Source: Chamaesiphon minutus PCC 6605
GTDB taxonomy: Bacteria; Cyanobacteriota; Cyanobacteriia; Cyanobacteriales; Chamaesiphonaceae
Direction of reading: 5' to 3'
DNA length: 64,000 bases
Assembly: GCF_000317145.1 (NCBI RefSeq)
Contig: NC_019697.1
Span: 1,736,001-1,800,000, forward strand
Shown here in pieces: positions 1 through 64,000 of this stretch. Position 1 is the first letter of the stretch; the number at the start of each line of letters is the position of its first letter. The notes under the pieces are model-generated. The model made no database searches and was not told the origin of the DNA. It saw nothing but the letters and a program-made list of their open reading frames with translations. A program made the position numbers and the translations under genes.

Positions 1-267
1 ATCTGCACAACTCGCGCCAGATCCAGCAGGAACGACCCCCTGACAGTTGGTGAGTTCCCGCAACTTGGCAGTTCCAGTAATATGGTCGGCATGAATATGG
101 GTTTCTAAGCAATACTTGAGAGTGAAACCCAATTCTTTTAGTTGTTGTAGATCTCGTTCCACTCGTTCTAGTACTGGGTCGATTAAGATTGCTTCTTTGC
201 TATCTAAATCGGCGATGAGGTACGTGTAGGTGCTTGTTTCGAGATCGAGCAATTGACGGAATAGCAT
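1..267 (-). CDS. Persulfide-dioxygenase-like metallo-beta-lactamase protein, N-terminal part
   Basis: The first 89 residues are in the window and the gene runs off the left edge. The start is the ATG at 267-265 (MLFRQLLDLETSTYTY). The metal-binding motif THIHADHITG of the MBL fold is visible about residues 57-66, and the spacing and the ETSTYTYLIAD opening fit the ETHE1/persulfide dioxygenase group, which oxidises glutathione persulfide to sulfite. The next gene on the same strand is another MBL protein with rhodanese domains, so the two probably act together in sulfide or persulfide detoxification. Enzyme class is inferred from the family; the C-terminal ligands lie outside the window. Confidence 0.75.
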   Translation of the reverse strand, partial: MLFRQLLDLETSTYTYLIADLDSKEAILIDPVLERVERDLQQLKELGFTLKYCLETHIHADHITGTAKLRELTNCQGVVPAGSGASCAD

Positions 268-310
268 TTTAGTTTTTCTCCAAATGAAAACAGTGAATCT
301 TGCAAATGTT

Positions 311-1705
311 TTAGGGATTTTTTTCTACCAGTAATTTAGCCGCCGTCCAAGCATTCCAAGAACCAGGAACATTGACTACTTTCTCAAAGCCATGTTTTTG
401 TAACAAACTGGCAGCAATTGAAGCGCGATAACCACTGCCACAGTAAGTTGCAATAGTTTGATTTTTGTCTAACTCATCTAGATGTTCTTCTAAATGCGGG
501 ACGTAGATGTGTTTAGCACCAGGCACGTTACCGTTTTTAAACTCATCTTCCCCACGTACATCTAGCACCGTCACATCAGGATTATCTTTCTGCTGGTTTA
601 ACTCCTGCACAGTCCATTCACCAAGATGCTTCAAAGGCTTGCCTGCATCCTGCCAACTTGTCATGCCATCGTGAAGATACCCCACAATATTGTCATAGCC
701 AATTCGGAATAACTGCTGGGAAGCTAAACTCACACCGCGTTCACTTTCTAGCACCATTAAAATTTTCTTTTCTGGGTCAATCATCCAACCTATCCAGTTA
801 GGAAATTCTGGACGCAAAGCGATGTTAATTGCGCCTGGTATATGTCCGCCACCAAAGGCAAGAATAGAGCGGGTATCAATAACTACTGTATTTTCATCTT
901 GCATCAACTGTTGAAATTCTTGAGGTGACAATGGCGGTAAAATCGGTACATCACCTAATACTTTTGCCCCTTTAGCATTGACCTTTTTTAGACGTGGGTA
1001 GTGTGTAGGTGGTTCTGGCATTCCACCTAATACCCATTCGACAAATTCTGCTTCGGTACGCTGTTTAAATACTGGGCTAAAAATTCTTTCATTACCAATG
1101 GTACTTTGTCGGCGATCTCCGATTGATTTACCACATGATGAACCTGCACCGTGACAAGGATAAATTTCTAGGCGATCGCCCAACGGTACGAGTTTATCGA
1201 ACAATGAATGATAGAGTTGTGCCGCTAGTTTCTTTTCCGTTCCCCCGCCTAGTAAATCCGGTCTTCCCACATCCAAGTTAAACAAAAAATCACCAGTAAA
1301 TATGGCAAATGGTTCCTTACCTTGTTTCGCGTCAAAAATTAGCAGCGAGATGTGTTCTGGGGTATGCCCAGGGGTATGTAGTGCGCGAAGGGTAACGTTA
1401 CCAATTTTTAATTCATCGCCCTCATTTAGCTGATGTAAATCAAATTGATAGTCATCACTTTTACCACCATATATCGGCGCATTTGTTCTCGCTTGTAGTT
1501 CGTGTGAACCCGAAACAAAATCCGCATGAATGTGAGTCTCGATAATGTGGGTAATTCTTACACCTATTTCTCTGGCTCTTTGGATATAAATATCTACATC
1601 GCGGCGGGGGTCAAGCACTGCTACTACGCCTGCTTTATCGTCACCAATCAGATAGGATAAGTGGGCTAATCCTTCAACATTTATTTGCTCTAAAACTAAT
1701 GCCAT
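311..1705 (-). CDS. MBL-fold hydrolase fused to two rhodanese domains (persulfide metabolism)
   Basis: 464 aa. I start at MALVLEQ because a GGAGG box lies just upstream; a longer reading frame begins at 1723. An MBL domain has the motif HIHADF (residues 58-63; the usual second His is Phe), TPGHTPEH (about 111-118) and FTGDF (about 136-140), which supply the iron ligands of persulfide dioxygenases. Two rhodanese domains follow: the first (about 265-360) has LESERG where an active-site Cys is expected, so it is probably inactive; the second has CGSGYR and should carry the persulfide. This layout resembles CstB-like sulfurtransferase/dioxygenase fusions. It lies between a persulfide dioxygenase-like gene and a BLH-type gene, supporting a sulfide-detoxification role. 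Confidence 0.85.
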   Translation of the reverse strand: MALVLEQINVEGLAHLSYLIGDDKAGVVAVLDPRRDVDIYIQRAREIGVRITHIIETHIHADFVSGSHELQARTNAPIYGGKSDDYQFDLHQLNEGDELKIGNVTLRALHTPGHTPEHISLLIFDAKQGKEPFAIFTGDFLFNLDVGRPDLLGGGTEKKLAAQLYHSLFDKLVPLGDRLEIYPCHGAGSSCGKSIGDRRQSTIGNERIFSPVFKQRTEAEFVEWVLGGMPEPPTHYPRLKKVNAKGAKVLGDVPILPPLSPQEFQQLMQDENTVVIDTRSILAFGGGHIPGAINIALRPEFPNWIGWMIDPEKKILMVLESERGVSLASQQLFRIGYDNIVGYLHDGMTSWQDAGKPLKHLGEWTVQELNQQKDNPDVTVLDVRGEDEFKNGNVPGAKHIYVPHLEEHLDELDKNQTIATYCGSGYRASIAASLLQKHGFEKVVNVPGSWNAWTAAKLLVEKNP

Positions 1706-1804
1706 CGTGATTCCTCCATACAACAGTAATCTATCCCAGGAAAGTCAGGCGATCGTCAAAAATATTTATGTCCGAACCTGACTTTATTAAGTAGTCGAAA
1801 AAAC

Positions 1805-2269
1805 TTAAACTTTTTTTGAGTGCTTAGAGACGTAACTCTCTAAAAATTGCTTCATCTGTGGTTGAGAATCACAGTCAAAGCCAGCTTCAGTTGCTTTCTC
1901 AAACATTTGCTCTGGTGTCATACCTTGTCGCGTTGCCACGTTCATAAATGCCATTGCACCTGCACGCATCGAACTCGCGCAATGAATCAGAGCGGGTTTT
2001 GGTAGTCGATCGATTTGCGCTAAAACTTTATCTGTCAACTCGTCAGTCATCCCGTCTGACTTAACTGGAATGTTGACATACTCTAACCCTGCGGACTCTG
2101 CGTGTTGCTGCTCATCGTGCATGAAGCCTTCCTCTTCAGGCGATCGCAAGTTCAGTACCGACTTGTATCCCTCTGTAGCAGCTTGTTGTAACTGCTCTGG
2201 TTTCACCTGTCCCGCTACGGTTAGCTCCGAATCGATCTTTTTTACGTTTTCCATTGGTATCTCAGACAT
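1805..2269 (-). CDS. BLH-type (DUF442) protein-phosphatase-like domain protein
   Basis: 154 aa soluble protein of the beta-lactamase-hydrolase-like phosphatase domain family (DUF442, TIGR01244-like). It opens with a DSELTVAGQVKPEQL segment and has the CX5R phosphatase-type loop HCASSMRAG (His96, Cys97, Arg102). In many bacteria this domain is fused or adjacent to an MBL persulfide dioxygenase and is controlled by the ArsR-family regulator BigR/SqrR; its chemistry in sulfide oxidation is unsettled, and the Cys may carry a persulfide. Here it is the first minus-strand gene downstream of a palindromic operator and is divergent from an ArsR regulator. Either the first Met or MENVKK six residues on could be the start. 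Confidence 0.8.
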   Translation of the reverse strand: MSEIPMENVKKIDSELTVAGQVKPEQLQQAATEGYKSVLNLRSPEEEGFMHDEQQHAESAGLEYVNIPVKSDGMTDELTDKVLAQIDRLPKPALIHCASSMRAGAMAFMNVATRQGMTPEQMFEKATEAGFDCDSQPQMKQFLESYVSKHSKKV

Positions 2270-2277
2270 TAGATTTG

Positions 2278-2301
2278 ATTACCATATTAGTATATGGTAA
2301 T
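2278..2301. promoter_or_regulatory. Palindromic operator between BLH gene and ArsR regulator
   Basis: A perfect 10-bp inverted repeat, ATTACCATAT and ATATGGTAAT, separated by TAGT. It lies in the 76-bp divergent promoter region between the BLH-type gene and the ArsR gene. A further half-like site ACATATGGTAAG follows at about 2314-2325. Placement and symmetry fit an ArsR-family operator; binding is inferred. Confidence 0.75.
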
Positions 2302-2345
2302 ATAGTAAATAAGTACATATGGTAAGATGTAATTTTTAGGTTTGT

Positions 2346-2687
2346 ATGCTAAAGCCGTCTCCTCAAGCCCTAGCTCCCGTTGCCGAGTTTTTCAAAGTGA
2401 TATCTGAAGTGAGTCGGCTGCAAGTTTTGTGTTGTTTGAAATCAGGATCTAAAAATGTCACGGAAATTATCCAAGCAACGGGATTGGGACAAGCGAATGT
2501 TTCCAAACATCTAAAAGTGCTGACCCAAGCAGGAATGGTGACTCGTCAGCCACAAGGAATCACTGTTTTTTATGAAATTGCCGATCCGATTATTTTTGAT
2601 TTGTGTGAAATAGTGTGCGAGCGCTTGGCGATTCGACTAGAAGAAAAAGCTCAACAGTTAGAGGAACTTAAAAACCTGCACGAGTGA
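2346..2687 (+). CDS. ArsR-family regulator, BigR/SqrR-like (likely persulfide sensor)
   Basis: 113 aa winged-helix protein of the ArsR/SmtB family; the DNA-recognition helix is about residues 43-58 (LGQANVSKHLKVL). It lacks the CVC metal-binding motif of metal sensors. Instead it has Cys29/Cys30 in the early helix (RLQVLCCL) and Cys87/Cys91 in the last helix (FDLCEIVC). BigR, SqrR and YgaV sense polysulfide by bridging one Cys in each of these positions. It is divergent from the BLH-type gene with a perfect palindrome between them, so it probably represses the sulfur genes and itself. Persulfide sensing is inferred from cysteine placement and neighbours. Confidence 0.78.
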   Translation: MLKPSPQALAPVAEFFKVISEVSRLQVLCCLKSGSKNVTEIIQATGLGQANVSKHLKVLTQAGMVTRQPQGITVFYEIADPIIFDLCEIVCERLAIRLEEKAQQLEELKNLHE

Positions 2688-2791
2688 ACTTAACATGGGG
2701 GTTGAGTAGCAATGGAACCAAAAACAGGGATAAGGATTGACCAGTCGCCTTAAATCTAGTCCATGTAACGATTGTTAAATGTCAAGTGTTT

Positions 2792-2823
2792 TGGGTTCTT
2801 CCGAACTTTTTCGGAAGAACCCA
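2792..2823. repeat. Perfect hairpin with a partial direct repeat 55 bp away
   Basis: TGGGTTCTTCCGAA pairs perfectly with TTCGGAAGAACCCA across a 4-nt loop. The arm sequence CGGAAGAACCC occurs again 55 bp downstream (2867-2877), followed both times by related sequence (CTCATTGTCG / CTCGTTGTCG), so 2812-2905 looks like a degenerate tandem repeat. No gene is supported between 2688 and 3094. It may be a transposon end or a cluster of terminator-like repeats. Confidence 0.6.
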
Positions 2824-2917
2824 ACCTCATTGTCGTCTAACAGTTTCGCCACCAGTATCAAAAGCTCGGAAGAACCCGTGCTCGTTGTCGGATTCTGGTT
2901 GTGCCATAAAGCTTTAT

Positions 2918-2963
2918 TTTAGGAAATACTTTGAACAATTATGCTCCAAAGTATTCCCTAAAA
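2918..2963. terminator. Inverted repeat, possible terminator
   Basis: TTTAGGAAATACTTTG pairs with CAAAGTATTCCCTAAA (one mismatch) across a 13-nt loop. It lies between the plus-strand ArsR gene and the convergent permease gene, where a bidirectional terminator would be expected. Confidence 0.4.
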
Positions 2964-3094
2964 ATTAAATGGATGCTAAAAGTTTCATGCCACGTCTGCG
3001 ATTGTAAGAATATTGCAACTTGAAATTGTGTCCTTACAATCACACTTGACCTTGTACTTGGGTACAAAGGTTATATATTGTAATGCCAACTCAG

Positions 3095-4063
3095 CTATTT
3101 CTCCATCTGAGAATACCGTCCTTTACGACGCAGAAACAGCAACAATTGGGAGATTAGCACCATGACAGGCAGTTCGACAAGTGGTTCAATAGCCAAAACA
3201 AGGGTAATCAACGGACGATCGGGAAAAACAGTTGTAGCGATCGCCAATGCAAGAGGTGAATTGCGAGCAAGTGTTGTACAACTGAAGCAAGCAAAGTCCT
3301 CATAACTAAAATTGCCGAGTCGTGCAATCACTTGAGTCAGCAAAAAGGTAACTACATAGAAAATAAGGATAGGTGGCAACATTTTCAGCAGCACATCTGG
3401 ATTTTGAATTAAGGTCTGCCCCTGCGAGGCAAATACCGCTGTAATTGCCAAGCACAGAAATAGCGTTTGCCCTGCTGCTATTTTCAGGGGGATTTCACGC
3501 CAAAGCCCGTTTACCTTTGGTATTAGCCACTTAGCGATAAACGCTAAAAGCATAGGAACAGCTAAAACTAGCACAATGCTTTTGAGAAAAATCGCTGTAT
3601 CAAGCTGCACCAATTTTCCGACAAAAACTAGCAGATAGATGGGCAAGAGAACTACTTGCAAAATCATATTCCAAGGAAGGAAGGCTGTAGCTAAAGTAAC
3701 ATTTCCTTTAGCAATCCCTGTAAAAATGAGATACCAGTCAGTACAAGGTGTGACCATCAGCATAATTAGCCCAACCCAAAGATCGGGAGAGTTCCGTAGG
3801 AAAATAGCTCCCAATCCCCAAACTAAAACAGGTGTCCAAATAAAGTTTATCCCTAAAACGAGTCCGGTCATCTTGTAATTTTGAAATGCCTGACCTAAAT
3901 GATTAAGTGGAATATTTAGAAACACTCCATAGAGCATGACCATCAATGATGGAACAATCAAAGATACAGCATTTTCCTCAACCCATTTGATTTGTCCTAA
4001 CATCAGCCCAATTAAGATGGAAATGATGACAAATACAGATTGAAGTTTTTCAGTTAAACTCAT
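3095..4063 (-). CDS. ACR3/BASS-type arsenic-resistance permease
   Basis: 322 aa from MSLTEKLQSV; the open frame extends upstream to 4294 but that part looks non-coding, and GGAGA lies ahead of the chosen start. The protein is almost entirely hydrophobic with about ten predicted membrane segments, a PCTDWYLIFTGIAKGN segment after the fourth, and a CTTLARNSPLALAIA segment late in the protein, as in the arsenic-resistance branch of the bile-acid:sodium symporter superfamily. Members export arsenite or related anions from the cytoplasm. No arsenate reductase or ArsR site is adjacent, so the substrate is inferred from family only. Confidence 0.72.
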   Translation of the reverse strand: MSLTEKLQSVFVIISILIGLMLGQIKWVEENAVSLIVPSLMVMLYGVFLNIPLNHLGQAFQNYKMTGLVLGINFIWTPVLVWGLGAIFLRNSPDLWVGLIMLMVTPCTDWYLIFTGIAKGNVTLATAFLPWNMILQVVLLPIYLLVFVGKLVQLDTAIFLKSIVLVLAVPMLLAFIAKWLIPKVNGLWREIPLKIAAGQTLFLCLAITAVFASQGQTLIQNPDVLLKMLPPILIFYVVTFLLTQVIARLGNFSYEDFACFSCTTLARNSPLALAIATTVFPDRPLITLVLAIEPLVELPVMVLISQLLLFLRRKGRYSQMEK

Positions 4064-4181
4064 GTTGGGAGATCTCCATGAAATATTTGAAGAGAGCAAT
4101 AAATATGCTGTAAACATTGGGCAGCAACATTGAACAATCCATTCATAACCGGATTGCCTACAGTTATTAGACGACAGCGAC

Positions 4182-4361
4182 ATTGGCGGGTGGCGACAGC
4201 GATCGACTCTGACATTTTTACCGATCGGTACTTGTCGCGACAGGTACCGATCGATCGTCAAATCTATAGCCAGATAGGGGTCTAGCTGCGTCACTAAGGG
4301 CTGTCATTTGGCAAACGACACCCTATTTAACCCCAGAGTCGATCGATGTCGCCCCGCCAAT
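4182..4361. repeat. 180-bp foldback element with an inner palindrome
   Basis: Left arm ATTGGCGGGTGGCGACAGCG (from 4182) is nearly complementary to the right arm ending CGCCCCGCCAAT at 4361, giving about 29-bp arms. Inside lies a second near-perfect palindrome at 4222-4253 (CGATCGGTAC ... GTACCGATCG around TGTCGCGACA). There is no coding potential. It sits between a permease and a transposase remnant, so a MITE-like element is the likeliest reading. Confidence 0.6.
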
Positions 4362-4372
4362 TCTCGTGTCAT

Positions 4373-4603
4373 TTAATACCGTCGAAATGTCGAGTATGAT
4401 GGCGTTGATTTTGCTACTGGTAGCTCTAATAATTCTTCTAATTGCGCTTGGTGTAAGTTGGCAAAATCAGCTAGTGGTCTATATCCGATGTATCCGCATA
4501 AGCTACCCATTAAACTCATAAACAACACAGTCCATAATGAATACTTTTTGCCTTTGTTGTCACGATGGTCTGGTATTTGCTTTAATTGTTCTATGAGGAG
4601 CAT
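4373..4603 (-). pseudogene. ISAs1-family transposase remnant (N-terminal part)
   Basis: 76 aa that match only the opening of ISAs1-family transposases (DDE_Tnp_1-associated domain): MLLIEQLKQIPDHRDNKGKK followed by a hydrophobic GSLCGYIGYRPLADF segment. Full proteins are roughly 350-400 aa with a DDE catalytic core, which is absent; the frame stops at PSYSTFRRY. It lies immediately 3' of a truncated Ada gene and is probably the remains of the insertion that cut that gene. Confidence 0.7.
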
Positions 4604-4641
4604 TTAGACTAATTTCCTTTGCTAGGTAATTTAGTCTATCC

Positions 4642-5259
4642 TCATTTTCCTCCCATGATTTTTCTTTCCTTGTATGAAACCACCCTGCCTCGTTGATAAG
4701 TCAACGGGGTCATGCCGAGATGAGGAACGGCTCGTCCATACAAGCAACTGCTAGAACCATAGCCCGCTTGATAGAGGGCTGTTGCCACGGATTGTCTCTG
4801 TTTAAGTAGCGTCTTCAACTGGCGTAAGCGGTGTGCTTCTGTAAATGCGCGTGGAGTGGTGCCCATAATTTGCTTGAAGGTGCGTTGCAGGTAGGACGGG
4901 CTTTTATTAATCCGTTCACTGAGAACCTTTAAGGGTAGTGGATCTCGAACATTTGCCTCTATGTATCGACATACCTGTAAAACCAAATCGAACTGGGGAT
5001 CGGGAGGCGCAGGGTTACGAGGACAACATCGCTGACAAGAACGAAACCCAGCCTGTTCAGCCACTTCAGGCAGCACAAAAAAGACGACCTGTTCCCGTCG
5101 AGGCTGTCTAGCAGCACATCCCGGTCGGCAGTAAACACCTGTAGATCGCACAGCGTATACGAAAACGCCATTGAGGCTAGTATCTCTACTTAGCACAGCT
5201 TGCCAACAATCTTCCTCCTTTAGTGTCATCGACTGATAAATATCACGTTCTTGATGCAC
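4642..5259 (-). CDS. Ada N-terminal domain plus AraC helix-turn-helix (AdaA-like), C-terminally truncated
   Basis: 205 aa. The N-terminal Ada zinc/methyl-acceptor domain (about residues 15-85) shows TGVYCRPGCAAR and FRSCQRCCP, the four-Cys site that accepts methyl groups from DNA phosphotriesters. An AraC-type DNA-binding domain follows (about 95-190, SPSYLQRTFKQIMGTTPRAF). The Ogt-type O6-methylguanine methyltransferase domain of full-length Ada is missing and the tail SYKERKIMGGK is unusual. Start is a GTG with GGAG upstream; an ATG ten codons later is possible. The 3' end is next to a transposase remnant, so truncation by insertion is likely, though natural AdaA proteins also lack Ogt. Confidence 0.75.
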   Translation of the reverse strand: MHQERDIYQSMTLKEEDCWQAVLSRDTSLNGVFVYAVRSTGVYCRPGCAARQPRREQVVFFVLPEVAEQAGFRSCQRCCPRNPAPPDPQFDLVLQVCRYIEANVRDPLPLKVLSERINKSPSYLQRTFKQIMGTTPRAFTEAHRLRQLKTLLKQRQSVATALYQAGYGSSSCLYGRAVPHLGMTPLTYQRGRVVSYKERKIMGGK

Positions 5260-5547
5260 CTGCTGATATCTCCTCTAGTCATTGTCCCTTCCAGTTAAAG
5301 ATAAGCTGGATGAGCGCAGAAATCTATCCAAATCTTGCCTTTGAATTTTAGGTTGTGATGTTGTGAAGGGGCATAACAATTGTCAACATACAGTGCGCTA
5401 TACCGAACTTGCTTCTACCAAGTTTCAAGGGCTGTGGGATGGGTGACTGTAGTATTATAAATTATTTTGTCTGTCTCCCCAAAATAATCGCTCTCCAAGG
5501 ACATTTTGGAGGAGGAATCGATCGTCAATTCCTCCTACTTGTGAGAT

Positions 5548-5667
5548 TTACTGGCGAGGTGCAACTTTGGAAACACTACAACCATCGCCACAATTGCAAC
5601 CACTTGCACATTTACCTATTCCTAATAGTGAGAATATTTGTACTCTGACTTGAAAAATTAATATCAA
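5548..5667 (-). other. Possible short metallothionein-like Cys-rich peptide
   Basis: A minus-strand frame ends with GKCASGCNCGDGCSVSKV, four Cys in ten residues, before a stop at 5550-5548. No ATG is in frame; the only candidate start is a TTG at 5667. The pattern recalls the C-terminal end of cyanobacterial metallothioneins (GCNC), but the protein would be very short. It may be a decayed metallothionein. The rest of 5260-5819 shows no other supported gene. Confidence 0.3.
5621..5665. repeat. Conserved non-coding element, copy 1
   Basis: About 45 bp closely match 9761-9805: both share AATAGTGA, TATTTG, ACTCTGA and TAATATC in the same order and spacing. Reading frames differ, so this is probably regulatory. 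On the minus strand copy 1 lies just ahead of the Cys-rich peptide and copy 2 lies between the second secreted peptide and the beta-propeller gene. Confidence 0.6.
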
Positions 5668-5819
5668 TAGAAAACACTAATTAGTTGTGTTTAACAGATC
5701 TAGTCTGATGAATAAAACCGATTTGGTGAAACTTTGGATATCTCGATCTACAAGCTTTGATGAGATAAAATAGTTATTGCTAATTTCTGAATAAATTTAT
5801 GGATTATTAGAAGTTAATT

Positions 5820-6068
5820 TTAGATAGAGTAGCAAAAAGGTAGTATGTTCAAATCGTTCTGCCGAATAAATACTTGTTGCTGCGGCTGTAATTTTAACTC
5901 TTTAAATTGGCTGCAATTCAAATCAACAATTGCGACTTGACCATTATCTAATGTAAGTTCAACTCGAAAATTTCCATTCGAGAGGACAACTCGATTGACT
6001 GTAGCGGGAATTGAACAACTATCAGAGGAAATAGTAATTGGCATTTGCTGAAGTTGGCTAACAGACAT
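5820..6068 (-). CDS. TOBE-like small protein
   Basis: 82 aa. The second half (VELTLDNGQVAIVDLNCSQF, then LKLQPQQQVFIRQND) resembles the TOBE-type beta-barrel at the C-terminus of cyanobacterial sulfate/molybdate ABC-transporter ATPases. TOBE domains bind oxyanions or stabilise subunits, but a stand-alone copy in a copper island has no obvious partner. Start ATG at 6068 is preceded by a weak AAGGAG-like box. It may be a small binding protein or the remnant of a longer gene. Confidence 0.5.
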   Translation of the reverse strand: MSVSQLQQMPITISSDSCSIPATVNRVVLSNGNFRVELTLDNGQVAIVDLNCSQFKELKLQPQQQVFIRQNDLNILPFCYSI

Positions 6069-6183
6069 TTGATTGCTCCTTAAATAGTTAGCGATCTGAT
6101 GATATTAAACTAATTTTATTGTGATGTGAAAGGCTCCAAACCGATCCGAAACCTTTCACATCACCGTACTGTAATAATTATGC

Positions 6184-6354
6184 TTATTTCTTGTTAGGCA
6201 TTGGCATCGGCATTGGCATAGACATCGAACCCATTTTCTTACAGCACGCACAACCGCCAGCCTCTTCTGCGGCAAAAGCAGATCCAGTTATTGCTACTAA
6301 TACAGTGGCGACCGCTAACATCGCTCCGATTGCAGTTTTGATTTGTTTAGACAT
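6184..6354 (-). CDS. Small secreted Cys/Met-rich peptide (copper-island paralog 1)
   Basis: 56 aa, missed by a length cut-off. It opens with MSKQIKTAIGAMLAV and a hydrophobic signal peptide ending about GSAFA, then GGCACCKKMGSMSM and a Met-Pro repeat (MPMPMPMP). The mature peptide therefore has three clustered Cys and many Met, good soft-metal ligands. It is a clear paralog of the protein at 9811-10008 (both start MSKQIK.AIG and share C..CCKKM). A MerR-type promoter lies 40 bp upstream. A periplasmic copper-binding role is inferred from ligands, export signal and regulation. Confidence 0.75.
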   Translation of the reverse strand: MSKQIKTAIGAMLAVATVLVAITGSAFAAEEAGGCACCKKMGSMSMPMPMPMPNKK

Positions 6355-6390
6355 GATTAATTACCTTGAGAATATTTTGAACCTGCTACT

Positions 6391-6422
6391 ACTGTAAACC
6401 CTCTAGTTGACTGTAGGGTCAA
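6391..6422 (-). promoter_or_regulatory. MerR-type promoter/operator 1 (peptide paralog 1)
   Basis: On the minus strand: -35 TTGACC, 20-bp spacer and -10 TACAGT. The spacer region carries the inverted repeat ACCCTCTAG / CTGTAGGGT (6398-6419). An over-long spacer around a dyad is the hallmark of MerR-family activation. The IS5-like element starts only 12 bp upstream and leaves the promoter intact. Confidence 0.8.
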
Positions 6423-6433
6423 GATGTACAATA

Positions 6434-7335
6434 GACCTCTTGCGTGAATAGGAGTAGTTGAGGTAAAAGTAGGGAAAAGAGAAAGTTAGCATGACCTACC
6501 AACAACTCAAGTACCTACACCCCAAAGCCTTCAAGCGAAGATGTGGAGTACAGCCAAACACCTTTAACCTGATGGTTGAAATACTTAAACCAGATCTGGA
6601 TCGTCGGGGTAAAAAAGGTGGGCAATGCAAACTCAGCGTCGAAGACCAGTTACTATTGGTACTAGAATATTGGCGAGAATATCGAACGCAATTTCATATT
6701 AGTACAAGTTGGAATCTAAGTGAATCAGCGGTTTGCCGATTAATTCGGAAAGTAGAAACGCTGCTAATGAATTCTGGCAAATTCCGATTACCAGGAAAAA
6801 AGCAACTTTATCAACAAGCTGATAATTGGCAAGTAATCGTAGTTGATGTGACCGAGAGTCCAATTGAGCGTCCAAAAAAAAGCAAAGAGATTACTACAGC
6901 GGCAAGAAAAAGCACCACACGCTAAAAGCGCAAGTAGTCGTCAACCAAGAAACAGGACAAATAATTTGTACTGCTTTTGGGAAAGGAAAAGTTCATGACT
7001 TCCGGTTGTTTAAGCTCGATCGATTGCCGATGTTACCAAATCAACTATGTTTAGCAGATAAAGGCTATCAGGGACTTGCGAAACTGCATCCTGATAGTTG
7101 CCTTCCGACGAAGAAGCCTCGCCAGGGCAAGCTAGACAATTCTGAACGTCAACATAATCGCTCGTTAGCAAGACTGCGAATCGTCGTTGAGCATGTTAAC
7201 CGCAAACTTAAAATATTTCGGATTTTGGCTGAACGCTATCGCAATCGACGCAGACGTTTTGGTTTAAGATTTAACCTTATTTCCGCTATCCTCAATTTTG
7301 AACTTTCCTCTCCTTTCTGATTCACGCAAGAGGTC
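6434..7335. mobile_element. Complete IS5-family (IS427-like) insertion sequence
   Basis: 902 bp with terminal inverted repeats GACCTCTTGCGTGAAT and ATTCACGCAAGAGGTC, flanked by TA on both sides as a target duplication. It carries one transposase gene in two overlapping frames. Both ends and both frames look intact, so it may be active. It sits between the operator of the secreted peptide and the 3' end of the merR-like gene. Confidence 0.88.
6491..7320 (+). CDS. IS5-family transposase made by -1 frameshift
   Basis: Frame 1 (6491-6925, 144 aa) carries the helix-turn-helix part and the first catalytic Asp (VIVVDVTESPIERPKK). At a run of eight A (about 6876-6884) a -1 shift gives PKKKQRDYYSGKKKHHT and continues in the frame that ends at 7320. 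The second part has LADKGYQG with the second Asp and RIVVEHVNRKLK with the Glu of the DDE triad. A-run slippage is usual in this IS group. The frameshifted product would be about 275 aa, normal for the family. Confidence 0.85.
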
Positions 7336-7373
7336 TAATCAAGATACTTAAAAATTACATAATTATTTAGATC

Positions 7374-7868
7374 CTATCCTACTGATCGGCTCTGATGAGT
7401 AGGTAGATCTCGATCGATCACCTCCCCAATCATGCTACAAAGATCTTTGCCAGATGGGTTATCTAAGGGGCGGCTTTCCCAGCGCGATTGATATGCTTCT
7501 AATTCCTGCTTCATCTCCTTCATTAGCTCGATCTGCTGCTCAAGCCCAGCTATTTTCTGTTTCAGTAAACCTTTGACGATTGGGCAAGCAGGGCTACCAG
7601 AAGAGCGAACACCAAGTACTTGGTGAATTTCGGCGAGGGAAAACCGTAAAGATTGGGCTTTTTTGATGAATTTTAGTCGCTCGATCGCTTCGTCATCGTA
7701 ATAACGGTAGCCATTGTCACTTCTTTCAATTGGTATTAGCAATCCCAAACTTTCGTAATACCGAATCGTGCCTACTTCCACATCGGTTTGCTTGGCTACT
7801 TCACCAATTTTAAGCAGTTTTTTTGAGGATGATTTCTGTCGATCGATTTCTGTTGCTAGAGTAATCAT
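7374..7868 (-). CDS. MerR-family metal-responsive regulator (CueR/ZntR-like)
   Basis: 164 aa. A MerR winged helix (KIGEVAKQTDVEVGTIRYYE, about residues 20-40, and DNGYRYYDDE) is followed by a long dimerisation helix. Metal ligand candidates are Cys95 (PACPIVKGLL) and Cys144 (KDLCSMIG), while Cys-rich CueR loops are not seen. Six MerR-type dyads in the window, one 136 bp upstream of its start, make it the likely regulator of the copper genes. The start codon lacks a clear ribosome site and lies inside a short upstream frame, so translation may be coupled. Copper as inducer is inferred from the target genes. Confidence 0.82.
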   Translation of the reverse strand: MITLATEIDRQKSSSKKLLKIGEVAKQTDVEVGTIRYYESLGLLIPIERSDNGYRYYDDEAIERLKFIKKAQSLRFSLAEIHQVLGVRSSGSPACPIVKGLLKQKIAGLEQQIELMKEMKQELEAYQSRWESRPLDNPSGKDLCSMIGEVIDRDLPTHQSRSVG

Positions 7869-7965
7869 AGTTATTAACTTTTACTACTATATTGTTCCCA
7901 GGTTTAAATTCTGGTTGAACTTGGGTTTTGGCAGTACCTGCTCCCATTCCATCCATGCCATTCAT
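7810..7965 (-). CDS. Short Met-rich leader frame overlapping merR-like gene
   Basis: 51 aa if started at MNGMDGMGAGTAK, which has AAGGAA upstream; a longer start at 7995 would lie about at the predicted transcription start. It follows MerR-type promoter 2 directly and overlaps the first 59 nt of the merR-like gene in another frame. It could be a Met-rich copper-binding peptide, a translational leader for merR, or chance. Confidence 0.35.
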   Translation of the reverse strand: MNGMDGMGAGTAKTQVQPEFKPGNNIVVKVNNYDYSSNRNRSTEIILKKTA

Positions 7966-8003
7966 TTCCTTTGTTGAAATGGTTAACTCATTCAACTAGC
8001 TCA

Positions 8004-8035
8004 ATCTTAAACCCTCAAGTCAACTGTAGAGTCAA
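8004..8035 (-). promoter_or_regulatory. MerR-type promoter/operator 2 (merR autoregulation)
   Basis: Minus strand: -35 TTGACT, 20-bp spacer, -10 TAAGAT, with the dyad ACCCTCAAG / CTGTAGAGT at 8011-8032. It faces the short leader frame and merR-like gene, so the regulator probably controls itself. Confidence 0.8.
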
Positions 8036-8090
8036 CTAAATAAGTGAGCCAATTCTTACTTTCAGTTGACCACAGACAACACAGATTATT

Positions 8091-8555
8091 TCAATCTCGG
8101 TTGTTAGGGTAGCCCAGCATGTGACGACGAGCTAGATAAAGGATAAATGGTGGCAAAACGATCCACTGAATTACAGCCAAAGCACTCATCCCTAGTATGG
8201 GTACTGCCAGTACAGGCACCCCATAGGTTTTAGAAATATTGACTCGATAGGTTTCGATAACGAGGGTGATTACCAACCCGATACTGGTAAATAAGAACGT
8301 CAGCTTAGGAGTCGGATGAAGCACCCAATCCCGCGAACGAACTAGCGCACTCACAACCCAACCACTGACCAGAATAATGACTCCATCGCCAAAGGTGCAG
8401 TGAGTCAAATCATAGATCTTGTCGGCTAAAGAGGGACGGTTGTAGAACTCGTAATAGGGAGCTTGCCAAACTTCGTAAATAAAATTGAGCAAAAAGGCAA
8501 ACAGAAACAGGTTTGTTTCTGGTATTGCTAGAATTTGGATGTTTCGCTTGGACAT
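8091..8555 (-). CDS. Small integral membrane protein of unknown function
   Basis: 154 aa with about four hydrophobic segments (near residues 13-30, 60-78, 86-104 and 115-140). Recognisable features are FIYEVWQAPYYEFYNRPS in the first loop and HCTFGDG. I do not recognise a named family. It starts 11 bp after the beta-propeller gene ends, so the two form an operon driven by MerR-type promoter 3. A role in the copper response is inferred only from this placement. Confidence 0.6.
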   Translation of the reverse strand: MSKRNIQILAIPETNLFLFAFLLNFIYEVWQAPYYEFYNRPSLADKIYDLTHCTFGDGVIILVSGWVVSALVRSRDWVLHPTPKLTFLFTSIGLVITLVIETYRVNISKTYGVPVLAVPILGMSALAVIQWIVLPPFILYLARRHMLGYPNNRD

Positions 8556-8566
8556 AAACTTTTAAA

Positions 8567-9601
8567 TTACCCTAATTCTTTCCAAGTTTTACCGCCATCT
8601 TGAGATTGAAAAACGGCATTCTTTTGATTTACTGCATAGAACACCTTAGGATTACTCGGTGCGATCGCCAGATATAGAATCACCCCTTTAGTACCAGTGC
8701 CCCACTGTTGCCAGGTTTTGCCACCATCCACACTCCGATCGAGATTCGCTGTCGAGGCAGCTTGAAAGCCATACATGACCGTCTGTGCGCCCTCTTGTTG
8801 CACTGCCAAGCCGATGACAGGGGCGGTTTGAGTGCTGGGAATCACGCGCCAAGTGTTGGCTCGGTCGATACTTTCATACAATCCCGATTGAGTCACGGCA
8901 AATACTCGATCGGCATTTACCGGATCGACAACGAGGTTAAATGGTGCCACTTTTAGCCCTTTTGCACTTGGTTTTGTCCAAGTCTTGCCTGTATCTGTTG
9001 AAACATGTAAGCCCTCCGCACCAGAAGCTGGAAAACCATAGAACATTTTTGGGTTACTGGGTGCGATCGCCAGGGCATGAAAATCAACCCCTGGTAGCGA
9101 AATTTGCCGCCAGTTCTGCGCTAAATCCTCAGTTACTTGAAAACCAAGATTACCCCCAGTTTGTGGGTGTCCACTGGCGTAAAACCGATTAGGATTGGTA
9201 GGATCTGCCGTAAATCCCATATAATCGGCCCGTTTTTGCTTTGGCTCCATCCAGAACCATTTACCTGTTTCGGCGCGTTGCAATAGCCCATGATGAGTCG
9301 CCAGATAAATCATCTGGGGATTGGTGGGATTGACTGACAGCCCGTGGGTGTGGTTCTTCGTTTGCCATTTAACAGCAGGATACATAGTCACCTTTGCTGC
9401 CAAATCAGTAGGGTTTGGAGCTGAATTTACCGTTTGATTAGTTGATTGGGTTGGAGAAATCGATTGAGTACCACGACTGAAAAATACCCCCAAGCCGCCA
9501 CCGAGCAATAGAAAAGCAGCAATTGGTAACGTACAACACGCCACCATCGCAATGCCCATCCATTTCATTGAGTTATCGTGCTTGTCTGAATTACTCATCA
9601 T
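8567..9601 (-). CDS. Membrane-anchored BNR/sortilin-type beta-propeller (F510_1955-like)
   Basis: 344 aa from MMSNSDK (GGGAG upstream; the frame opens at 9613). One N-terminal membrane segment (about residues 18-40, with adjacent Cys-Cys) is followed by a Ser/Thr/Gln-rich linker. The rest consists of repeated units with Asp-box-like turns such as STDTGKTW, SVDGGKTW and SQDGGKTW plus LAIAPSNPK, as in BNR/VPS10 beta-propellers annotated as F510_1955-type glycosyl hydrolases. HTHGLSVNP near residue 90 is typical of that group. Catalytic activity is unproven. It lies downstream of MerR-type promoter 3, suggesting a periplasmic metal-stress role. Confidence 0.68.
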   Translation of the reverse strand: MMSNSDKHDNSMKWMGIAMVACCTLPIAAFLLLGGGLGVFFSRGTQSISPTQSTNQTVNSAPNPTDLAAKVTMYPAVKWQTKNHTHGLSVNPTNPQMIYLATHHGLLQRAETGKWFWMEPKQKRADYMGFTADPTNPNRFYASGHPQTGGNLGFQVTEDLAQNWRQISLPGVDFHALAIAPSNPKMFYGFPASGAEGLHVSTDTGKTWTKPSAKGLKVAPFNLVVDPVNADRVFAVTQSGLYESIDRANTWRVIPSTQTAPVIGLAVQQEGAQTVMYGFQAASTANLDRSVDGGKTWQQWGTGTKGVILYLAIAPSNPKVFYAVNQKNAVFQSQDGGKTWKELG

Positions 9602-9629
9602 TAGTACTCCCAATTCTTAACTTGCTTCT

Positions 9630-9661
9630 ATCTTAAACCCTCTAGTTAACTTGAGAGTCAA
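9630..9661 (-). promoter_or_regulatory. MerR-type promoter/operator 3 (beta-propeller operon)
   Basis: Minus strand: -35 TTGACT, 20-bp spacer, -10 TAAGAT, dyad ACCCTCTAG / TTGAGAGT at 9637-9658. The start codon follows at 9601. Confidence 0.8.
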
Positions 9662-9760
9662 TAAATACATTTAATTTACGTGCTAACTACAAAATTATAA
9701 AATCAAAAAAGAGACGATCTAAACCATTGTAAATAATAGTCTCGATCGCCATATCAATGT

Positions 9761-9805
9761 CCCCAATAGTGAAAGTATTTGCACTCTGATTAAAAGACTA
9801 ATATC
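9761..9805. repeat. Conserved non-coding element, copy 2
   Basis: Matches 5621-5665 over about 45 bp. It begins six bases 3' of the stop codon of the second secreted peptide. No gene is seen between it and MerR-type promoter 3. Confidence 0.6.
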
Positions 9806-9810
9806 GTTAG

Positions 9811-10008
9811 TTATTTGCCTCGAATATAACCTGGTGAATAAGATGAAGATGGCGAACTAACTGGTAGCTGCATTTTCTCTGACTGCTGCATTTTCTTACA
9901 GCAACTACCGCAACTGCTTTCTTGAGCAGAAGCCGCTCCAGTTGTTGTTAATACTAAAGTGGCTAATGCCAAGACCGATCCGATTGCTAGCTTAATTTGT
10001 TTTGACAT
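9811..10008 (-). CDS. Small secreted Cys-rich peptide (copper-island paralog 2)
   Basis: 65 aa from MSKQIKLAIGS with GGAG six bases upstream (a TTG twelve bases earlier opens the frame). A signal peptide ends about GAASA; the mature part begins ESSCGSCCKKMQQSEKM and ends in a Ser/Pro/Tyr-rich tail. The signal peptide and the C..CCKKM motif match the peptide at 6184-6354, so the two arose by duplication and diverged in the tail. Its promoter is MerR-type with a consensus TATAAT -10. A periplasmic or exported copper-ligand role is inferred. Confidence 0.75.
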   Translation of the reverse strand: MSKQIKLAIGSVLALATLVLTTTGAASAQESSCGSCCKKMQQSEKMQLPVSSPSSSYSPGYIRGK

Positions 10009-10043
10009 AATTATCTCCAATAACTTTCTAAGTTGTTACTTCT

Positions 10044-10075
10044 ATTATAAAGTCTTTACTGGACTGTAGAGTCAA
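10044..10075 (-). promoter_or_regulatory. MerR-type promoter/operator 4 (peptide paralog 2)
   Basis: Minus strand: -35 TTGACT, 20-bp spacer, -10 TATAAT; dyad at 10051-10072 (AGTCTTTAC / CTGTAGAGT) is the least symmetric of the six. Confidence 0.78.
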
Positions 10076-10193
10076 GAGCTAATTTGAGAGCGTGTTTAGA
10101 ACAGAAGTAAGAGAGACACAAGGTAGTGCTGGCAGTAGTTCTTAGCCAAATCCAACAAACACAGCTACTAATATTTATCAAACTAAATCCCTG

Positions 10194-10213
10194 ATTTCAT
10201 CTTAATTTCATCT
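10194..10213 (+). promoter_or_regulatory. Possible response-regulator box (direct repeat)
   Basis: ATTTCATC occurs twice, 11 bp apart, about 160 bp upstream of the broken Csp gene. Tandem TTCAT repeats one helical turn apart are what OmpR-class regulators such as CopR bind. A histidine kinase is encoded at 16.2 kb but its regulator is broken. Apart from this, 10080-10371 shows no gene. Confidence 0.4.
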
Positions 10214-10371
10214 AGGCATGGTAAGGAAAAATTAATGCTTTAAATACGTTGAAAGCATTAAATAAACTAAACGATCTATGTCTATATACCGATCTATTCA
10301 CTCTAGACGATAGGTAAAGATTAGAACAGCAAACCTCAAAATGTTTGTAGACGTTTTTTAGGAGTAAATTT

Positions 10372-10774
10372 ATGACGACTACTCAATCTCGTAACTCTCA
10401 ACTCTAAGCTTGTATCGAAGCCTGCCTTAAATGCATCCAAGACTGTAAATTTTGCGCCACGGCATGTCTGGATAGCGACCCAAATCACGCGGAGGTTCCC
10501 TCCGCATGTGTTTGGGTCAAGACAGTGACATGGTGCAGATGATGGCTGCTTGCATCACAGCCTGCCGCGATCGTCCGCTCTTTGCGCTCTTTGTGCCCGA
10601 TTTATGAGTCGCACTTCCGACTTACATATGCAATTGTGCGTGGTTTGTGCCGATGCTTGCGACCTCTGCGCTACTGAATGTGCCAAGCACGACCACGAGC
10701 ATTGCCGTCGCTGTGCCGAGTCTTGTCGTCGCTGTGCCGAATCTTGCCGTCAAATGTCGATGGCAATGGCTTAG
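10372..10774 (+). pseudogene. Broken four-helix copper-storage protein (Csp/DUF326-like)
   Basis: The pieces MTTTQSRNSQL, ACIEACLKCIQDCKFCATACLDSD, DMVQMMAACITACRD and ALCALCARFMSRTSDLHMQL through HCRRCAESCRRC together make a typical Cys-rich four-helix copper-storage protein, which packs Cu(I) along its core. Three lesions are visible: an in-frame TAA after residue 11, a palindromic repeat insertion at about 10477-10525, and a frameshift near 10577. The 3' part (10550-10774) still reads open but lacks the first two helices. It lies just upstream of the DUF305 gene. Confidence 0.8.
10477..10518. repeat. REP-like palindromic element, copy 1
   Basis: GACCCAAATCACGCGGAGG pairs with CCTCCGCATGTGTTTGGGTC around a short turn. 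The same element recurs at 47678-47720. Here it interrupts the Csp gene, with imperfect repeats of the flanking AGCGAC/AGTGAC. Confidence 0.8.
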
Positions 10775-10809
10775 TCAAGACTTACTTATCTAAAGTCTAT
10801 TCATCCCGT

Positions 10810-10841
10810 TCAACTCTCTAGTGAACTAGAGAGTTGAACTT
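10810..10841 (+). promoter_or_regulatory. MerR-type dyad 5 ahead of DUF305 gene
   Basis: Perfect inverted repeat GTTCAACTCTCTAG / CTAGAGAGTTGAAC around TGAA. The core (10813-10834) matches the other MerR-type sites. The flanking -35 (TCAACT) and -10 (GAACTT) are poor, so the site may be weak or the promoter differently placed. It ends 21 bp before the DUF305 start codon. Confidence 0.65.
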
Positions 10842-10861
10842 CAACAAAATACCTAAAAATT

Positions 10862-11629
10862 ATGACCGAGCATCACAACCAAAATAAAGCATTCGTCAAT
10901 CATAGAAAAATAGTAAATCCAGCAACATTTCCACCAAGAATATGGGGAGGATTCACGATCGCTGCCCTCTTTTTAAGTGGTGGACTGGTGGCATGTTCCA
11001 ATCCTACAGCGCAATCGCCGTCAACAACAGAAACTACGACCACGACCACGACCAGTCCACCCGTAAGTTTATCTCCCAGCTCATCGCCATCAACAACAGA
11101 GACTACACCCACGACCAGTCCAGCCATGAGTTCATCTCCCAACTCATCTAGTCAAACTATCTCCGATCGAGATTTTCTGACGATGATGACTGCCCATCAT
11201 AACCAAGCAATTGAGATGGCGAATCTAGCCCCAACTCGTGCGAAGCGTCCTGAAATCAAACAACTGGCTCAAAACATTATCAAAGACCAAAAGAGCGAGA
11301 TTCAAACAATGGCAACTTTGTATAAAACCGCTTATGGCACAGAAATTCCATCAATGACGATGGGTGGTGGCATGATGGGCAAGGATGGCAATTCGATGAA
11401 TGGCATGAATGGCATGAATACTCTCAAAAATGCTGCCGATTTCGATCGAGAATTTTTGCAGCAGATGAGTGTCCATCACCGGATGGCAGCCCAAATGAGT
11501 CAGATGGTGTTACAGACGACCAAATCACCAGAAATTCGGACATTAGCTGAGTCGATTGTTAAAGCTCAAACCGCCGAGATCGGGCAGATGCAAAAATGGT
11601 ACCAAAGTTGGTATACATCTAACCTGTAA
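10862..11629 (+). CDS. DUF305 (CopM-like) copper-binding lipoprotein
   Basis: 255 aa. An N-terminal hydrophobic segment ends in a lipobox (GLVAC, about residue 45), so the protein is probably a membrane-anchored periplasmic lipoprotein. A long Ser/Thr/Pro linker follows, then two DUF305 modules, each beginning with a His/Met-rich helix (DRDFLTMMTAHHNQAIEMA and DREFLQQMSVHHRMAAQMS). Met-Gly-rich MTMGGGMMG and NGMNGMN lie between them. CopM of Synechocystis has the same domain and binds Cu(I)/Cu(II) in the periplasm. It is preceded by MerR-type dyad 5. Confidence 0.82.
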   Translation: MTEHHNQNKAFVNHRKIVNPATFPPRIWGGFTIAALFLSGGLVACSNPTAQSPSTTETTTTTTTSPPVSLSPSSSPSTTETTPTTSPAMSSSPNSSSQTISDRDFLTMMTAHHNQAIEMANLAPTRAKRPEIKQLAQNIIKDQKSEIQTMATLYKTAYGTEIPSMTMGGGMMGKDGNSMNGMNGMNTLKNAADFDREFLQQMSVHHRMAAQMSQMVLQTTKSPEIRTLAESIVKAQTAEIGQMQKWYQSWYTSNL

Positions 11630-11662
11630 AATAACACTTCAAATTCAAGTTTATTCACTCTC

Positions 11663-11694
11663 TTGACTCTCTAGTCAGCTAGAGAGTTGAGAAT
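11663..11694 (+). promoter_or_regulatory. MerR-type promoter/operator 6 (broken copZ)
   Basis: Plus strand: -35 TTGACT, 20-bp spacer, -10 GAGAAT; perfect dyad ACTCTCTAG / CTAGAGAGT at 11666-11687. The chaperone start codon is 47 bp downstream of the -10. Confidence 0.75.
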
Positions 11695-11740
11695 AAGTAT
11701 AAGTACATCTAAAACGCGCTCATCGAAGTGCCAACGAACA

Positions 11741-12032
11741 ATGAATATCCAACTAAACATTCCTAACATGGCTTGCTCTGCCTGTGGTGAAACGATCTCC
11801 AAGGCAGTAATCGCGATTGAGAAAGGCAGCAACCGTGCAAGCCGATCCCAAAACTAAGCAAGTCACGATTGAGACTCAAGCCTCTCAGTCAGAAATTGAA
11901 AGTGTTACAGCACTTTCCAGCTATATGGAGTACACAAACATTGTTGGAAGACTGACTTAGCAAAGGTTAGCTGTACTTCATGAACAAGGAAAGTGCTGTA
12001 TTACAGCCGCTGGCTACCAAGTAGCCTCATAA
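11741..12032 (+). pseudogene. CopZ-like copper chaperone, broken by a frameshift and a MITE
   Basis: The opening MNIQLNIPNMACSACGETIS is a classical heavy-metal-associated domain with MxCxxC. A one-base insertion at about 11821-11824 shifts the frame away from AATVQADPKTKQVTIETQ. A 93-bp element at 11906-12000 then separates SEIESV from ITAAGYQVAS. Removing the element and one TA restores SEIESVITAAGYQVAS and a normal stop at 12030-12032. The intact protein would have been about 66 aa and would have passed Cu(I) to the CopA ATPase nearby. Confidence 0.85.
11906..12000. mobile_element. MITE with TA target duplication
   Basis: Terminal repeats TACAGCACTTTCC and GGAAAGTGCTGTA, about 91 bp between the TA dinucleotides, no coding capacity. 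TA duplication suggests mobilisation by an IS630/Tc1-mariner-type or IS5-type transposase. It interrupts the copZ-like gene cleanly. Confidence 0.82.
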
Positions 12033-12138
12033 AGATTGATTTGTAACCAGACAAAACAACTTTATAGACACATGTATAAATGCGATCTATGCGTCTATTA
12101 TAGTTGACCATAAATATCCTCTTTATTCATAAAAAAAG

Positions 12139-12176
12139 TTTGACAGTTTTCGATGAAATCGTCGAAAACTGTCAAA
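12139..12176. repeat. Strong hairpin
   Basis: TTTGACAGTTTTCGA pairs perfectly with TCGAAAACTGTCAAA. An outer repeat (TTATTCATAAA at 12123-12133 and TTTATGAATAA at 12204-12214) encloses it. It lies between the broken copZ and the Tat remnant and could be a terminator or another MITE. Confidence 0.5.
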
Positions 12177-12205
12177 ATAGAAATTAGGTTTTCATTATCC
12201 TATTT

Positions 12206-12304
12206 ATGAATAAGAACGAGCTACCCTCTACAGGCAACGGTCTATATCCTTTAACCCGTCGCAATTTCATTTTAGGAGGTGGTATTGCCATGTTGCAGAG
12301 TTAA
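12206..12304 (+). pseudogene. Tat signal-peptide remnant (multicopper-oxidase-like?)
   Basis: A 32-residue frame contains PLTRRNFILGGGIAM, a twin-arginine export signal, and then stops. Exported copper oxidases carry such signals, and the copper-gene setting makes a truncated multicopper oxidase plausible, but no mature domain remains to prove it. From 12305 to 12405 nothing further is seen. Confidence 0.4.
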
Positions 12305-12405
12305 TCAAAAAATTTATCATGAGTCACAGCAATACACCCGCTCCTTGTTAACAATTTGCTTGCTTTAGAGACTATACCAACGACTGAATTTTTAGGAGAA
12401 TAATT

Positions 12406-12855
12406 ATGTTAGATATCGATGAAATGGGACAAGACGAGATCCATGAATTGCTCCACAAATTAGGCTACGGTCATCTTGGCTTTATCCACGAAGGTAAACC
12501 CTGTGTGATGCCAATGCATTATTATCTCGAAGATTCGGACATATATCTATTTACCACTGTCGGTATGAAGACTCATGACATGGACGCAGATCCAGATATT
12601 TGCTTACAGGTTGAAGAAATACATGGCTCCTCGCATTGGCGGAGTGTAATCGTGATGGGAAAAGCTATCCACGTCACCGAGCAGCCGGAAATCGAGCGCG
12701 TGATGACACTCGTCAAACAGCGCGATGCTACACTTTCTCCCGCAATTAATCGAACTTGGATTGATTCGTGGGGACGTGCGGAAGTAATTGCTATCTACCG
12801 AATTGAATCAGGCGAGATGAGCGGACGCACGACTGATGGCATTAGCAGTCGGTGA
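12406..12855 (+). CDS. FMN-binding split-barrel (PNPOx/NimA-like) protein
   Basis: 149 aa of the pyridoxamine 5'-phosphate oxidase-like split-barrel superfamily, close to the short NimA-like branch: [21 protein letters not shown] and [24 protein letters not shown] are typical flavin-barrel strands. AGGAG precedes the start by eight bases. Its stop overlaps a GTG start of copA (GTGA), so it leads a three-gene operon. Members bind flavin or haem and often act in redox detoxification; the role next to a copper ATPase is unknown. Confidence 0.75.
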
Positions 12856-15140
12856 AAATTGAAAATAATAGAATCATGGAAGACCTAAATCTCAAACTTA
12901 GGGGGATGAGTTGCGCCTCCTGCGCCAATAGCATCGAGCAAGCAATCCTGAGCGTGCCAGGGGTAGTCGAAGGCAACGTCAATTTTAGTAGCGATCGCGC
13001 CAGCGTCCGTTACGATCCCAAGCAGACTAATATCAACATTATCACTCAGGCAGTTGTTGATATTGGCTATGAGGCTCAAATTATCCCCTCCGATCTCGCA
13101 CCTGATGACGATACGGAAAATACTAGACAAAAACGGCAAGAGCGAGATCTTCAGCTTAGAGTCATAATAGGGGCAACGCTTAGTGTCCTCCTGATGCTGG
13201 GCACATTGGGTCATTTCAATCTCAGACTGCCTGGTGCGCTAGCAGAGCTAGAAAACCCGTGGGTGCAGCTAGTTCTGGCAACACCCGTTCAGTTTTGGGT
13301 AGGGAAAGAATTTCATCAATCGGCGTGGAAGGCATTTCGCCATCGCACGGCGGATATGAATACGCTGATTTCGATCGGTACGAATATTGCTTTCTTCTAT
13401 TCCCTGTGGATAACGATAACTCCTAATTATTTTACCGATCGAGGCTTGTTAGCCCAAGTTTATTATGAAGTGTCTGCGGCGATCGTCACTTTGACGCTGT
13501 TGGGGCGGTGGTTGGAAAATCGCGCTAAGGGCGCAACTTCAACGGCAATTCAGGCTTTGATGGGGCTACAGGCGAAAACAGCGCGGGTGGTAAGAGATAA
13601 TGTCGAAATGGACATCCCAATTGGGGAAGTCGCACTGGCTGATATTGTCATTGTGCGCCCTGGTGAAAAAATCCCCGTCGATGGGCGAGTTGTAGCGGGA
13701 TACTCTACTGTCGATGAGTCGATGCTTACTGGTGAGAGTTTTCCCGTCACTAAACAAGTCGGCGATGAAGTTGTCGGCGCAACGCTCAATAAGATGGGCA
13801 GCTTTCAGTTTCGGGCGACGAAAATCGGTAAAGATACCGCGTTGGCGCAGATTGTCAAACTAGTCCAACAAGCCCAAAATTCTAAAGCTCCGATCCAAAA
13901 GCTCGCCGATAATATCACCAGTTGGTTCGTCCCAGTAATTATCGCGATCGCGATAATGACCTTTGTCATCTGGTTTCTGGCGATCGGTAATTTCACGCTC
14001 TCGATCGTCACAATGGTCGGAGTATTAATTATCGCTTGTCCTTGTGCTCTAGGTCTAGCCACGCCGACATCAGTTACCGTCGGCATCGGCAAAGGGGCGG
14101 AACATGGCATTTTGATTAAAGGGGCAGAGAGTTTGGAAATCGCCCGCAAAATTCAAACGATCGTGTTGGATAAAACAGGTACGATTACTCAAGGTAAGCC
14201 CGTGGTGACAGATACTACCTCAACCCTCGATTTAATTCCCAATAGTCCTGGCGTGTTAGCCCCACTGACTTTATGGCGATCGATCGGTGCTTTAGAAAGC
14301 AACTCCGAACATCCTCTAGCTGAAGCCTTGTTGCAATACGCCCGCGAACGCAGTAAAGATGCCCCATTACCAACTGTCGAACATTTTGAAGCGATCGCGG
14401 GTAGTGGCGTTAAAGGGATCGTCGAAGGGCGGGAAGTTTGGATCGGCACCCAACGCTGGTTCGATGAAATGGGGCTTGATTCGTCGGCATTCCAATCCGA
14501 GCAACAAGCCTTGGAAAATGCCGGAAAAACGGTGGTTTTTGCGGCTGTTGATGGGCATTTACAAGCAGCGATCGCAGTTGCCGATACTGTCAAACCCAAC
14601 TCTGCTAAAGCGATTCAAACCTTACAGAGAATGGGGATTGAAGTCGTAATGCTCACTGGTGATAATCAGCGTACCGCCAAAGCGATCGCCGATCGAGTCG
14701 GGATTACTCGCGTCTTAGCCGAAGTCCGCCCCGACCAAAAAGCCCAGACGATTCAGACATTGCAGGTTCAAGAGAAAAAAGTTGTGGCAATGGTGGGAGA
14801 TGGGATTAATGACGCTCCGGCACTCGCTCAGGCTGATGTCGGGATGGCGATCGGCACGGGCACGGATGTCGCGATCGCGGCTTCTGACATTACGCTGATT
14901 TCAGGAGACTTACAGGGGATTGTGACCGCCATTCGGCTCAGTCGCGCCACGATGCAAAATATTCAACAGAATTTATTTTGGGCATTCGGTTACAATGTCC
15001 TGGGCATTCCGTTGGCTGCGGGAATTCTGTTCCCAATTACGGGCTGGTTGCTCAATCCGGCGATTGCCGGAGCAGCAATGGCATTTAGCTCGATTTCAGT
15101 TGTCCTCAATGCTTTGAGATTAAAAGGAGTGAAAATATGA
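12852..15140 (+). CDS. copA: Copper-exporting P1B-type ATPase
   Basis: 762 aa. One N-terminal metal-binding domain carries GMSCASC (Cys21, Cys24). Eight membrane segments are expected, with the transport motif [10 protein letters not shown] (Cys396, Cys398) that marks Cu(I) pumps, the TGES actuator loop, the phosphorylated Asp440 in DKTGTIT, an HP motif (SEHPLAEAL), and [16 protein letters not shown]. It exports Cu(I) using ATP. GTG at 12852 overlaps the upstream stop; an ATG eight codons on is also possible. The 3' end overlaps the cupredoxin gene (ATGA), so all three genes are translationally coupled. Confidence 0.93.
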
Positions 15141-15634
15141 AACTAGCAGCAATTTTAGTCAGGACAGCACTACTTTCGATTTTTCCGATGGAGATGAGTG
15201 ACTCTCAAATGCAACACTCACCTACAGATCGATCGTTTCAACCCATCGAGCAGCCTTTACCCGTGAAAGTCGGCGTAGTTCTCGGTGGACTGACCCTAGT
15301 TGGTGCCGAACTGTGGTGGTTTTTGGGACGCAAACAACAAAAGCAACAAGCGACTCAAAGTAATGGGGTACAATCGGTATTAGTAACAGTTGATGGTGGC
15401 TATCGTCCCGATCGAGTTATTGTTAATAGTGGTGAACCCGTGCGGTTATCTTTTCGTAGATTAGATGGTAATTCTTGTCTCGATGAAGTGCTAATTCCCG
15501 ACTTTGGGATTAGCACCCGTCTACCCGTCGGGCAAACAACAACTGTTGAATTTACACCAACGAAGATAGGGGAATATACTTTTACTTGTGGCATGAGAAT
15601 GTTTCGTGGCGTTATTGAAGTAACAGCAACTTAA
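15137..15634 (+). CDS. Membrane-anchored cupredoxin-domain protein
   Basis: 165 aa. A Met/Gln-rich start is followed by one membrane segment (about 43-62). The C-terminal cupredoxin fold (about 85-165) has [13 protein letters not shown] and [17 protein letters not shown]; Cys and Met residues in these loops could bind copper, though the canonical His ligands of plastocyanin are missing. Its start codon overlaps the end of copA, so it should be made with the pump and may hand copper to or from it at the membrane. Confidence 0.75.
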
Positions 15635-15725
15635 TGTCGCTGTTACTCTATCGGGAAGAACATAATTTACATTCTCTATTGTCATAACTGCACTCTGGTT
15701 TCATCGTTTCTCAAAAGCATAAGGT

Positions 15726-15941
15726 ATGACACACAACCACGGCAGTGAACATACGCACGGTACCGGAAATTACAATCGCGCTTTTATTATAAGTGTCACT
15801 CTAAATACTTTATTTGTCGCGATCGAAGCATTTTATGGAATTGCGGCGAATTCATTAGCTTTACTCGCAGATGCGGGACATAATTTGAGTAATGTGTGTG
15901 GGGTACTATTAGCTTGGGGTGAGAGTTTCTTTTCGCAATGA
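15726..15941 (+). pseudogene. Cation diffusion facilitator (CzcD-like), N-terminal fragment
   Basis: 71 aa: a His-rich opening (MTHNHGSEHTHG), the first membrane helix and the HxxxD-type metal site LLADAGHNLSN of helix 2. The frame ends at WGESFFSQ where full proteins (about 300 aa) continue with four more helices and a cytoplasmic domain. A short hairpin (GAACGACGC/GCGTCGTTC, 15951-15975) marks the break, after which response-regulator sequence begins. Confidence 0.75.
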
Positions 15942-15966
15942 CAAGCTACCGAACGACGCGCCAATT

Positions 15967-16165
15967 GCGTCGTTCATCAATTCTTGCCGCTCTATTTAAT
16001 GCCGTGTTCGGTCGAGTATGGGATTTAGAAACAGATTGAGCTAGTAATGTTTTAACTGCTCAAGTTAGACTATTGAGAAAAAAGATAGCGCAATTACCAA
16101 TCGGCGTAGAGATCGAGAATACTCATGGCATTGGTTATCGCTTAAATCCGCCAACTTCTATTTGA
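15967..16165 (+). pseudogene. OmpR-family response regulator, C-terminal fragment
   Basis: The frame reads LAALFNAVFGRVWDLETD, an in-frame TGA, then ASNVLTAQVRLLRKKI and ENTHGIGYRLNPP, i.e. the winged-helix DNA-binding end of an RppA/NrsR/CopR-type regulator. The receiver domain is gone. It directly precedes the histidine kinase gene, as expected for the original pair, so the kinase has lost its partner here. Confidence 0.75.
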
Positions 16166-16175
16166 GTATGAGATT

Positions 16176-17531
16176 GTGGAAACTGCTATAAATGTCGATC
16201 GACTATTCAAACGCAAACGCTGGTGGTTGACTTCGATCTATGCCAGTGTCATGGGCTGTACATTGGGATTAGTTGGTTATACATTCGAGCAAATTATTAC
16301 TAATCTTAGCTACCAAGCAGTTAGAAAAGAGGTATCATCTCTAGCAACCAATCTCCACGATAGCATTGAATATCAATTAACTATTCCTGGAGAGTTACCA
16401 AAAAATTTATATAATCAAATTCCCGATCTTTGTCCAATCGATCTTGATTGTCAAACTAAAAGGAACCAAACACATCGCCTTGCAACATTAAATAGTCAAG
16501 ACTATTATGTGAGTTTTGTAGATGTCTTGGGAAATCCCAGAGCAACGCTCGGCTTATATCCAGATTTGCCCAAGATAGAATTGCGATTGTCAACAAAATT
16601 GCAATGGGATTATTTACGCGATCTATCTGATAAAAACTATCTGCAAATCACTGTAGAAATTCATACACCCCAAGATCGAGTTTGGGGTTATTTACGAGTC
16701 GGACATAATTTAACTGATGTCGAAGAATATTTAGATAAAGTACGTTTATTCCTAATTATCAGCATCGCAATCATCGGCTGTATTGTCGCATTTGCTAGTT
16801 GGTATTTAGCAGGTCTAGCAATGCACCCACTGTCTCAATCCTATCAGCAAATGCAACAGTTTACTGCTGATGCCGCTCATGAATTACGCACACCTTTAGC
16901 TACTCTCCAAATCACGATCGAAAATGGTAGAGCAGATTATCAACATCTCGATCCGTCCTTAGATAGTTGGCTCGAAAAAATCGAGCGACAGAATATTCGG
17001 ATTGCCAATTTAGTCAACGATTTATTGTTTTTATCTAGTCTCGATCGACCAAATAGTAAGCCAATTTTAGAGCCATGCTATCTGACGGAAATTGTGCTAG
17101 ATTTAATCGAAGAATTTGCTGTACCTGCGACAGCTAAATCGATCGAGATTATCAGCGATATCGATCCCGATTTGCCAATCTATATCGATGGTAATTCCGA
17201 ACAATTATATCGAATGGGTGCAAATTTAATTGATAATGCAATTAAATATACACCTACGGGTGGACGAGTAACCGTTTCTCTACACAGCAATGTGAATGTC
17301 ATCTCATTCCAAGTCAAAGATACGGGAATCGGTATTTCTAATTCCGATAAAGAGCGGATATTCGATCGCTTTTATCGAGCCGAATCTAAATCTGCATTAC
17401 CTCAACATAGTACGGGATTGGGACTGGCAATCGTTAAGTCGATTGTCGATCTTCACGGCGGACAATTAACAGTTCGGAGTCAGATAGGTAAAGGGAGTGT
17501 TTTTACAGTGAAGTTTATTACCTCACTGTAA
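16176..17531 (+). CDS. Two-component sensor histidine kinase (metal-sensor-like)
   Basis: 451 aa. Two membrane helices (about 17-38 and 190-212) bracket a periplasmic sensor of about 150 residues that includes DLCPIDLDCQTK. The cytoplasmic part has a HisKA domain with His235 in DAAHELRTPLATL and an ATP-binding domain with NLIDNAIKYTP, DTGIGIS and STGLGLAIVKSI. The layout matches cyanobacterial NrsS/CopS/RppB-type kinases that sense nickel, copper or redox state. GTG start; the regulator gene upstream is broken, so signalling would need another regulator. Confidence 0.82.
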   Translation: METAINVDRLFKRKRWWLTSIYASVMGCTLGLVGYTFEQIITNLSYQAVRKEVSSLATNLHDSIEYQLTIPGELPKNLYNQIPDLCPIDLDCQTKRNQTHRLATLNSQDYYVSFVDVLGNPRATLGLYPDLPKIELRLSTKLQWDYLRDLSDKNYLQITVEIHTPQDRVWGYLRVGHNLTDVEEYLDKVRLFLIISIAIIGCIVAFASWYLAGLAMHPLSQSYQQMQQFTADAAHELRTPLATLQITIENGRADYQHLDPSLDSWLEKIERQNIRIANLVNDLLFLSSLDRPNSKPILEPCYLTEIVLDLIEEFAVPATAKSIEIISDIDPDLPIYIDGNSEQLYRMGANLIDNAIKYTPTGGRVTVSLHSNVNVISFQVKDTGIGISNSDKERIFDRFYRAESKSALPQHSTGLGLAIVKSIVDLHGGQLTVRSQIGKGSVFTVKFITSL

Positions 17532-17570
17532 ATTGATAACTGCGGAAGCACAACCATATTATTTTTAGCT

Positions 17571-17695
17571 TTATTCGGGCATAATCTTCACAAATAAATT
17601 ACGGGGTTGATATTTCAGCACAAAATCATTGATAGCATCTCGATCGGCTAAATTAGTCATTGCAATACAGCCAGCCGTCCCATCAAAGCCATTCC
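17571..17695 (-). pseudogene. L,D-transpeptidase, C-terminal part cut off by the transposon
   Basis: The frame RNGFDGTAGCIAMTNLAD and QPRNLFVKIMPE carries the catalytic Cys of YkuD-type L,D-transpeptidases and ends at TAA 17573-17571. The N-terminal part is at 22209-22994, across the Tn7-like element. Removing the element and one ATTCC copy joins FDPSFNKRN to GFDGTAGCIAMTN in frame, giving about 301 aa. Confidence 0.88.
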
Positions 17696-17740
17696 TGTGA
17701 CTTCTGGCATAACTTGGCGGAAAATGACAACTTATGCTTG
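17696..17740. repeat. Transposon right end with two TnsB-type sites
   Basis: CTGGCATAACTTGGC (17703-17717) and, in the opposite direction, GACAACTTATGCTTG (17726-17740) match the consensus repeated at the other end. Two sites here and four at the far end give the end asymmetry usual for Tn7-like elements. Confidence 0.7.
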
Positions 17741-17798
17741 ACAAACACAAGTACCTGTCCAGAAAATCTCAGTAGCAGTAGTCCACCCCCCAATCATC

Positions 17799-19274
17799 TC
17801 AGCCAACTGGATCTCGCTGTGGATTGCGCTGTCCGACACGCCTTGAGGTTTTTTTCTTAACTGGTTCGACTACAGGTAGCGGAATTTCAGCCCCAAGCAG
17901 ATCTACTGCCAGATCGCTGGTAGTGACATTCAAAGTTTCTGGGACTGTCTCTGAGACTGGGACTGTCTCTGGGACTGGCTTTGGTGCAGTAACAGCCTTT
18001 TTACTCCTTCTTTTCTTAGGCGGGACAGGTTCAATGACAGTCTCGACAGTCTCGACAGTCTCGACAGATGCCATCACTGATTCAGTAGTTGACGGAGTTG
18101 ACGGAGCAGAACGCTTCTTCCTCGGCTTTTTGGTAGGTGGTGGGACATCCTCCACAACAGTGGTTGTGGAGACAACAGACGTAGGCACAGTCGTTGATGT
18201 CATCCCAGATTGTAGCAACCGCCATAAATGGTCGCGCCGACTTTCAGAGTATCCCAATTTTTGTTCGCCCTCAATCGCATCCAGAGCCATCCGTTCGCAT
18301 TGAGACAAAGATAGAGCATGTTCTTCTAGTCGCCCAGCCGTCAAAGTGTCACTCCCATCGCGGATAGCTGCCGCCACCGCCCGAATCAACCAGTCCTTGA
18401 GCACACCAATACAGCCAATCGAACGTTCGTAAAAATAGAACCAATGCTGCATTAAAGCAGGGATATCAGTCGTGAGTGGAACTTGCTTGAGCAGTGCCAA
18501 TAACACCCCCTGAAAATCCTGACGGTCTTGCTCGTGTTGAAACAGATAACGCGGAAAATGCAGATCCAAACCCCGCCGCGATGCTTGACCACTTAAATTG
18601 CGAAAATTCAACAGTTCGTAAGTCCCAATCAGAATGTGCAGCACCCCAGTCACATTCGTCATCGATTTAATCCAGTCCAATTGGTCGAGCAGTTTACCGC
18701 CACTGGCTCCACTACCTATTTTCATCAGATGTTGGGCTTCGTCGAGAATAACGGCTCTTACTCCCCGCTTGGACATTGCTGCTTCAAGCGCATGACGCAG
18801 TTCGGGAGAATCATTAAATTGGGTAGCTTTGCTCCGTCCCCGTCCTTTCTTCTCAATCGTTTGTTCGGTATCGATATCAACCAACAGACGGCGTTCGTAG
18901 AAAGGTTCTCCTAACAGCTTTAGAGCAGTGCGATAGTAATCCGCTCGGTTGAAAGCTCCGCCATCCGGTGGACGTGTTTCTAGCAGCAATAAAGGCACTG
19001 GCTCAGAACTACCATGACGATAGCTAGATCGATCTGTCGTCGCTGCTGGTAAAATCTCATTTAACCGTCGCGAAATTTGACGAATCATCGTCGTTTTACC
19101 CACACCAGAAGGGCCATAGATCAGCACATGAGCAAATCCAGCGGGTTCTTGAATGGCTTGCATCAACACCTTATCTACTTGGAGTAGTTGAGGATGTGAA
19201 ACAGCATATTCTTTAAAGTGATTCAGCTTGGATGTTAATTCCAGCGTCAGATCGACAGTCACAACATCCTTCAT
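17799..19274 (-). CDS. tnsC: TnsC/TniB-type AAA+ ATPase with a long Lys-rich tail
   Basis: 491 aa. Walker A GPSGVGKTT (54-62) and Walker B VILDEAQHLMK (about 175-185) with DQLDWIKSMTN and GTYELLNF are typical of transposition AAA+ regulators, which polymerise on target DNA and recruit the transposase. From about residue 355 a long low-complexity tail rich in Thr, Val and Pro has basic patches (KKPRKKRS, PPKKRRSKK, KKKTSRR) and repeats of VETVETV. Such a tail is unusual and could bind DNA directly. Its ATG shares one base with the tnsAB stop (TAATG), so they are coupled. Confidence 0.88.
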   Translation of the reverse strand: MKDVVTVDLTLELTSKLNHFKEYAVSHPQLLQVDKVLMQAIQEPAGFAHVLIYGPSGVGKTTMIRQISRRLNEILPAATTDRSSYRHGSSEPVPLLLLETRPPDGGAFNRADYYRTALKLLGEPFYERRLLVDIDTEQTIEKKGRGRSKATQFNDSPELRHALEAAMSKRGVRAVILDEAQHLMKIGSGASGGKLLDQLDWIKSMTNVTGVLHILIGTYELLNFRNLSGQASRRGLDLHFPRYLFQHEQDRQDFQGVLLALLKQVPLTTDIPALMQHWFYFYERSIGCIGVLKDWLIRAVAAAIRDGSDTLTAGRLEEHALSLSQCERMALDAIEGEQKLGYSESRRDHLWRLLQSGMTSTTVPTSVVSTTTVVEDVPPPTKKPRKKRSAPSTPSTTESVMASVETVETVETVIEPVPPKKRRSKKAVTAPKPVPETVPVSETVPETLNVTTSDLAVDLLGAEIPLPVVEPVKKKTSRRVGQRNPQRDPVG

Positions 19275-21967
19275 TAACGGTACTCCTCGAACAACGGGAT
19301 TTGGGATAGATCTAAGACCAAAGCTGGATTAGGTTGAATGGGAGCAAGGGTTTGAAGACTGGGAGCGCACGGTTGTGTTTGTGTCTGTGCCTGGATTTGG
19401 ATCTGTGGAGCAGACGACGATTTTTGTCCGAGTGAATTGAGAACGTTTTGCCCCTCTAAATCTCGCAAACGTTGCAGCAGCAGAGCCTCATGAGCGGTGA
19501 CATTACTGAGGAAATCAGCCAACCGTTTAGCCGAAATAGTAGTGGGAGTCTGGGTAAGTTTGGCTTGCTGTTTGATTTCGAGCGAAGCCAACAGCAGTTC
19601 TCGTTCGCTGCGTCCTGAGAAAACGCTGTAATATTGCGAGATGCACTTGACCCACCGCCCTTGAACGTAAGCATAAGCCACACCCAAATCAAAAGGGTCA
19701 TAGCGCACAGACACTTTCGTTCGTTCGACTTCAGGATGGCGGAAAGCATCGCTCCAATAGTAGAGGTAATTGAGTTTAATCCCCTTTCCTGGCTGGACTA
19801 AAGCTTGTCCCGAACGCGGACTGGGGTGAGTGGCGAGGATAAAGTCTTCGTCATAGGCAATCCGCCGATGTAGTCGCTCTCCTGCGTTCATCTCTCCTTG
19901 CTCGTAGGCACTCTGGGGTGACATCGATAAGGCTGGGTGTTCGTTTTGGTCGTAAACAACATAGGCATACTCGACTAAATAGGTGTATAAATCGCCTAAT
20001 GTCCATAGGGCATGTTGTTTGGGGTTAACTGCTTTGGTAATTTCTCGCACTTGTTTGGTCGCTTGGGTATTTCCTAACAAGTTGAAGATTAACTGGGTAT
20101 TGGTAGTCCCAAACAGTCGCTCAATCACGCTACCAAAGCGGGGCTTGGCTCCCGGACGAGTCTTCTTGGTACAGTGGTACCGTGCGAGCAAGGTGTCGAA
20201 ATAGACGCTGTGAAACTCTTTCCCTCCATCGACCACGATGGCTTGCGGGAAGCGACCGAACCGTTGGACGCAGATGCGAATTGCCATCATGCAGGAGCGA
20301 TAGCTGGGTGGGTCGAAGGTTAGATAGATGGCGAGGATGCGGCGGGAATAGGCATCTACCATCAGCGTCAGCCACGGGCGACCCAACAATCTTCCTGTTG
20401 TCGCCGAACGCAATTCTAGATCGAGTTGAGTATGGTCGATATGAACGATTCCCAAGGGGCGGTCGCCGTGGCGAGGGGTGCTATAAGTTAGTTCCCAATA
20501 CCAAGGTTGGTGGCGATAGGCAGCTTTAGAGCCTTTGCGCTTTTCAGTCTGCTCGTGAATCGGTCGTTGTTGAAGCCGAGCGTAAAAAGTACACCGCGAC
20601 AGTGAGGGAATGCCCTGCTGTTCGCAAGCTCGTTGGTATGCTCGATAGACTGAAGCGGCGGGTGCTTGAGTTGGGGTTTCAAACCGCTCGGTAATAAAGG
20701 TGTTGAGTAATTCACTGGCTGCGGTTGGGGCTTTGGCTGTGCGGTTCCCCCTTGCTTGGGTTCTGGGGAGCAGTCCGACATAGCCGCAACCGTATTTAAG
20801 TTCTGCTGCTCGAAACTGCTTCAACCATCGGCCCAGAGTGCGCTTGGAGATATCATCTGCTACAGTTCCAGCCATGACTGCTTCAAACCGTTGGTTAGCG
20901 GCTCGGAGATCGCTCGGAGATGCTTCCGCCATCAGTGCCATCACCTCTGGATTCGTTGCTCCTGCTGCTTCAGGAAAGCTAATCGCTCCGCCATCGAGGA
21001 GTTGGTAAAAGAAGGCGGAAGATATTTGCAGTGGCTGACCGATTTCTGGGAGCAAGGTTGTGGTTGTCTCTCCCAGATTCACTAATGTCCAAAGTCTGCC
21101 ATCCCAGCGCAGGCGAGTGTTGGCAACTAGTGGTGGCAGTGCAGTAGCGGCGATAGATGTAGCTGTTTGATGCTGTCCACTCTGGCTATAAGTGTCGTAA
21201 GTTGGGCGGTCTGGATATAGCCTTACTCGTTCGTGCTGCACGAGCGGAACCTTGGACAGCGGGACGTAAAGGTGGTCGAGGACAAGCATTACATAGACAT
21301 CGTTAGCACAGAGCTGCGATTCTGATGCTAATAGATTGGCTAAAGTGATGCCTGGTGAGGTTTTTACTATCTCTTTCACCCGTGCCAGCATCAACGGATT
21401 TCTGTCTGCTGTAAAGCTGAGGTAGTCTTCTAAAAAGATTAAGTTCTGGATGTAGATGGCATCTAATGAGGCATCAGTGCGAACGTGATACTCAAGACCC
21501 AATGGAGAAGCATAAGCCGATCCTGGCGGGCATCGCCACGAGCCATCGGCGGCTATCTGATAGCGGGTGGGGTATTTTTCACTCAGTTTCTCCAGTTCGG
21601 CTTCGGTTTTCCATTCCACCCAGGCGGCATTATCCGCGCTCAGAACAAAGAAGTCTGGCGTGTGATAGTGACCGATCTTGCGCCCAGACTTGTTGGTGTA
21701 TTGAATTTTAAAGCTGGAGGGTTGGTCGTAATACTCTAGAACATGGGGGTCGTGTTCCATTAAGTAGATCGCCCACAATTCCACTTTGTGGCTTTCAAAT
21801 TGGATGGTCAGCCCCATTTTTTGCGAAGGGTAGGTGCCACTGACGTTAGAGGCTCGTCCTTGGACGCGACGGCTTGGCGGAGCCGACCGGATCGAAGAAA
21901 TCGATTCGACAGTCGCTGCTGGCAGTTTGAGTGTTTGACACCATCGTTCAAATTCTCTTGGGTTCAA
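19274..21967 (-). CDS. tnsAB: TnsA-TnsB fusion transposase
   Basis: 897 aa. The N-terminal TnsA-like endonuclease (about 50-180) has Glu63, Asp105 in HTPDFFV and Glu118/Lys120 in WVEWKTE, the restriction-enzyme-type active site that cuts the 5' strands. The TnsB part has a retroviral-integrase-fold core with Asp511 (HIDHTQLD), Asp580 (VVDGGKEF) and Glu616 (SVIERLFG), a D-D-35-E spacing, so both active sites look intact and cut-and-paste movement is expected. TTG start with GGAG upstream. Fused TnsAB proteins are known from some Tn7-like and CRISPR-associated transposons. Confidence 0.9.
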   Translation of the reverse strand: MNPREFERWCQTLKLPAATVESISSIRSAPPSRRVQGRASNVSGTYPSQKMGLTIQFESHKVELWAIYLMEHDPHVLEYYDQPSSFKIQYTNKSGRKIGHYHTPDFFVLSADNAAWVEWKTEAELEKLSEKYPTRYQIAADGSWRCPPGSAYASPLGLEYHVRTDASLDAIYIQNLIFLEDYLSFTADRNPLMLARVKEIVKTSPGITLANLLASESQLCANDVYVMLVLDHLYVPLSKVPLVQHERVRLYPDRPTYDTYSQSGQHQTATSIAATALPPLVANTRLRWDGRLWTLVNLGETTTTLLPEIGQPLQISSAFFYQLLDGGAISFPEAAGATNPEVMALMAEASPSDLRAANQRFEAVMAGTVADDISKRTLGRWLKQFRAAELKYGCGYVGLLPRTQARGNRTAKAPTAASELLNTFITERFETPTQAPAASVYRAYQRACEQQGIPSLSRCTFYARLQQRPIHEQTEKRKGSKAAYRHQPWYWELTYSTPRHGDRPLGIVHIDHTQLDLELRSATTGRLLGRPWLTLMVDAYSRRILAIYLTFDPPSYRSCMMAIRICVQRFGRFPQAIVVDGGKEFHSVYFDTLLARYHCTKKTRPGAKPRFGSVIERLFGTTNTQLIFNLLGNTQATKQVREITKAVNPKQHALWTLGDLYTYLVEYAYVVYDQNEHPALSMSPQSAYEQGEMNAGERLHRRIAYDEDFILATHPSPRSGQALVQPGKGIKLNYLYYWSDAFRHPEVERTKVSVRYDPFDLGVAYAYVQGRWVKCISQYYSVFSGRSERELLLASLEIKQQAKLTQTPTTISAKRLADFLSNVTAHEALLLQRLRDLEGQNVLNSLGQKSSSAPQIQIQAQTQTQPCAPSLQTLAPIQPNPALVLDLSQIPLFEEYR

Positions 21968-22065
21968 GTTGAATACTCCTTGGAGTCAACCATATCTTGG
22001 CTGAGAGTTCTTGAAAATTGTCATTTTTAGCGATGTTAGCACACAATTCTCAAAAAGAACTCATT

Positions 22066-22208
22066 GCCTTATTATGATTGAAATTTGGTACTTAATGCCA
22101 AGTTATGATTGAAAACTCGATTCGATCGATCGCCTGAAACGACGTGTTTTCGTTATTACGAAGCCAATTTATGGTTGACGACTGCGCCAATTTATGCCGG
22201 AAGTCACA
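22066..22208. repeat. Transposon left end with four TnsB-type sites
   Basis: Four direct copies of a 15-bp motif, consensus GCCAANTTATGNTTG: 22066-22080, 22097-22111, 22163-22177 and 22186-22200, the last next to the terminal GAAGTCACA. They lie upstream of tnsAB and probably also overlap its promoter. Confidence 0.72.
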
Positions 22209-22994
22209 ATTCCGCTTATTAAAACTCGGATCGAAATGGATACCTAAATCTGTCCGCGCAGTTTCAAATCGCGGGAAAACTGCAATAAAAGTCTTGCCAA
22301 CTTCAGGAATAGTCCCAGGCACAATTTGACCGTTAACTGTATACAAACCATCCTGAAGCGGTGCAGCAATGTCGGGGAGAGATCGATCTCTATTTTGACT
22401 ACCTGCTGTACCAGATGTTGCCTTAAATCTTTGATAGATTATCCCATTTCGATAAACTTCTAAGATATGAATTGGATTACCGAGATCGTTAGTTCTATTA
22501 CTCGGATCTTTGACTAATCGTAGATAGTTACCACGGAAAGGTGATGGAGATACTGCGGCAATTCTGCGGTTAGAGTTAGACTGTAGTTTGTTACTAGCAC
22601 CAGTTATCTTTGCATTAACTGTTGCTAGCTCCGCAGCTACTGTACTGTTGCGGCTAGAGCTAGATTTAACTTTAAGAGATGGTGCTGTTGTTACCGCATT
22701 CTGGATCGAAATAGAGCTTTGAGAACGCTTACTATTTGATGATGTCGTCGAACGATTTGGACTAGAATCAGAGCGAATTGGAATTTCCGCACTTGAATCT
22801 TGACGGTCAATTGGCACTGAAAGATTGAGATCTGTCACAGAGGGAACGGGATCTTCACTGTTGGATTCTCTAGCAGTGATACTTCGAGATCGAGCTATTT
22901 GTTCGGCACTAACAGGTGCAACGAGGCTCAAAGTCGAAGTAAATAATGGCAGCGCGATCGCTGTCAATAAGCATTTTAAAGTTGATGGCTTCAT
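22209..22994 (-). pseudogene. L,D-transpeptidase, N-terminal part
   Basis: 262 codons from MKPSTLKCLLTAIALPLF (a longer start at 23009 is possible) to the insertion point. It has a signal peptide, a Ser/Arg-rich linker, and the first part of a YkuD domain (YLRLVKDPSNRTNDLGNPIH, then TDLGIHFDPSFNKR with the active-site His). The frame runs on by chance about 40 codons into the transposon (to 22092) without the catalytic Cys, so the product should be inactive in cell-wall cross-linking. Confidence 0.85.
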
Positions 22995-23009
22995 CTTGAA
23001 AATGTACAA

Positions 23010-23192
23010 ATATGACGATAATTTTATAAAGCTATTTGGTTTCTAGTATTTTCTAGAATCAGCTAAGTCAGAATGGTGGATACTTGTATATTCAAAGATT
23101 TAATCTACGATCCGGATCTTTTCAATGTATTTTGTCCGATCTAATTTACTATCTAAAAATCTATAAGGTAAGGATCGGCGATCCTTACTAAG
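23010..23192. other. Intergenic stretch with a small hairpin
   Basis: No gene seen. A hairpin GTAAGGATC/GATCCTTAC lies at 23168-23188 just ahead of the next pseudogene. Confidence 0.4.
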
Positions 23193-23642
23193 TCAGAACA
23201 CCTGTTAATATTAGCTACACCCATTCTGCGAGGAACAGATCCCACGATCCAAAATAATCAAATCTCTTTACCCAAAAAAGCGGCTTCGATCGCTCTCTCT
23301 ACGCCTAACAATCCCTGGTTTACTACAGATTTTCCGATCGTTGAGGGCAAGCAACTACTCGAATTAACCGCCCCAGCACCCGACGGTACGCTCCAATTCA
23401 CCCAAATGCTCCCAATTCGGGGTAACTATCAAATCCTGGTAAAAAATGTTACCCCAACCGATGCCAATATCGCTTCCTACCAACAAACCCTGACTCTACC
23501 TGTAGCGGAGAATGGGGTTAAATATCAAAACTTTGCCATTCTCGCTGGCATCCTGCTCGTGGTGGGTGCAACAGGTGGTTGAGTAATTGGCTCTTGTCAA
23601 CCTACTCAACTAGGAGAAATCTCCCCCTCTACGCATCTATAA
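23193..23642 (+). pseudogene. Decayed exported protein with C-terminal membrane anchor (YtkA/FixH-like?)
   Basis: An open frame without a start codon reads NPWFTTDFPIVEGKQLLEL, MLPIRGNYQILVKNVTP and ends in a hydrophobic helix FAILAGILLVVGATGG, then an in-frame TGA and VIGSCQPTQ to a second stop. The beta-rich part followed by one membrane helix looks like the end of a YtkA/FixH-like periplasmic protein. The lack of a start and the internal stop mark it as dead. Confidence 0.5.
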
Positions 23643-23820
23643 CAAGTTAAGGTTTTCGATCGAATGTCAACATCGATATATAGCGTAGTTGTTGGTTCGA
23701 TCGCACTATATGTCGAAAATCTCGATCGATAGTGCTAATATATCCGATCGCTGAATGTCCGATGAAACTGTCGATCGTTAGATTGTCAAACCTGCTTGAC
23801 AATTGTAATTGAAGCTTAAC

Positions 23821-24204
23821 TTGTCACTAATCCCTCTACCGTCAGATTATTACTCAGAGGTGCGACTCTAGCCGCGATCGCTAGTCTACTTTATATTAAT
23901 GTCAGTGCAGAAATGGCTCAGTCTGTTTCTCACGAAGGGATGTCAGGGGCGATGAGCGGGATGAATCATGAGTCGAACGAGAGAACTAATTGCAACTAAG
24001 CCAACAGTAACTCAAGCGGGGATTAAAGTGGCTCTGAGTGGCGACGCTGATTCAGCGGTAGATAAATCGGCGAGACTCCAGTTACAAGTTACAGACGCTC
24101 AAACCAATCAACCGATCGCCGCTGCTGTTAAAATTAGTGCGATCGCCACAGAGGGCGAGTTGAGAAACATCTTTCATCAACCTATTGGTGCCAACATGCG
24201 TAAC
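23821..24204 (+). pseudogene. Frameshifted YtkA/FixH-like exported protein
   Basis: A signal-like segment LLLRGATLAAIASLL and a Met/His part (HEGMSGAMSGMNHES) lie in one frame, which stops at 24000; the domain VALSGDADSAVDKSARLQLQ and TDAQTNQPIAAAVKI continues in the other frame, as in YtkA-like proteins. No ATG opens the first part. The gene runs tail-to-tail into the next minus-strand gene. The 23643-23820 stretch upstream shows no gene. Confidence 0.5.
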
Positions 24205-24530
24205 TGACGTAAGGAACGAATACAAGCGGGACAATCGCAACCAAATAGCTTGATCGCACCATCGCTTTCTTCATCCGAGAAATTCATAAAGCCATCGGGA
24301 TTGCTAGCAATAGCATTTGCCTTGGCGAGAAGTTCGGGTTTAATCGTGCGATCGGGTTTTAATTCGCTAGCTCTGACACATACCAGTTTTGCATGTGCAG
24401 AGACGCAAAACTTACCGCCTGGTTCTTGGTAAGAGACTCCACCAGCTAAAGCCGTTTCGATCTTAATTAACGGTAAGACGATCGTTAAAACGCTAGGAGC
24501 TGTAAGTAGTAAAAGTTTAAGTTTGTTCAT
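24177..24530 (-). CDS. Small exported Cys-rich protein, unknown function
   Basis: 117 aa with a signal peptide (LKLLLLTAPSVLTIVLPL, cleavage near ETALA). The mature part has Cys pairs in GGKFCVSAHAKLVCVRA and a GCDCPACIRSL motif near the end. The CxCxxC motif could bind a metal or form disulfides. I do not recognise a named family. It lies in the zinc/copper island next to a CDF transporter on the same strand. The last residues MLAPIG overlap the opposite-strand pseudogene, so the native C-terminus may have been altered. Confidence 0.55.
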   Translation of the reverse strand: MNKLKLLLLTAPSVLTIVLPLIKIETALAGGVSYQEPGGKFCVSAHAKLVCVRASELKPDRTIKPELLAKANAIASNPDGFMNFSDEESDGAIKLFGCDCPACIRSLRQLRMLAPIG

Positions 24531-24644
24531 GTGATAATTATACCCAAAAGTGTTGTTTTAGAGAGTAGTTGAAATTAAAGTAAAATGAATTTACTCGATT
24601 TGCGATCGTCAAACCATATTTTTTGGGGGTGGATAACTTGAATC

Positions 24645-25268
24645 TTATCGGAGCATCTGCCATGCCGATTTAATCAGCGACAGCGCACTCAAGCTAATGA
24701 TTAGTACCATTAGTAAACTAGCGGCTGCATCCGCCCACAGCCAATCGAACAAATATATCACGCTAGCCGCCACAAGCGTACTCAAAGCACTAGTCGCATC
24801 TACAAAACCATGTAAGAAAACTCCCCGCAGGTTCAAATCTCGATGGCGATGTCGATACAATAAGTAGACTGCGAAACCGTTCGTAGCTAGGCTTAATCCA
24901 GCTACCAGCAACATTGGTAAAGAAGCTACCGATTCGGTAGTTTGTAGGTGTTTCACTGCTTCCTGGGCAATTAAGAGCGCGATTGCGCCTAAGGCAATCC
25001 CATGAATTAACCCAATCCAAGCCTTTAATCGCCGCTCGGTACGGGTGGTACGATCTAATGGCTGACGTTGTACTACCCATGCAGCAATGAAAGTTAGTCC
25101 TAACGTCAATAGATCTGCAAATAAATGTCCCGCTCCGGCTAATAGCGATAGGCTATGACTCCAGATCGCCGTTACTAATTCGATCGAGAACAACGCAATC
25201 CGCAAGCCTAAAATAATCCACATTAAAGATTTTTTAGGCTGGATACAATTGATGTCTAGGTGATTCAC
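24645..25268 (-). CDS. CDF-family cation transporter (short form)
   Basis: 207 aa with six membrane helices. The helix-2 metal site reads AGHLFADLLT and helix 5 has LHGFVDATSA, the two HxxxD motifs of Zn/Co/Cd exporters of the CzcD/ZitB type. The C-terminal cytoplasmic dimer domain is absent (full proteins are near 300 aa); a complete homolog with the same LPMLLVAGLSL and HDLNLRG-like segments is at 34255-35214. It may still work, as short CDFs are known, or be a truncated duplicate. Confidence 0.78.
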   Translation of the reverse strand: MNHLDINCIQPKKSLMWIILGLRIALFSIELVTAIWSHSLSLLAGAGHLFADLLTLGLTFIAAWVVQRQPLDRTTRTERRLKAWIGLIHGIALGAIALLIAQEAVKHLQTTESVASLPMLLVAGLSLATNGFAVYLLYRHRHRDLNLRGVFLHGFVDATSALSTLVAASVIYLFDWLWADAAASLLMVLIISLSALSLIKSAWQMLR

Positions 25269-25313
25269 TAGTGTATTATTTATTCCAAATCGACAACGAG
25301 AACGCTTTGAACT

Positions 25314-26237
25314 TTAGTGTTCATCTTTGTCTAAAATATTTTTAAAATTAGTTGCGCCTCGATAGCCGGATAACTCAGCTAATTTAGCGAGGGTTTGAAC
25401 TCCTAAGAATGATTTATCGCCAATTTTCCAAGTTGGATAGCTTTGAATTTTCTGCTCTATACAGATATTAGTTTGACTTCTTTTATCGGGTTTAGTGCAT
25501 TCAATATAAGGAATGGAATCAATTGCTTCCTTCCCAAAAAGCTGTTTCTGACGGTGGCAATGATCGCACAAAAACGATCCATAAAATTTTGCACCTGCCC
25601 GATCGAGATGTTTGGCAAGTTCGATTTCGGCAGTACCAGCAGTGGTGGTAATTGGCATTCCCATCAATCCAGCATTAGCGATTGGTTTATTCACATTGGC
25701 ATAAACCCCTAATGTCCCGACTAGAACGATGATGGCAACAACGCCGCCGTTAAAAACTAGCTGTCCGATATCTTGCCACTCTCTACCGACGATCGATAGG
25801 ATAAATAGCGTCGTGGCAAACAGGGCAGAAGCCACGCAATAAATACAAACAGCTTTAATTTGAAAAGCTAGTAAGTACATCAAATAGCCACTGAAAACTA
25901 ACATGGCAGTTGCAACCATAAATAGCAATAAACCCGTCCAGCCTTCTAGTTTATTGCGGAGTTTCTTCTGCTCAGTAGAATTGATCAGTAATGGCGCGAT
26001 CGCTAAGACAATAACACTGGCATAGGCAAGAAAACCAAATAACGGTAAAGGCAAGCCAAAAACTGTGGCATAAGGGCTAGAGAGGACGAGGTCGCATCCT
26101 CCCGTCGGACAAGCGGCTTGATTTCCAGTTAGCTTGGTATAGGTTAGATAAGCAGTCACACTAGCCCCAATTGAGGCAATTCCTGCCATAAGTGGGCGCG
26201 ACCAACGGTAGATTAAAGGAGTCGATTTTTTACGCAT
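25314..26237 (-). CDS. VKOR-thioredoxin-fold fusion (disulfide-bond formation)
   Basis: 307 aa. Five membrane helices carry the vitamin K epoxide reductase sites Cys43/Cys48 (ACPTGGCD) and CIYC (131-134); a periplasmic thioredoxin-like domain at the C-terminus has CDHC (224-227). Cyanobacterial VKOR fusions oxidise secreted proteins by passing electrons to quinones. This domain order is the normal one. It sits between the Zn/Cd ATPase and a CDF exporter on the same strand, and may help fold the Cys-rich exported metal proteins of the island, which is inference. Confidence 0.88.
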   Translation of the reverse strand: MRKKSTPLIYRWSRPLMAGIASIGASVTAYLTYTKLTGNQAACPTGGCDLVLSSPYATVFGLPLPLFGFLAYASVIVLAIAPLLINSTEQKKLRNKLEGWTGLLLFMVATAMLVFSGYLMYLLAFQIKAVCIYCVASALFATTLFILSIVGREWQDIGQLVFNGGVVAIIVLVGTLGVYANVNKPIANAGLMGMPITTTAGTAEIELAKHLDRAGAKFYGSFLCDHCHRQKQLFGKEAIDSIPYIECTKPDKRSQTNICIEQKIQSYPTWKIGDKSFLGVQTLAKLAELSGYRGATNFKNILDKDEH

Positions 26238-26304
26238 AAGATTGGCTAATTTAGCTAAATAAAGTTATGATGAATCTCCATTGAAGATGCTAAGTTAATG
26301 ACGA

Positions 26305-28482
26305 TTATTTCATCACTCTAGTTGCATTAAAAATCGCGGCTAATGCCACACCGACATCAGCAAAAACAGCTTCCCACATTGTTGCCAATCCCAGTAAACC
26401 CAGTCCGATGAAAATCGCTTTAATAGTTAAAGCAAGGATAATATTCTGCATGACGATCGCGTGAGTTTTCTTACCCACTTGAATTGCTTCGGCCACCTTT
26501 GAAGGTGCATCTGTCATCAATACGATATCCGCAGTTTCAATCGCTGCATCCGAACCCAATCCACCCATTGCAATCCCCACATCCGCTCTGGCAATTACAG
26601 GCGCGTCATTAATTCCGTCTCCAACGAATGCCACCTTACCTTTCTTAGAAAATTCTCCGAGAAGTTTTTCGATCTCCTCTACCTTATCTTCTGGCAATAA
26701 CTCCGCCGCAAAAGTATCGACTCCCAAAGTTTTCGCGATCCGTTTCGCTACAGCCTGGGAATCCCCCGTCAGCATCATCACTCGTTCGACACCTGCGGCT
26801 TTGAGATCGCGAATCGCCTGAACCGCATCTTCTTTAATTTCATCAGCAATAATAATGTACCCAGCATAGATCCGATCGACTGCTAAATGCACTACTGTAC
26901 CCTCAACATTACAGGTATCATGAGTAATGTTTTCGCGGTGCATCAATCGATCGTTACCCGCTAGAACGAGCTTTCCTTCAATCGTCGCCTGAATCCCATG
27001 AGCGGCAATTTCAGTATAATTTGAGATATTCGATTCATTAATGGGTTGCCCGTAAGCTGTGCAAATCGATTTGGCGATCGGATGGTTAGAATTTGCTTCC
27101 GCCTCGGCTGCAATGCGTAACAACCGATCTTGCTTAAACCCATTGTAGGGGACGATTTCTGTTACTTTAAATACGCCCTTAGTCAGCGTCCCTGTCTTAT
27201 CAAACGCGATCGCTTTAACTCCAGCTAAAGTATCTAAGAAAGTCGATCCCTTCACCAAAATTCCCCGTTTAGCCGCTCCACCAATGCCCCCAAAATAACC
27301 CAATGGAATACTAATTACCAATCCACACGGACAAGAAATTACTAGTATCACCAGAGCGCGATATACCCATTCAGCGTGCGTTGCACCTGGAATTACCAAC
27401 GGTGGAATTAAGGCTACTAGTAGCGACGAAATTACCACAATCGGCGTATAACGACGGGCGAATTTAGTAATGAATTTCTCAGTTTCGGCTTTTTTCGCAC
27501 TCGCGTTTTCAACCAAATCGAGAATTCGCGAGATTGACGACTCCCCAAATAATTTAGTAACGGTGACAGTTAATAACCCAGTTTGATTAATCGTTCCAGC
27601 TAATACAGTTTCACCCACATTCACCGTGCGCGGCACTGATTCGCCCGTTAATGCCGATGTATCGACTTGAGAGTTACCTTCGACGATCTCACCGTCCAAG
27701 GGCACTTTCTCCCCTGGCTTAATAATAATTGTATCGCCGACTTTTACCCGTTTTGGTGAAACGACTTCAATCCCATTAGCTGTTTTGAGATTGGCAGCAT
27801 CGGGACGAATTTCTAGCAGGGCTGAAATCGATCGCCGCGAACGGCTGATGGCTGATTCCTGAAACAATTCCCCGACTTTGAAAAATAGCATTACGCCTAC
27901 AGCTTCAGGTAGCTTATGAATCGCGATCGCTCCCACAGTCGCGATCGTCATCAGGAAGTTTTCATCAAACACTTGTCCGCGTAAAATATTTCGTCCGGCT
28001 GTAGTCAATACCGTCCAGCCACTTAATAAATAAGCTGGGATAAATACTAAATATTCCCCGATCGAATAGGGTGTATTGTGCAGTGTTTCCTCAAAGACTG
28101 AACCCAACACAAATAGGGCAATTACAACCCCAACTAATATACCTTCACGTTTGAGGCTAAACCCTTCCCCACCACGATCGTGCCCGTCGTCTTCGTCGCC
28201 ATCATCCTGAATACTACGATCGTGGCTGCTCTGTATAGCTGAAGACTCAGACTTTTCTGTTTCGATCTTATAACCTAACGCTGTCACTCGTTGCTTAATA
28301 TCTGCTTCACTTACCCGTTTGGGGTCGTAAGTGACAATTAGCCGCCCAGTTGCCACCACCACAGATATCTCGGATACCCCTGCTAGCTTTTCTAGACTGC
28401 CTTCAATCTTCATCGCACAGCTCGTGCAGTCCATGCCACCAACTTGCAGCCGTTGGGTTGTGAGCGCGGGTTCTTGATTCAT
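26305..28482 (-). CDS. Zn/Cd/Co-type P1B ATPase (ZiaA/CadA-like)
   Basis: 725 aa. One N-terminal metal domain has GMDCTSC; a His/Asp-rich linker (HDRSIQDDGDEDDGHDRGG) follows, as in ZiaA. The transport motif is CPCGLVIS (Cys384, Cys386), closer to the CPCALVIS of Zn/Cd pumps than to copper pumps, with Gly in place of Ala. The phosphorylated Asp is in DKTGTLTKG and the hinge in [16 protein letters not shown]. It exports divalent metals. It is divergent from an ArsR/SmtB regulator of ZiaR type, which supports zinc or cadmium as substrate. Confidence 0.88.
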   Translation of the reverse strand: MNQEPALTTQRLQVGGMDCTSCAMKIEGSLEKLAGVSEISVVVATGRLIVTYDPKRVSEADIKQRVTALGYKIETEKSESSAIQSSHDRSIQDDGDEDDGHDRGGEGFSLKREGILVGVVIALFVLGSVFEETLHNTPYSIGEYLVFIPAYLLSGWTVLTTAGRNILRGQVFDENFLMTIATVGAIAIHKLPEAVGVMLFFKVGELFQESAISRSRRSISALLEIRPDAANLKTANGIEVVSPKRVKVGDTIIIKPGEKVPLDGEIVEGNSQVDTSALTGESVPRTVNVGETVLAGTINQTGLLTVTVTKLFGESSISRILDLVENASAKKAETEKFITKFARRYTPIVVISSLLVALIPPLVIPGATHAEWVYRALVILVISCPCGLVISIPLGYFGGIGGAAKRGILVKGSTFLDTLAGVKAIAFDKTGTLTKGVFKVTEIVPYNGFKQDRLLRIAAEAEANSNHPIAKSICTAYGQPINESNISNYTEIAAHGIQATIEGKLVLAGNDRLMHRENITHDTCNVEGTVVHLAVDRIYAGYIIIADEIKEDAVQAIRDLKAAGVERVMMLTGDSQAVAKRIAKTLGVDTFAAELLPEDKVEEIEKLLGEFSKKGKVAFVGDGINDAPVIARADVGIAMGGLGSDAAIETADIVLMTDAPSKVAEAIQVGKKTHAIVMQNIILALTIKAIFIGLGLLGLATMWEAVFADVGVALAAIFNATRVMK

Positions 28483-28540
28483 ATCTGTTGTGGCGAATGT
28501 AGAACTAGTATCTTAAATTGTAGACCAAAATCATAATACC

Positions 28541-28554
28541 TGAAAGTATATTCA
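28541..28554. promoter_or_regulatory. SmtB/ZiaR-type operator
   Basis: TGAAAGTATATTCA: the TGAA-n6-TTCA dyad bound by SmtB-family repressors, in the 141-bp region between the divergent ATPase and regulator genes. Confidence 0.72.
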
Positions 28555-28623
28555 AATGTATAATGATTTTCACTATTGCCGCTATAATTTAAAGAGAGTC
28601 AATCATCTTCACCTAAACTTTTC

Positions 28624-29025
28624 ATGACCGAGCAGGAATATTCCAGTAAATCGATCGACAATGCTCAGGCACCCAGTTGTGACGCTCGATTGATACACTT
28701 AGATAATGTCCGTCAACTGCAATTAGAAATTCTGCCAATGGCTCAAGCGCAACGCAGGGCAGAATTATTTAATGTCTTGGCAGATCCCAATCGGTTGCGG
28801 TTGCTCTCAGCATTAGCCGATCGAGAACTGTGTGTCTGCGATTTGGCTGCGGGTTTGAAAATGGGCGAGTCGGCGGTATCTCATCAGTTACGAGTATTGA
28901 AATCGATGCGAATGGTCAATTACCGCAAGGAAGGGCGGAATGTCTACTATAGTTTGGCAGATAGTCAGGCGATCGACTTGCACAAGTCGATTTGCGCGCA
29001 GTTATCAAGTTCTCAACTGCTCTAA
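28624..29025 (+). CDS. ArsR/SmtB-family repressor, ZiaR-like
   Basis: 133 aa. The winged helix has the alpha3N metal motif ELCVCDLA (Cys70, Cys72), and the last helix has DLH (Asp118, His120) for an alpha5 zinc site, as in ZiaR of Synechocystis. Zinc binding releases such proteins from DNA and switches on the exporter. It is divergent from the Zn/Cd ATPase with a TGAA-n6-TTCA dyad between them. An N-terminal extension with Cys19 is like that of ZiaR/CadC. Confidence 0.85.
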   Translation: MTEQEYSSKSIDNAQAPSCDARLIHLDNVRQLQLEILPMAQAQRRAELFNVLADPNRLRLLSALADRELCVCDLAAGLKMGESAVSHQLRVLKSMRMVNYRKEGRNVYYSLADSQAIDLHKSICAQLSSSQLL

Positions 29026-29103
29026 AATCTCACCCAGACTATCTTAGCGGTTGAGCCATCCTGAGAATGTGTACAGTGACTTTTTATTTGTCGTGAAGAC
29101 ACA

Positions 29104-29147
29104 AAGGAAAATTTAGCTGAAGCTCTAACGTTTGTTTCTTTGCGCTC
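29104..29147. repeat. 44-bp perfect repeat, copy 1
   Basis: Identical over 44 bp to 40916-40959, where it covers the 3' end of lspA and the bases beyond. Here it lies 3' of a CDF gene. It marks a past duplication or rearrangement joining these two loci. Confidence 0.8.
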
Positions 29148-29163
29148 TTTTGTCTGATGTAGC

Positions 29164-29793
29164 TCATTGCCTTGCTCCGGAGCGCGACTCTCGTGCAGCA
29201 TCTCGCAGAATATCAATTCCACCTTTCACGGCGATCGCGGCGATTGCAACACCGACGACCAGATCGGGCCACGGTTGCTCGATCCAGGCAACTAAACCAC
29301 CAGCGACCAGAATGCCCAAGTTAGAGACAAAGTCGTTGATGCTGAAGGTCTGGGCTGCACGGAGGTTGACATCGGCATTTTTTAGGGGCTTCAGCAGTTT
29401 GAGGCTAAGCAGATTGATTGCCGTCGAAATCACGCTCATTCCAATCATGACGATTCCAGTAGGCTCACTGCCTGTCATGACACGACGGATTGCATCGCCT
29501 AAAACGCCAATTGCAAAGATGATTAGAAGTACACCCGATACACGCGCTGCGAAAACTTTCAGCTTGGGCGATCGCCCGATCGCGAAAAGGCTGATTGCGT
29601 AGACAGCACTGTCAGATAGGTTGTCCAGGGCATTAGCGATCAAACCACTAGAGTTACCCAGTAAGCCAGTTATGAATAGTGAAATCGACAGTAGCAGATT
29701 CAATCCCAGAACCTGAAATAGAACGCGACGCTTTCGGCGTGTCGTCGCATCAACAGTTTTGTCTTTGTTTGAGTCGTTAGTTACTTTGCTCAT
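29164..29793 (-). CDS. CDF-family cation transporter (Asn/Asp-site type)
   Basis: 209 aa with six membrane helices. Helix 2 reads NALDNLSDSAVYAIS and helix 5 FSINDFVSNLG, so the metal site is built from Asp/Asn residues rather than the HxxxD of zinc exporters; such CDFs often handle other divalent metals (Co, Ni, Fe or Mn). The short C-terminus (RDAARESRSGARQ) lacks the cytoplasmic domain. The broken homolog at 36128 shares the LARSTALVADSLDMLTDAA-type helix. A broken ICMT-type gene overlaps its start. Confidence 0.78.
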   Translation of the reverse strand: MSKVTNDSNKDKTVDATTRRKRRVLFQVLGLNLLLSISLFITGLLGNSSGLIANALDNLSDSAVYAISLFAIGRSPKLKVFAARVSGVLLIIFAIGVLGDAIRRVMTGSEPTGIVMIGMSVISTAINLLSLKLLKPLKNADVNLRAAQTFSINDFVSNLGILVAGGLVAWIEQPWPDLVVGVAIAAIAVKGGIDILRDAARESRSGARQ

Positions 29794-29975
29794 AATGATT
29801 CTGGATGTAAGGATGTTTGCCTGTGTGTAAAGCGCGGAATCAAACTACCTGTGTGTTTCATGTACTCATGGTACCGATCGCCGAACGTTTCAATCATCAT
29901 TGCTTCTTCTTCGGGAACCCGTAGAACAACGATTAGCAATATCAATAGGGTTCCAATTAGTCCGGGCGGCTTCAA
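29790..29975 (-). pseudogene. Isoprenylcysteine carboxyl methyltransferase-like protein, C-terminal fragment
   Basis: 61 residues starting at a TTG: one hydrophobic helix (LIGTLLILLIVVLRV) and PEEEAMMIETFGDRYHEYMK with IPRF, the conserved end of ICMT/PEMT-family membrane methyltransferases. The N-terminal half is replaced by P-type ATPase sequence, and the two read in different frames over the join near 29970. Its four-base overlap with the CDF gene suggests they were once one operon. Confidence 0.65.
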
Positions 29976-30330
29976 ACCATTGCCCTAAAATGACAGATCC
30001 CAGAGTGGTAAACGCCATTGATGCTTCAATGCCAATCTCCCGTTCTTCCATAAATTCTTCCCAACCTTCTTGTGCCCAGTAATAAGCTCCAATCAAAATA
30101 GCTAGCCCGAAAATGCTAGAGGGGACGTAAACTGGAATCTGAAACTGGCTGACTACCCAGCCTGTGACCAGTAACGCACCCGCAATCAACGCATTCCGAA
30201 TGGGAGGAAACGCATACCAAAGACCCTCAAACCCTTTTACGTCGTCATCATCAACGTCATGGTCGGTATCGTGATTACGGTTATCAGACCGCCGTAACTG
30301 GAGTGCTTTCCGTTCTTCGTCTGAAGACAT
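29973..30330 (-). pseudogene. P-type metal ATPase, N-terminal fragment
   Basis: The frame from 30330 reads a His/Asp-rich start (HDTDHDVDDDD), GLWYAFPPIRNALIAGALL, VYVPSSIFGLAILIGAYY and GIEASMAFTTLGSVILGQW, the first membrane helices of a P1B ATPase, then runs out of homology at FEAA (about 29973) and ends at 29890. The next expected segment (AVVVFFMYL) occurs on the other strand at 31107, so the gene has been split by a rearrangement that may involve the IS6 remnant between them. Confidence 0.72.
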
Positions 30331-30454
30331 GGCATCACCCTTGAAAGTTCACAAGCAGCACATCACTAAATCATGATATGTTAATTTCAGTGAACGATCA
30401 AGGCGCGTCGGGTGAAATGATGTATTCTCGTTAAGAAATTTATTGATATGAAAA

Positions 30455-30602
30455 GGGTCGTATGGTCTACCTCTACCCCTCGTTCAAGCATCATTTCCTC
30501 TAAATCCCAGTAGCTCAATGCATAGCGACAATACCAGCGGACATTGAGCAGAATGACATCCGGTAAAAAGTGACACCATTTGAACGGCTGATGGCGTTTC
30601 AT
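30455..30602 (-). pseudogene. IS6-family transposase remnant (N-terminal)
   Basis: MKRHQPFKWCHFLPDVILLN then WYCRYALSYWDLEEMMLERG and VEVDHTT are the opening of IS6-family transposases; the DDE core is missing. It lies between two pieces of a split P-type ATPase. IS6 elements readily fuse and invert DNA, so it may have caused the rearrangement. Confidence 0.75.
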
Positions 30603-30697
30603 TGGGGGGGTTGCTCCGAGAAAGGGCTTGTATATCAAACCAGAACACCCTTATTTTTGCAACACAACCAGTTTTTGCAAGAAGTGAGAAGTTTGCC

Positions 30698-30725
30698 ATA
30701 TCAGTAGTAAGTGATACTCTGATAT
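30698..30725. promoter_or_regulatory. Inverted repeat ahead of CmtR-like gene
   Basis: ATATCAG and CTGATAT, 14 bp apart, end 19 bp before the start codon of the CmtR-like regulator. Likely its autoregulatory operator. Confidence 0.6.
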
Positions 30726-30744
30726 AAGAAACTCTTTCCAAATC

Positions 30745-31089
30745 ATGAATCAAAACGCCCGCGCCACTGGACTGAACCTGAAAGCCAAATTATTTCGAGG
30801 TTTTTCTGACCCCTCGCGCCTCTCCATTCTGGAAGCTCTTCACAAGGGATCTTTGACAGTGACTGAGATTGTGGAAGTCACAGGGCTGAGTCAGTCCAAT
30901 GTCTCCAATCATCTTAGTTGTCTACGCGATTGCAATCTTGTCTATCGGGAGCAGAAAGGCTCCTATGTTTACTATGGCTTGAGCGATGAGCGAGTAGCAC
31001 GACTACTGTACCTGGCTGATGAGTTTCTAGCCGATGTGATGAAAGGAATCTACGAGTGTACTCGATATAACGTATCGGAGGAAGAATAG
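30745..31089 (+). CDS. ArsR-family repressor, CmtR-like (Cd/Pb type)
   Basis: 114 aa winged-helix protein. Cys59 and Cys63 in the recognition helix (HLSCLRDCNLVYREQKG) and Cys105 near the end (GIYECTRYN) reproduce the Cys57/Cys61/Cys102 site with which mycobacterial CmtR binds cadmium and lead. No CVC motif is present. The gene is followed after two bases by a broken P-type ATPase that it probably once controlled. Confidence 0.78.
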   Translation: MNQNARATGLNLKAKLFRGFSDPSRLSILEALHKGSLTVTEIVEVTGLSQSNVSNHLSCLRDCNLVYREQKGSYVYYGLSDERVARLLYLADEFLADVMKGIYECTRYNVSEEE

Positions 31090-31091
31090 CC

Positions 31092-31812
31092 GTGACCCCA
31101 GCAAACAACGATCGAGATGCGGTAGTTGTGTTCTTCATGTATCTTGAAGAGTACGTTGAACGCTTTACAACAGAACAGGCGCGGCGTGCGGTCACCGATC
31201 TGGAATCCATTGCAATACTGTTCGGTTAGTTAGCACCACTGGCGGTTGAAACCGCCGCTAGTGGTGCAAAGTCCGCCTTCTCTGCGAGACGCTTCGCGAA
31301 CGCGGACTGACAAGCTCGAAGACGATCGACTTAACCGAATAGTATTGGAATCTATTGCCTCTCGCATGGCACGGGTCGAGCGTGGTGAACAAGAGGTTGA
31401 AGTGCCGATCGCGCAGGTTGCGGTCGGTGAGATTGTTGTTGTACGTCCGGGTGAACAAATCCCAGTAGATGGAGAAGTCCTCAGTGATCAAGCAACGCTC
31501 AATCAAGCGGCGATTACAGGCGAGTCAATGCCGATCGAAGCCAGATCTAGAACAAACGTTTTTGCAGCGACTCTGGCATCGTTGGGCAGTTTACGGATTC
31601 GGGTCACTGCAATTGGAGCAGATACGACATTCGGACGGGCGATCGAACTGGTAGAGGAAGCCGAAGCCCGTCGAGCTGACGTGCAAAGGATCGCAGACAA
31701 ATTCTCGGCTTATTACCTTCCAGTAGTGTTAGGGGTGGCAGCACTCACTTTTGCCGTTCGCCGCGATCCATTAGCAACCGCAGCAGTGATGTTGCATCAC
31801 ATCATCAGATAA
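31092..31812 (+). pseudogene. P-type metal ATPase, middle fragment interrupted by a MITE
   Basis: From a GTG the frame reads AVVVFFMYLEEYVERFTTEQ and ARRAVTDLESIA, is broken by a 135-bp element, and resumes with ESIASRMARVERGEQEVEV, GEIVVVRPGEQIPVDGE, ITGESMPIE and DKFSAYYLPVVLGVAALTF. It ends before the CPC-type transport motif (AAVML then HHIIR and stop). The phosphorylation and ATP domains are absent. Together with the fragment at 29973-30330 it represents at most the first half of one pump. Confidence 0.8.
31213..31347. mobile_element. MITE-like foldback inside the ATPase fragment
   Basis: Ends CAATACTGTTCGGTTA and TAACCGAATAGTATTG are complementary with one mismatch. An inner hairpin (AGCACCACT...AGTGGTGC around GGCGGTT/AACCGCC) lies at 31231-31267. 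The direct repeats TGGAATCCATTG and TGGAATCTATTG flank it; removing the element and one copy restores VTDLESIASRMARV. Confidence 0.75.
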
Positions 31813-32005
31813 TGATATGATGATGTAAAAGTATTTCACTGGTCTGCGAGTTAAGGAATAAAAAACGCCTCTGGATCTTTGAATGCTTGGAAAGTAGCCA
31901 AATTGCCAGTGCCCCCAATTGGTTAAGCAGAGGCAGTGTATTGGCAAGCGTGACTAAAAATTTAGTCTGAATTTGCATTTGTTCTCATATCACAGGAGTT
32001 TTTCT

Positions 32006-32644
32006 ATGTCTCTTCGATTAGGCGATACCGTGCCAAACTTTACTCAAGCTTCGACTGCTGGTGAAATTGATTTCTACGAGTGGGCAGGAGATAGCTGGGT
32101 TGTGTTGTTTTCCCACCCCGCTGACTTTACTCCGGTTTGTACCACAGAGTTAGGGGAAGTTGCCAAGCTTAAGCCGGAATTTGACAAACGCGGTGTGAAG
32201 GCATTAGCACTTAGCGTTGATAATGTTGAATCTCATCAAGCATGGGTGGGAGATATTGAAGAAACCCAGCATACAAACCTCAACTACCCGATTTTGGCAG
32301 ATTCAGATAGAAAGGTTTCCGACCTTTACGACATGATCCACCCCAACGCCAACAATACTTTAACCGTTCGTTCGGTGTTTATTATTGACCCTAGCAAGAA
32401 ACTGCGTCTGACCTTGACCTATCCGGCTAGCACGGGGCGCAATTTTGATGAGTTACTGCGGGTGATCGATTCATTGCAGCTAACAGACCATTACAGCGTG
32501 GCGACTCCCGCTAACTGGAAGGATGGTGAAGACTGTGTGATTGTTCCTTCGATTCAAGATCCGGAAGAACTGAAGCAGAAATTTCCCAAGGGCTACGAAG
32601 CGGTGAAGCCCTATCTGCGAATGACTCCTCAACCGAATAAGTAG
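32006..32644 (+). CDS. 1-Cys peroxiredoxin (Prx6 type)
   Basis: 212 aa from MSLRLGDTVPNF, with AGGAG upstream (the frame opens at 31973). The peroxidatic Cys45 is in HPADFTPVCTTELG; no second resolving Cys is at the 2-Cys position, and the C-terminal arm (ANWKDGEDCVIVPSI, then PKGYEAVKPYLRMTPQ) is that of Prx6. It reduces H2O2 and organic peroxides in the cytoplasm. It stands alone between pseudogenes. 31813-32005 upstream shows no gene. Confidence 0.9.
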   Translation: MSLRLGDTVPNFTQASTAGEIDFYEWAGDSWVVLFSHPADFTPVCTTELGEVAKLKPEFDKRGVKALALSVDNVESHQAWVGDIEETQHTNLNYPILADSDRKVSDLYDMIHPNANNTLTVRSVFIIDPSKKLRLTLTYPASTGRNFDELLRVIDSLQLTDHYSVATPANWKDGEDCVIVPSIQDPEELKQKFPKGYEAVKPYLRMTPQPNK

Positions 32645-32754
32645 TCTGATTCTAGGTCTCTGGGCGAAATTAGCAACCCGGTTGACATGCGTTGCTGACT
32701 CCGCCCAGATCGAGCCTGCTTGGGGTTGCTTGTCTAGCTGACCACATCACAGGG

Positions 32755-33387
32755 ACTTCCAAGTTGCGTATGGTGAGACGTTGCAGTTAGATGGCATTGC
32801 GATTGAAGCGATTGCCACACCGGGTCATACCGACAGCCACACGGTATTGGATACCGTTTTACGATTGAAGGGCAGTAGAAAAGTAAAGAGATCGTACTCA
32901 ACGAAGCGTTCAATGTTCCTCTAGAAATTTGATTGCAAATCTTTCCAAAATCTTGACTTCTGCTTCGTATAGTAAAGTCACAAACCCAGATTAAGGAGAG
33001 ATTACACTATGAAAACGTTAAGTAAGGTTGCTCTAGATTTTGACCGGAGATGCTTTACTCATTCGAGGTTGTGGAAGAACCGACTTTCAGAGCGGCGATG
33101 CGGGAACATTATTTGATTCAGTCATGCAGCGGCTGTTCACGTTACCAGACAACACGCTCGTTTACCCAGCACATGACTATCGAGGTCACACCGTATCTAC
33201 TATTGGCGAAGAGAAACGATGGAATTCCCGATTTGCCGAACGCGATCGCGACCAGTTCATTGAGTTCATGGCGAATCTGGGCTTGCCGATGCCTGCAAAG
33301 ATGATGGAAGCGGTTCCAGCTAACGAGCGGTGTGGTAAAACTTCTGCACTTTGCCATCCCGAAACAAGTTTCTCACCTTTAAACTAA
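32755..33387 (+). pseudogene. Persulfide-dioxygenase-like MBL protein, two separated pieces
   Basis: First piece (32755-32850) reads DFQVAYGETLQLDGIAIEAI and ATPGHTDSHTVLDT; about 190 bp of unrelated sequence follow; the second piece (33040-33387) resumes LTGDALLIRGCGRTDFQSGD and DNTLVYPAHDYRGHTVSTIG to the end of the fold. Both belong to the ETHE1-type family, with the N-terminal HxHxDH part missing. The intervening DNA holds a ribosome site and MKTLSKVALDF start of something else. 32645-32754 shows no gene. Confidence 0.75.
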
Positions 33388-33400
33388 ATTCGCTGCACCG

Positions 33401-34114
33401 ATGACTAAGAAGATCTCGCCATCCCGCCCCTATCAACCTTTCCTTCTGCGTGTGTTGCATGGTCTCACAGGGCTATGCCTCATCGTCGCTATTCTGACCG
33501 CCTATTGGATCTACGACACCTATGATGGGCGCTGGGGTCGCGTTCCTCTGCCCACTTACCGAGAAATTCAAGACATCCACGGCACCTTTGGGCTGTGGAC
33601 ATTGCTAATATTTCCGGCATTTGTAATCTACGCCTTCCATCGGGGGCAAAAGCGGTTGATTCAGCCTGACTCGTTTGGGAAACTGGCTCAGGTGGGCAAA
33701 CCCTGGTGGTACACCCTAAATCGCGTGACCAACACCCTGACCCTCTTAGCGTTAGCCTTTGCCCTGTTTAGCGGCAAGATGATGGATGAAACCTGGTTGC
33801 CTAAGGGGGAGTTAACTCAGGCTTGGTACTACGCTCATCTGATTTCGTGGGTGGTAATGGTAGGTGCGATCGCCCTACACCTGCTGATAAATGCCAAAGT
33901 AGGTGGCGCTTCACTACTGCTCTCCATGCTGACCTGGCAGTTTCGTGATAAGGATAGCCCTGCCCGCTGGCCAGTCCATCTCTCTCTCTGGTGGTCGGCT
34001 GTTCGACAGGGAGCCTGGGCGAGATGGTTCCAGCCGATAACGGGGACGATCGTCCTGGAAATAGTGCTTTTGGTGAGTACTGTGATGGCGTGGATTGCCC
34101 CTCTGGCTAAGTAG
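33401..34114 (+). CDS. Cytochrome b561/b6-type membrane protein
   Basis: 237 aa with about five membrane helices. His residues in RVLHGLTGLCL, IQDIHGTFGLW, YYAHLISW and GAIALHLLINAK are spaced as haem-b ligands in cytochrome b/b6-domain proteins (DUF4405/Ni-Fe hydrogenase cytochrome b type). It should move electrons across or within the membrane; the partner is not evident. It starts 13 bp after the MBL pseudogene. Confidence 0.75.
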   Translation: MTKKISPSRPYQPFLLRVLHGLTGLCLIVAILTAYWIYDTYDGRWGRVPLPTYREIQDIHGTFGLWTLLIFPAFVIYAFHRGQKRLIQPDSFGKLAQVGKPWWYTLNRVTNTLTLLALAFALFSGKMMDETWLPKGELTQAWYYAHLISWVVMVGAIALHLLINAKVGGASLLLSMLTWQFRDKDSPARWPVHLSLWWSAVRQGAWARWFQPITGTIVLEIVLLVSTVMAWIAPLAK

Positions 34115-34254
34115 CAGCTTCAGCAGCCAAAGAAAAATTGGCGAAGGTCAATTGAACGCACCAGTTTGCTTACCATCTGCATCACCCAAGTGCCATAGAC
34201 TTCTCATCCAGCAAACAGGGCTAATGATTCATTTTTTACTAGAGCGTGAATATT

Positions 34255-35214
34255 ATGATTTCTTCTGGTAAGGCTACTGAAAGCTATCACTCAATTGCCG
34301 AGGAAAACCTCGCTAATTCCGCTTCAGACGATTCAAAGGTCATATCAAGTCAACTAAAGATGCGGCTCCTTTGGATCGTTTTGGGGCTGCGGAGTAGCCT
34401 ATTTCTCTTTGTCTTGACGATCGGGTTTTGGACTCATAGCCTATCGTTATTGGCTAGCTCTGGCGATATGTTTTCCGACATGGTTGCCATCAGCCTGACG
34501 CTAGGTGCAACGGCATTGGCACAACGTCCTGCTACGAAGACGGCAACATTTGGGTATCGACGAATTGAAATTTTGGTGGCATTGCTCAACGGGCTGGGAA
34601 TTATTGCAATTTCTGCCCTAACAACGTGGGAAGCGATCGGTCAATTTCAAGAGCCAGATCCCATTCGAGGGCTACCCATGCTAGTTACAGCAGGTGTGAG
34701 CCTGGTTTTTAACAGCATTATTATTCGTCTTCTGCATGATGAGAGCAGTCATGACCTGAACTTGAAGGGGGCTTTCCTCCGTATCCTTGCCGACACCGCT
34801 GGTTCTATCAGTGTAATTTTAGCGGCTTTAGGCATTTACTACTTCAACTGGCTATGGGCAGACGCTGGGGCAAGTTTGCTAGTTGCTGCATTTTTGTGCA
34901 TTAGTGCAGTTCCTCTAGTAATGGATAGTCTAAGGATTTTGCTGGAATTTGCCCCTCACTCACTTGATGTAACTGCGATTGAAGTTGCCTTGCATTCCTT
35001 TCCGGGAGTGTGCCAAGTGGAGAAGCTCAATGTTTGGACAATCACGTCCGATCGAATTGCGCTCAATGCTCATTTGGCGGTGAAATTGATGACTATCGAG
35101 GAGCGTGACCAGTTGCTGAATCAACTACAAACTTATCTGAATCAAGAATTTGGTATTTATGAGCTAACCTTGCAACTTACTGCATTTCAGGAGTGCGATC
35201 GCGATGAACCCTAA
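34255..35214 (+). CDS. CDF-family zinc/cobalt/cadmium exporter (full length)
   Basis: 319 aa from MISSGKATES (a GTG at 34246 is also in frame). Six membrane helices; helix 2 has SSGDMFSDMVAIS and helix 5 RILADTAGSIS, so the metal site is Asp-based rather than HxxxD. A cytoplasmic dimer domain at the C-terminus (VALHSFPGVCQVEKLNVWTI) completes the CzcD-like fold. It is the only full-length CDF here and probably exports divalent metals. Its end overlaps the next frame. Confidence 0.82.
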   Translation: MISSGKATESYHSIAEENLANSASDDSKVISSQLKMRLLWIVLGLRSSLFLFVLTIGFWTHSLSLLASSGDMFSDMVAISLTLGATALAQRPATKTATFGYRRIEILVALLNGLGIIAISALTTWEAIGQFQEPDPIRGLPMLVTAGVSLVFNSIIIRLLHDESSHDLNLKGAFLRILADTAGSISVILAALGIYYFNWLWADAGASLLVAAFLCISAVPLVMDSLRILLEFAPHSLDVTAIEVALHSFPGVCQVEKLNVWTITSDRIALNAHLAVKLMTIEERDQLLNQLQTYLNQEFGIYELTLQLTAFQECDRDEP

Positions 35215-35293
35215 TCGAATAAGCAACAGGGAACAACAATCCGTTAAAAAATTGCTAAAGTGTAAAGGAAAAATTTCTTATTGGAATCCTCTC

Positions 35294-35632
35294 ATGAACG
35301 ACTCAAAACCTCAAATCTCTTCCGAACAACTTCCAGAAGTGTTTGCTTTGGCAGCCCGGTTACAGGAGCAACAGGAGCATTATTCTTTGTCAGAGCTAAC
35401 CCAAATTGGCGCGGAAGCAAATATTCAGCCAGAGTTTATTCATCAGGCGGTACAACAAATTCAAGCGACTCAAGTCAAGCAAAGCCAAACTCGCCGATGG
35501 CAACAATCATTGAAGGTAGGGTTGATTAGTTTTGGGGTTGTGCTTGGTCTAGGAGTGTCGGCAGGTTATGCGGCTATCTGTGGCTCCACAATGGAAGCCG
35601 AAACAACTCAGCAAGAGCAGTCATCTTGGTAA
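35294..35632 (+). CDS. Small protein with C-terminal membrane helix, unknown
   Basis: 112 aa from MNDSKPQISSEQ; a start at 35204 that overlaps the CDF stop is possible. A soluble helical part (LPEVFALAARLQEQQEHYS, QPEFIHQAVQQIQ) resembles the short helical segment that precedes membrane anchors in cyanobacterial hypothetical proteins. One membrane helix follows (VGLISFGVVLGLGVSAGYAA). Function is unknown. Confidence 0.5.
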   Translation: MNDSKPQISSEQLPEVFALAARLQEQQEHYSLSELTQIGAEANIQPEFIHQAVQQIQATQVKQSQTRRWQQSLKVGLISFGVVLGLGVSAGYAAICGSTMEAETTQQEQSSW

Positions 35633-35656
35633 CAAGGATTACAGAGGGTTGAGAAT

Positions 35657-36012
35657 ATGATTGAGCCAGATCGAATTCTTCGATTGCTGGTTCAGCGGGT
35701 TGACCAAGAGTTACTGCCTACGATTCAAATCAATAGCATAACTCCCCATAATCCCGTTGAAGCCAAGGGCTAAATCCGTATGATGTACACGGACGGAATG
35801 TGATGATGTACGAGGGCAGAGGATTAGTGGTGGATGTATCAGATTTTCTGCATCAAGGCACTTGTTTAAAGTGGACCCATCTAAAGCGAGCCTATTATTG
35901 GCTGTATCGCCCTATTCTTGCTCCACTTAAACTCCAAGTTCCCTACTTTTTCTTAGATATGGTTCGTAGAAGTTACCGTCTTTTTTGCCGTCGCATATTG
36001 CGTTTGCACTAA
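35657..36012 (+). other. Two short frames of uncertain status
   Basis: 35657-35773 encodes 38 aa (MIEPDRILRLLVQRVDQELL) and 35800-36012 encodes 70 aa with a basic C-terminus (WLYRPILAPLKLQVPYFF). Neither resembles a family I know and codon use is unconvincing. They may be fragments of genes lost in rearrangement. 36013-36127 shows nothing. Confidence 0.25.
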
Positions 36013-36127
36013 GTTATCATCACATACCCCGTTAGCGATGGTGGAAGATTTGGATATAACGATCCGCTATAAGAAAAATTTACCATTTCTACACTTTAGG
36101 CAAGTCATCTATTGACGAGGAGGCTCA

Positions 36128-36480
36128 ATGTCAGATTGCGGTTGTCAGTTTGAGGCAAAAAACAAAGCGCAGCGAAAAGTTCTAAGGATACTTTTCGCCG
36201 CCAATGCAGCAATGTTTATCGTCGGCATTACTGCTGGAACTTTAGCTCGTTCGACGGCTCTTGTTGCTGACTCCCTCGATATGCTTACTGACGCAGCAGT
36301 TTTTGGAATCTCACTTTATGTAATTGGTAAATCACAGGCGAAAAAAATTCGTGCGGCTTTTCTAAGTGGCCTTTTCCAGACTATCTTAGCAAGCTTTGTT
36401 TTAGTTGATGTCGTTAAATGAGCAATCTTGGGTAGTGAGCCTGACTCTAGCGTGATGATGGGTGTTGCGCTTTTGCAGCT
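36128..36480 (+). pseudogene. CDF-family transporter, broken by an in-frame stop
   Basis: MSDCGCQFEAKNKAQRKVLR then LARSTALVADSLDMLTDAAV is a CDF start with the helix-2 Asp site. A TGA at 36419 interrupts VLVDVVK and AILGSEPDSSVMMGVALLQL, after which the homology ends. The last helices are missing. It is close to the CDF type at 29164-29793. Confidence 0.7.
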
Positions 36481-36540
36481 TACCCATCCAAGCCAATACT
36501 ATAATTTGCCTTTAGAATTAAACCCTCTAACAATCAGACG

Positions 36541-36738
36541 GTGACAATTGCTCCTCAAGTCCCAATTCAGCAAGCGGTTCAAACCGCAGAAGCCACTCTA
36601 AAAGGCAAAGCCACTCGCGCTGAATTGATCGAGGAAGGGAATACGTTTGTGTATGAAGTGGAGGTTGATAAGCAGCAGGCTGCGATCGATGCAACCAGCG
36701 GTCAAGTGATCGAGACATACGCATCCTGCATTTTGTAG
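36541..36738 (+). pseudogene. PepSY-domain fragment
   Basis: 65 residues from a GTG: APQVPIQQAVQTAEATLKGK, AELIEEGNTFVYEVEV and DKQQAAIDATSGQVIE match one PepSY repeat. PepSY proteins are exported, but no signal peptide is present, so the N-terminal part is lost. Confidence 0.6.
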
Positions 36739-36771
36739 TCACACTCGAACAGAACAGACAAGAGGTATTCT

Positions 36772-37353
36772 ATGAGAAAGATTTTCATTGATTGTGGAAG
36801 CAATATCGGCAAAGTGTTAGAACGAGCAATCAGGACACGTTCTGAATTTGAGTTCTTTGCTTTTGAACCCAACGCTGATTTGATTCCTACAATTTCTACC
36901 CGGATTGAAAAGTATCCTGATGCAAGGGTTGAAGTGTACAACAAAGCGGTTTGGACTCAAAACAATGGGCTGAGTTTCTTTGTTGGTCATCCTGAAACCT
37001 CTAGTGTCATGCCTGGCCATCGTGTTCCATTTATCTATGGCAAACAGCTTGATTACGCAAATCCTCAGCACGTAGAGAGCATCGACTTCAGTCAATGGAT
37101 TTTGAACAATTTTGATCTATCCGATCACATTGTTATCAAAATGGATATTGAAGGCGCTGAATATCCTGTTCTTGAGAAGATGATTGAGGATGGCTCGATC
37201 TACTATATCAACAAGCTGTATGTTGAGTGGCACTGGTACAAGATCGGCGGCGTTTCTGAAGCTCGGCACAAGGAGTTGATGGCTCGACTAGAGTGGAGCA
37301 CTCGATTGAAGCGCCATTATGCTTGGAATGCATTGAACTATTTTGCTGCATAA
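36772..37353 (+). CDS. FkbM-family methyltransferase
   Basis: 193 aa. The SAM-binding start IFIDCGSNIGKVLERAI and FFAFEPNADLIP, the central IVIKMDIEGAEYPVLEKM and YVEWHW late in the protein are FkbM hallmarks. FkbM enzymes add O-methyl groups to sugars or polyketides; the substrate is not evident here. It stands alone and is followed by a hairpin. Confidence 0.82.
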   Translation: MRKIFIDCGSNIGKVLERAIRTRSEFEFFAFEPNADLIPTISTRIEKYPDARVEVYNKAVWTQNNGLSFFVGHPETSSVMPGHRVPFIYGKQLDYANPQHVESIDFSQWILNNFDLSDHIVIKMDIEGAEYPVLEKMIEDGSIYYINKLYVEWHWYKIGGVSEARHKELMARLEWSTRLKRHYAWNALNYFAA

Positions 37354-37447
37354 CGCTTTCCGATAGCTGATTCTCTGTCTAGAAGAGGCGAATAGTGATT
37401 AGATCGGCAAAGTAATCAGTCGTCATTACCCTCACGCTCAATCTATG

Positions 37448-37481
37448 CTCTCCAACTTCCAAGCTGATGGAAGTTGGAGAG
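37448..37481. terminator. Hairpin after FkbM gene
   Basis: CTCTCCAACTTCC pairs perfectly with GGAAGTTGGAGAG across 8 nt. There is no clear T run, so it may be a terminator or a repeat. From here to 37756 only short frames are seen (for example 37546-37755), none convincing. Confidence 0.45.
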
Positions 37482-37756
37482 TTTCAGCAGCGATGGCGAT
37501 GTTTAGTGCGACTACGCTCCCCGCAGGACTCACCCAGATGTCAGAATGCTGGCTCCGATTGCTATATCCGTTGGTGTTTTAATTCCTGCATTAGCGCGAT
37601 TGCAAGGACTGCTTTTACAAACCGATATCACCCACAAACCCGGCGATTTGATTGAATCTGCCCAAGCCGTGGATTGTGAATCGTACCTATCACTGGTAAC
37701 ATCATTTCGATCGACCGAATGCTTATTTCTGTGGTCACTTTACAATCATAGGTAAA

Positions 37757-38458
37757 ATGCTAGGAGCTAGTTTGTTTCTAAAAGATAAGGTTGTGGCGGT
37801 AACGGGCGCATCCGGGACGCTCGGACAGGCATTGGTAACAGAGTTAACGAAACATGGGGCGAAAGTGGTGGCGCTGACCACGAACGATACGGCTCGATTC
37901 GATTCTAAAGTCGAGGTGTTGCAGTGGCGGATTGGAGCCGAAGAAGAACTGCGATCTCGCCTTCAGAAAGTCGATATTTTTATCCTCAATCATGGCGTGA
38001 ATGTCCACGGCGATCGTTCCCCGGAAGCGATCCAGAAGTCTTATGAAATCAACACTTTCTCGACTTGGAAGCTGGCGGAATTGTTCTTAGACACCGTGAC
38101 TGAATCCTCGCATAAAGTCCTCAAAGAGCTTTGGATTAACACTTCAGAGGCGGAAGTCAATCCGGCATTCAGTCCTTTATACGAGCTCTCGAAGCGGGCG
38201 TTGGGCGATTTGATTACGATGCGGCGACTCGATGCGCCTTGTATTATTCGCAAGCTGATTCTCGGTCCGTTTAAGAGCCAATTAAATCCTTACGGGGTGA
38301 TGTCAGCATCGGATGTCGCTTGGGCGATTGTGGCTCTGGCAAAACGCAATTTTCGGGACATCATCGTGACGATCAACCCGGTTACCTATGTGCTGTTCCC
38401 GATTAAAGAGGCAATGCAATCGTTATATTTTCGGATGTTTACGCGATCGAACCGCTAA
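37757..38458 (+). CDS. Short-chain dehydrogenase/reductase
   Basis: 233 aa. The Rossmann nucleotide-binding motif GASGTLGQAL (about residues 17-26), ILNHGVNVHG (the NAG-like motif) and YELSKRAL (catalytic Tyr and Lys) are present. The sequence is like the SDR half of cyanobacterial sterol-desaturase/SDR fusion proteins, and no desaturase half precedes it, so it may be a fragment of such a fusion. Ribosome site is weak. Confidence 0.68.
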   Translation: MLGASLFLKDKVVAVTGASGTLGQALVTELTKHGAKVVALTTNDTARFDSKVEVLQWRIGAEEELRSRLQKVDIFILNHGVNVHGDRSPEAIQKSYEINTFSTWKLAELFLDTVTESSHKVLKELWINTSEAEVNPAFSPLYELSKRALGDLITMRRLDAPCIIRKLILGPFKSQLNPYGVMSASDVAWAIVALAKRNFRDIIVTINPVTYVLFPIKEAMQSLYFRMFTRSNR

Positions 38459-38703
38459 GAGGATGTTTGAAACGTATAGATTGTTTCTTCGTTGCGTTGC
38501 GTTCTCGCCCTGAAATAGAATTTTGGGCTGATGATAGAAAGCCTACTGAAGTAGATTCAGCGCGAGTTTCAAATTCTCAGTCCATTAGAAATGGACTTTC
38601 GTCGATCGGCCGGATCTGCTATTTCAAGGCAGAATGCTGCCACGAACGACACTGCTCAAACACTCTTTTAGATCGAGGCAATTATCTCAGTGACTCTGTT
38701 TGT
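38459..38703. other. Intergenic region with one hairpin
   Basis: No gene supported. AGTCCATT/AATGGACT forms a hairpin at 38579-38597, followed by TT, between the convergent SDR and kinase genes. Confidence 0.4.
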
Positions 38704-39951
38704 TCATTGTGTTTCAGGAATTGCACTGGCTAAGCGAACAGTAAAACAACTGCCATCTCCAAGCTGACTTGTGACTGTAATAGAGCCATTGTGCTGTTCA
38801 GCAATTATTTTAGAGATTGCTAAGCCCAAGCCTGATTTTCCGTTTTTGTGAGAACGCGATTGATCGGCACGCCAAAACCGTTCAAAAATATGTTCAAGAT
38901 GTTCTGGTGCAATTCCTACACCTGTATCTTGAATGTTGGCAGAGATTTGAGAAGCAATTCGGCTCGCCCTGATTTCCACAGATCCGGATGAGGAGGTGTA
39001 GTACAGCGCGTTATCTAGCAAATTCCTAAACAATCGGGTCAACTCGCTGCTGTTACCAACTACGTGTAAAGGGTGAGTAATTTGAGTGCTCAAGTGAATG
39101 CTTTGAGCGATCGCTTGAGACTGGTACTGTTTTACCAAACTCTCTAAAAGTGCTGCTAAATCAACTGTGTTCCAACTCTGACAAGGGATAGTATCACGAG
39201 CCAATAGTAACAAATCTTCTGTAAGGCGGGTCATTTGATCGGCCGCTAGTAGAATTGTCTGAAATTCCTCAGCATCATCAGGGCGCATCGCCTCTGGATG
39301 ACGCATCGCAACCTGTGCACTCGCTTTAATCGCCATCAAAGGACTACGAAGTTCATGTGACGCATGTGCTGTGAATTGCTTTAAGCGCTGATAGCTCTTT
39401 TCAACAGGCTGCATCGCCTGACGAGTCAGAACAAATCCACCTATGCCACTGAGCACTAAAGCGATTACCATTCCACTTCCCAAACCCCAATCCAGTTCAC
39501 CGAGAATACTATCGCGCTCCTCTAGAGACTGACTTGCTCTCACATAGCCAATCACCTGGCTATTACTGCCGCTGATAATCGGTAATGTTACTACTTGAAT
39601 ATAACTGTCATTATTCTCCTGAATTTGCACAGGTGCATTGTCCAACAGTGGCGACGCGATTGTAGCTTTACCTTGTTGGGTGATTAACTCTCTTCGCGAA
39701 TTGAACCATTGTAAAGCTTGATCTTGCCTCATCAAATTCTGTACAGACTGTAAATTCTCAAGCTTGAGACGATCTCCCTCAAGCCTTGCATTCACAGCAG
39801 CACTCCTTCCTAGTAATGTTAGTTTGTCTGTAATTTGCTGCTTCATGTTGTAGATAAAAGCAACTCGAATCGCGATCGCAAATGTTCCTAGAGTGAAGGT
39901 AAGAACTCCCAGGTATGAAAAAAGCAATCGATAGTAGATTTTTTGAAACAT
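38704..39951 (-). CDS. Two-component sensor histidine kinase (RppB-like)
   Basis: 415 aa. Two membrane helices (about 12-33 and 155-178) flank a periplasmic domain of about 120 residues. The HisKA domain has His199 in ASHELRSPLMAI and the ATPase domain NLLDNALYYTS, DTGVGIAPEH and GKSGLGLAISKII. No metal-binding His or Cys cluster is obvious in the sensor. No response regulator gene is adjacent. It is close in layout to cyanobacterial RppB/NrsS kinases. Confidence 0.82.
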   Translation of the reverse strand: MFQKIYYRLLFSYLGVLTFTLGTFAIAIRVAFIYNMKQQITDKLTLLGRSAAVNARLEGDRLKLENLQSVQNLMRQDQALQWFNSRRELITQQGKATIASPLLDNAPVQIQENNDSYIQVVTLPIISGSNSQVIGYVRASQSLEERDSILGELDWGLGSGMVIALVLSGIGGFVLTRQAMQPVEKSYQRLKQFTAHASHELRSPLMAIKASAQVAMRHPEAMRPDDAEEFQTILLAADQMTRLTEDLLLLARDTIPCQSWNTVDLAALLESLVKQYQSQAIAQSIHLSTQITHPLHVVGNSSELTRLFRNLLDNALYYTSSSGSVEIRASRIASQISANIQDTGVGIAPEHLEHIFERFWRADQSRSHKNGKSGLGLAISKIIAEQHNGSITVTSQLGDGSCFTVRLASAIPETQ

Positions 39952-39989
39952 ATTTAGAAATAGGGGTATTAGTCAAGTCAGAGGTAGCG

Positions 39990-40913
39990 ATTTGAGGCAC
40001 CCTGTGTAAACATTAATGTGCAACATATCGGAAGAGAAAGTTGCGGCCCATGACCCGAATAACTACTTACACGGCTGGATGGCGGAAATTGAACCAGAGC
40101 CGTAACGTACCCATTCCAGTTTGCCACTGAGAAGGAATTTGCACGATCCATTGCAGTAACGCGCCTGCCAGGGTTGCGTAAGCAAGCACCAATTCGCCCA
40201 ACAGGGCATATTGAGAATTTATGACTTTGCTTCCTGAAAAAAGCGTCAGAAATCCCAAACCCAGTAGTACCGTAACACTGGAAAATAGGGGACTGAGTGA
40301 AGGGATCCAATATTGATGTGCGGCATTGAGCGCACCAAACCCAATACCAATCAATCCAGCAAGCAATGCCATTGGTGCCGTAATGCGGAACTGCTGAACG
40401 GCGATCGCCCGCACCTCTAATCCATAAGAATTTTGGGCGTTGCTGAATTAATGTATGAAACCATAGGTAGGGGTAATTCATGAATTACCCCTACCTATGG
40501 TTTCAGCGATCGAAAAGATCGTTCATCATACTTGGATTCAGCAACGCCGAATTTTGGCTTAACCCTGGAGCCACCAAGTCAATTAATGGATCAGCAAAGA
40601 GGATTAGCCCAACCGTGACCAAGAGCAGTGCTCCACCCACCAAGGTTGTGATGGTTTCTGCTTCCGCTTTCTCGCGCCTGGATAGAACGCTTGCAATTGC
40701 ACTGTGAAAGGGTCCATTAATGCCACCTAACAATACCAGTAGAAAACCTGGAATCACATAAGTATAGTTATAGGCATCAACGACTACTCCAACACCGAAT
40801 GCTGCGTCAGCAAGCGATCGCAGCAGCCCAAATAGTTTGCTGATTAGGGTTGCAAACGCCACAATTCCAGCAATATTAATCAGGGAACGGGATGATTTTT
40901 GATGTTTATGCAT
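39990..40913 (-). pseudogene. murJ: MurJ-type lipid II flippase, broken
   Basis: The N-terminal part (40913 to about 40557) reads LINIAGIVAFATLISKLFGL and VVDAYNYTYVIPGFLLVLLG to LVAPGLSQNS; a 113-bp element interrupts it; YGLEVRAIAVQQFRITAPMA and LLAGLIGIGFGALNAAH continue to RHPAV, then come a TAA and a frameshift (VVIRVMG, ATFSSDMLHINVYT). The C-terminal half is lost. It lies downstream of lspA and lnt-like genes, on the same strand. Confidence 0.82.
40436..40548. mobile_element. 113-bp MITE with a 48-bp perfect palindrome
   Basis: Terminal repeats GGCGTTGCTGAAT and ATTCAGCAACGCC; an 8-bp duplication GAATTTTG on both sides (40428-40435, 40549-40556). The core 40457-40504 is a perfect palindrome (arms beginning GAAACCATAGGTAGGGG). 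Excision restores LSQNSYGLEVRAIAV of murJ. 8-bp duplications are made by, for example, IS4- or IS1634-type transposases. Confidence 0.85.
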
Positions 40914-40915
40914 TT

Positions 40916-40959
40916 AAGGAAAATTTAGCTGAAGCTCTAACGTTTGTTTCTTTGCGCTC
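40916..40959. repeat. 44-bp perfect repeat, copy 2
   Basis: Covers the last codons of lspA (RAQRNKR and stop) and the following bases; identical to 29104-29147. Confidence 0.8.
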
Positions 40960-41425
40960 GATCGCTACGCTGCCTTTCTTGAAACGCTGCAACCAGCAAG
41001 CAACCAATCCCAATGTTGATTGCTACATCTGCCAAGTTAAAAACTGGAAAATTAATGAGGCGAAAGTCTAGAAGATCGACGACTTCCGCTTTGACAAAGC
41101 GATCGACCCCGTTTCCTAAAGCTCCTCCTAAGATGCAACCATAACCCACTCGCTCCCAACGGCTGAGGTTAGCGCGGAGCGCGAGTACAACGAGACCCAG
41201 ACTGACTCCTAGAGAAATCCATTTCAGCCATCCACCACTATTGGAGAACAAGCTGAATGCAGCACCTTTGTTGGTGAAGTAGGTCAGGTGAAATACACCT
41301 GGAAGAAGCGGCAAAGTCTGACCCAGATCGAAAAATTGAACGGTCAAAAATTTGCTGGCTTGGTCAATTATTAAACTGAGCAAAGCTGCATACCAGAAGG
41401 TTTGATTTTTGACTCTTATCCTCAC
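40937..41425 (-). CDS. lspA: Lipoprotein signal peptidase (signal peptidase II)
   Basis: 162 aa with four membrane helices. The two catalytic Asp are in GALGNGVDRF and VFNLADVAINIG, and TYFTNKGAAFSLF is the conserved substrate loop. It removes the signal peptide from prolipoproteins after lipid attachment. It is probably a second, accessory copy carried by the metal island, next to an apolipoprotein acyltransferase; DUF305 lipoproteins in the window are possible substrates. Confidence 0.92.
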   Translation of the reverse strand: MRIRVKNQTFWYAALLSLIIDQASKFLTVQFFDLGQTLPLLPGVFHLTYFTNKGAAFSLFSNSGGWLKWISLGVSLGLVVLALRANLSRWERVGYGCILGGALGNGVDRFVKAEVVDLLDFRLINFPVFNLADVAINIGIGCLLVAAFQERQRSDRAQRNKR

Positions 41426-41525
41426 TCGATTTAGACCTATTTTATAAAAAACATTTGGAACAACAATCTGCTTTAGCTATTCAATGGACTAGGAAGCACC
41501 TCTGGGTCATCGCCTATTCATGTCC

Positions 41526-43148
41526 TTAATTTTGTGACAGCAGGTTACGGTTTCGTTTAAAACTGTTGAACAACCAGGCTGTCAATCCTGCTACTACCCA
41601 CAAGGGGGTAAGCCAGTCTCCCCACCGGACGTAAAGGGTTTGAGTTGAGCGGCGATAAATTGTATCGCTGTGAAGCTCATAGGTATTTAAGTTGGAACGC
41701 CATCGGGTTCGTCCATGCGGGTCTACGATGCCGGAGTAACCTGTGTTAGTAGCACGCACTGCCCAGCGATCGGTTTCAATCGCTCGCATGACATCCTGAG
41801 CATGATGTTGAGCAGGCATGGCTGGGCTGTAATGGGCATTGTTAGAAGCGGTGAGAATGAACTGCCCTCCTGCCGCTGCTTGAGCGCGAAAATGCTCGGC
41901 AAAGGCAGACTCATAGCAGATACCCACGATCGCTCGACCGAAGGGAGTATTGAAGGTTTGGTTGGATTGACCTGCAATTAAATTTGTTTTGAGGGGTGAG
42001 AGGCGATTCATGAATTTACCCAACCATCGCTCAAAGGGAATGTACTCGCCCAATGGCACTAGCTTGACTTTCCGGTATTCACTGAGGGTCTGCCCATTAC
42101 CCATAACGGTAAACAGGCTATTAGTCGAGTGATTCCCCTGCGTACCCAAGGCTCCAACCCACGCCACAACTTTTTCTGCCAAAATGGTTCGATCGAAGGT
42201 ATTTTGAATGCGGTTTGGCTCAGTCCATCGAAAAGGTAAAGCAACCTCTGGAGTGAGGACGGCATCAACCCCCCGATTTGCCAGTATCTGGTAGCCCTCA
42301 GTGTAGTTTTTAAGAGCGCGTTGCCAGCCTTCTTCGTAAAGCTTGATTTCGTTTGGAATATTGCCCTGAATGATGCCGACTTTCAGTGCTGATGCTGAAG
42401 GTCGAGCGAGCGGACGATTGTACAAGGTAAAGCCGATTAGATGCAGAGTGATGAATGTTCCAGCAGCGATACACAAATACTTACGGTTGAAATAGATAGG
42501 GCGAGTTACAGTTTTGCGGTTAATCCATGCTTCGCCAATCCAGGCATTTACAGTAATAATGGCGGCGGTTACGGTGAGAGGACCTGAAATTTGCCCTAGA
42601 TGCAGGAGTGACAAGTTGAAAGGACTTTGCGTGTAGGACAGAGCACTCCAGTAAAGCGGTCCTTGGCTCCAGAGGGATTCCAGGCTACACCAAAGGGCTG
42701 TTCCAATCAGGACACGACTGAGAGCAATTCTCAAGTTGGATGTTTGAGGTAGAGAGCGACAAATAAGTCCAAATATCCCTGCCCACAGCGCAACCAGGAT
42801 AGCCCCCCACAGCGTGATGAAGAACCAGCAGAAGAGGGCGATTGCTAGACTTGCCCACCAGTTGACTCCCATCCAGGTCATGGGGTGAATGCCAGTAATC
42901 CAGGATAATGCCAGTCCATGATACCCAATGCCCCAAACCAATCCTTGTAGGAGCAACGTTTTGAAGCTGCTCTTAAATTTTACTGCTAAAACCCATAGCG
43001 GCACCAATGCAACCCATGCCAGAACCCAGAAATTAAGGGGAGCAGGTGCTAACCCCATTAAAATGCCACTCGCTAAAACAATGATCAGAGGCTGATGCTG
43101 CCAAAGTCGTTTCTTGAGATTCAGCTTCAGGGGCTTAGGTGCAGTCAT
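41526..43148 (-). CDS. lnt: Apolipoprotein N-acyltransferase
   Basis: 540 aa. About seven membrane helices are followed by a nitrilase-type domain with the triad Glu in LTPEVALP, Lys in YRKVKLVPLGEYIPF and Cys in IVGICYESAF. It adds the third acyl chain to lipoproteins. The ATG overlaps the stop of a short upstream frame (ATGA). With lspA just downstream this makes a lipoprotein-maturation pair. Confidence 0.92.
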   Translation of the reverse strand: MTAPKPLKLNLKKRLWQHQPLIIVLASGILMGLAPAPLNFWVLAWVALVPLWVLAVKFKSSFKTLLLQGLVWGIGYHGLALSWITGIHPMTWMGVNWWASLAIALFCWFFITLWGAILVALWAGIFGLICRSLPQTSNLRIALSRVLIGTALWCSLESLWSQGPLYWSALSYTQSPFNLSLLHLGQISGPLTVTAAIITVNAWIGEAWINRKTVTRPIYFNRKYLCIAAGTFITLHLIGFTLYNRPLARPSASALKVGIIQGNIPNEIKLYEEGWQRALKNYTEGYQILANRGVDAVLTPEVALPFRWTEPNRIQNTFDRTILAEKVVAWVGALGTQGNHSTNSLFTVMGNGQTLSEYRKVKLVPLGEYIPFERWLGKFMNRLSPLKTNLIAGQSNQTFNTPFGRAIVGICYESAFAEHFRAQAAAGGQFILTASNNAHYSPAMPAQHHAQDVMRAIETDRWAVRATNTGYSGIVDPHGRTRWRSNLNTYELHSDTIYRRSTQTLYVRWGDWLTPLWVVAGLTAWLFNSFKRNRNLLSQN

Positions 43149-43440
43149 GGATTCGTCGGGCGGATAAAGTTCATCGTAAATGTAAGCCAGTTTCTGTAGA
43201 GGCGATCGCAGCGAAACCCAATTTCTTCAGCCAAACAGCGAACTATCTCTTTTAAGATATCATAAATGCGACTATCTTTTATTTCTATATCCCATCTAGC
43301 ATGAATTGCTTCGATGATTATTTTTTCTATCCAAATCTGCCTATCGATCGATTAGTCTGTTGTTTTTTCCCCTACTTTAAAATCTCAACTAACTTTTATC
43401 GATCTAAATTATTTCTATTTAGCAGCTCTTGTATTTACTA
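43149..43440 (-). other. Possible remnant frame ahead of lnt
   Basis: On the minus strand an open frame without an ATG (about 43369 to 43145) reads IIIEAIHARWDIEIKDSRIY, EEIGFRCDRLYRNW and ends by overlapping the lnt start codon (ATGA). The overlap suggests a once coupled gene. No family is recognised. Confidence 0.3.
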
Positions 43441-44055
43441 TTACTTAATTGCAATTCCTTGATAAAAATATCCGCCAATTTTAGGTGTGTTAGGGCTATA
43501 AAATTCTCGAATATCTAAATTATTAAACTGTTTAGCAATTAATAGGCGAATCGGGCGATCGAGATGACAGCCATCACCAATTACTTTCTGAATGGGAGTA
43601 ATTCGATGTTGCCAAGTTTGGATATTTGGCTCATTACTCAATCCGTGTTCGATAAATAGGAATTTACCACTTGGTTTCAGTACGCGATGAATTTCAGCGA
43701 TCTCTATTTCTACCTGTTTAATACTACATAGTGTCCAGGTACTAACTACTGTATCGAATATATCGTCTGCCATCGGTAATTTTTCTCCATTTAGCACCCG
43801 ATAATCTACCTCGATTGAACTAGCGGTTATCCGCTTTTGTGCGAGTTTATTCATCCCTGGATTGACATCAACAGTCGTAATTTTCTGTACTCGACCTGTC
43901 GGGTAATAAGCTAAATTCAAACCAGTACCAAAGCCAATTTCTAATACCGATCCTACTGCATCGGCGAGGACTATCCGTCGATAGTTGGCAAAATCCTCCC
44001 CAGACATCACTAGATCGATTAATGTGGGGAAAATTAGTCGGGAATAAATATTCAT
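43441..44055 (-). CDS. Class I SAM-dependent methyltransferase
   Basis: 204 aa. The nucleotide-binding motif VLEIGFGTGLNLAYY, then ITTVDVNPGMNKLA, LPMADDIFDTVVSTWTLCSI and RVLKPSGKFLFIEHG are the standard methyltransferase-11/UbiE-type signature. Related stand-alone proteins methylate small molecules, sometimes arsenic or thiols, but the substrate cannot be told here. It stands alone. Confidence 0.8.
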   Translation of the reverse strand: MNIYSRLIFPTLIDLVMSGEDFANYRRIVLADAVGSVLEIGFGTGLNLAYYPTGRVQKITTVDVNPGMNKLAQKRITASSIEVDYRVLNGEKLPMADDIFDTVVSTWTLCSIKQVEIEIAEIHRVLKPSGKFLFIEHGLSNEPNIQTWQHRITPIQKVIGDGCHLDRPIRLLIAKQFNNLDIREFYSPNTPKIGGYFYQGIAIK

Positions 44056-44245
44056 AATAACAAAGAGTTTATTGAAAATAATATCTAAGATCGGCAGCTT
44101 ATTCTATTAAATTAATTGTCACACCTAACTCTTCTCTTTTATCAGCTAGGGTTCAGCCATCCTGAGAATGTCTGGATTCATAACCAGCCATTCAACCCGA
44201 CAATAATCGTTGCCACTGTACAACCCAGCAAATATTCGTTAAGAT

Positions 44246-44267
44246 CTATCTATCTATAGATAGATAG
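44246..44267. repeat. 22-bp perfect palindrome upstream of DUF4168 gene
   Basis: CTATCTATCTA followed by its exact complement, about 100 bp upstream of the start codon. It could be an operator or a simple-repeat palindrome. 44056-44245 holds no gene. Confidence 0.5.
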
Positions 44268-44369
44268 TCTTACTGTATTGAGACACCCAGGAACTTATCA
44301 ACTATCAAGCACTTCAAAGAGAGTGTACCTCAAACCAAAGTTCGATCGATTGGTTTCACACTTGGTGAT

Positions 44370-44837
44370 ATGACAACCCCCCGCTCCGCTAGTCAATTTT
44401 ATCGTTCGACTCGCCCACTATTGCTGGGCATTCTCACTGGTTTACTCGGTATTTTAAGTGGTACAATCCCCGATCTTGCTGCCTCACAACCCAGTTTGCT
44501 GTTTGCTACAGTAGCGCGGGCAGATGAATTCAAAGATCCTGAGCTTCGCAATTATGCTGCGACTATATTAGAAATAGAATCAATCCGCCAATCAGCACTC
44601 GCGCAAGTGAGCCGCGCCAATGGTAAGGCACCCTTACCTAATCTAATTTGCAGTCAGCCTACTACGATGGAGAGTCTCAATAGCGAAGCAAAATCGCTGT
44701 TTGTCAGATATTGCAATCAATCTGAGACGATTGCGGCTAAGAAAGGATTGAGTATCGACAGGTTCAATTACATTACTCAGGCGGTACATTCCAGTCTTCA
44801 GCTCCAAAATCGGGTGCGGAGCTTGATGATGAATTAA
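44370..44837 (+). CDS. Exported DUF4168 protein
   Basis: 155 aa. An N-terminal membrane/signal segment (LLLGILTGLLGILSG) is followed by FKDPELRNYAATILEIESIR, ICSQPTTM and the Cys-bearing FVRYCNQSETIAAKKGLSID, as in the cyanobacterial DUF4168 family. Its function is unknown; members are exported and small. A strong hairpin overlaps the stop codon. Confidence 0.78.
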   Translation: MTTPRSASQFYRSTRPLLLGILTGLLGILSGTIPDLAASQPSLLFATVARADEFKDPELRNYAATILEIESIRQSALAQVSRANGKAPLPNLICSQPTTMESLNSEAKSLFVRYCNQSETIAAKKGLSIDRFNYITQAVHSSLQLQNRVRSLMMN

Positions 44838-44873
44838 CTCACAGCTTGCACCAGCAGTGCAAGCTGTGAGTTA
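44835..44873. terminator. Strong hairpin at the DUF4168 stop codon
   Basis: TAACTCACAGCTTGCAC pairs with GTGCAAGCTGTGAGTTA (17 bp, loop CAGCA). No T run follows, so termination may be bidirectional or weak. Confidence 0.55.
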
Positions 44874-45699
44874 GCTCAAAACTCTTTGAAACATTCATCC
44901 CCTAAAGCCTAAAGCCTTCCCCATGCTAGACATCAATAAGGTTGCTAAACAAATTACCTGGCATCGGGCAACATCTCATCTGAAGTGATTTATGAACTTA
45001 ATCAACACTGAGATAGCTTGCCAGAACCAGTAATGAGAATGGTACTAGTTAAAGTCCTTTTGCGTTGGAGAATCTCTCATGTATAACGTGAAAGTGCCTC
45101 TGGACAAGTGCTTGAGAAACTATGGGCAAGATAAAATTCATTGTCGCGCTCTTAATTTGCGCTAGAATGCTCATCTTTGTGGTAAATAAAGTCGCTCTCT
45201 TGCCTACCTCGTGAATTCCATGCGAATTCCTGTATTTAAACCTACTCTAGTAACCAACTCACCTGAATTCACTCGTTCTTCTTCGGATCTTCCTGCTGAG
45301 TGGCTGTTCCTGAAAATTTCTATCAACACCACTAATCTCAACACCCTAAATCGCTGCGACGATTATCGCCATAAACATCAGGCGAGCGGTATTAATATTT
45401 TGGCAGATCTAGTTTAGATTTATCCCGCTCTGTGAATATTCTCTGACTTTTCCACCTCTTCAAATCGGAGTGGATCTGTTGGCTTTTCGATCGAACACCT
45501 CAAAATTTGAGAATTAGCTCTAATCATTGTCTGGTATAAACTACAGAAAAAGCATATACCGCTAATAGCACTTAGCGGTATATTTAAAGAACAGATCTAA
45601 TCCCCCCAAATTTCCCAGCAATTTATTGCCACCCTGGAATTATTAAAACTGATGGAATTGATGATGACCTAAATACCTGCGTGCATCAGGCTAAATTCA
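44874..45699. other. Long region without a convincing gene
   Basis: Short frames at 44923-44988 (MLDINKVAKQITWHRATSHLK) and 45211-45417 (68 aa) show no family match. A 12-bp hairpin ATATACCGCTAA/TTAGCGGTATAT lies at 45554-45583, about 115 bp ahead of the recombinase gene, and could be its operator or a recombination core. Confidence 0.4.
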
Positions 45700-46716
45700 A
45701 TGGAGCAACCCACTAGTACTACCACCAGTACACCCACTTTTGTCCTCGATGCCAATCCCCTAATTGCCGCATTTACCAGCTTCCTCCAATTCGATGTGGC
45801 ATCCGGCGGTGCTAGTGGCGAAACCATCCGTACCTATTGGTGCGAAGCGAAACAGTACTTGCTCTGGTGTGAGGTCAATCAACTCCAACCACTAGAAGTG
45901 ACGCGGGATGCGATTAAAATCTACCGCCATAACTTAGTTCAACAGCAATACAAACCTGCCACCATTGCCCTCAAATTAGTCGCTGTGAGTCGCATGTACG
46001 ATGCAGCGATGGAATATGGTCTACTTTCGCATAACCCCGTCTGGGGCGTAAAAGCACCAAAGCAACGCGGCGATCCGGCTGACTCAATCACTTATTTGAC
46101 TGCTAGTGAAGCAGAGACATTCCTCCAGGCTCCACTGGCTAAATCTACACCAATAAAAGTCCTCCGCGACCGTTTCCTGTTGGGGTTGATGACCCTCGAA
46201 GGGGTCAGGTCGATGGAAGCGCATCGGGCGAATGTGGGGGATATTCGCCGCGATCCAACTGGGGTGGGGATTACGGTCATGAGTAAGCGACAACAACGAG
46301 TTGTGCCGCTGATTCCCGATTTGGTGGATGTACTCGATCGTTATTTACTCGCCAGAAGACAGGCTAAATTTAGTACGGCGGCTGCTACTCCTTTATTTAT
46401 CAACGTCCATCATCCGCGCCATCACATCGACCCCGACCGTGAGGATCGTCGCTTATCAAGACGTGGGATTAGATTTATTGTTGATAGTTATCTCGAAGCC
46501 CTCAATCTCAAACATGGGGATGGACGGATTTTATCGGCTCATTCTTTGCGGCATACTGCGGGGACTTTAGCGATTCAGAATGGAGCATCCTTGCGTCAAG
46601 TTCAGGACTTATTGGGTCATGTCAATCCGAAGACCACGGCGATTTACACCCATGTGGGGGATCGGTGGGTTAATAATCCGGCTCTGAAATTGGGGATTCG
46701 ACTCAATCCCAATTAG
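45700..46716 (+). CDS. Tyrosine recombinase (XerC/D-like integrase)
   Basis: 338 aa. A SAM-like core-binding domain (about 20-115) is followed by the catalytic domain with Arg170 (GVRSMEAH), His281/Arg284 (HSLRHTAGTL), His307 (LLGHVN) and the nucleophile Tyr316 (TTAIYTHV). It breaks and rejoins DNA at specific sites. On a plasmid it would resolve multimers; on an island it would integrate or excise it. The lack of a nearby attachment site or tRNA favours plasmid upkeep. Confidence 0.88.
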   Translation: MEQPTSTTTSTPTFVLDANPLIAAFTSFLQFDVASGGASGETIRTYWCEAKQYLLWCEVNQLQPLEVTRDAIKIYRHNLVQQQYKPATIALKLVAVSRMYDAAMEYGLLSHNPVWGVKAPKQRGDPADSITYLTASEAETFLQAPLAKSTPIKVLRDRFLLGLMTLEGVRSMEAHRANVGDIRRDPTGVGITVMSKRQQRVVPLIPDLVDVLDRYLLARRQAKFSTAAATPLFINVHHPRHHIDPDREDRRLSRRGIRFIVDSYLEALNLKHGDGRILSAHSLRHTAGTLAIQNGASLRQVQDLLGHVNPKTTAIYTHVGDRWVNNPALKLGIRLNPN

Positions 46717-46733
46717 AAGGTTCGGCTTGTAAA

Positions 46734-46756
46734 GAGGATCGTCTGGCACGATCCTC
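46734..46756. terminator. Hairpin after recombinase gene
   Basis: GAGGATCGT pairs with ACGATCCTC (loop CTGGC), 18 bp after the recombinase stop. Confidence 0.5.
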
Positions 46757-46860
46757 ACGTTCTCTAGCCAAACAAACCGATTCTCTTGCACAGAGGCTAC
46801 GCCAACGAGTCATCACACTAACCGATTACGGTACAATAATCTTCTGAAATACCCCAACTG

Positions 46861-47649
46861 ATGATGTTAGATAAGTTACCCGAACAGCACGATCTCATCA
46901 TTGCCTCAGATGACTATATTGCACTTGGCAATCGACAATCCCAAATCGGCAACAAGCGAGGTGCTTTAGCTGCTTACGATCGGGCAGTTTGTCTTGCCCC
47001 TAACTATGCCAGAGCTTATAACTATCGCGGTTCATTTAAGTTTGCATACTGTAGAGATATCCAGGGGGCGATCGCCGATTTCGACTCAGCCATTGGCTAC
47101 GACCCCAATTATGCTGTCGCTTATGCCAATCGCGGCCTGGTTCGGTATCAGCAATTAGGTGACATTCCGGGAGCCTTAGCCGACCTCAATGTGGCGATCC
47201 TCCTCAATCCTCGCGATGCTTCTGTTTATACCACTCGCGGGTTGATTAAATACGAACTCGGAGATATCGAATACGCTTTTGCCGACTACGATTTGGCGAT
47301 CTCGATCGACCCTACCTTCGCTGCGGCTTACAACTGTCGTGGGCTGCTAAAAAATGTAAAGCTGATGGATATTGATGGTGCATTAGCCGATTACGACAAA
47401 GCGATCGCGCTCGATCCTCTTCTATCCGAGGCGTTCTACAATCGCGGTACGCTCAAGCATAAAGAGCTTGGCGATTCGGTAGGTGCATTAGCCGATTACG
47501 ACAAAGCGATACTGCTAGCTCCCCGTCTGGCTGCTGCCTATTTGGTGCGGGGTCTGCTCAAACGCGACAAACTCGACGACCTGCTTGGTGCCTCCCGCGA
47601 CTTTATGCACGCGCGCGATCTCGATCCTCAGATTGCGGCAGATCCTTAG
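46861..47649 (+). CDS. Tetratricopeptide-repeat protein
   Basis: 262 aa made of about six TPR units of roughly 34-36 residues (for example AYNYRGSFKFAYCRDIQGAI and AVAYANRGLVRYQQLGDIPG; DLDPQIAADP at the end). No signal peptide or enzymatic domain is visible. TPRs bind other proteins. A shorter relative is at 55527-56132, and the two share DGALADYDKAI-type helices, pointing to a common origin. Confidence 0.85.
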   Translation: MMLDKLPEQHDLIIASDDYIALGNRQSQIGNKRGALAAYDRAVCLAPNYARAYNYRGSFKFAYCRDIQGAIADFDSAIGYDPNYAVAYANRGLVRYQQLGDIPGALADLNVAILLNPRDASVYTTRGLIKYELGDIEYAFADYDLAISIDPTFAAAYNCRGLLKNVKLMDIDGALADYDKAIALDPLLSEAFYNRGTLKHKELGDSVGALADYDKAILLAPRLAAAYLVRGLLKRDKLDDLLGASRDFMHARDLDPQIAADP

Positions 47650-47677
47650 TAAATTTGCGATCCGGCGTTTCACCAGC

Positions 47678-47720
47678 GACCGAAATCACGCGGAGGAACC
47701 CTGGTGCATGTGTTTCGGTC
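47678..47720. repeat. REP-like palindromic element, copy 2
   Basis: Same element as 10477-10518. The outer pair changes from C-G to G-C in step on both arms (GACCG..CGGTC here, GACCC..GGGTC there), which supports selection on the folded form. CAGCGAC flanks it on both sides. Confidence 0.8.
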
Positions 47721-47759
47721 AGCGACGCGCGCTCAGCGGGTGTCCCGCCGTAAAAAGCG

Positions 47760-47799
47760 GATGCGCTCCGCGCCGTGCGACGGCGCAAGGAAGCGCATC
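47760..47799. repeat. GC-rich hairpin in a gene-free stretch
   Basis: GATGCGCTCCGCGCCG pairs with CGGCGCAAGGAAGCGCATC with small bulges. Next to it (47734-47750) CAGCGGG/CCCGCCG also folds. The stretch 47670-47830 is much richer in G+C than its surroundings. Nothing else is seen up to 48087. Confidence 0.55.
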
Positions 47800-48087
47800 A
47801 AGCAGCGCGTCAAGACAAGACAATCAGAGTCGGCTCTGCACGATTCGTGCCTCGTTGTTGTCAAACCAGTAAGCTTGAAATTGACGATCGTTCGTCGATT
47901 GCCGTGAAGGGGTCAGCTTTGCCACCAGTACGTGCAGGCGACGATTGACGTACTTGCTATGTGCGAGCGATCGAGTGATAACTTTGCCGTTTCACAATGG
48001 ATAAATCCGCTCTCCCAATCTTTTCTTACAGTTCCAAGTAATTATGGGTTGATGCAGGATAATTATCTAGAGTATTAATTTTTAATC

Positions 48088-48468
48088 ATGGATCGTTTAA
48101 GTAGCAAGATTTGTCAATTAGCCGAAAACTTACTGATTAAAGGGGAGTTAATAATTTGGCGACGATTTTCGCTCGGTTCCTTATCTACTCTAGATATTGA
48201 GATTGCTCCGATCTGTAATCAACAAAGTGAGCGGATTGTTGTCGAGAAAATTATTGCCAGTAGTATCGTAGATTCTAATGCTGAAGAAGATGGTAGTACT
48301 ACTTATATCGTCGAAGTGCTAGCGGCTATTTGTAATGTTTCCTCTGTCGAAGAAAATAACTTCATGGTTGTTAATGGCGGTAGTAATAATAGCTATGAGC
48401 ATTCCGTAACATTTACAATCGGTCATCAGCCCGACAATACATTTGTATTGCTAGATGTAATGCTTTGA
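48088..48468 (+). CDS. Hypothetical protein, beta-rich
   Basis: 126 aa. Alternating hydrophobic segments (ELIIWRRFSLGSLSTLDIEI, TTYIVEVLAAICNV, HSVTFTIGHQP, TFVLLDVML) suggest a beta fold. No family is recognised. It has ordinary codon use and stands ahead of the RNA-polymerase-like gene together with the next gene. Confidence 0.55.
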   Translation: MDRLSSKICQLAENLLIKGELIIWRRFSLGSLSTLDIEIAPICNQQSERIVVEKIIASSIVDSNAEEDGSTTYIVEVLAAICNVSSVEENNFMVVNGGSNNSYEHSVTFTIGHQPDNTFVLLDVML

Positions 48469-48597
48469 TTGAAGTGGGATAACGGGATCGTAATTGCTAA
48501 CATAGTAAAAATCAAGAGCGATCTGCTGCGATCTACATCGCGAATTAAATTTGGTTACGGCACGATCGATCTCATAATTACCAGCACTGGAGGAAAC

Positions 48598-48969
48598 ATG
48601 GTTGTCGCACGTCAAGAATGGCTGGACTGGGAGTTCGATCCCCCTGGATTTTCAAAGTATGGGTGTGATGACATTGGCGATTTACTTGCTAGTGGGCAGA
48701 TGTCAGTTGAATTTCTAGACTATGGTGACTACTATGAACCGACAGAAGCAGAACTCGAAGAGGCTCGTCTGTGTCGTAGTGACGATCGGGAAATTGAAGC
48801 AGAACTGAGAAGGACGGTAAGTTACGAGGACGGGGAAACAGAAGCTCGGTACGAAGATCGAATTAGCGTACAAGTTAGCCTCCAATCAGGTAGGAGAGCA
48901 GACCAACGCGCAAAAGAGCGAATAGAACAAGGACTGCCTGACCTCGCGCATAATCCCAATGCTCTCTAA
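48598..48969 (+). CDS. Hypothetical acidic protein, possible partner of the next gene
   Basis: 123 aa from MVVARQEWLDWEFDPPGF, chosen because GGAGGAAAC lies directly upstream (the frame opens at 48469). It is acidic in the middle (YEPTEAELEEARLCRSDD) and basic near the end (SGRRADQRAKERIEQG). It ends 26 bp before the 1479-aa gene and is probably co-transcribed with it. No family is recognised. Confidence 0.6.
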   Translation: MVVARQEWLDWEFDPPGFSKYGCDDIGDLLASGQMSVEFLDYGDYYEPTEAELEEARLCRSDDREIEAELRRTVSYEDGETEARYEDRISVQVSLQSGRRADQRAKERIEQGLPDLAHNPNAL

Positions 48970-48995
48970 CAACCTCGACTAGTTGGTAATCGCTC

Positions 48996-51900
48996 ATGCT
49001 GAAATTTGCTGAGTTTGATATCAAGACAGGTAGACCGATTCTCCAATACGATCCAATTACTGACGGTCAAATTCAAAGTTACAAGGAAGTGGACATTGCG
49101 TATCTGCAACACTGGCTCAGAGCCAGAGGTTTAGAACGCGCCCCACTATATACCGCCGATTTCTATGAGGGCATCAATCCATCAGATAATGAACGGCTGC
49201 TCAAACAAGGTAAGCACGTCATCTTCACGGGTGGCACCAGCGGTAAATATGTTTCTGCCTATTTTACCGACTCGGCGACCGCCCAGGCAATTCTCATCGG
49301 CAACGAGCGAGAGCCACCCCTGTACGAACTGGGGGATAAAAGTGCCCATTATGCCGTTGCCTACGGCTCCTTACCCATTTCTGACTGCTACAAAGACGCG
49401 ATCGTCAAAGGTGGTAATGGAAGGAAGATCTTAATTATCGATGACGAGGCACAATCGGTCGGCAGCGTACCGCTTACAGATCGGGATGGCAAGCCCGTTA
49501 AGGATGTTGGCGATCTGCTCGGACTTATGGGCGACGGGACGATGCTCTTGCCCACTGGATTGATGCGGGAGCTGCTGCTAGAGAAGGAAGTGAGCGCGAT
49601 AATTCGGCGAGGGATCGTTCGCGTAGCGTCCGCGAATCGCACAGACCACGACTTAAACGCAGAATTGGGAGTCGTCGGTGAGTGGCTAGATGAAGTTACT
49701 GGCGATAAAGTTGAGGATGAATTAGTCGCCCTCATCGCGGCTGAATATCGCGCCAACGGCAGAATCGGCACATCCCACGTCCATCTGAACACGGCTAAAA
49801 CGATAAATAAACTGCTAGATCGAGCAGCAGATGAAAGCGTCATCCAGTTTAGAGCAGCTATAACCGATACCCCAGGTATGTTTAAGGGGATGATGAAAAC
49901 GAGTAAGTGGTGCGAACGCTTGGGTGTCGCCGCGATCGTCAGTAAGAATTGCATCAAAGGTAATGGTGTAGATCTCGATACTGTCGGTATTTTGGAGCTG
50001 AATAAAGGCTCGACTCTGTGGATTGGGCGTAAAGAAGTTGCCACATGGGGCGAACAATCGGTAGGGATGCAGGTGAAAATCTGTATTCCCACTGCGACAG
50101 AGCGAGAGCTAAATCCGTTGGCACTGGCTAGAGCGGGTCAACTGACAGAAATTGCCGTCGATCCGTATTTACTGGGTCAAAAGTATATTGAAGACGATCG
50201 CCGCAAAAAGTCGAATCTGGTGATCGTCATCGATGACAATGGCGAGGTGAGCGGACAGGTACGCCAAAAAGATGCCCTTGCCGACTTGCTAGTCCTCGAT
50301 GTCAATGGCGAACTCACGCAAATGCCGACGATTCAGCGGCGGTTGACCGAAGCCTTACGGACTAGCTGGATCGATGCAGCCACTAGTGGGGTCGAAGTCC
50401 CTTCTGCTGTAGCTCAACATCATGGTAAGTTGGATGTCTGGGAAATCTGCAACCGCAAGCTCCCGCATGGAGCGGTAGTAGCTTTTTACCGCTCCCCAGT
50501 GCCTAATGTGTCGGCTTTTGCCTTGGGGGTAAATAACCTCGATCTTAAAGATGTAGATCCTGAATCCTACAACAAGCGGGGAGTGGTTTATGTCAACCCT
50601 TGGACTGCTAAAGAAATTGCCATCTCTGACTTTGATGGCGATAGGTTCGGTCAGTTTGTCGGCTACATTGCTAAAGATCCCAATGCTTTCATCGCTGCTC
50701 TGCGCGAGGTGGTGTCAGCTTCCCAATCTCCCTCCAGGCGTTATGAAGCTTTCCATGCTGCTCTGGCGCAATCGATTGAGTTGGGTACGGATTTTGAGCT
50801 TGGCACATTCCCTTTATCGGTTGATGAATTAGCGGTCGCGACTAGTTTAGAGCATCGACCCCAACAGATTAAGAAAGCTACAAAAAAGCCGCATCGTTGG
50901 GAACAATCCCAGAATCAACCAATCTCAGAAGCAATCTTTACCGCCTGGACTAATGTGGCTGCCAATCCCATCTCCAAGGTGGCAAATTTAGGGATGAACC
51001 TGCAAATGTTGGCGCAAAATGCCATTAATACCCCAGCTAATGAAAAAGCCGTTTTACTTAATAAAATTGGGACGGCGTTCGAGAAACTAAAGGCTATTCC
51101 CAGCAATGATGTCTTAATTAATGCAGGGCTTCCCGCCTTAGATCTTCAGGCTGGAATCGATCGCGTCACAGCACTAAATCACTCGATTTCTCCGCTAGAG
51201 CGAACCACCCCCGAACGTCAGATCGAGGTTGCCACGACTGGGCTTGCCCAAGTTGCGAAGATCCTCAAAGACTACGCTGAATATCCTGTTGCCAGTCAAC
51301 TTCAAGTCGCCGTCGATTCACTTAAAAGCAGTAACGGAATCAATGAAGATCTATTTAAGTTCGGACTAGCTCTGTGTTATCAAAAGAATGAAGTTAGAGC
51401 GGAGTTAAAAGCCGATTGGGTCTACAGTATCGATAAATCGCCGCCACGCGGATTGAGTACGGTTTTACCTGCAAATACTTACGAACCGATTGGCGAACAT
51501 GTAAGAGCGGTTAATGACATCTTTGAAAGCGTTCTTCAAGCCCAGCGGGACATCAAGATCGGCAGGGAAGATCTTAATGCTGCCTTTCGTCAGATCGTGC
51601 CATTGATTCACAATCCCCAAGATTCATTAATGGTTGACGGTTATGTGAGCCAATATCGGGCGGCGCGAGATATCCTGGGTGTTGCTACTGCCCGACAAAA
51701 CGAACAACGATTTGAAGATAAACAGCCCACTCTCACGATTACCTCTGCTAACAGTGGCAAAACATTCGAGGTTCACCGGACGATTCAAGCCCAGAATAAG
51801 AATACCCTCAACAAAAATCGCGTTTGGGAGTTAGAACCAAGTCAGGTCTATCGATTCTCGATCGAGAAAAATCTAACCGCGAGGGCAGATCCTTATCTGG

Positions 51901-53435
51901 TGAATCTCATTGATGCGAATGACAATAAAATAGCCATTCTCGGTTCTACCGCCCATGAAATGCTAGAACAGGGTAACTTCGAGCTAGAAAAATTAGATGC
52001 CGCTATGGAGCAGCGCGGCGCGGTGAAGCTCCAGGGACGAGTCGAACTACATCCTCCTCGGATGATGATTAACGATACCGACCGTCACAAAGCCGTGATG
52101 ACTCAGGTACTCGCCAACCTCAAAGCCGCCATTTCCCCAGAGCGCGAGGATGCGGCTCTGTCTGCCATTTGGTATGGCAATCAATCGACCGACCGCCGCG
52201 TCCGCAACAGTAGCGCGGGGATGTCAATCGCCACTAAAATCTTACCCGATCGATTGGGCGATTACCTGGGAGCCAAGCGCACGTTGGATTTGGGTCATGT
52301 TACCGAGTATGGTGGCATCCTCGCCGATGCCAATACCACGCTCGATCTCAGGATTGATAACCTCATCAAAAAGGAAGGAGCTGGAGCGGTGCCAATGGTT
52401 TCGGCAATCCTCCCCGATGGCTCCACGGTCGAACTAGGCAGCATCCTCAAGAGTGCGCCGCCACCGCCGCCAGGAAGCATTATTGCGGGAACGGTGACTC
52501 GGAAGGTACGGGATATCGATATTGTGGTAGGAAATGAGAAGCGCAAGGTAATTCCCACCGCCGAACTCACTGATGCTGGTTTAATCGATCGGACTGCTGC
52601 TAAGTTTGCGTTTAGAGTGAACGTTGGGGGGGTGGAAGTAAGTACCATTCATGGAGACAGCATGACAGTATTGGGAACGCTCGTACCGAAATCTCGCGAC
52701 CGCACCGACACCATCCCCAGCTCGAATGAGGGTACCTACGAGCGGACGTTCCACAGTCACCAAATCGAGGTACACGTCCGTGAATTTGTCGCCCATCAGC
52801 CAGTGAGTGATATTTTAAGCGGTGAACCGATCGTACTGCAACGCGAAATTAATCCCAATCTACCCCCCTTACAAACGCCACGACACCAACCTCCTCCCCC
52901 AGAAAGATATGTGCCCAATCGGGCGGAAATTGTCGGTTGGTACAAAGCCGCGATCGCAATTGACAATGCGGACGACACTCGCTATCTAACCCAGATCGGA
53001 CAACAACTCAAGGCAGCTTACATGGGTGAGCCGTTTATGCAGGGTCAACCGCGCGTCGAGATTCTACCCGATGATTACCACCATGCGACAGTTGCAATTT
53101 CAATTGAAGATAAACAACGCCTGGACTCGATGCACGAACGTCCGTCTCCTTCTTATTGCCCCACCAGAGCCGATGTGGTGCAGTGGTACAAAGCAGCGGT
53201 GAAAGTAGCTGATGCCCCAAATACTCAATATTTGATGGATCTGGGAACGCAACTCAAGACTGCATATCTGAATGAGCCGTTCATGCAAGGTCGAGCGACT
53301 GTAGAGCAGTTACCGGATGAATACCAAAACTCTGCGGTATCGATATCGATGGCAGATAAGCAACGGCTTGATGCAATGAGCGAACGCGCCAACGAACCCC
53401 AACCCCAGATCCAACGTTCATCGCGAAGTCGCTAA
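48996..53435 (+). CDS. Large protein with RNA-polymerase-type DFDGD motif (candidate single-chain RNA polymerase)
   Basis: 1479 aa. Residues 533-550 read VNPWTAKEIAISDFDGDR; the metal-binding Asp triad DFDGD (545-549) preceded by a VNP.TA strand, and YRSPVPN (498-504) about 45 residues earlier, match the order R-x-P then (N/H)P...DFDGD of the second double-psi beta-barrel in RNA polymerase beta-prime (NADFDGD) and in single-chain relatives (YonO, QDE-1). A Lys-rich stretch at about 295-325 (FKGMMKTSKW, KNCIKGNG) could be the first barrel. Residues about 1280-1479 hold a Pro-rich linker and two tandem repeats of about 85 residues (GWYKAAIAIDNADDTRYLTQ / QWYKAAVKVADAPNTQYLMD). Polymerase activity is inferred from the motif only. 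Confidence 0.6.
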   Translation: MLKFAEFDIKTGRPILQYDPITDGQIQSYKEVDIAYLQHWLRARGLERAPLYTADFYEGINPSDNERLLKQGKHVIFTGGTSGKYVSAYFTDSATAQAILIGNEREPPLYELGDKSAHYAVAYGSLPISDCYKDAIVKGGNGRKILIIDDEAQSVGSVPLTDRDGKPVKDVGDLLGLMGDGTMLLPTGLMRELLLEKEVSAIIRRGIVRVASANRTDHDLNAELGVVGEWLDEVTGDKVEDELVALIAAEYRANGRIGTSHVHLNTAKTINKLLDRAADESVIQFRAAITDTPGMFKGMMKTSKWCERLGVAAIVSKNCIKGNGVDLDTVGILELNKGSTLWIGRKEVATWGEQSVGMQVKICIPTATERELNPLALARAGQLTEIAVDPYLLGQKYIEDDRRKKSNLVIVIDDNGEVSGQVRQKDALADLLVLDVNGELTQMPTIQRRLTEALRTSWIDAATSGVEVPSAVAQHHGKLDVWEICNRKLPHGAVVAFYRSPVPNVSAFALGVNNLDLKDVDPESYNKRGVVYVNPWTAKEIAISDFDGDRFGQFVGYIAKDPNAFIAALREVVSASQSPSRRYEAFHAALAQSIELGTDFELGTFPLSVDELAVATSLEHRPQQIKKATKKPHRWEQSQNQPISEAIFTAWTNVAANPISKVANLGMNLQMLAQNAINTPANEKAVLLNKIGTAFEKLKAIPSNDVLINAGLPALDLQAGIDRVTALNHSISPLERTTPERQIEVATTGLAQVAKILKDYAEYPVASQLQVAVDSLKSSNGINEDLFKFGLALCYQKNEVRAELKADWVYSIDKSPPRGLSTVLPANTYEPIGEHVRAVNDIFESVLQAQRDIKIGREDLNAAFRQIVPLIHNPQDSLMVDGYVSQYRAARDILGVATARQNEQRFEDKQPTLTITSANSGKTFEVHRTIQAQNKNTLNKNRVWELEPSQVYRFSIEKNLTARADPYLVNLIDANDNKIAILGSTAHEMLEQGNFELEKLDAAMEQRGAVKLQGRVELHPPRMMINDTDRHKAVMTQVLANLKAAISPEREDAALSAIWYGNQSTDRRVRNSSAGMSIATKILPDRLGDYLGAKRTLDLGHVTEYGGILADANTTLDLRIDNLIKKEGAGAVPMVSAILPDGSTVELGSILKSAPPPPPGSIIAGTVTRKVRDIDIVVGNEKRKVIPTAELTDAGLIDRTAAKFAFRVNVGGVEVSTIHGDSMTVLGTLVPKSRDRTDTIPSSNEGTYERTFHSHQIEVHVREFVAHQPVSDILSGEPIVLQREINPNLPPLQTPRHQPPPPERYVPNRAEIVGWYKAAIAIDNADDTRYLTQIGQQLKAAYMGEPFMQGQPRVEILPDDYHHATVAISIEDKQRLDSMHERPSPSYCPTRADVVQWYKAAVKVADAPNTQYLMDLGTQLKTAYLNEPFMQGRATVEQLPDEYQNSAVSISMADKQRLDAMSERANEPQPQIQRSSRSR

Positions 53436-53674
53436 AATATTATAGGCATAGACCCAAGACTCCTGCGGAGGGCGGCTAGTTTTTGACAGCAGACGCGGAC
53501 GACTGCGATCGGCTTCGCATCTGGGTTTCTAGTGTCCGCCTCTTGCTGTCACCGCTTGCGCTAAAACTAGCTAGTTGTGTAGTTCTCTGGGGTCGGTACA
53601 GACTTTTTTTAACGGTTCTGATGTCCAAAAATTCTGCAATTTCGGCATTCGACATTAATCATTGCCCAGCGAGG
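53436..53674. other. Gene-free stretch after the large gene
   Basis: A short frame at 53483-53689 is not convincing. The sequence GCGGACGACTGCGATCGGCTTCGC and a matching GTCCGCCTC suggest repeat debris. Confidence 0.35.
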
Positions 53675-53702
53675 ACAATCCGGTTGTAACCGGATTGTTT
53701 TG
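53675..53702 (+). terminator. Leader hairpin 1
   Basis: ACAATCCGGTT pairs with AACCGGATTGT, then TTTTGG. The stem ends 28 nt before the next ATG. Near-identical to leader hairpin 2. Confidence 0.6.
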
Positions 53703-53726
53703 GTGTTTCTTCTTCTAGAATTTTGT

Positions 53727-53927
53727 ATGTTTAAAATTACTCAATGTGACAGATATTTCGGCATGATAATTAGTTGCAAAAACCGCTTTAAGATAGCTGT
53801 TTTGCTATTTATAGAGAACAATAAACATTTACAATCGGTTGATTCAAACAAGATAACTGTTTCGATGTTTACAAACAATAGCAAACATTCACAAACAGTA
53901 GATTCAGCCGATAATGTCCCATTTTGA
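53727..53927 (+). CDS. Small hypothetical protein with internal repeat
   Basis: 66 aa (MFKITQCDRYFGMIISCKNR). The second half repeats itself: ENNKHLQSVDSNK and TNNSKHSQTVDSAD, ending in DNVPF, which faintly recalls an SSB-type tip. It has the same leader hairpin as the SSB-like gene that follows, so the two may be related by duplication of the upstream unit. No ribosome site. Uncertain as a real gene. Confidence 0.4.
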   Translation: MFKITQCDRYFGMIISCKNRFKIAVLLFIENNKHLQSVDSNKITVSMFTNNSKHSQTVDSADNVPF

Positions 53928-53988
53928 AAAGCTTACTAGAGAGGTCTTGTAGATGACCTCTAGCTTTGAAGATTAGTAATAAGCGAGG

Positions 53989-54016
53989 ACAATCCGGTAG
54001 CTACCGGATTGTTTTA
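53989..54016 (+). terminator. Leader hairpin 2 (ahead of SSB-like gene)
   Basis: 24-bp perfect palindrome with arms ACAATCCGGTAG/CTACCGGATTGT, then TTTT; stem ends 28 nt before the ATG. A second hairpin (AGAGGTC/GACCTCT, 53939-53961) lies just upstream. Confidence 0.65.
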
Positions 54017-54040
54017 GTGTTTCTTTCTCTGGAATCTTTT

Positions 54041-54367
54041 ATGCTAGTTGCTCTCTCTGGTCGGATCGGTCGCGCTGTTTCCACTATTGATAACCTACTG
54101 CCCGATGGTTCCGGTCACACCCTAGTTGCCGAAGTCCCGCTTGGCATTACCGTTGCTGAAGGTGTTACCGATTGGTACCTGCTCAAGTTCACCGAGGCTG
54201 CCCTCGTCAAAGCCGCTCAATTTGTTGTCAAGAATGCTCAGGTTTCGGTTGTTGGCGATATGGTATTCGAGGATTTTCTCGACTCCGACCAAGTTCGTCG
54301 CTCTAAACCTGTTGTGACCGTCTCGGATTTACAGCTAGAACGGCTCGTTAAAGCGGACTCGTTGTAG
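54041..54367 (+). CDS. SSB-like OB-fold protein
   Basis: 108 aa from MLVALSGRIGRAVSTI (an upstream in-frame start at 53966 would run through the hairpin). The order LVALSGRIGR, TDWYLLKFTEAALVKAAQFV, KNAQVSVVGDMVFEDF and PVVTVSDLQLERL follows single-stranded DNA-binding protein OB folds (W..l.F...a..A...vkkG..V.v.G), but it lacks the usual acidic C-terminal tip. It probably coats single-stranded DNA of the replicon. A UUCG-loop terminator follows directly. Confidence 0.68.
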   Translation: MLVALSGRIGRAVSTIDNLLPDGSGHTLVAEVPLGITVAEGVTDWYLLKFTEAALVKAAQFVVKNAQVSVVGDMVFEDFLDSDQVRRSKPVVTVSDLQLERLVKADSL

Positions 54368-54393
54368 TTGTTTTCTCTCATCTCTATCTACCA

Positions 54394-54425
54394 AATTAAC
54401 CCCTAATTCGTTAGGGGTTAATTTT
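54394..54425 (+). terminator. Terminator with UUCG loop
   Basis: AATTAACCCCTAA pairs with TTAGGGGTTAATT around TTCG, followed by TTTTG; a classical stable tetraloop terminator 26 bp after the SSB-like gene. Confidence 0.75.
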
Positions 54426-54469
54426 GTTGCACTCTGCATTTTCAAACACACTTTACCAGGATAAAACTC

Positions 54470-54931
54470 ATGCGTACTGCTACTCCCAATCTGTTGATTC
54501 TTACCGTTCAAACTGACACCAACAATATTACTGGCACTGCGATCGATGCCGATATCCTCGTCAATTTTGCAGTTGCCAATACCGAAGTCAATCAACGCCT
54601 ATTCGTGCCTGAAGCGCAACTGGTGGTAACTGGCAAATTCCGCTTAGGTAAACAGCTTGCCACTATCGGTATTTTAATTTCCAGTGTAGTAGTAATCGTC
54701 TCGATTCCCGCACCCGCTTCTGCTGAGATTGCAGATTCGGCGGTAGCGACTGGTGCTGAATCCTCTACCGATGTTAAATCGGTTGTAGAGCCTGAGATTG
54801 CCGCTGTTGATGTTGAGTCTAGCGCACCCTCAACCACTCAACCTGCACAATCGCAAACTCGCGCCCAAAAAGCCGCTGCTACTCGTGCCGCCAAGAAAGC
54901 CAAAACCAAGGCTGAATCTGTGCCGTGCTAA
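54470..54931 (+). CDS. Hypothetical protein with Ala/Lys-rich tail
   Basis: 153 aa. The N-terminal half (LLILTVQTDTNNITGTAIDA, LFVPEAQLVVTGKFRL) could be a small beta barrel like the SSB-like neighbour; then comes one hydrophobic helix (IGILISSVVVIVSIPAPASA) and a Ser/Glu/Ala tail ending in KAAATRAAKKAKTKAES, which should bind nucleic acid. It may be a membrane-linked DNA-binding protein. No family match. Confidence 0.5.
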   Translation: MRTATPNLLILTVQTDTNNITGTAIDADILVNFAVANTEVNQRLFVPEAQLVVTGKFRLGKQLATIGILISSVVVIVSIPAPASAEIADSAVATGAESSTDVKSVVEPEIAAVDVESSAPSTTQPAQSQTRAQKAAATRAAKKAKTKAESVPC

Positions 54932-54950
54932 GTATGCTGCATTAACATCG

Positions 54951-54988
54951 ATCGCCTCTTAGCCCTGCGCTTGTAGGCGATTGTTTTG
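54951..54988 (+). terminator. Leader hairpin 3
   Basis: ATCGCCT pairs with AGGCGAT over a 17-nt loop, then TGTTTTGTG. A second hairpin GGTCG/CGACC follows at 55001-55017 before the ATG at 55041; read on the other strand it ends in a T run. Confidence 0.5.
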
Positions 54989-55040
54989 TGCCCATAAAAA
55001 AGGTCGTGAAACCGACCAAAACTTTAATTAATTATTTCTT

Positions 55041-55466
55041 ATGCTAACCCAAACATCTACTCAATTCCAACATTTTGAATTTAACGAATTGCTCCCAGGC
55101 TTAGTCATCTGTGAATCCTCGCGAGATCTTCACGGTTGGGACAACGCTACGGCAAATACTCCCGCATTCTTGGTTTATTTGGGCTACAACGTCCCCACCG
55201 AACGCGATGAGTGGATTACCAAGCTGCGCCTAGTTTGGAAGATTGAGGGTGAAATTCTCGACCGTCCCAGTCAGCGAGTTAAAGGCTACTGGCATGAAAT
55301 TAAGATTCGGGGAATGAAAAGATACTCCGACCCTGATGTGTTCGAGTTGGATTACCTGAGCGAATCTCAAGATTATGGCTTGGACTTCCTCACCCAATTA
55401 TGGCAGATGAAACTAGAGCTTGCTGTTTATGAAGATGCGATCGACACCCGACTATTAAATAGTTAA
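55041..55466 (+). CDS. Hypothetical protein
   Basis: 141 aa soluble protein with no signal or repeats. Features are CESSRDLHGWDNATANTPAF and WITKLRLVWKIEGEILDRPS, with several Trp/Tyr. The family is not recognised, but intact codon use and its place in an array of similar-sized genes support a real gene. Confidence 0.6.
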   Translation: MLTQTSTQFQHFEFNELLPGLVICESSRDLHGWDNATANTPAFLVYLGYNVPTERDEWITKLRLVWKIEGEILDRPSQRVKGYWHEIKIRGMKRYSDPDVFELDYLSESQDYGLDFLTQLWQMKLELAVYEDAIDTRLLNS

Positions 55467-55472
55467 AATAGA

Positions 55473-55498
55473 GATGCCGCGTTAATCAACACGGCATC
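55473..55498 (+). terminator. Leader hairpin 4
   Basis: GATGCCGCGTT pairs with AACACGGCATC (one mismatch); ends 28 nt before the TPR gene ATG at 55527. Confidence 0.55.
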
Positions 55499-55526
55499 TT
55501 CAACTTTGAAATTATCGGTCAAATTT

Positions 55527-56132
55527 ATGTTGGAAGAATCAACCATGCTAGACCTGCAAAACTCTGATTCCACAATCCAAATTGCTGCGGGTAATGCTGA
55601 AGATTACTATCATCGCGCCAACGTAAACTATTACGAACTTCAAGATTTCCACGGTGGATTGTCCGATTACGAGCGTGCCATTGAATTAGACCCCAACCAT
55701 GCCTTAGCTTACAGTAATCGTGGCAACATCAAAAAAGATAATCTTCAAGATTATCGGGGGGCATTAGCTGATTACGATCGCGCACTCTCGCTCGATCCCA
55801 ATGATGCTGTTACTTACTACAACCGCGCCCTACTGAAAAATATCAAGCAGGATTACCAAGGGTCACTTGCCGACTACGATCGCGCGATCGAACTGGCGGA
55901 CGATGATGCCGATAGCTATAACAATCGGGCGATGCTCAAATATCTGGAAATTGAGGATTTAGTCGGGGCAATCGAAGATATGCAGATCGCTCGATCTCTC
56001 TATCAGCAGCAAGGCAATGATGCCAGAGCGACTCAAGCTGTCGAGTTAATCGCACGGTTTCAATCGAAGATCGATAGTTCGGGTTTGCAGGTAGATTTCT
56101 TGAAGACGGGATCGATCGAAGAAGATCGATAG
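55527..56132 (+). CDS. Tetratricopeptide-repeat protein (short)
   Basis: 201 aa from MLEESTMLDLQNSD (the frame opens at a TTG at 55506). Four TPR units (for example YYHRANVNYYELQDFHGGLS and YSNRGNIKKDNLQDYRGALA) are followed by a helical end. It is a shorter relative of the protein at 46861-47649. It may be a protein scaffold for the replicon functions. Confidence 0.82.
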   Translation: MLEESTMLDLQNSDSTIQIAAGNAEDYYHRANVNYYELQDFHGGLSDYERAIELDPNHALAYSNRGNIKKDNLQDYRGALADYDRALSLDPNDAVTYYNRALLKNIKQDYQGSLADYDRAIELADDDADSYNNRAMLKYLEIEDLVGAIEDMQIARSLYQQQGNDARATQAVELIARFQSKIDSSGLQVDFLKTGSIEEDR

Positions 56133-56143
56133 CTTACAATAGA

Positions 56144-56175
56144 GATAGCAGATTAGTTAGTGCTAATCCGCTATC
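56144..56175 (+). terminator. Hairpin after TPR gene
   Basis: GATAGCAGATTAG pairs with CTAATCCGCTATC (one mismatch). A further hairpin TTTGGC/GCCAAA then TTGTTTTAGG lies at 56242-56257, 41 nt before the next ATG. Confidence 0.55.
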
Positions 56176-56298
56176 TCAAAACCCTCAACATCTTGCTTTT
56201 AAAGTCACTACATAAGTTAATTGTAAATAACTAGTTGGATGTTTGGCTAACGCCAAATTGTTTTAGGTTTTAGCCATCATATCAATAGGAATTGTATT

Positions 56299-56664
56299 AT
56301 GTCTGATGAACGTTTTGACCGCCTTGAAAGTCAATTAGCACAGGTGATCCAATCTATTGCTACCATGCAGCAGAATATGGCGACCAAGCAAGATTTAGCC
56401 GCTGTTGAGCAAAAGGTATCTGGTATCGAGCAGAAAGTAACCGCTCTAGCTAATAATCTTGATGCTGTCCGCGAGGATGTTATGGTGCTGCGTCGTCGTG
56501 TCGAGAGCAGCGAAGGAGTCGTGCTTGTCGCCATCCGCGATGGTTTCCGCCGCCAGGAAGACTCGATAAACGATCTTAATTACGATCTTTCAGTCAACGA
56601 GCGGAAAACTCGTCGTTTGAGTCGTCGGGTTTCTCGTCTGGAGCGTAAAGAGAACGATGATTAA
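56299..56664 (+). CDS. Coiled-coil protein
   Basis: 121 aa, almost wholly heptad-like (RLESQLAQVIQSIATMQQNM, VEQKVSGIEQKVTALANNLD, RRRVESSEGVVLVAIRDGF), ending in a basic RKTRRLSRRVSRLERK segment. Such short coiled coils are common in phage and plasmid genomes. Function unknown. Confidence 0.65.
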   Translation: MSDERFDRLESQLAQVIQSIATMQQNMATKQDLAAVEQKVSGIEQKVTALANNLDAVREDVMVLRRRVESSEGVVLVAIRDGFRRQEDSINDLNYDLSVNERKTRRLSRRVSRLERKENDD

Positions 56665-56750
56665 ATACTTTCAATCATAGTTATTCAGCTTTCGTTAACG
56701 TTAGGATTGATAATTTTGCTACTGCAAAACTGTTTTGGTTCATCACTTCA

Positions 56751-56780
56751 AGCCCCGATGCTTATTGGGGCTTTTTTTTG
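56751..56780 (+). terminator. Intrinsic terminator
   Basis: AGCCCC pairs with GGGGCT followed by eight T. A smaller hairpin TTTTGC/GCAAAA with TGTTTTGG precedes it (56714-56729), and a similar one AATTTTGC/GCAAAATT lies at 56842-56861. Confidence 0.75.
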
Positions 56781-56894
56781 TGCTGCTAACTCATTAGTAA
56801 TCGCTATATTCGAGCCTTCTTGGCGATGCTTTATTCCTACCAATTTTGCAGTGGCAAAATTGCTCTAGTTGTTATTTTTCAAGCTTCAACCCTG

Positions 56895-56923
56895 GCATCA
56901 GTCTTAACAACTGGTGCTTTTTT
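56895..56923 (+). terminator. Hairpin with T run ahead of DUF5895 gene
   Basis: GCATCAGT pairs with ACTGGTGC (one G-T pair), then TTTTTT; 41 nt before the ATG. Confidence 0.65.
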
Positions 56924-56958
56924 GGTGCTTTCATTACTCACTTTATCCCCAGAAATTT

Positions 56959-57915
56959 ATGACCTCTAACCCAGAAAACAAGTATCTCAGCCGCCAATAT
57001 GCTGCCACAGACTTCTCGTTTCCCTACGTCCAAGGGCTGCGCGGGGAAGACCCCAAGCAGTACGGCTATTTCGTGCCCGTATCCCAAGCCAGTAAAGCAG
57101 GTTGGCGCGATTTAGATGCCGACAAACTTACCCAGTATGCCTACAACAACGGCAAAACTGAAGTCGGGATCTTATTTCAACAGCCGCGCATGGTGGTAAC
57201 TCCCGTCTCTAGTTTGGGGATGTTCGACCGCAAGGCATCTCTCGAAGACGAAACCCTAGTCGTCATTGGCAAGTGGGATCGCCAGCATCAGGATGACGCA
57301 AATATCGGGAACTTCCAAATCTACTTGGTAATGTTCTTCGACGAACACAAGCAGCCACTCCACGACATTCCCTTGAAGTTAGTGGCTAAAGGCGCACAAC
57401 AAGCGACTTTATCAGAGCAGTGGCAGCAATTTTGTGTAGCCGTAGCGCGGTGTCAGGCACAGGCGAACAAGGTCTTCTTTAGCCCTCGCAACGAAGTCTT
57501 TAATGCTTTGTGCTTGTTTCAACCTCACCTGATCCGCAAAAGTGTCGGGGAAACCATCAAATCTCCTGCCCTATATGTCGATGGTTACGTCGAGCCAACA
57601 GTTGATAACTGGCAAGATTTCTTTCTCGGCACCGATGAAGATCTCGCCGATATGGTGGTGGGCTTGATGAATCCGCGTTCCCGTCTGCTACTTGCCGATC
57701 CTACTGTTGGGGCAATTTCCCTTATTCCCGCTGCCGACCCACAGCCCCAAATCGAGGCTCAACCCGCTCATCCAACTGTGGGGAGTCCAGCTCTTGATTC
57801 TCATCCCGCCATCGATGTGCAGTCATCGACCGTTGCACCCACTCAAGGGGACGGTACCAATGGGGGTCGCACTTCCCAAATCGATACCGACGACATCGAT
57901 AAAATTCCGTTCTAG
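56959..57915 (+). CDS. DUF5895 protein with SSB-like C-terminal tip
   Basis: 318 aa from MTSNPENKYLSRQYA. The first two thirds (PKQYGYFVPVSQASKAGWRD, AYNNGKTEVGILFQQPR) match the cyanobacterial DUF5895 family. A low-complexity linker of Pro/Gln/His residues follows, and the last residues are TDDIDKIPF, close to the acidic D-D-x-I-P-F tip with which SSB recruits RecO, PriA and others. A globular domain, a flexible linker and this tip together suggest a single-strand-binding role, which is inference. Confidence 0.7.
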   Translation: MTSNPENKYLSRQYAATDFSFPYVQGLRGEDPKQYGYFVPVSQASKAGWRDLDADKLTQYAYNNGKTEVGILFQQPRMVVTPVSSLGMFDRKASLEDETLVVIGKWDRQHQDDANIGNFQIYLVMFFDEHKQPLHDIPLKLVAKGAQQATLSEQWQQFCVAVARCQAQANKVFFSPRNEVFNALCLFQPHLIRKSVGETIKSPALYVDGYVEPTVDNWQDFFLGTDEDLADMVVGLMNPRSRLLLADPTVGAISLIPAADPQPQIEAQPAHPTVGSPALDSHPAIDVQSSTVAPTQGDGTNGGRTSQIDTDDIDKIPF

Positions 57916-58005
57916 ATTCTTGCCGTCGTGATTGGGGTAACGTAAAGCCCCAATTGCTGCTGTCTGGGTGCGATTGTTTAATTCTTGCTGCGACCGTAGT
58001 GACAG

Positions 58006-58044
58006 AAATCGACAAGCAAAGTATCTCCCTTTGCTTGTCGATTT
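58006..58044 (+). terminator. Terminator after DUF5895 gene
   Basis: AAATCGACAAGCAAAG pairs with CTTTGCTTGTCGATTT around TATCTCC, followed by T residues. Confidence 0.72.
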
Positions 58045-58087
58045 TGACGAGTCAATTGTTAACAACTACTCAACTTCTTGACTAAAT

Positions 58088-58231
58088 ATGTCTCCAAACA
58101 TTATACCTAATCTCTCGCTTGGAAAATTTGATTTCGCCCAAATCGACTCGGCTGAAGCTGAGGAAATCGCACGGCTTGAGCAACTGATGCTCGACCGCGA
58201 GGACTACTATCAACTGGGTTACAGCTACTAG
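58088..58231 (+). CDS. Small acidic protein
   Basis: 47 aa (MSPNIIPNLSLGKFDFAQID, then EEIARLEQLMLDREDYYQLG). It is acidic and probably helical. Terminators on both sides and an ATG 43 nt after the upstream one fit the pattern of the other genes in this block. No family is recognised. Confidence 0.5.
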   Translation: MSPNIIPNLSLGKFDFAQIDSAEAEEIARLEQLMLDREDYYQLGYSY

Positions 58232-58299
58232 CAAGGGACGAGTGTAGCGACCTACCCACCAGAATCCTCACGACTGGCTAAGTTACCTATTCTACTGCT

Positions 58300-58331
58300 A
58301 CCGCCAAGCTATCTCGACTTGGCGGTTTTTT
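58300..58331 (+). terminator. Terminator ahead of DUF932 gene
   Basis: ACCGCCAAG pairs with CTTGGCGGT, then TTTTT; 33 nt between stem end and ATG. Confidence 0.75.
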
Positions 58332-58358
58332 GTTAACCACTATCACAATTTCAAACTC

Positions 58359-59402
58359 ATGAAAACTGGACGAACCCTGGAAGAATTAGCTCGTGAGTTA
58401 CTAGACCAACAAGAGTCTAAACGCGACTTTCACGCTCAAACTAAAACTTTGAACATGCTGCCAACTGGTCAATTTCGCCTGGAAACTAAAGACGAAGAGA
58501 TCTTGATGCCAGCGACGGCACATGCTCATGCACAGATGGCAAGCAAATTTAACATCCCCAAAGTTTATTACGACCGAATGCTCAAGAATTCGCCCCAATT
58601 GCTGTCCCAAAACGTCAATCACTGGTTGGGTCAATCCGAAGACACTAGCTTGATTCGCAGCTTGCGAGGACAGATGCGCGCTGTTTTGAGCAATCGCTAT
58701 CGGATCGTCGATCACCACGATATTTTAGCGATCGTACTGCAAGAACTTCAAGAAATGGGTGACGGGATGAAAATCGCCAGTTGTCAAGTCACCGATTCGC
58801 GGATGTACTTGAAGGTCATCAACACCAACATTGAGGAAGCAATCTCCGTCGGCGATCTTTGTCAAGCCGGATTCGTTTTATCAAATTCTGAGGTTGGTCT
58901 TGGAGCGATTTCAATTGAACCATTTGTGCTACGTCTGGCTTGCCTCAATGGTTTAATTTTGAAAGACCGTCGCCAACGCAAAAATCACGTTGGTCGTGTC
59001 AGCGAAAATAACGACCTATATGCCATCGACACTCTTCAAGCGATTGATGATGCCTTCAAGCTGCAACTACGTGACTTGGTACGGAATGCGGTAAGTATTA
59101 CAACTTTTCGCGAAGCAGTCGAAGACTTACAACTCTCGCAAACTAGCCTCATCACTGGTAATCCGGTCAAAGCGGTCGAAGTGACAGCTAAGGTAATCGG
59201 ACTTAATGAGCGCGAATCTGGGTCGGTGTTAAGCCATCTAATCCGCTCTGGCGACTTGAGCAAATTTGGGATGCTCAATGCTGTAACCCGTTCTGCCGAA
59301 GACGTTGAGCATTACGACCGTGCGACCGAGATCGAGCGGCTTGGCTCCGATGTGTTGTACCTGCCCTCAACCATTTGGCGCGAGGTTGCTACTGCCAGCT
59401 AA
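58359..59402 (+). CDS. DUF932 (phage/plasmid-like TIGR03299) protein
   Basis: 347 aa. FRLETKDEEILMPATAHAHA, LRGQMRAVLSNRYRIVDHHD and the AISIEPFVLRLACLNGLIL segment are typical of DUF932, found on many phages and plasmids and often near recombination or replication genes. Its biochemical role is not known. It precedes a Gp157 gene, a common phage pairing. Confidence 0.8.
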   Translation: MKTGRTLEELARELLDQQESKRDFHAQTKTLNMLPTGQFRLETKDEEILMPATAHAHAQMASKFNIPKVYYDRMLKNSPQLLSQNVNHWLGQSEDTSLIRSLRGQMRAVLSNRYRIVDHHDILAIVLQELQEMGDGMKIASCQVTDSRMYLKVINTNIEEAISVGDLCQAGFVLSNSEVGLGAISIEPFVLRLACLNGLILKDRRQRKNHVGRVSENNDLYAIDTLQAIDDAFKLQLRDLVRNAVSITTFREAVEDLQLSQTSLITGNPVKAVEVTAKVIGLNERESGSVLSHLIRSGDLSKFGMLNAVTRSAEDVEHYDRATEIERLGSDVLYLPSTIWREVATAS

Positions 59403-59416
59403 TTAGCCGACGAGAT

Positions 59417-59456
59417 CGCGCCACTGTGCTAACACGAATTTGAGCACAGTGGCGCG
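59417..59456. terminator. Hairpin after DUF932 gene
   Basis: CGCGCCACTGTGCT pairs perfectly with AGCACAGTGGCGCG (14 bp). No T run. Confidence 0.6.
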
Positions 59457-59546
59457 ACATCTATCTCTCGATCGCTCGATCTGTATCACACAATACAAAA
59501 AAACATTTCGTTACAATGAAGGAGTAATATTTAAGTACTAGGCAAA

Positions 59547-59912
59547 GTGGAAGACTCAACCCAATCTGTCGTGCGTAGCGACGACAATTCTCACCTCAAT
59601 CTTAATGTTGGCGACATTATTAAGTTTACCTTTGATAATCTTAATTCTGAGCGGTCTGAAAGTCTAACTGTCCAAGTTAGACTAATTCATAACTCCGGTG
59701 GTAAAGTTTATTATTATCTAGATCTGAATGGACTGATAGTTCCGACCGAAGATAATGCTGAATATTATCTAACTGGAGATAGATTTTATCTAAGTTTAGA
59801 GCTAGAACGTTGGCAATTTAATGTGACTAAAGTTTATTGTGAAGATAACGCTCCGGTATCGTATCCATTTAGGATTAATATATTTGACTTAGAAATTATC
59901 CGCAGGAGCTAA
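59547..59912 (+). CDS. Hypothetical protein, beta-rich
   Basis: 121 aa from a GTG (MEDSTQSVVRSDDNSH). Alternating strands (DIIKFTFDNLNSERSESLTV, GGKVYYYLDLNGLIVPT) suggest a beta sandwich. No family known. It is followed after 30 bp by a terminator. Confidence 0.5.
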   Translation: MEDSTQSVVRSDDNSHLNLNVGDIIKFTFDNLNSERSESLTVQVRLIHNSGGKVYYYLDLNGLIVPTEDNAEYYLTGDRFYLSLELERWQFNVTKVYCEDNAPVSYPFRINIFDLEIIRRS

Positions 59913-59943
59913 GTACCAAAATTATCTTGATCATCTTTGTTTT

Positions 59944-59975
59944 GCCAGCAGCTATGAATAGTTGCTGGCTTTTTT
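59944..59975 (+). terminator. Terminator ahead of Gp157 gene
   Basis: GCCAGCAGCTA pairs with TAGTTGCTGGC around TGAA, then TTTTTT. Confidence 0.75.
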
Positions 59976-60016
59976 CGATCTAATTATACTCTAATAATCA
60001 CTAATCTCATCAAATT

Positions 60017-60580
60017 ATGCCATCACTAATTAATCTCGAATCACAACGCGATCGACTTGTCGAAGAAATTATGGAGCTTACTGAGTCAACTTCTAATGAA
60101 GGTATTCCAGACGCAACCGATCCCGAAGAACTAGTTGCCAAGTTTGAAGAGTTAGAAGCTGCCATTACCGATAAAGTCGATGCGATTGCAGCGGTTGTTG
60201 CCGCTCAAAAAGGCGATATTGCCTATCTTAAATCGCGCCGCGACGAATTTACTCGCATCATCGATCGTAAGGTCAAAGCACTAGAAAAATTCGAGAACTA
60301 CCTCAAAGCGATTGTTACTAACCGACCCGATGCCCAGCTTAAAGGTCTTGACGCAACCATTAAGGTTGTCAAAAATGGTGGCGTTCAACCCATTTGGCTC
60401 AATCCAGATATCGAGGAGCGAAACTTTCCTCCCGATTTGGTCACGATTGCCACGACCTATAAGGTCGATCGTCAAGCCGTAGTGAAAAAGTTGGCTGAGT
60501 CTGGACAAGATAGTTTGATTGTTGATGGTAAACCGATTGCCACCGTGCAACCAAGGGGGACACATTTACGAATTGGTTGA
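60017..60580 (+). CDS. Gp157-family phage/plasmid protein
   Basis: 187 aa. An N-terminal coiled coil (LVAKFEELEAAITDKVDAIA, DIAYLKSRRDEFTRIIDRKV) and the C-terminal TIKVVKNGGVQPIWLNPDIE and YKVDRQAVVKKLAESGQ follow the siphovirus Gp157 family (PF05565). Members occur next to single-strand-binding or recombination genes in phages. Exact function uncertain. Confidence 0.72.
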   Translation: MPSLINLESQRDRLVEEIMELTESTSNEGIPDATDPEELVAKFEELEAAITDKVDAIAAVVAAQKGDIAYLKSRRDEFTRIIDRKVKALEKFENYLKAIVTNRPDAQLKGLDATIKVVKNGGVQPIWLNPDIEERNFPPDLVTIATTYKVDRQAVVKKLAESGQDSLIVDGKPIATVQPRGTHLRIG

Positions 60581-60605
60581 ACTGTCAACCTCTTTATCTT
60601 CATCT

Positions 60606-60636
60606 AGCCAGCGACTATTAATCGCTGGCTTTTTTG
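60606..60636 (+). terminator. Terminator after Gp157 gene
   Basis: AGCCAGCGA pairs with TCGCTGGCT, then TTTTT. A second hairpin ACTGCTACC/GGTAGCAGT is at 60740-60771. No gene is supported between 60637 and 60809. Confidence 0.75.
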
Positions 60637-60809
60637 TGCCTTTATTCCTTATATTTTACAATCCGATCCGACCGCCTTGGTGGCGCGCTTTCGTCCGACC
60701 GCACCAGCCGTCAATTTATTACTGCTAGGACGACGACATACTGCTACCACATTTAAGACTGCGGTAGCAGTAGGGCTTTGATTTGCTTATTATTACGATC
60801 GCGAAAAAT

Positions 60810-61568
60810 ATGTCTTCAATTATCAGATCTGAAGAAAACGGCATCGAATTATTCACCATCCAAACTACTGGCGAGTCGGGAATGTCTCAAACTGGACTAG
60901 CTATTTTGTCAGGTGTTACGAAGCAAGCCATCAGTACGTTACTCAAGGGTTTAAAGCCGTCAAATCAAAGGCTTTCTGAATCATTACAAGCTTGGACTGA
61001 TAAGGATTTGAGCCTGTCAAGCAACACGATTAAACAAGGTGGATCAGTTCAAGTTTTAAAATCCGAGTTTTGTGCGGCAGTCATCCAACACTATGCCTTT
61101 GCTGGGAATAAAACGGCTCAATTTTCACTGATGAAGTTTGCAGGGATGGGAATCGACAAGTGGATTCAACAACAGACTGGCTGGGACTCAACCTTGTCTA
61201 ACCTTCAACATATCCTTCTACTCGCTCAAAATGCTCTAGAACAACATCAACAACTTGAAGTTCGTACCACGAACCTCGAAGAACTCGTCCATCAACACGA
61301 CGGGGAAGTCGTTGGCGTAGCCGCTCCCTTGGAGCATCGCATCTTTCACCCAGACGGTACCTATTTTTCGATTCGCGGTTATGCCAATAAGCGATCGCGA
61401 AAGTTATCCAAGAAGGAAGCCAGCGATCTTGGACGTGCCGCCACCAAAATGTCTCGCCAACGGGGAGTAACGATCGACAAACTCGAAGATTCGCGCTACG
61501 GAGCAGTCAACGTCTACCACGAATCAATCTTAGCTCAGGTTTTCAATAGCCCATCACCTTCAAAATAA
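60810..61568 (+). CDS. Antirepressor-like protein with HTH
   Basis: 252 aa from MSSIIRSEENGIELF (a TTG at 60783 is in frame). An N-terminal helix-turn-helix is visible (MSQTGLAILSGVTKQAISTL), and the C-terminal region SDLGRAATKMSRQRGVTIDK with RYGAVNVYHESILAQVF resembles ORF6C/BRO-type phage antirepressors (PRFG.VN.Y...L). It likely regulates transcription or replication of the element. Confidence 0.62.
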   Translation: MSSIIRSEENGIELFTIQTTGESGMSQTGLAILSGVTKQAISTLLKGLKPSNQRLSESLQAWTDKDLSLSSNTIKQGGSVQVLKSEFCAAVIQHYAFAGNKTAQFSLMKFAGMGIDKWIQQQTGWDSTLSNLQHILLLAQNALEQHQQLEVRTTNLEELVHQHDGEVVGVAAPLEHRIFHPDGTYFSIRGYANKRSRKLSKKEASDLGRAATKMSRQRGVTIDKLEDSRYGAVNVYHESILAQVFNSPSPSK

Positions 61569-61589
61569 CTAACTTTGAGCGAAGGATAT

Positions 61590-61612
61590 TGCGGCTGTAG
61601 CCGCAGTGTTTT
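61590..61612 (+). terminator. Leader hairpin 5
   Basis: TGCGGCT pairs with AGCCGCA around GT, then GTGTTTTGG; stem ends 29 nt before the ATG at 61635. Confidence 0.6.
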
Positions 61613-61634
61613 GGAATCAATTAGGAGCAAAATC

Positions 61635-61874
61635 ATGTGCAAACAAAAAGTAAGTTGTGCCAATTGCCTGTACGGGGACTACTGGCATGAGCCGGACAAT
61701 TGCGACTCTCCCGAAGAGTTTGGCTTTGACTGTAGCTATCCCGTCCTTGGCTCAAAGCTAGTTCGCAAATCTCGAACTAACTGGCATATCGACGAAGACG
61801 AGGAGTTAGTCGCAGAATGTCTGGATTATCTACCGGAAACCATTGCATCTTCAGTCTTAGAAACTTCAGCTTAA
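61635..61874 (+). CDS. Small Cys-rich protein, possible zinc-binder
   Basis: 79 aa from MCKQKVSCANCLYGDYWHEP (AGGAGC upstream; the frame opens at 61575). Cys residues in CANC, NCDSP and DCSY, with nearby His, could hold zinc. The C-terminus is acidic. No family recognised. Confidence 0.58.
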   Translation: MCKQKVSCANCLYGDYWHEPDNCDSPEEFGFDCSYPVLGSKLVRKSRTNWHIDEDEELVAECLDYLPETIASSVLETSA

Positions 61875-61876
61875 TC

Positions 61877-61925
61877 GTTGGCGTTGGCGAAGCCTCTCGT
61901 TGGCGTAGCCTCTCGAAGAGAAGAG
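61877..61925. repeat. Short tandem heptamer-like repeat
   Basis: GTTGGCG and GCCTCTC recur (GTTGGCGTTGGCGAAGCCTC, then GTTGGCGTAGCCTCTC), the kind of short tandem repeat common in filamentous cyanobacteria. It lies between a gene and a terminator. Confidence 0.5.
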
Positions 61926-61968
61926 AAGCCTCTGGCGAATAAGAATCGCTATCTAAATTCACTAATAT

Positions 61969-62003
61969 AGCACCAGCTCTTAACTGCCGTTGGTGCTTTT
62001 TTG
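61969..62003 (+). terminator. Terminator ahead of next small gene
   Basis: AGCACCA pairs with TGGTGCT, then TTTTTT; stem ends 29 nt before the ATG at 62027. Confidence 0.72.
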
Positions 62004-62026
62004 TTCACCTATTATTACTCAAAATC

Positions 62027-62374
62027 ATGCGGACAGTAACAGCACGAGATTTAGCTTGTTTGGATGAGGTCGTTGTTAGTATTTTCCGGTTAATCGGTAA
62101 TCATCGAAAGTTGAAAGTAATGTTCGGAGCTTCTAGCTTTGTTAAAGGATATTTTTATGACACAGATCGTCCAGGCGTACAATTCAATTTTCCTCGGAGC
62201 AATCAAATTAACTGTTGTCAGATAGTTCTAAATCGGCAAACTGATGAGTACTGCCTTGTATTTCTAGATGTTAAAGATTCACAGTTTTTCGAGCGAGGTA
62301 ACTACCAAAATCTTCCACTCGCAAATGTCCGCAGTGTGTTTGAAGAGGTAACTGGACTTTATCTGAGCTTCTAG
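62027..62374 (+). CDS. Hypothetical protein
   Basis: 115 aa (MRTVTARDLACLDEVVVSIF). Mixed alpha/beta pattern with LKVMFGASSFVKGYFYDTDR and RQTDEYCLVFLDVKDS. It lacks a Shine-Dalgarno box, like its neighbours. No family match. Confidence 0.5.
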   Translation: MRTVTARDLACLDEVVVSIFRLIGNHRKLKVMFGASSFVKGYFYDTDRPGVQFNFPRSNQINCCQIVLNRQTDEYCLVFLDVKDSQFFERGNYQNLPLANVRSVFEEVTGLYLSF

Positions 62375-62392
62375 CTTGAACTACTTTGATAA

Positions 62393-62424
62393 AGCCTTGT
62401 CTAACTAAGTAGACAAGGCTTTTT
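62393..62424 (+). terminator. Terminator ahead of next small gene
   Basis: AGCCTTGTCTA pairs with TAGACAAGGCT, then TTTT; stem ends 29 nt before the ATG at 62450. Confidence 0.75.
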
Positions 62425-62449
62425 AGTCCCTAATATCAATTTAATAATT

Positions 62450-62866
62450 ATGACTAAAGATATTGATTGGCAAGTGTGTATCGGATTGCTGACTCGTTGT
62501 TACCGCAATCTCAACACAGGAAATATGTCGTTAACCCAACAAATTAACAAGTCATGGATACTCATCGGGCACACCGATAATTTAGTGATTAAATATCCAC
62601 GATTCTACGTTTCCGAACGCGGACGGCAACGGGTTTTAAAGGATAAATGTAAAAACGTACACGCATATTGTGAAGGTGTTTTAAGTAGCCCCAGCTTGCC
62701 CACTCTTCCACCTCTAAAGGAAATACATTACTGTCCCTACTCTCAATCCTACTTTTCGTGGAAAGAGACAGGGACTCCAATTGTTAGAGCAGATTTGATT
62801 ATTGTAATCGACAATCAGGTGCTTTGTACGACCGATGTTCGACAACCTCAGCTATCACTATTTTAA
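62450..62866 (+). CDS. Hypothetical protein
   Basis: 138 aa (MTKDIDWQVCIGLLTRCYRN). It has HTDNLVIKYPRFYVSERGRQ, a cluster of Pro/Tyr (LPPLKEIHYCPYSQSYF) and ends RADLIIVIDNQVLCTT. No recognised domain. Same SDless leader style as the others. Confidence 0.5.
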   Translation: MTKDIDWQVCIGLLTRCYRNLNTGNMSLTQQINKSWILIGHTDNLVIKYPRFYVSERGRQRVLKDKCKNVHAYCEGVLSSPSLPTLPPLKEIHYCPYSQSYFSWKETGTPIVRADLIIVIDNQVLCTTDVRQPQLSLF

Positions 62867-62874
62867 CCGAATAT

Positions 62875-62976
62875 ATGTACAAATTTTACATCGGTTGGCA
62901 TCAAATTAATGCTGGCAATAGCAGTACGAAGCACTTCGACAGGTGTTTAATCTCTGCCAATTATCCTGCTGTATAA
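62875..62976 (+). CDS. Very short frame
   Basis: 33 aa (MYKFYIGWHQINAGNSSTKH). It starts eight bases after the previous stop and ends just before a terminator. Could be a real small gene, but nothing else supports it. Confidence 0.3.
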   Translation: MYKFYIGWHQINAGNSSTKHFDRCLISANYPAV

Positions 62977-62981
62977 ATATT

Positions 62982-63012
62982 GCCAGTAATTATCGCTAAT
63001 TGCTGGCTTTTT
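62982..63012 (+). terminator. Terminator ahead of methyltransferase gene
   Basis: GCCAGTAATTA pairs with TAATTGCTGGC around TCGC, then TTTTT; 36 nt to the ATG. Confidence 0.72.
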
Positions 63013-63043
63013 GTGCCCATTTATTATCATACTCATCAAATTT

Positions 63044-64000
63044 ATGACTATTTCCAATATCGATGGACAATTAACTCTAGATTTCTCCGTTCCTGCCAAC
63101 TGTCCCCCACCCAATTCCAACTTAGCCGATAAGTTACAAAGGTTGGCGGAGGCGATGGACACAACGATTTCGTCCAAGCTAAGTCCTTCGATCTCCCACC
63201 AAAACATTACCGCCCGTCGCTCGCGCATTGCTGCACTTATGCGCGAAGATGGACGACGGCTCCAACTCATTCAGAGTTGGTTGATGGGACTTGCCATTCG
63301 ACATCGCGATGGTACCTGCCCTAGCCAGCTCTCCCAAATTAGCAATCGCAGGCATCTCGACTCCTTTGCTTCTATTTTTCATTGGCAAAAAGAAGGAGCA
63401 AAATCGCTCGAATATCTCTATACAGGATTCGATCGCGGTCATGAAATCGCTCAAAAGCTGGGAGCTGTCGGTATCCATAGTGCTAGCGCGGCTCTAGCAG
63501 CGGTCGAACTACTAGAAGGTTTGGGTAATCCTACTGCTCGACAACCCGATCCGATTGGCGAACGGGTCGATGCACTGCGACGAAAAGCGATCTATCAACA
63601 GGTGCCCGACTTCTACCCGACCCCAGGCGAGATCGTCGCTCGAATGCTGCAACTCGCTAACGTCCAGCCCCATCACCGCTGCCTCGACCCGGAGGGCGGA
63701 GCTGGCGATCTTTGCGTTGCGCTGCGGGACTTGGGAGTCGAAAACATCGATTGCTTCGAGCTGAACGCGGTTTTGGCTGAAGCTCTGACCCTGCTTGAAT
63801 TCCCCCTGCTGGGGCGAGACTTTCTTTCCGCTACCCCTCGCCCGATCTACGAGCGGATAATAATGAATCCGCCTTTTGGCGAAGATGCCCACATCGACCA
63901 TATTCGTCATGCTTACGATTGGTTGGCTCCTGATGGGGAGCTAGTGGCGGTGCTGCCATTGGAACATCCCAGTCGTATCAAAAAACGTCGCCAGTTTTCG
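63044..64000 (+). CDS. DNA N6-adenine methyltransferase-like protein, N-terminal part
   Basis: 319 codons before the right edge, so incomplete. An N-terminal region (about 1-180) of helices precedes a methyltransferase domain with FYPTPGEIVARMLQLANVQP, a SAM-binding LDPEGGAGDLCVAL and the catalytic NPPF motif (IIMNPPFGEDAHIDHI), typical of N6-adenine methyltransferases found on phages and plasmids. It may protect the element from restriction or mark its DNA. Start ATG lacks a ribosome site and follows the usual terminator. Confidence 0.8.
   Translation, partial: MTISNIDGQLTLDFSVPANCPPPNSNLADKLQRLAEAMDTTISSKLSPSISHQNITARRSRIAALMREDGRRLQLIQSWLMGLAIRHRDGTCPSQLSQISNRRHLDSFASIFHWQKEGAKSLEYLYTGFDRGHEIAQKLGAVGIHSASAALAAVELLEGLGNPTARQPDPIGERVDALRRKAIYQQVPDFYPTPGEIVARMLQLANVQPHHRCLDPEGGAGDLCVALRDLGVENIDCFELNAVLAEALTLLEFPLLGRDFLSATPRPIYERIIMNPPFGEDAHIDHIRHAYDWLAPDGELVAVLPLEHPSRIKKRRQFS

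Follow-up and report, generated by a model that had tools for sequence, protein, structure and literature searches.

A predicted single-chain two-barrel polymerase of Chamaesiphon minutus and its plasmid-linked cyanobacterial relatives

The window analysed here, a stretch of 64,000 nucleotides from Chamaesiphon minutus PCC 6605, is part of a 6.28-Mb contig. Its positions 48996-53435 (forward strand) hold an intact open reading frame (ORF) with an ATG start that encodes a protein of 1479 amino acids, wherein the polymerase fold predicted from conservation, an AlphaFold2 model and Foldseek and VIA-align searches occupies residues 1-1100. Directly upstream, on the same strand, is a gene (48469-48969) for a 166 amino acid acidic protein with a net charge of -13 and the small-partner motif DDIGDLLASG.., and this is preceded by a forward-strand ORF (48088-48468) for a protein of 126 amino acids. 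Both had been listed as unknown in an earlier note on this DNA. That description still holds for the 126 amino acid protein, for which blastp found no homologue in the compared loci, but many long relatives of the polymerase have a counterpart of the acidic gene in the corresponding upstream position, and a small acidic gene is directly upstream in 22 of 35 long members.

The locus had also been described as having a plasmid-like backbone. This is partly right. The window is part of a 6.28-Mb contig, a tyrosine recombinase of the element is encoded at 45700-46716 (forward strand; PF00589, E 9.5e-23), one of the four polymerase copies in this genome is on a 447-kb contig, and relatives are found on many plasmids. 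A homologue of the recombinase also adjoins chromosomal copy 2. The comparison with the second copy (87-90% identical) yields a dN/dS of 0.11 over the polymerase core.

The residues that are nearly invariant among single-chain two-barrel polymerases are kept in the window ORF, namely QFR 284-286, K297-G, K321-G, RxP 499-501, DFDGD 545-549 and VDxxKS 773-778. The earlier note had recognised the motif order of a second double-psi barrel, and R499, P501, N513, P535, A538 and DFDGD are all located as it described. Its guess that a lysine-rich stretch at residues 295-325 represents the first barrel fits K297-G and K321-G. Conservation was counted across 42 aligned family sequences, two of which are partial ORFs without the DFDGD region. 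Each of the three aspartates, D545, D547 and D549, is retained in 40 of the 42 rows, the other two being the partial ones, and thus DFDGD is not a chance match. K297, G298, K321 and G331 are kept in 41 rows and G322 in 39, while V773 is kept in 40 and D774, K777 and S778 in 41. Thus, both the two basic first-barrel residues (K297 and K321) and the DxDxD triad on the second barrel (D545/D547/D549) that are expected of such enzymes are present. The triad, presumed to bind metal given its conservation and its loop position in the model, is encoded at 50628-50642 (forward strand). The sequence LQVAVDSLKS (residues 769-778; 51300-51329, forward strand) carries the family signature LQ..VD..KS and is located at the end of a long helix in the model. 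A VDxxK motif is common to RNA-dependent RNA polymerases (RdRPs).

The AlphaFold2 model of residues 1-1110 (pLDDT 83.7, pTM 0.82) includes two groups of strands as assigned by DSSP; barrel topology was not followed strand by strand. The group at residues 282-355 (49839-50060, forward strand), taken as the first barrel, includes QFR, K297-G298 and K321-G322, and that at residues 467-559 (50394-50672, forward strand), taken as the second, includes R499-x-P501, N513 and P535. DFDGD forms the loop immediately ahead of the strand at 550-559. The absence of two barrels, or a DFDGD away from a barrel loop, would have refuted the polymerase proposal, and neither occurs in the model. VIA-align matches QDE-1 (2j7n; Z 17.0, 630 aligned, rmsd 6.4) over residues 1-1102 and RDR2 (7w82, Z 16.7, 622 aligned, rmsd 4.9; 7rqs, Z 15.8, 609 aligned, rmsd 4.1) over residues 1-1097, followed by phage gp62 (8f5m; Z 14.2, 518 aligned, rmsd 4.0), and the largest subunits of multisubunit RNA polymerases reach at most Z 8.9. 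The nine Foldseek matches at E≤0.001 consist entirely of RdRPs and phage single-chain RNA polymerases, including that of the crAss-like phage phi14:2 (E 4.6e-6). Both barrels reside in a single chain in the model, and the separate-subunit arrangement of beta and beta-prime, which had been one of the earlier comparisons, is not met; the nearest solved folds are instead eukaryotic RNAi RdRPs and phage single-chain enzymes. In the available portion of PMC7824862, a first barrel without an inserted SBHM domain is a criterion for the RdRP/YonO branch. The first-barrel strands cover only about 75 residues in the model, although no superposition was made to check for SBHM. The retained motifs, the two strand groups and the whole-length match to QDE-1 and RDR2 support the prediction that this is a single-chain polymerase with two double-psi barrels of the RdRP/YonO type, for which catalysis is inferred.

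Beyond the polymerase fold is a beta-rich region (approximately residues 1095-1298; 52278-52889, forward strand), followed by two helical repeats at residues 1299-1383 (52890-53144) and 1381-1472 (53136-53411), both on the forward strand. These two repeats, already noticed earlier, are real. The model of the C-terminal region is of moderate quality (pLDDT 74.8, pTM 0.49), and its fold is left unassigned because Foldseek gives no match at E≤0.001 and the best VIA score is Z 4.2.

The window protein resembles QDE-1 and RDR2 (PF05183) in having both barrels in one chain, in motif order, in the DxDGD triad and in the whole-length match (Z 15.8-17.0), yet sequence identity is only about 9-12%. Unlike these enzymes, the window family is bacterial and plasmid-linked, its scanned neighbours contain no silencing domain, and the window protein carries the extra C-terminal repeats. 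PF05183 is matched at E≤1 by nine of the 35 members scanned (best 7.7e-7), and three of eight members rescanned (L059, L060 and L062, at 25.8, 24.3 and 24.8 bits) pass the curated cut-off of 23.8 bits. The window protein does not, and neither its full length nor residues 1-1110 alone match any Pfam family. Searches against PDB sequences were likewise negative, both with the window protein (below threshold) and with the family alignment profile (no match at E≤1).

YonO of the Bacillus prophage SPbeta is, according to the part of PMC5467207 that was available, a DNA-dependent RNA polymerase for late genes, and is likewise a single-chain two-barrel enzyme on a mobile element. The window family differs in its greater length, plasmid linkage and acidic partner gene, and in the promoter-like arrays on sister plasmids. 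In five of 35 relatives PHROGs gives a match to the YonO family phrog_4291, and in five of 35 the annotation RNA-dependent RNA polymerase, but the window protein has only three weak PHROGs matches (E≥0.2), none of them to phrog_4291. The gp64/gp62 proteins of P23-45/P74-26 and the phi14:2 enzyme share the single-chain two-barrel fold but are phage genes, and tblastn with the window protein found no relative in 50,697 phage records. None was found there with two relatives as queries, nor in viral contigs scanned with the window protein and with the family profile. Phage relatives must nevertheless exist, because 12 of 35 members match phrog_34895, a phage family of unknown function with 1093 positions (best 9.5e-53; 1.6e-52 for a 798 amino acid Pseudanabaena paralogue), although the window protein does not at E≤1.

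All relatives among the matches listed are cyanobacterial, many are on plasmids and nearly all are annotated as hypothetical proteins. The window protein as query finds 33 places on 28 plasmid records, and a relative as query finds 92 places on 81 records, or about one copy per record. Judged from sequence, these proteins appear to form a large and varied family of bacteria, linked to plasmids and close to the RNAi polymerases. We found no prior description of this family: no title or abstract start among the literature matches listed describes it, wherein supplements and older surveys of two-barrel proteins (reportedly those of Iyer and Aravind and of Ruprich-Robert and Thuriaux) were outside the scope. 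CyRepA and CyRepX are similarly widespread, large proteins of cyanobacterial plasmids, with roles in replication, and CyRepX lacks Pfam domains (PMC10899382, available in part). We considered CyRepX (Slr6031/Slr6090) as an experimentally known family member and rejected it, since Slr6031 (CyRepX1) from pSYSX, the only one inspected, lacks DFDGD, QFR and VDxxKS by eye.

On several plasmids that encode a sister clade of about 880 amino acids, a strand-oriented GCTATCGC-type element is found 20-50 nucleotides before the ATG of many genes in one-way arrays. GCTATCGC differs from the HIP1 repeat by one base, although HIP1 is palindromic and gives no strand bias. Counts of GCTATCGC per strand at four loci, all on polymerase contigs, are 24:0, 18:1, 14:2 and 14:1. 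The core CTA[TC]CG was counted 20-50 nucleotides before ATG in sense and antisense, the latter being the sole control; a reversed control was dropped as invalid because GCTATC sits inside the element. Sense exceeds antisense for WA102 (15/39 versus 4/39), G336 (16/40 versus 2/40) and G205 (21/40 versus 3/40), which are close kin, for G116 (15/32 versus 0/32), G314 (11/29 versus 0/29) and Synechocystis B12 (5/17 versus 0/17), and for the related Planktothrix p2 (7/37 versus 0/37) and p3 (8/31 versus 0/31). The counts for WA102, Planktothrix, Phormidium and B12 are not blind, because core and distance were chosen after viewing them. There is no clear excess in six of 14 sister-type stretches (G178, 1 versus 0; G319, 2 versus 1; G123, 2 versus 2; G323, 1 versus 0; Phormidium, 4 versus 3; Dolichospermum, 3 versus 5), and chromosomal window positions 1-45000 give one hit in each orientation. 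When 388 genomes were scanned with one form of the element, at least three sites occurred only on two contigs (four on G336:C66, three on G319:C88). Both encode a polymerase (98% and 57% identical to the WA102 enzyme), but only G319 is an independent hit, since the plasmid that supplied the pattern is almost the same as that of G336. The close WA102-type clade is present in nine of the 388 genomes.

Among the long relatives, one group, L041-L043, also has the oriented element. GCTA[TCA]CGC precedes ATG in nine sense versus no antisense cases at these loci, and in six versus four at the other loci once duplicates are also set aside, the window included. The pooled long-subfamily loci, with L042 and L043, give 9/219 for the short core in either orientation. 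The window element has no excess (core, 1 versus 2; GCTA[TCA]CGC, 2 versus 1), and a de novo 7-mer search of it and its copies, with WA102 as positive control, gave no strong candidate. A second pattern from long relatives hits 139 of 388 genomes. Its clusters with 7-base spacing, among the matches listed, are all in the genomes that supplied it (G060:C363, three; G060:C377, one; G082:C40, two; G329:C2, one), and G060:C363 is absent from the polymerase contigs listed. Viral contigs contain 72 single matches to one element form without any array, and none to the second. GC skew indicates no clear origin in any of five plasmid sequences examined (two from Pseudanabaena and one each from Phormidium, Planktothrix and C. 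aponinum); a k-mer search upstream of their genes is dominated by HIP1 in the Pseudanabaena plasmids and yielded the Phormidium motif.

We consider it probable that the window protein acts as a DNA-dependent RNA polymerase for genes carried on its own plasmid or element, although no activity has been shown and both catalysis and the DNA template are inferred. The active site would consist of the first-barrel residues K297 and K321 together with D545, D547 and D549 of the second barrel, and the enzyme most likely reads its plasmid or integrated element from dedicated promoters that are not of the sigma70 type, much as YonO transcribes SPbeta late genes. More tentatively, and with slightly less than even confidence, many cyanobacterial plasmids and integrated elements may possess a private transcription system independent of host sigma factors, composed of an RNAi-polymerase-like enzyme, an acidic subunit and a GCTAYCGC-type promoter before many genes of long arrays. 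Activity, the promoter role of the GCTATCGC-type element, the assignment of the acidic protein as a subunit and the assumption that the window copy works like the sister-clade enzymes are all inferred. If true, this would be a plasmid counterpart in bacteria of phage-encoded RNA polymerases. Few single-chain two-barrel polymerases have been characterised, and a family with a candidate promoter and accessory protein offers many new enzymes for testing. Why plasmids keep their own polymerase, for transcription or priming, becomes directly testable, and the family might provide an orthogonal expression system for cyanobacteria. It has been proposed that such polymerases resemble the enzyme from which all multisubunit RNA polymerases descend (PMC5467207).

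The main rival, which we regard as unlikely, is a plasmid primase whose RNA primers would serve the replication of plasmid DNA or, following conjugation, the synthesis of the second strand. Three distinct proteins carry RNase HI as a fusion after the polymerase (P0004 of a Gloeothece plasmid, L121 and L044, the last from the same locus as L085), the helical RepB_primase_C (PF22448) is near the C-terminus of two others (above cut-off in G386:C136, below it in G223:C281), a DNA polymerase A gene (fam27) is within 12 kb of seven of 104 loci counted as distinct, and there is about one copy per plasmid record. However, such fusions are rare, RNase H could equally clear R-loops, and a CyRepA1, VapE or DUF3987 protein could provide Rep functions on four plasmids whose sequences were read almost or mostly through; CyRepA1-family Reps share plasmids with the polymerase. 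The promoter-like arrays on sister plasmids suit transcription and favour an element-specific RNA polymerase over a primer maker, without deciding between the two. It is less plausible still that the enzyme is sent with plasmid DNA through type IV secretion and transcribes or primes the incoming strand, as virion RNA polymerases or conjugative primases would. Of 81 plasmid records, 35 are typed conjugative but 31 non-mobilizable, and pPg_05, which has two polymerases and a relaxase as well as VirB10-like and VirD4-like genes, is itself typed non-mobilizable by PLSDB. The RepB_primase_C module, along with a basic C-terminal end of similar kind, is found both in some polymerases and in other plasmid proteins. 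Mean charge is slightly higher in 94 polymerase tails than in 834 control ORFs (1.1 versus 0.0, p 1e-4), but a charge of at least +4 is hardly commoner (11% versus 9%), and a C-terminal type IV secretion signal was rejected on these grounds. Work on the RSF1010 primase is said to have concerned secretion signals.

Given that the nearest solved folds are QDE-1 and RDR2 and that some relatives match the Pfam RdRP family, an RNA-dependent enzyme of a bacterial silencing or defence pathway can be imagined. This is very improbable: no Argonaute- or Dicer-like domain is found in 20 proteins representing recurrent neighbour families, the RNase HI fusions indicate RNA-DNA hybrids, and YonO and the P23-45 enzymes, which share this fold, use DNA as the template for transcription (PMC5467207 and PMC10770324, each available in part). 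Least credible of all is a protein that keeps the fold for a structural or DNA-binding role after losing catalysis. DFDRD or DFDKD replaces DFDGD in seven aligned relatives and two of the four genome copies are interrupted, but the three aspartates, both Lys-Gly pairs and VDxxKS persist in nearly every covering row, and the window copy has DFDGD and the low dN/dS given above.

The two broken copies are both chromosomal. Group I and group II introns were rejected as the cause of the splits, as an Rfam search for them gave no match. Copy 2 is broken by an insertion with inverted ends and copy 3 by an ORF of 413 amino acids, which, judged by eye, looks like an IS4-type transposase.

There are no matches to the window protein in Pfam, NCBIfam or PDB sequences, and its PHROGs matches are all insignificant. 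The 1479-amino-acid ORF pointed out in the earlier note (48996-53435, + strand) is intact and begins with ATG. Alignment of 42 members of the family reveals a near-invariant series, QFR...KG...KG...RxP...N...P..A...DFD.D...N...LQ..VD..KS, of which the previously claimed order of R-x-P followed by DFDGD forms a part. Seven rows of this alignment carry DFDRD or DFDKD and one carries DCDGD. DTDGD replaces DFDGD in the WA102 sister clade, comprising relatives of about 880 amino acids typified by the 884-amino-acid polymerase of an Anabaena WA102 plasmid.

Residues 1-1110 were modelled by AlphaFold2 from 35 sequences (pLDDT 83.7, pTM 0.82). The Foldseek comparison that had been suggested as a check returned polymerase folds: every one of the nine PDB matches at E<=0.001 is either an RdRP from a eukaryote or a single-chain RNAP from a phage, and their TM-scores by query are modest (0.14-0.38). 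The top VIA-align match is QDE-1 (Z 17.0, 630 residues, rmsd 6.4), followed by plant RDR2 (Z 16.7 and 15.8) and phage gp62/gp64 (Z 14). The largest subunits of multisubunit RNAPs score Z 8.9 or less, far under these single-chain matches. Among viral predicted structures there are 16 matches at E<=0.001, several of them without a name, and these include a protein named RNA dependent RNA polymerase and proteins of crAss-like phages. When 35 members were scanned singly, nine matched Pfam RdRP (PF05183) at E<=1 (best 7.7e-7), and three of eight members exceeded its cut-off on rescanning. Five of the 35 match a PHROG named RNA-dependent RNA polymerase at E<=0.01. Because of these fold matches and the Pfam and PHROG matches of its members, the family is assigned, from predicted structure and sequence similarity, to the single-chain two-barrel polymerases; the window protein alone reaches none of those profiles.

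A phage family of unknown function, phrog_34895, matches 12 of the 35 members (best E 9.5e-53), and thus phage relatives exist. Since it also matches a 798-amino-acid paralogue (L054:7828-10221) at 1.6e-52, this unnamed family is probably a two-barrel polymerase as well. No relative was found in 50,697 phage records searched by tblastn with three queries, nor in the viral contigs searched.

Relatives of the window protein are present in 63 of 388 genomes of the class and on 28 plasmid records, all from cyanobacteria. Similarly, a profile search of named genomes gave 77 loci with exclusively cyanobacterial titles, and a query from the ~1100-amino-acid branch matched 81 plasmid records, cyanobacterial throughout among the 60 matches listed. 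Among the matches listed, relatives are annotated 'hypothetical protein' almost without exception. Pseudanabaena galeata, Nostoc sp. C052 and Gloeothece verrucosa each carry relatives on three plasmids, and the Pseudanabaena plasmids have two polymerase paralogues close together. Chromosomal copies also exist, in the window and in genomes G178 and G252. One relative (L074:8036-12243) appears decayed, with stop codons dividing it into three open frames. Among the neighbours that recur across 104 loci counted as distinct are ParA, ParB, DNA polymerase A, a ThiF/E2/JAB module, a TraC-like ATPase and Rho_N proteins.

A promoter-like element accompanies the polymerase on several of the sister plasmids. 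The Anabaena WA102 plasmid (NZ_CP011457, L191:25106-37378) has a one-way array of about 25 small genes, wherein GCTATCGC, often followed by GTTGTTTTT, precedes many ATG codons. These elements frequently sit right behind a terminator-like hairpin, and many array genes have their own hairpin. There are 18 copies of GCTATCGC on the array strand of this plasmid, 15 of them inside the array, and one on the opposite strand. Variants occur on Planktothrix plasmids (GCTACCGC and GCTAACGC), on a Synechocystis B12 plasmid (CTATCGG/T) and on a Phormidium yuhuli plasmid (L165:34736-41218), where four exact copies of AACCCTACCGGATT lie 27-32 nucleotides before annotated starts and some directly follow a hairpin.

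Sites were counted as CTA[TC]CG located 20-50 nucleotides before ATG, sense versus antisense. This core and distance were fixed after viewing the WA102, Planktothrix, Phormidium and B12 plasmids, and the other stretches were fetched later. Eight stretches (WA102, G336, G205, G116, G314, B12, and Planktothrix p2 and p3) show a sense excess that sums to 98 versus 9. They represent about five lineages, because close kinship unites WA102 with G336 and G205, and Planktothrix p2 with p3. Six stretches (G178, G319, G123, G323, Phormidium and Dolichospermum) show no clear excess (13 versus 11). Control counts are 1 versus 1 for window positions 1-45000, 9 versus 9 for pooled long-subfamily loci and 5 versus 3 for the ~1100-amino-acid branch loci; pPg_05 gives 5 versus 0.

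Scanning 388 genomes for CTATCG-N8-18-GTTGTTTTT matched 77 of them, mainly at scattered single sites; a reversed control pattern also yields scattered matches. Only two contigs, G336:C66 and G319:C88, have three or more sites, and both encode a polymerase (98% and 57% identical to that of WA102, respectively). G336 differs little from the WA102 plasmid, leaving G319 as the independent match. The close WA102 clade (47% identity or more) occurs in nine of the 388 genomes and Pseudanabaena-type relatives in sixteen more; genome G314, missed by the scan pattern, has its own array (15:2). Nine of 183 loci at least 8 kb long contain five copies of GCTATCGC or more. Four of these loci, all from polymerase contigs, have a strong strand bias (24:0, 18:1, 14:2 and 14:1), and five do not (6:8, 5:3, 3:5, 3:3 and 3:2).

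Among the long relatives, three genomes (L041-L043) have GCTA[TCA]CGC before ATG at 9 versus 0, with four copies at 32-34 nucleotides. The other loci compared, duplicates excluded, give 6 versus 4, the window contributing 2 versus 1. The window element shows no sense excess for the core (1 versus 2). Its copies of GCTAACGC (56246-56253, 45 nucleotides before the ATG at 56299) and GCTACCGC (58297-58304, 54 nucleotides before the ATG at 58359), two sense and one antisense in the element, are too few to judge. Several genes downstream of the polymerase (54470-62450) are preceded by hairpins that, by eye, resemble terminators; these end some 30-50 nucleotides short of the start codon, so that a sigma70 promoter would hardly fit in between. 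DUF932 (58359-59402) and DUF5895 (56914-57915) proteins are also encoded downstream. Homologues of both genes lie near other polymerase copies, and a DUF5895 gene is located within the WA102 array.

The best reading of these observations is an element-encoded DNA-dependent RNA polymerase that would transcribe from a DNA template at promoters of its own. Catalysis, template and promoter use are inferred. The fold and active site assignments rest on prediction and conservation; for the promoter link the evidence is that element and polymerase occur together, in the sister clade and in a single group of long relatives. The main rival is that the polymerase primes plasmid replication, because some members are fused to RNase H or RepB-primase domains. 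Three distinct proteins, P0004, L121 and L044 (L044 and L085 are one locus), carry a fused RNase HI domain after the polymerase. Two polymerase frames have RepB_primase_C close to their C-terminus, with a match over the cut-off in one of them. Separate plasmid proteins of 457-677 amino acids with RepB_primase_C modules (L157, L159 and L161) end in GM[SE][YM], similar to some polymerase C-termini.

A role as replication initiator is unlikely, because four plasmids inspected almost or mostly throughout carry another Rep candidate, as judged by annotation. These are a CyRepA1 family protein on pPg_05 (145.0 of 145.3 kb) and Planktothrix p2 (50.0 of 51.8 kb), VapE on the Phormidium plasmid (50.0 of 51.6 kb) and DUF3987 on pCYAN10605.01 (about 53 of 62.9 kb). 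The parts inspected of the WA102, Planktothrix p3 and Dolichospermum plasmids contain no annotated Rep. CyRepX1 of pSYSX (PMC10899382) is a different protein, judging by eye from the absence of the barrel motifs.

A giant polymerase of at least 2422 amino acids with a fused RNase HI domain is encoded in Gloeothece verrucosa (NC_014502, L155:5908-13173) and is annotated solely 'ribonuclease H'. The two C-terminal repeats described for the window protein are real; many long members have one or two of them towards their C-terminal end, and three other ORFs of the loci searched also contain them. The tail was modelled as a region rich in beta strands plus two helical repeats, and no fold could be assigned.

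Of the two upstream genes that the earlier note regarded as unknown, the 126-amino-acid gene is without homologue among the loci compared. The acidic gene that follows (48469-48969; 166 amino acids, net charge -13) recurs before many long relatives. Its motif, D.(I/V).(D/E)LL..G...DD(L/I), was searched in short ORFs directly upstream of polymerases and is present for 22 of 35 distinct polymerases of 1300 amino acids or more and 24 of 81 of 1000 or more. Shorter ones almost never have it upstream (2 of 46), and control ORFs of 60-200 amino acids have it in 31 of 868 cases. Look-alike ORFs at L046 and L047 escaped the motif expression and are not counted. Single-chain two-barrel RNAPs are already known as a kind; the literature matches listed, insofar as their text was available, hold no description of the plasmid distribution, acidic partner, fusions or promoter-like arrays.

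The window copy lies on a 6.28-Mb contig of the 6.76-Mb, three-contig Chamaesiphon minutus genome, which has four copies of the gene. One other is 87-90% identical and two are more distant, one chromosomal (38-50%) and one on a 447-kb contig (38%). Both other chromosomal copies are split by inserted DNA: an insertion with inverted ends breaks one (L038:9600-10450), and a 413-amino-acid ORF judged by eye to resemble an IS4-type transposase breaks the other (L037). The closest named relatives of the window protein are on Chamaesiphon contigs (40% identity). Between the two closest copies, dN/dS is 0.11 for the core and 0.18 for the tail.
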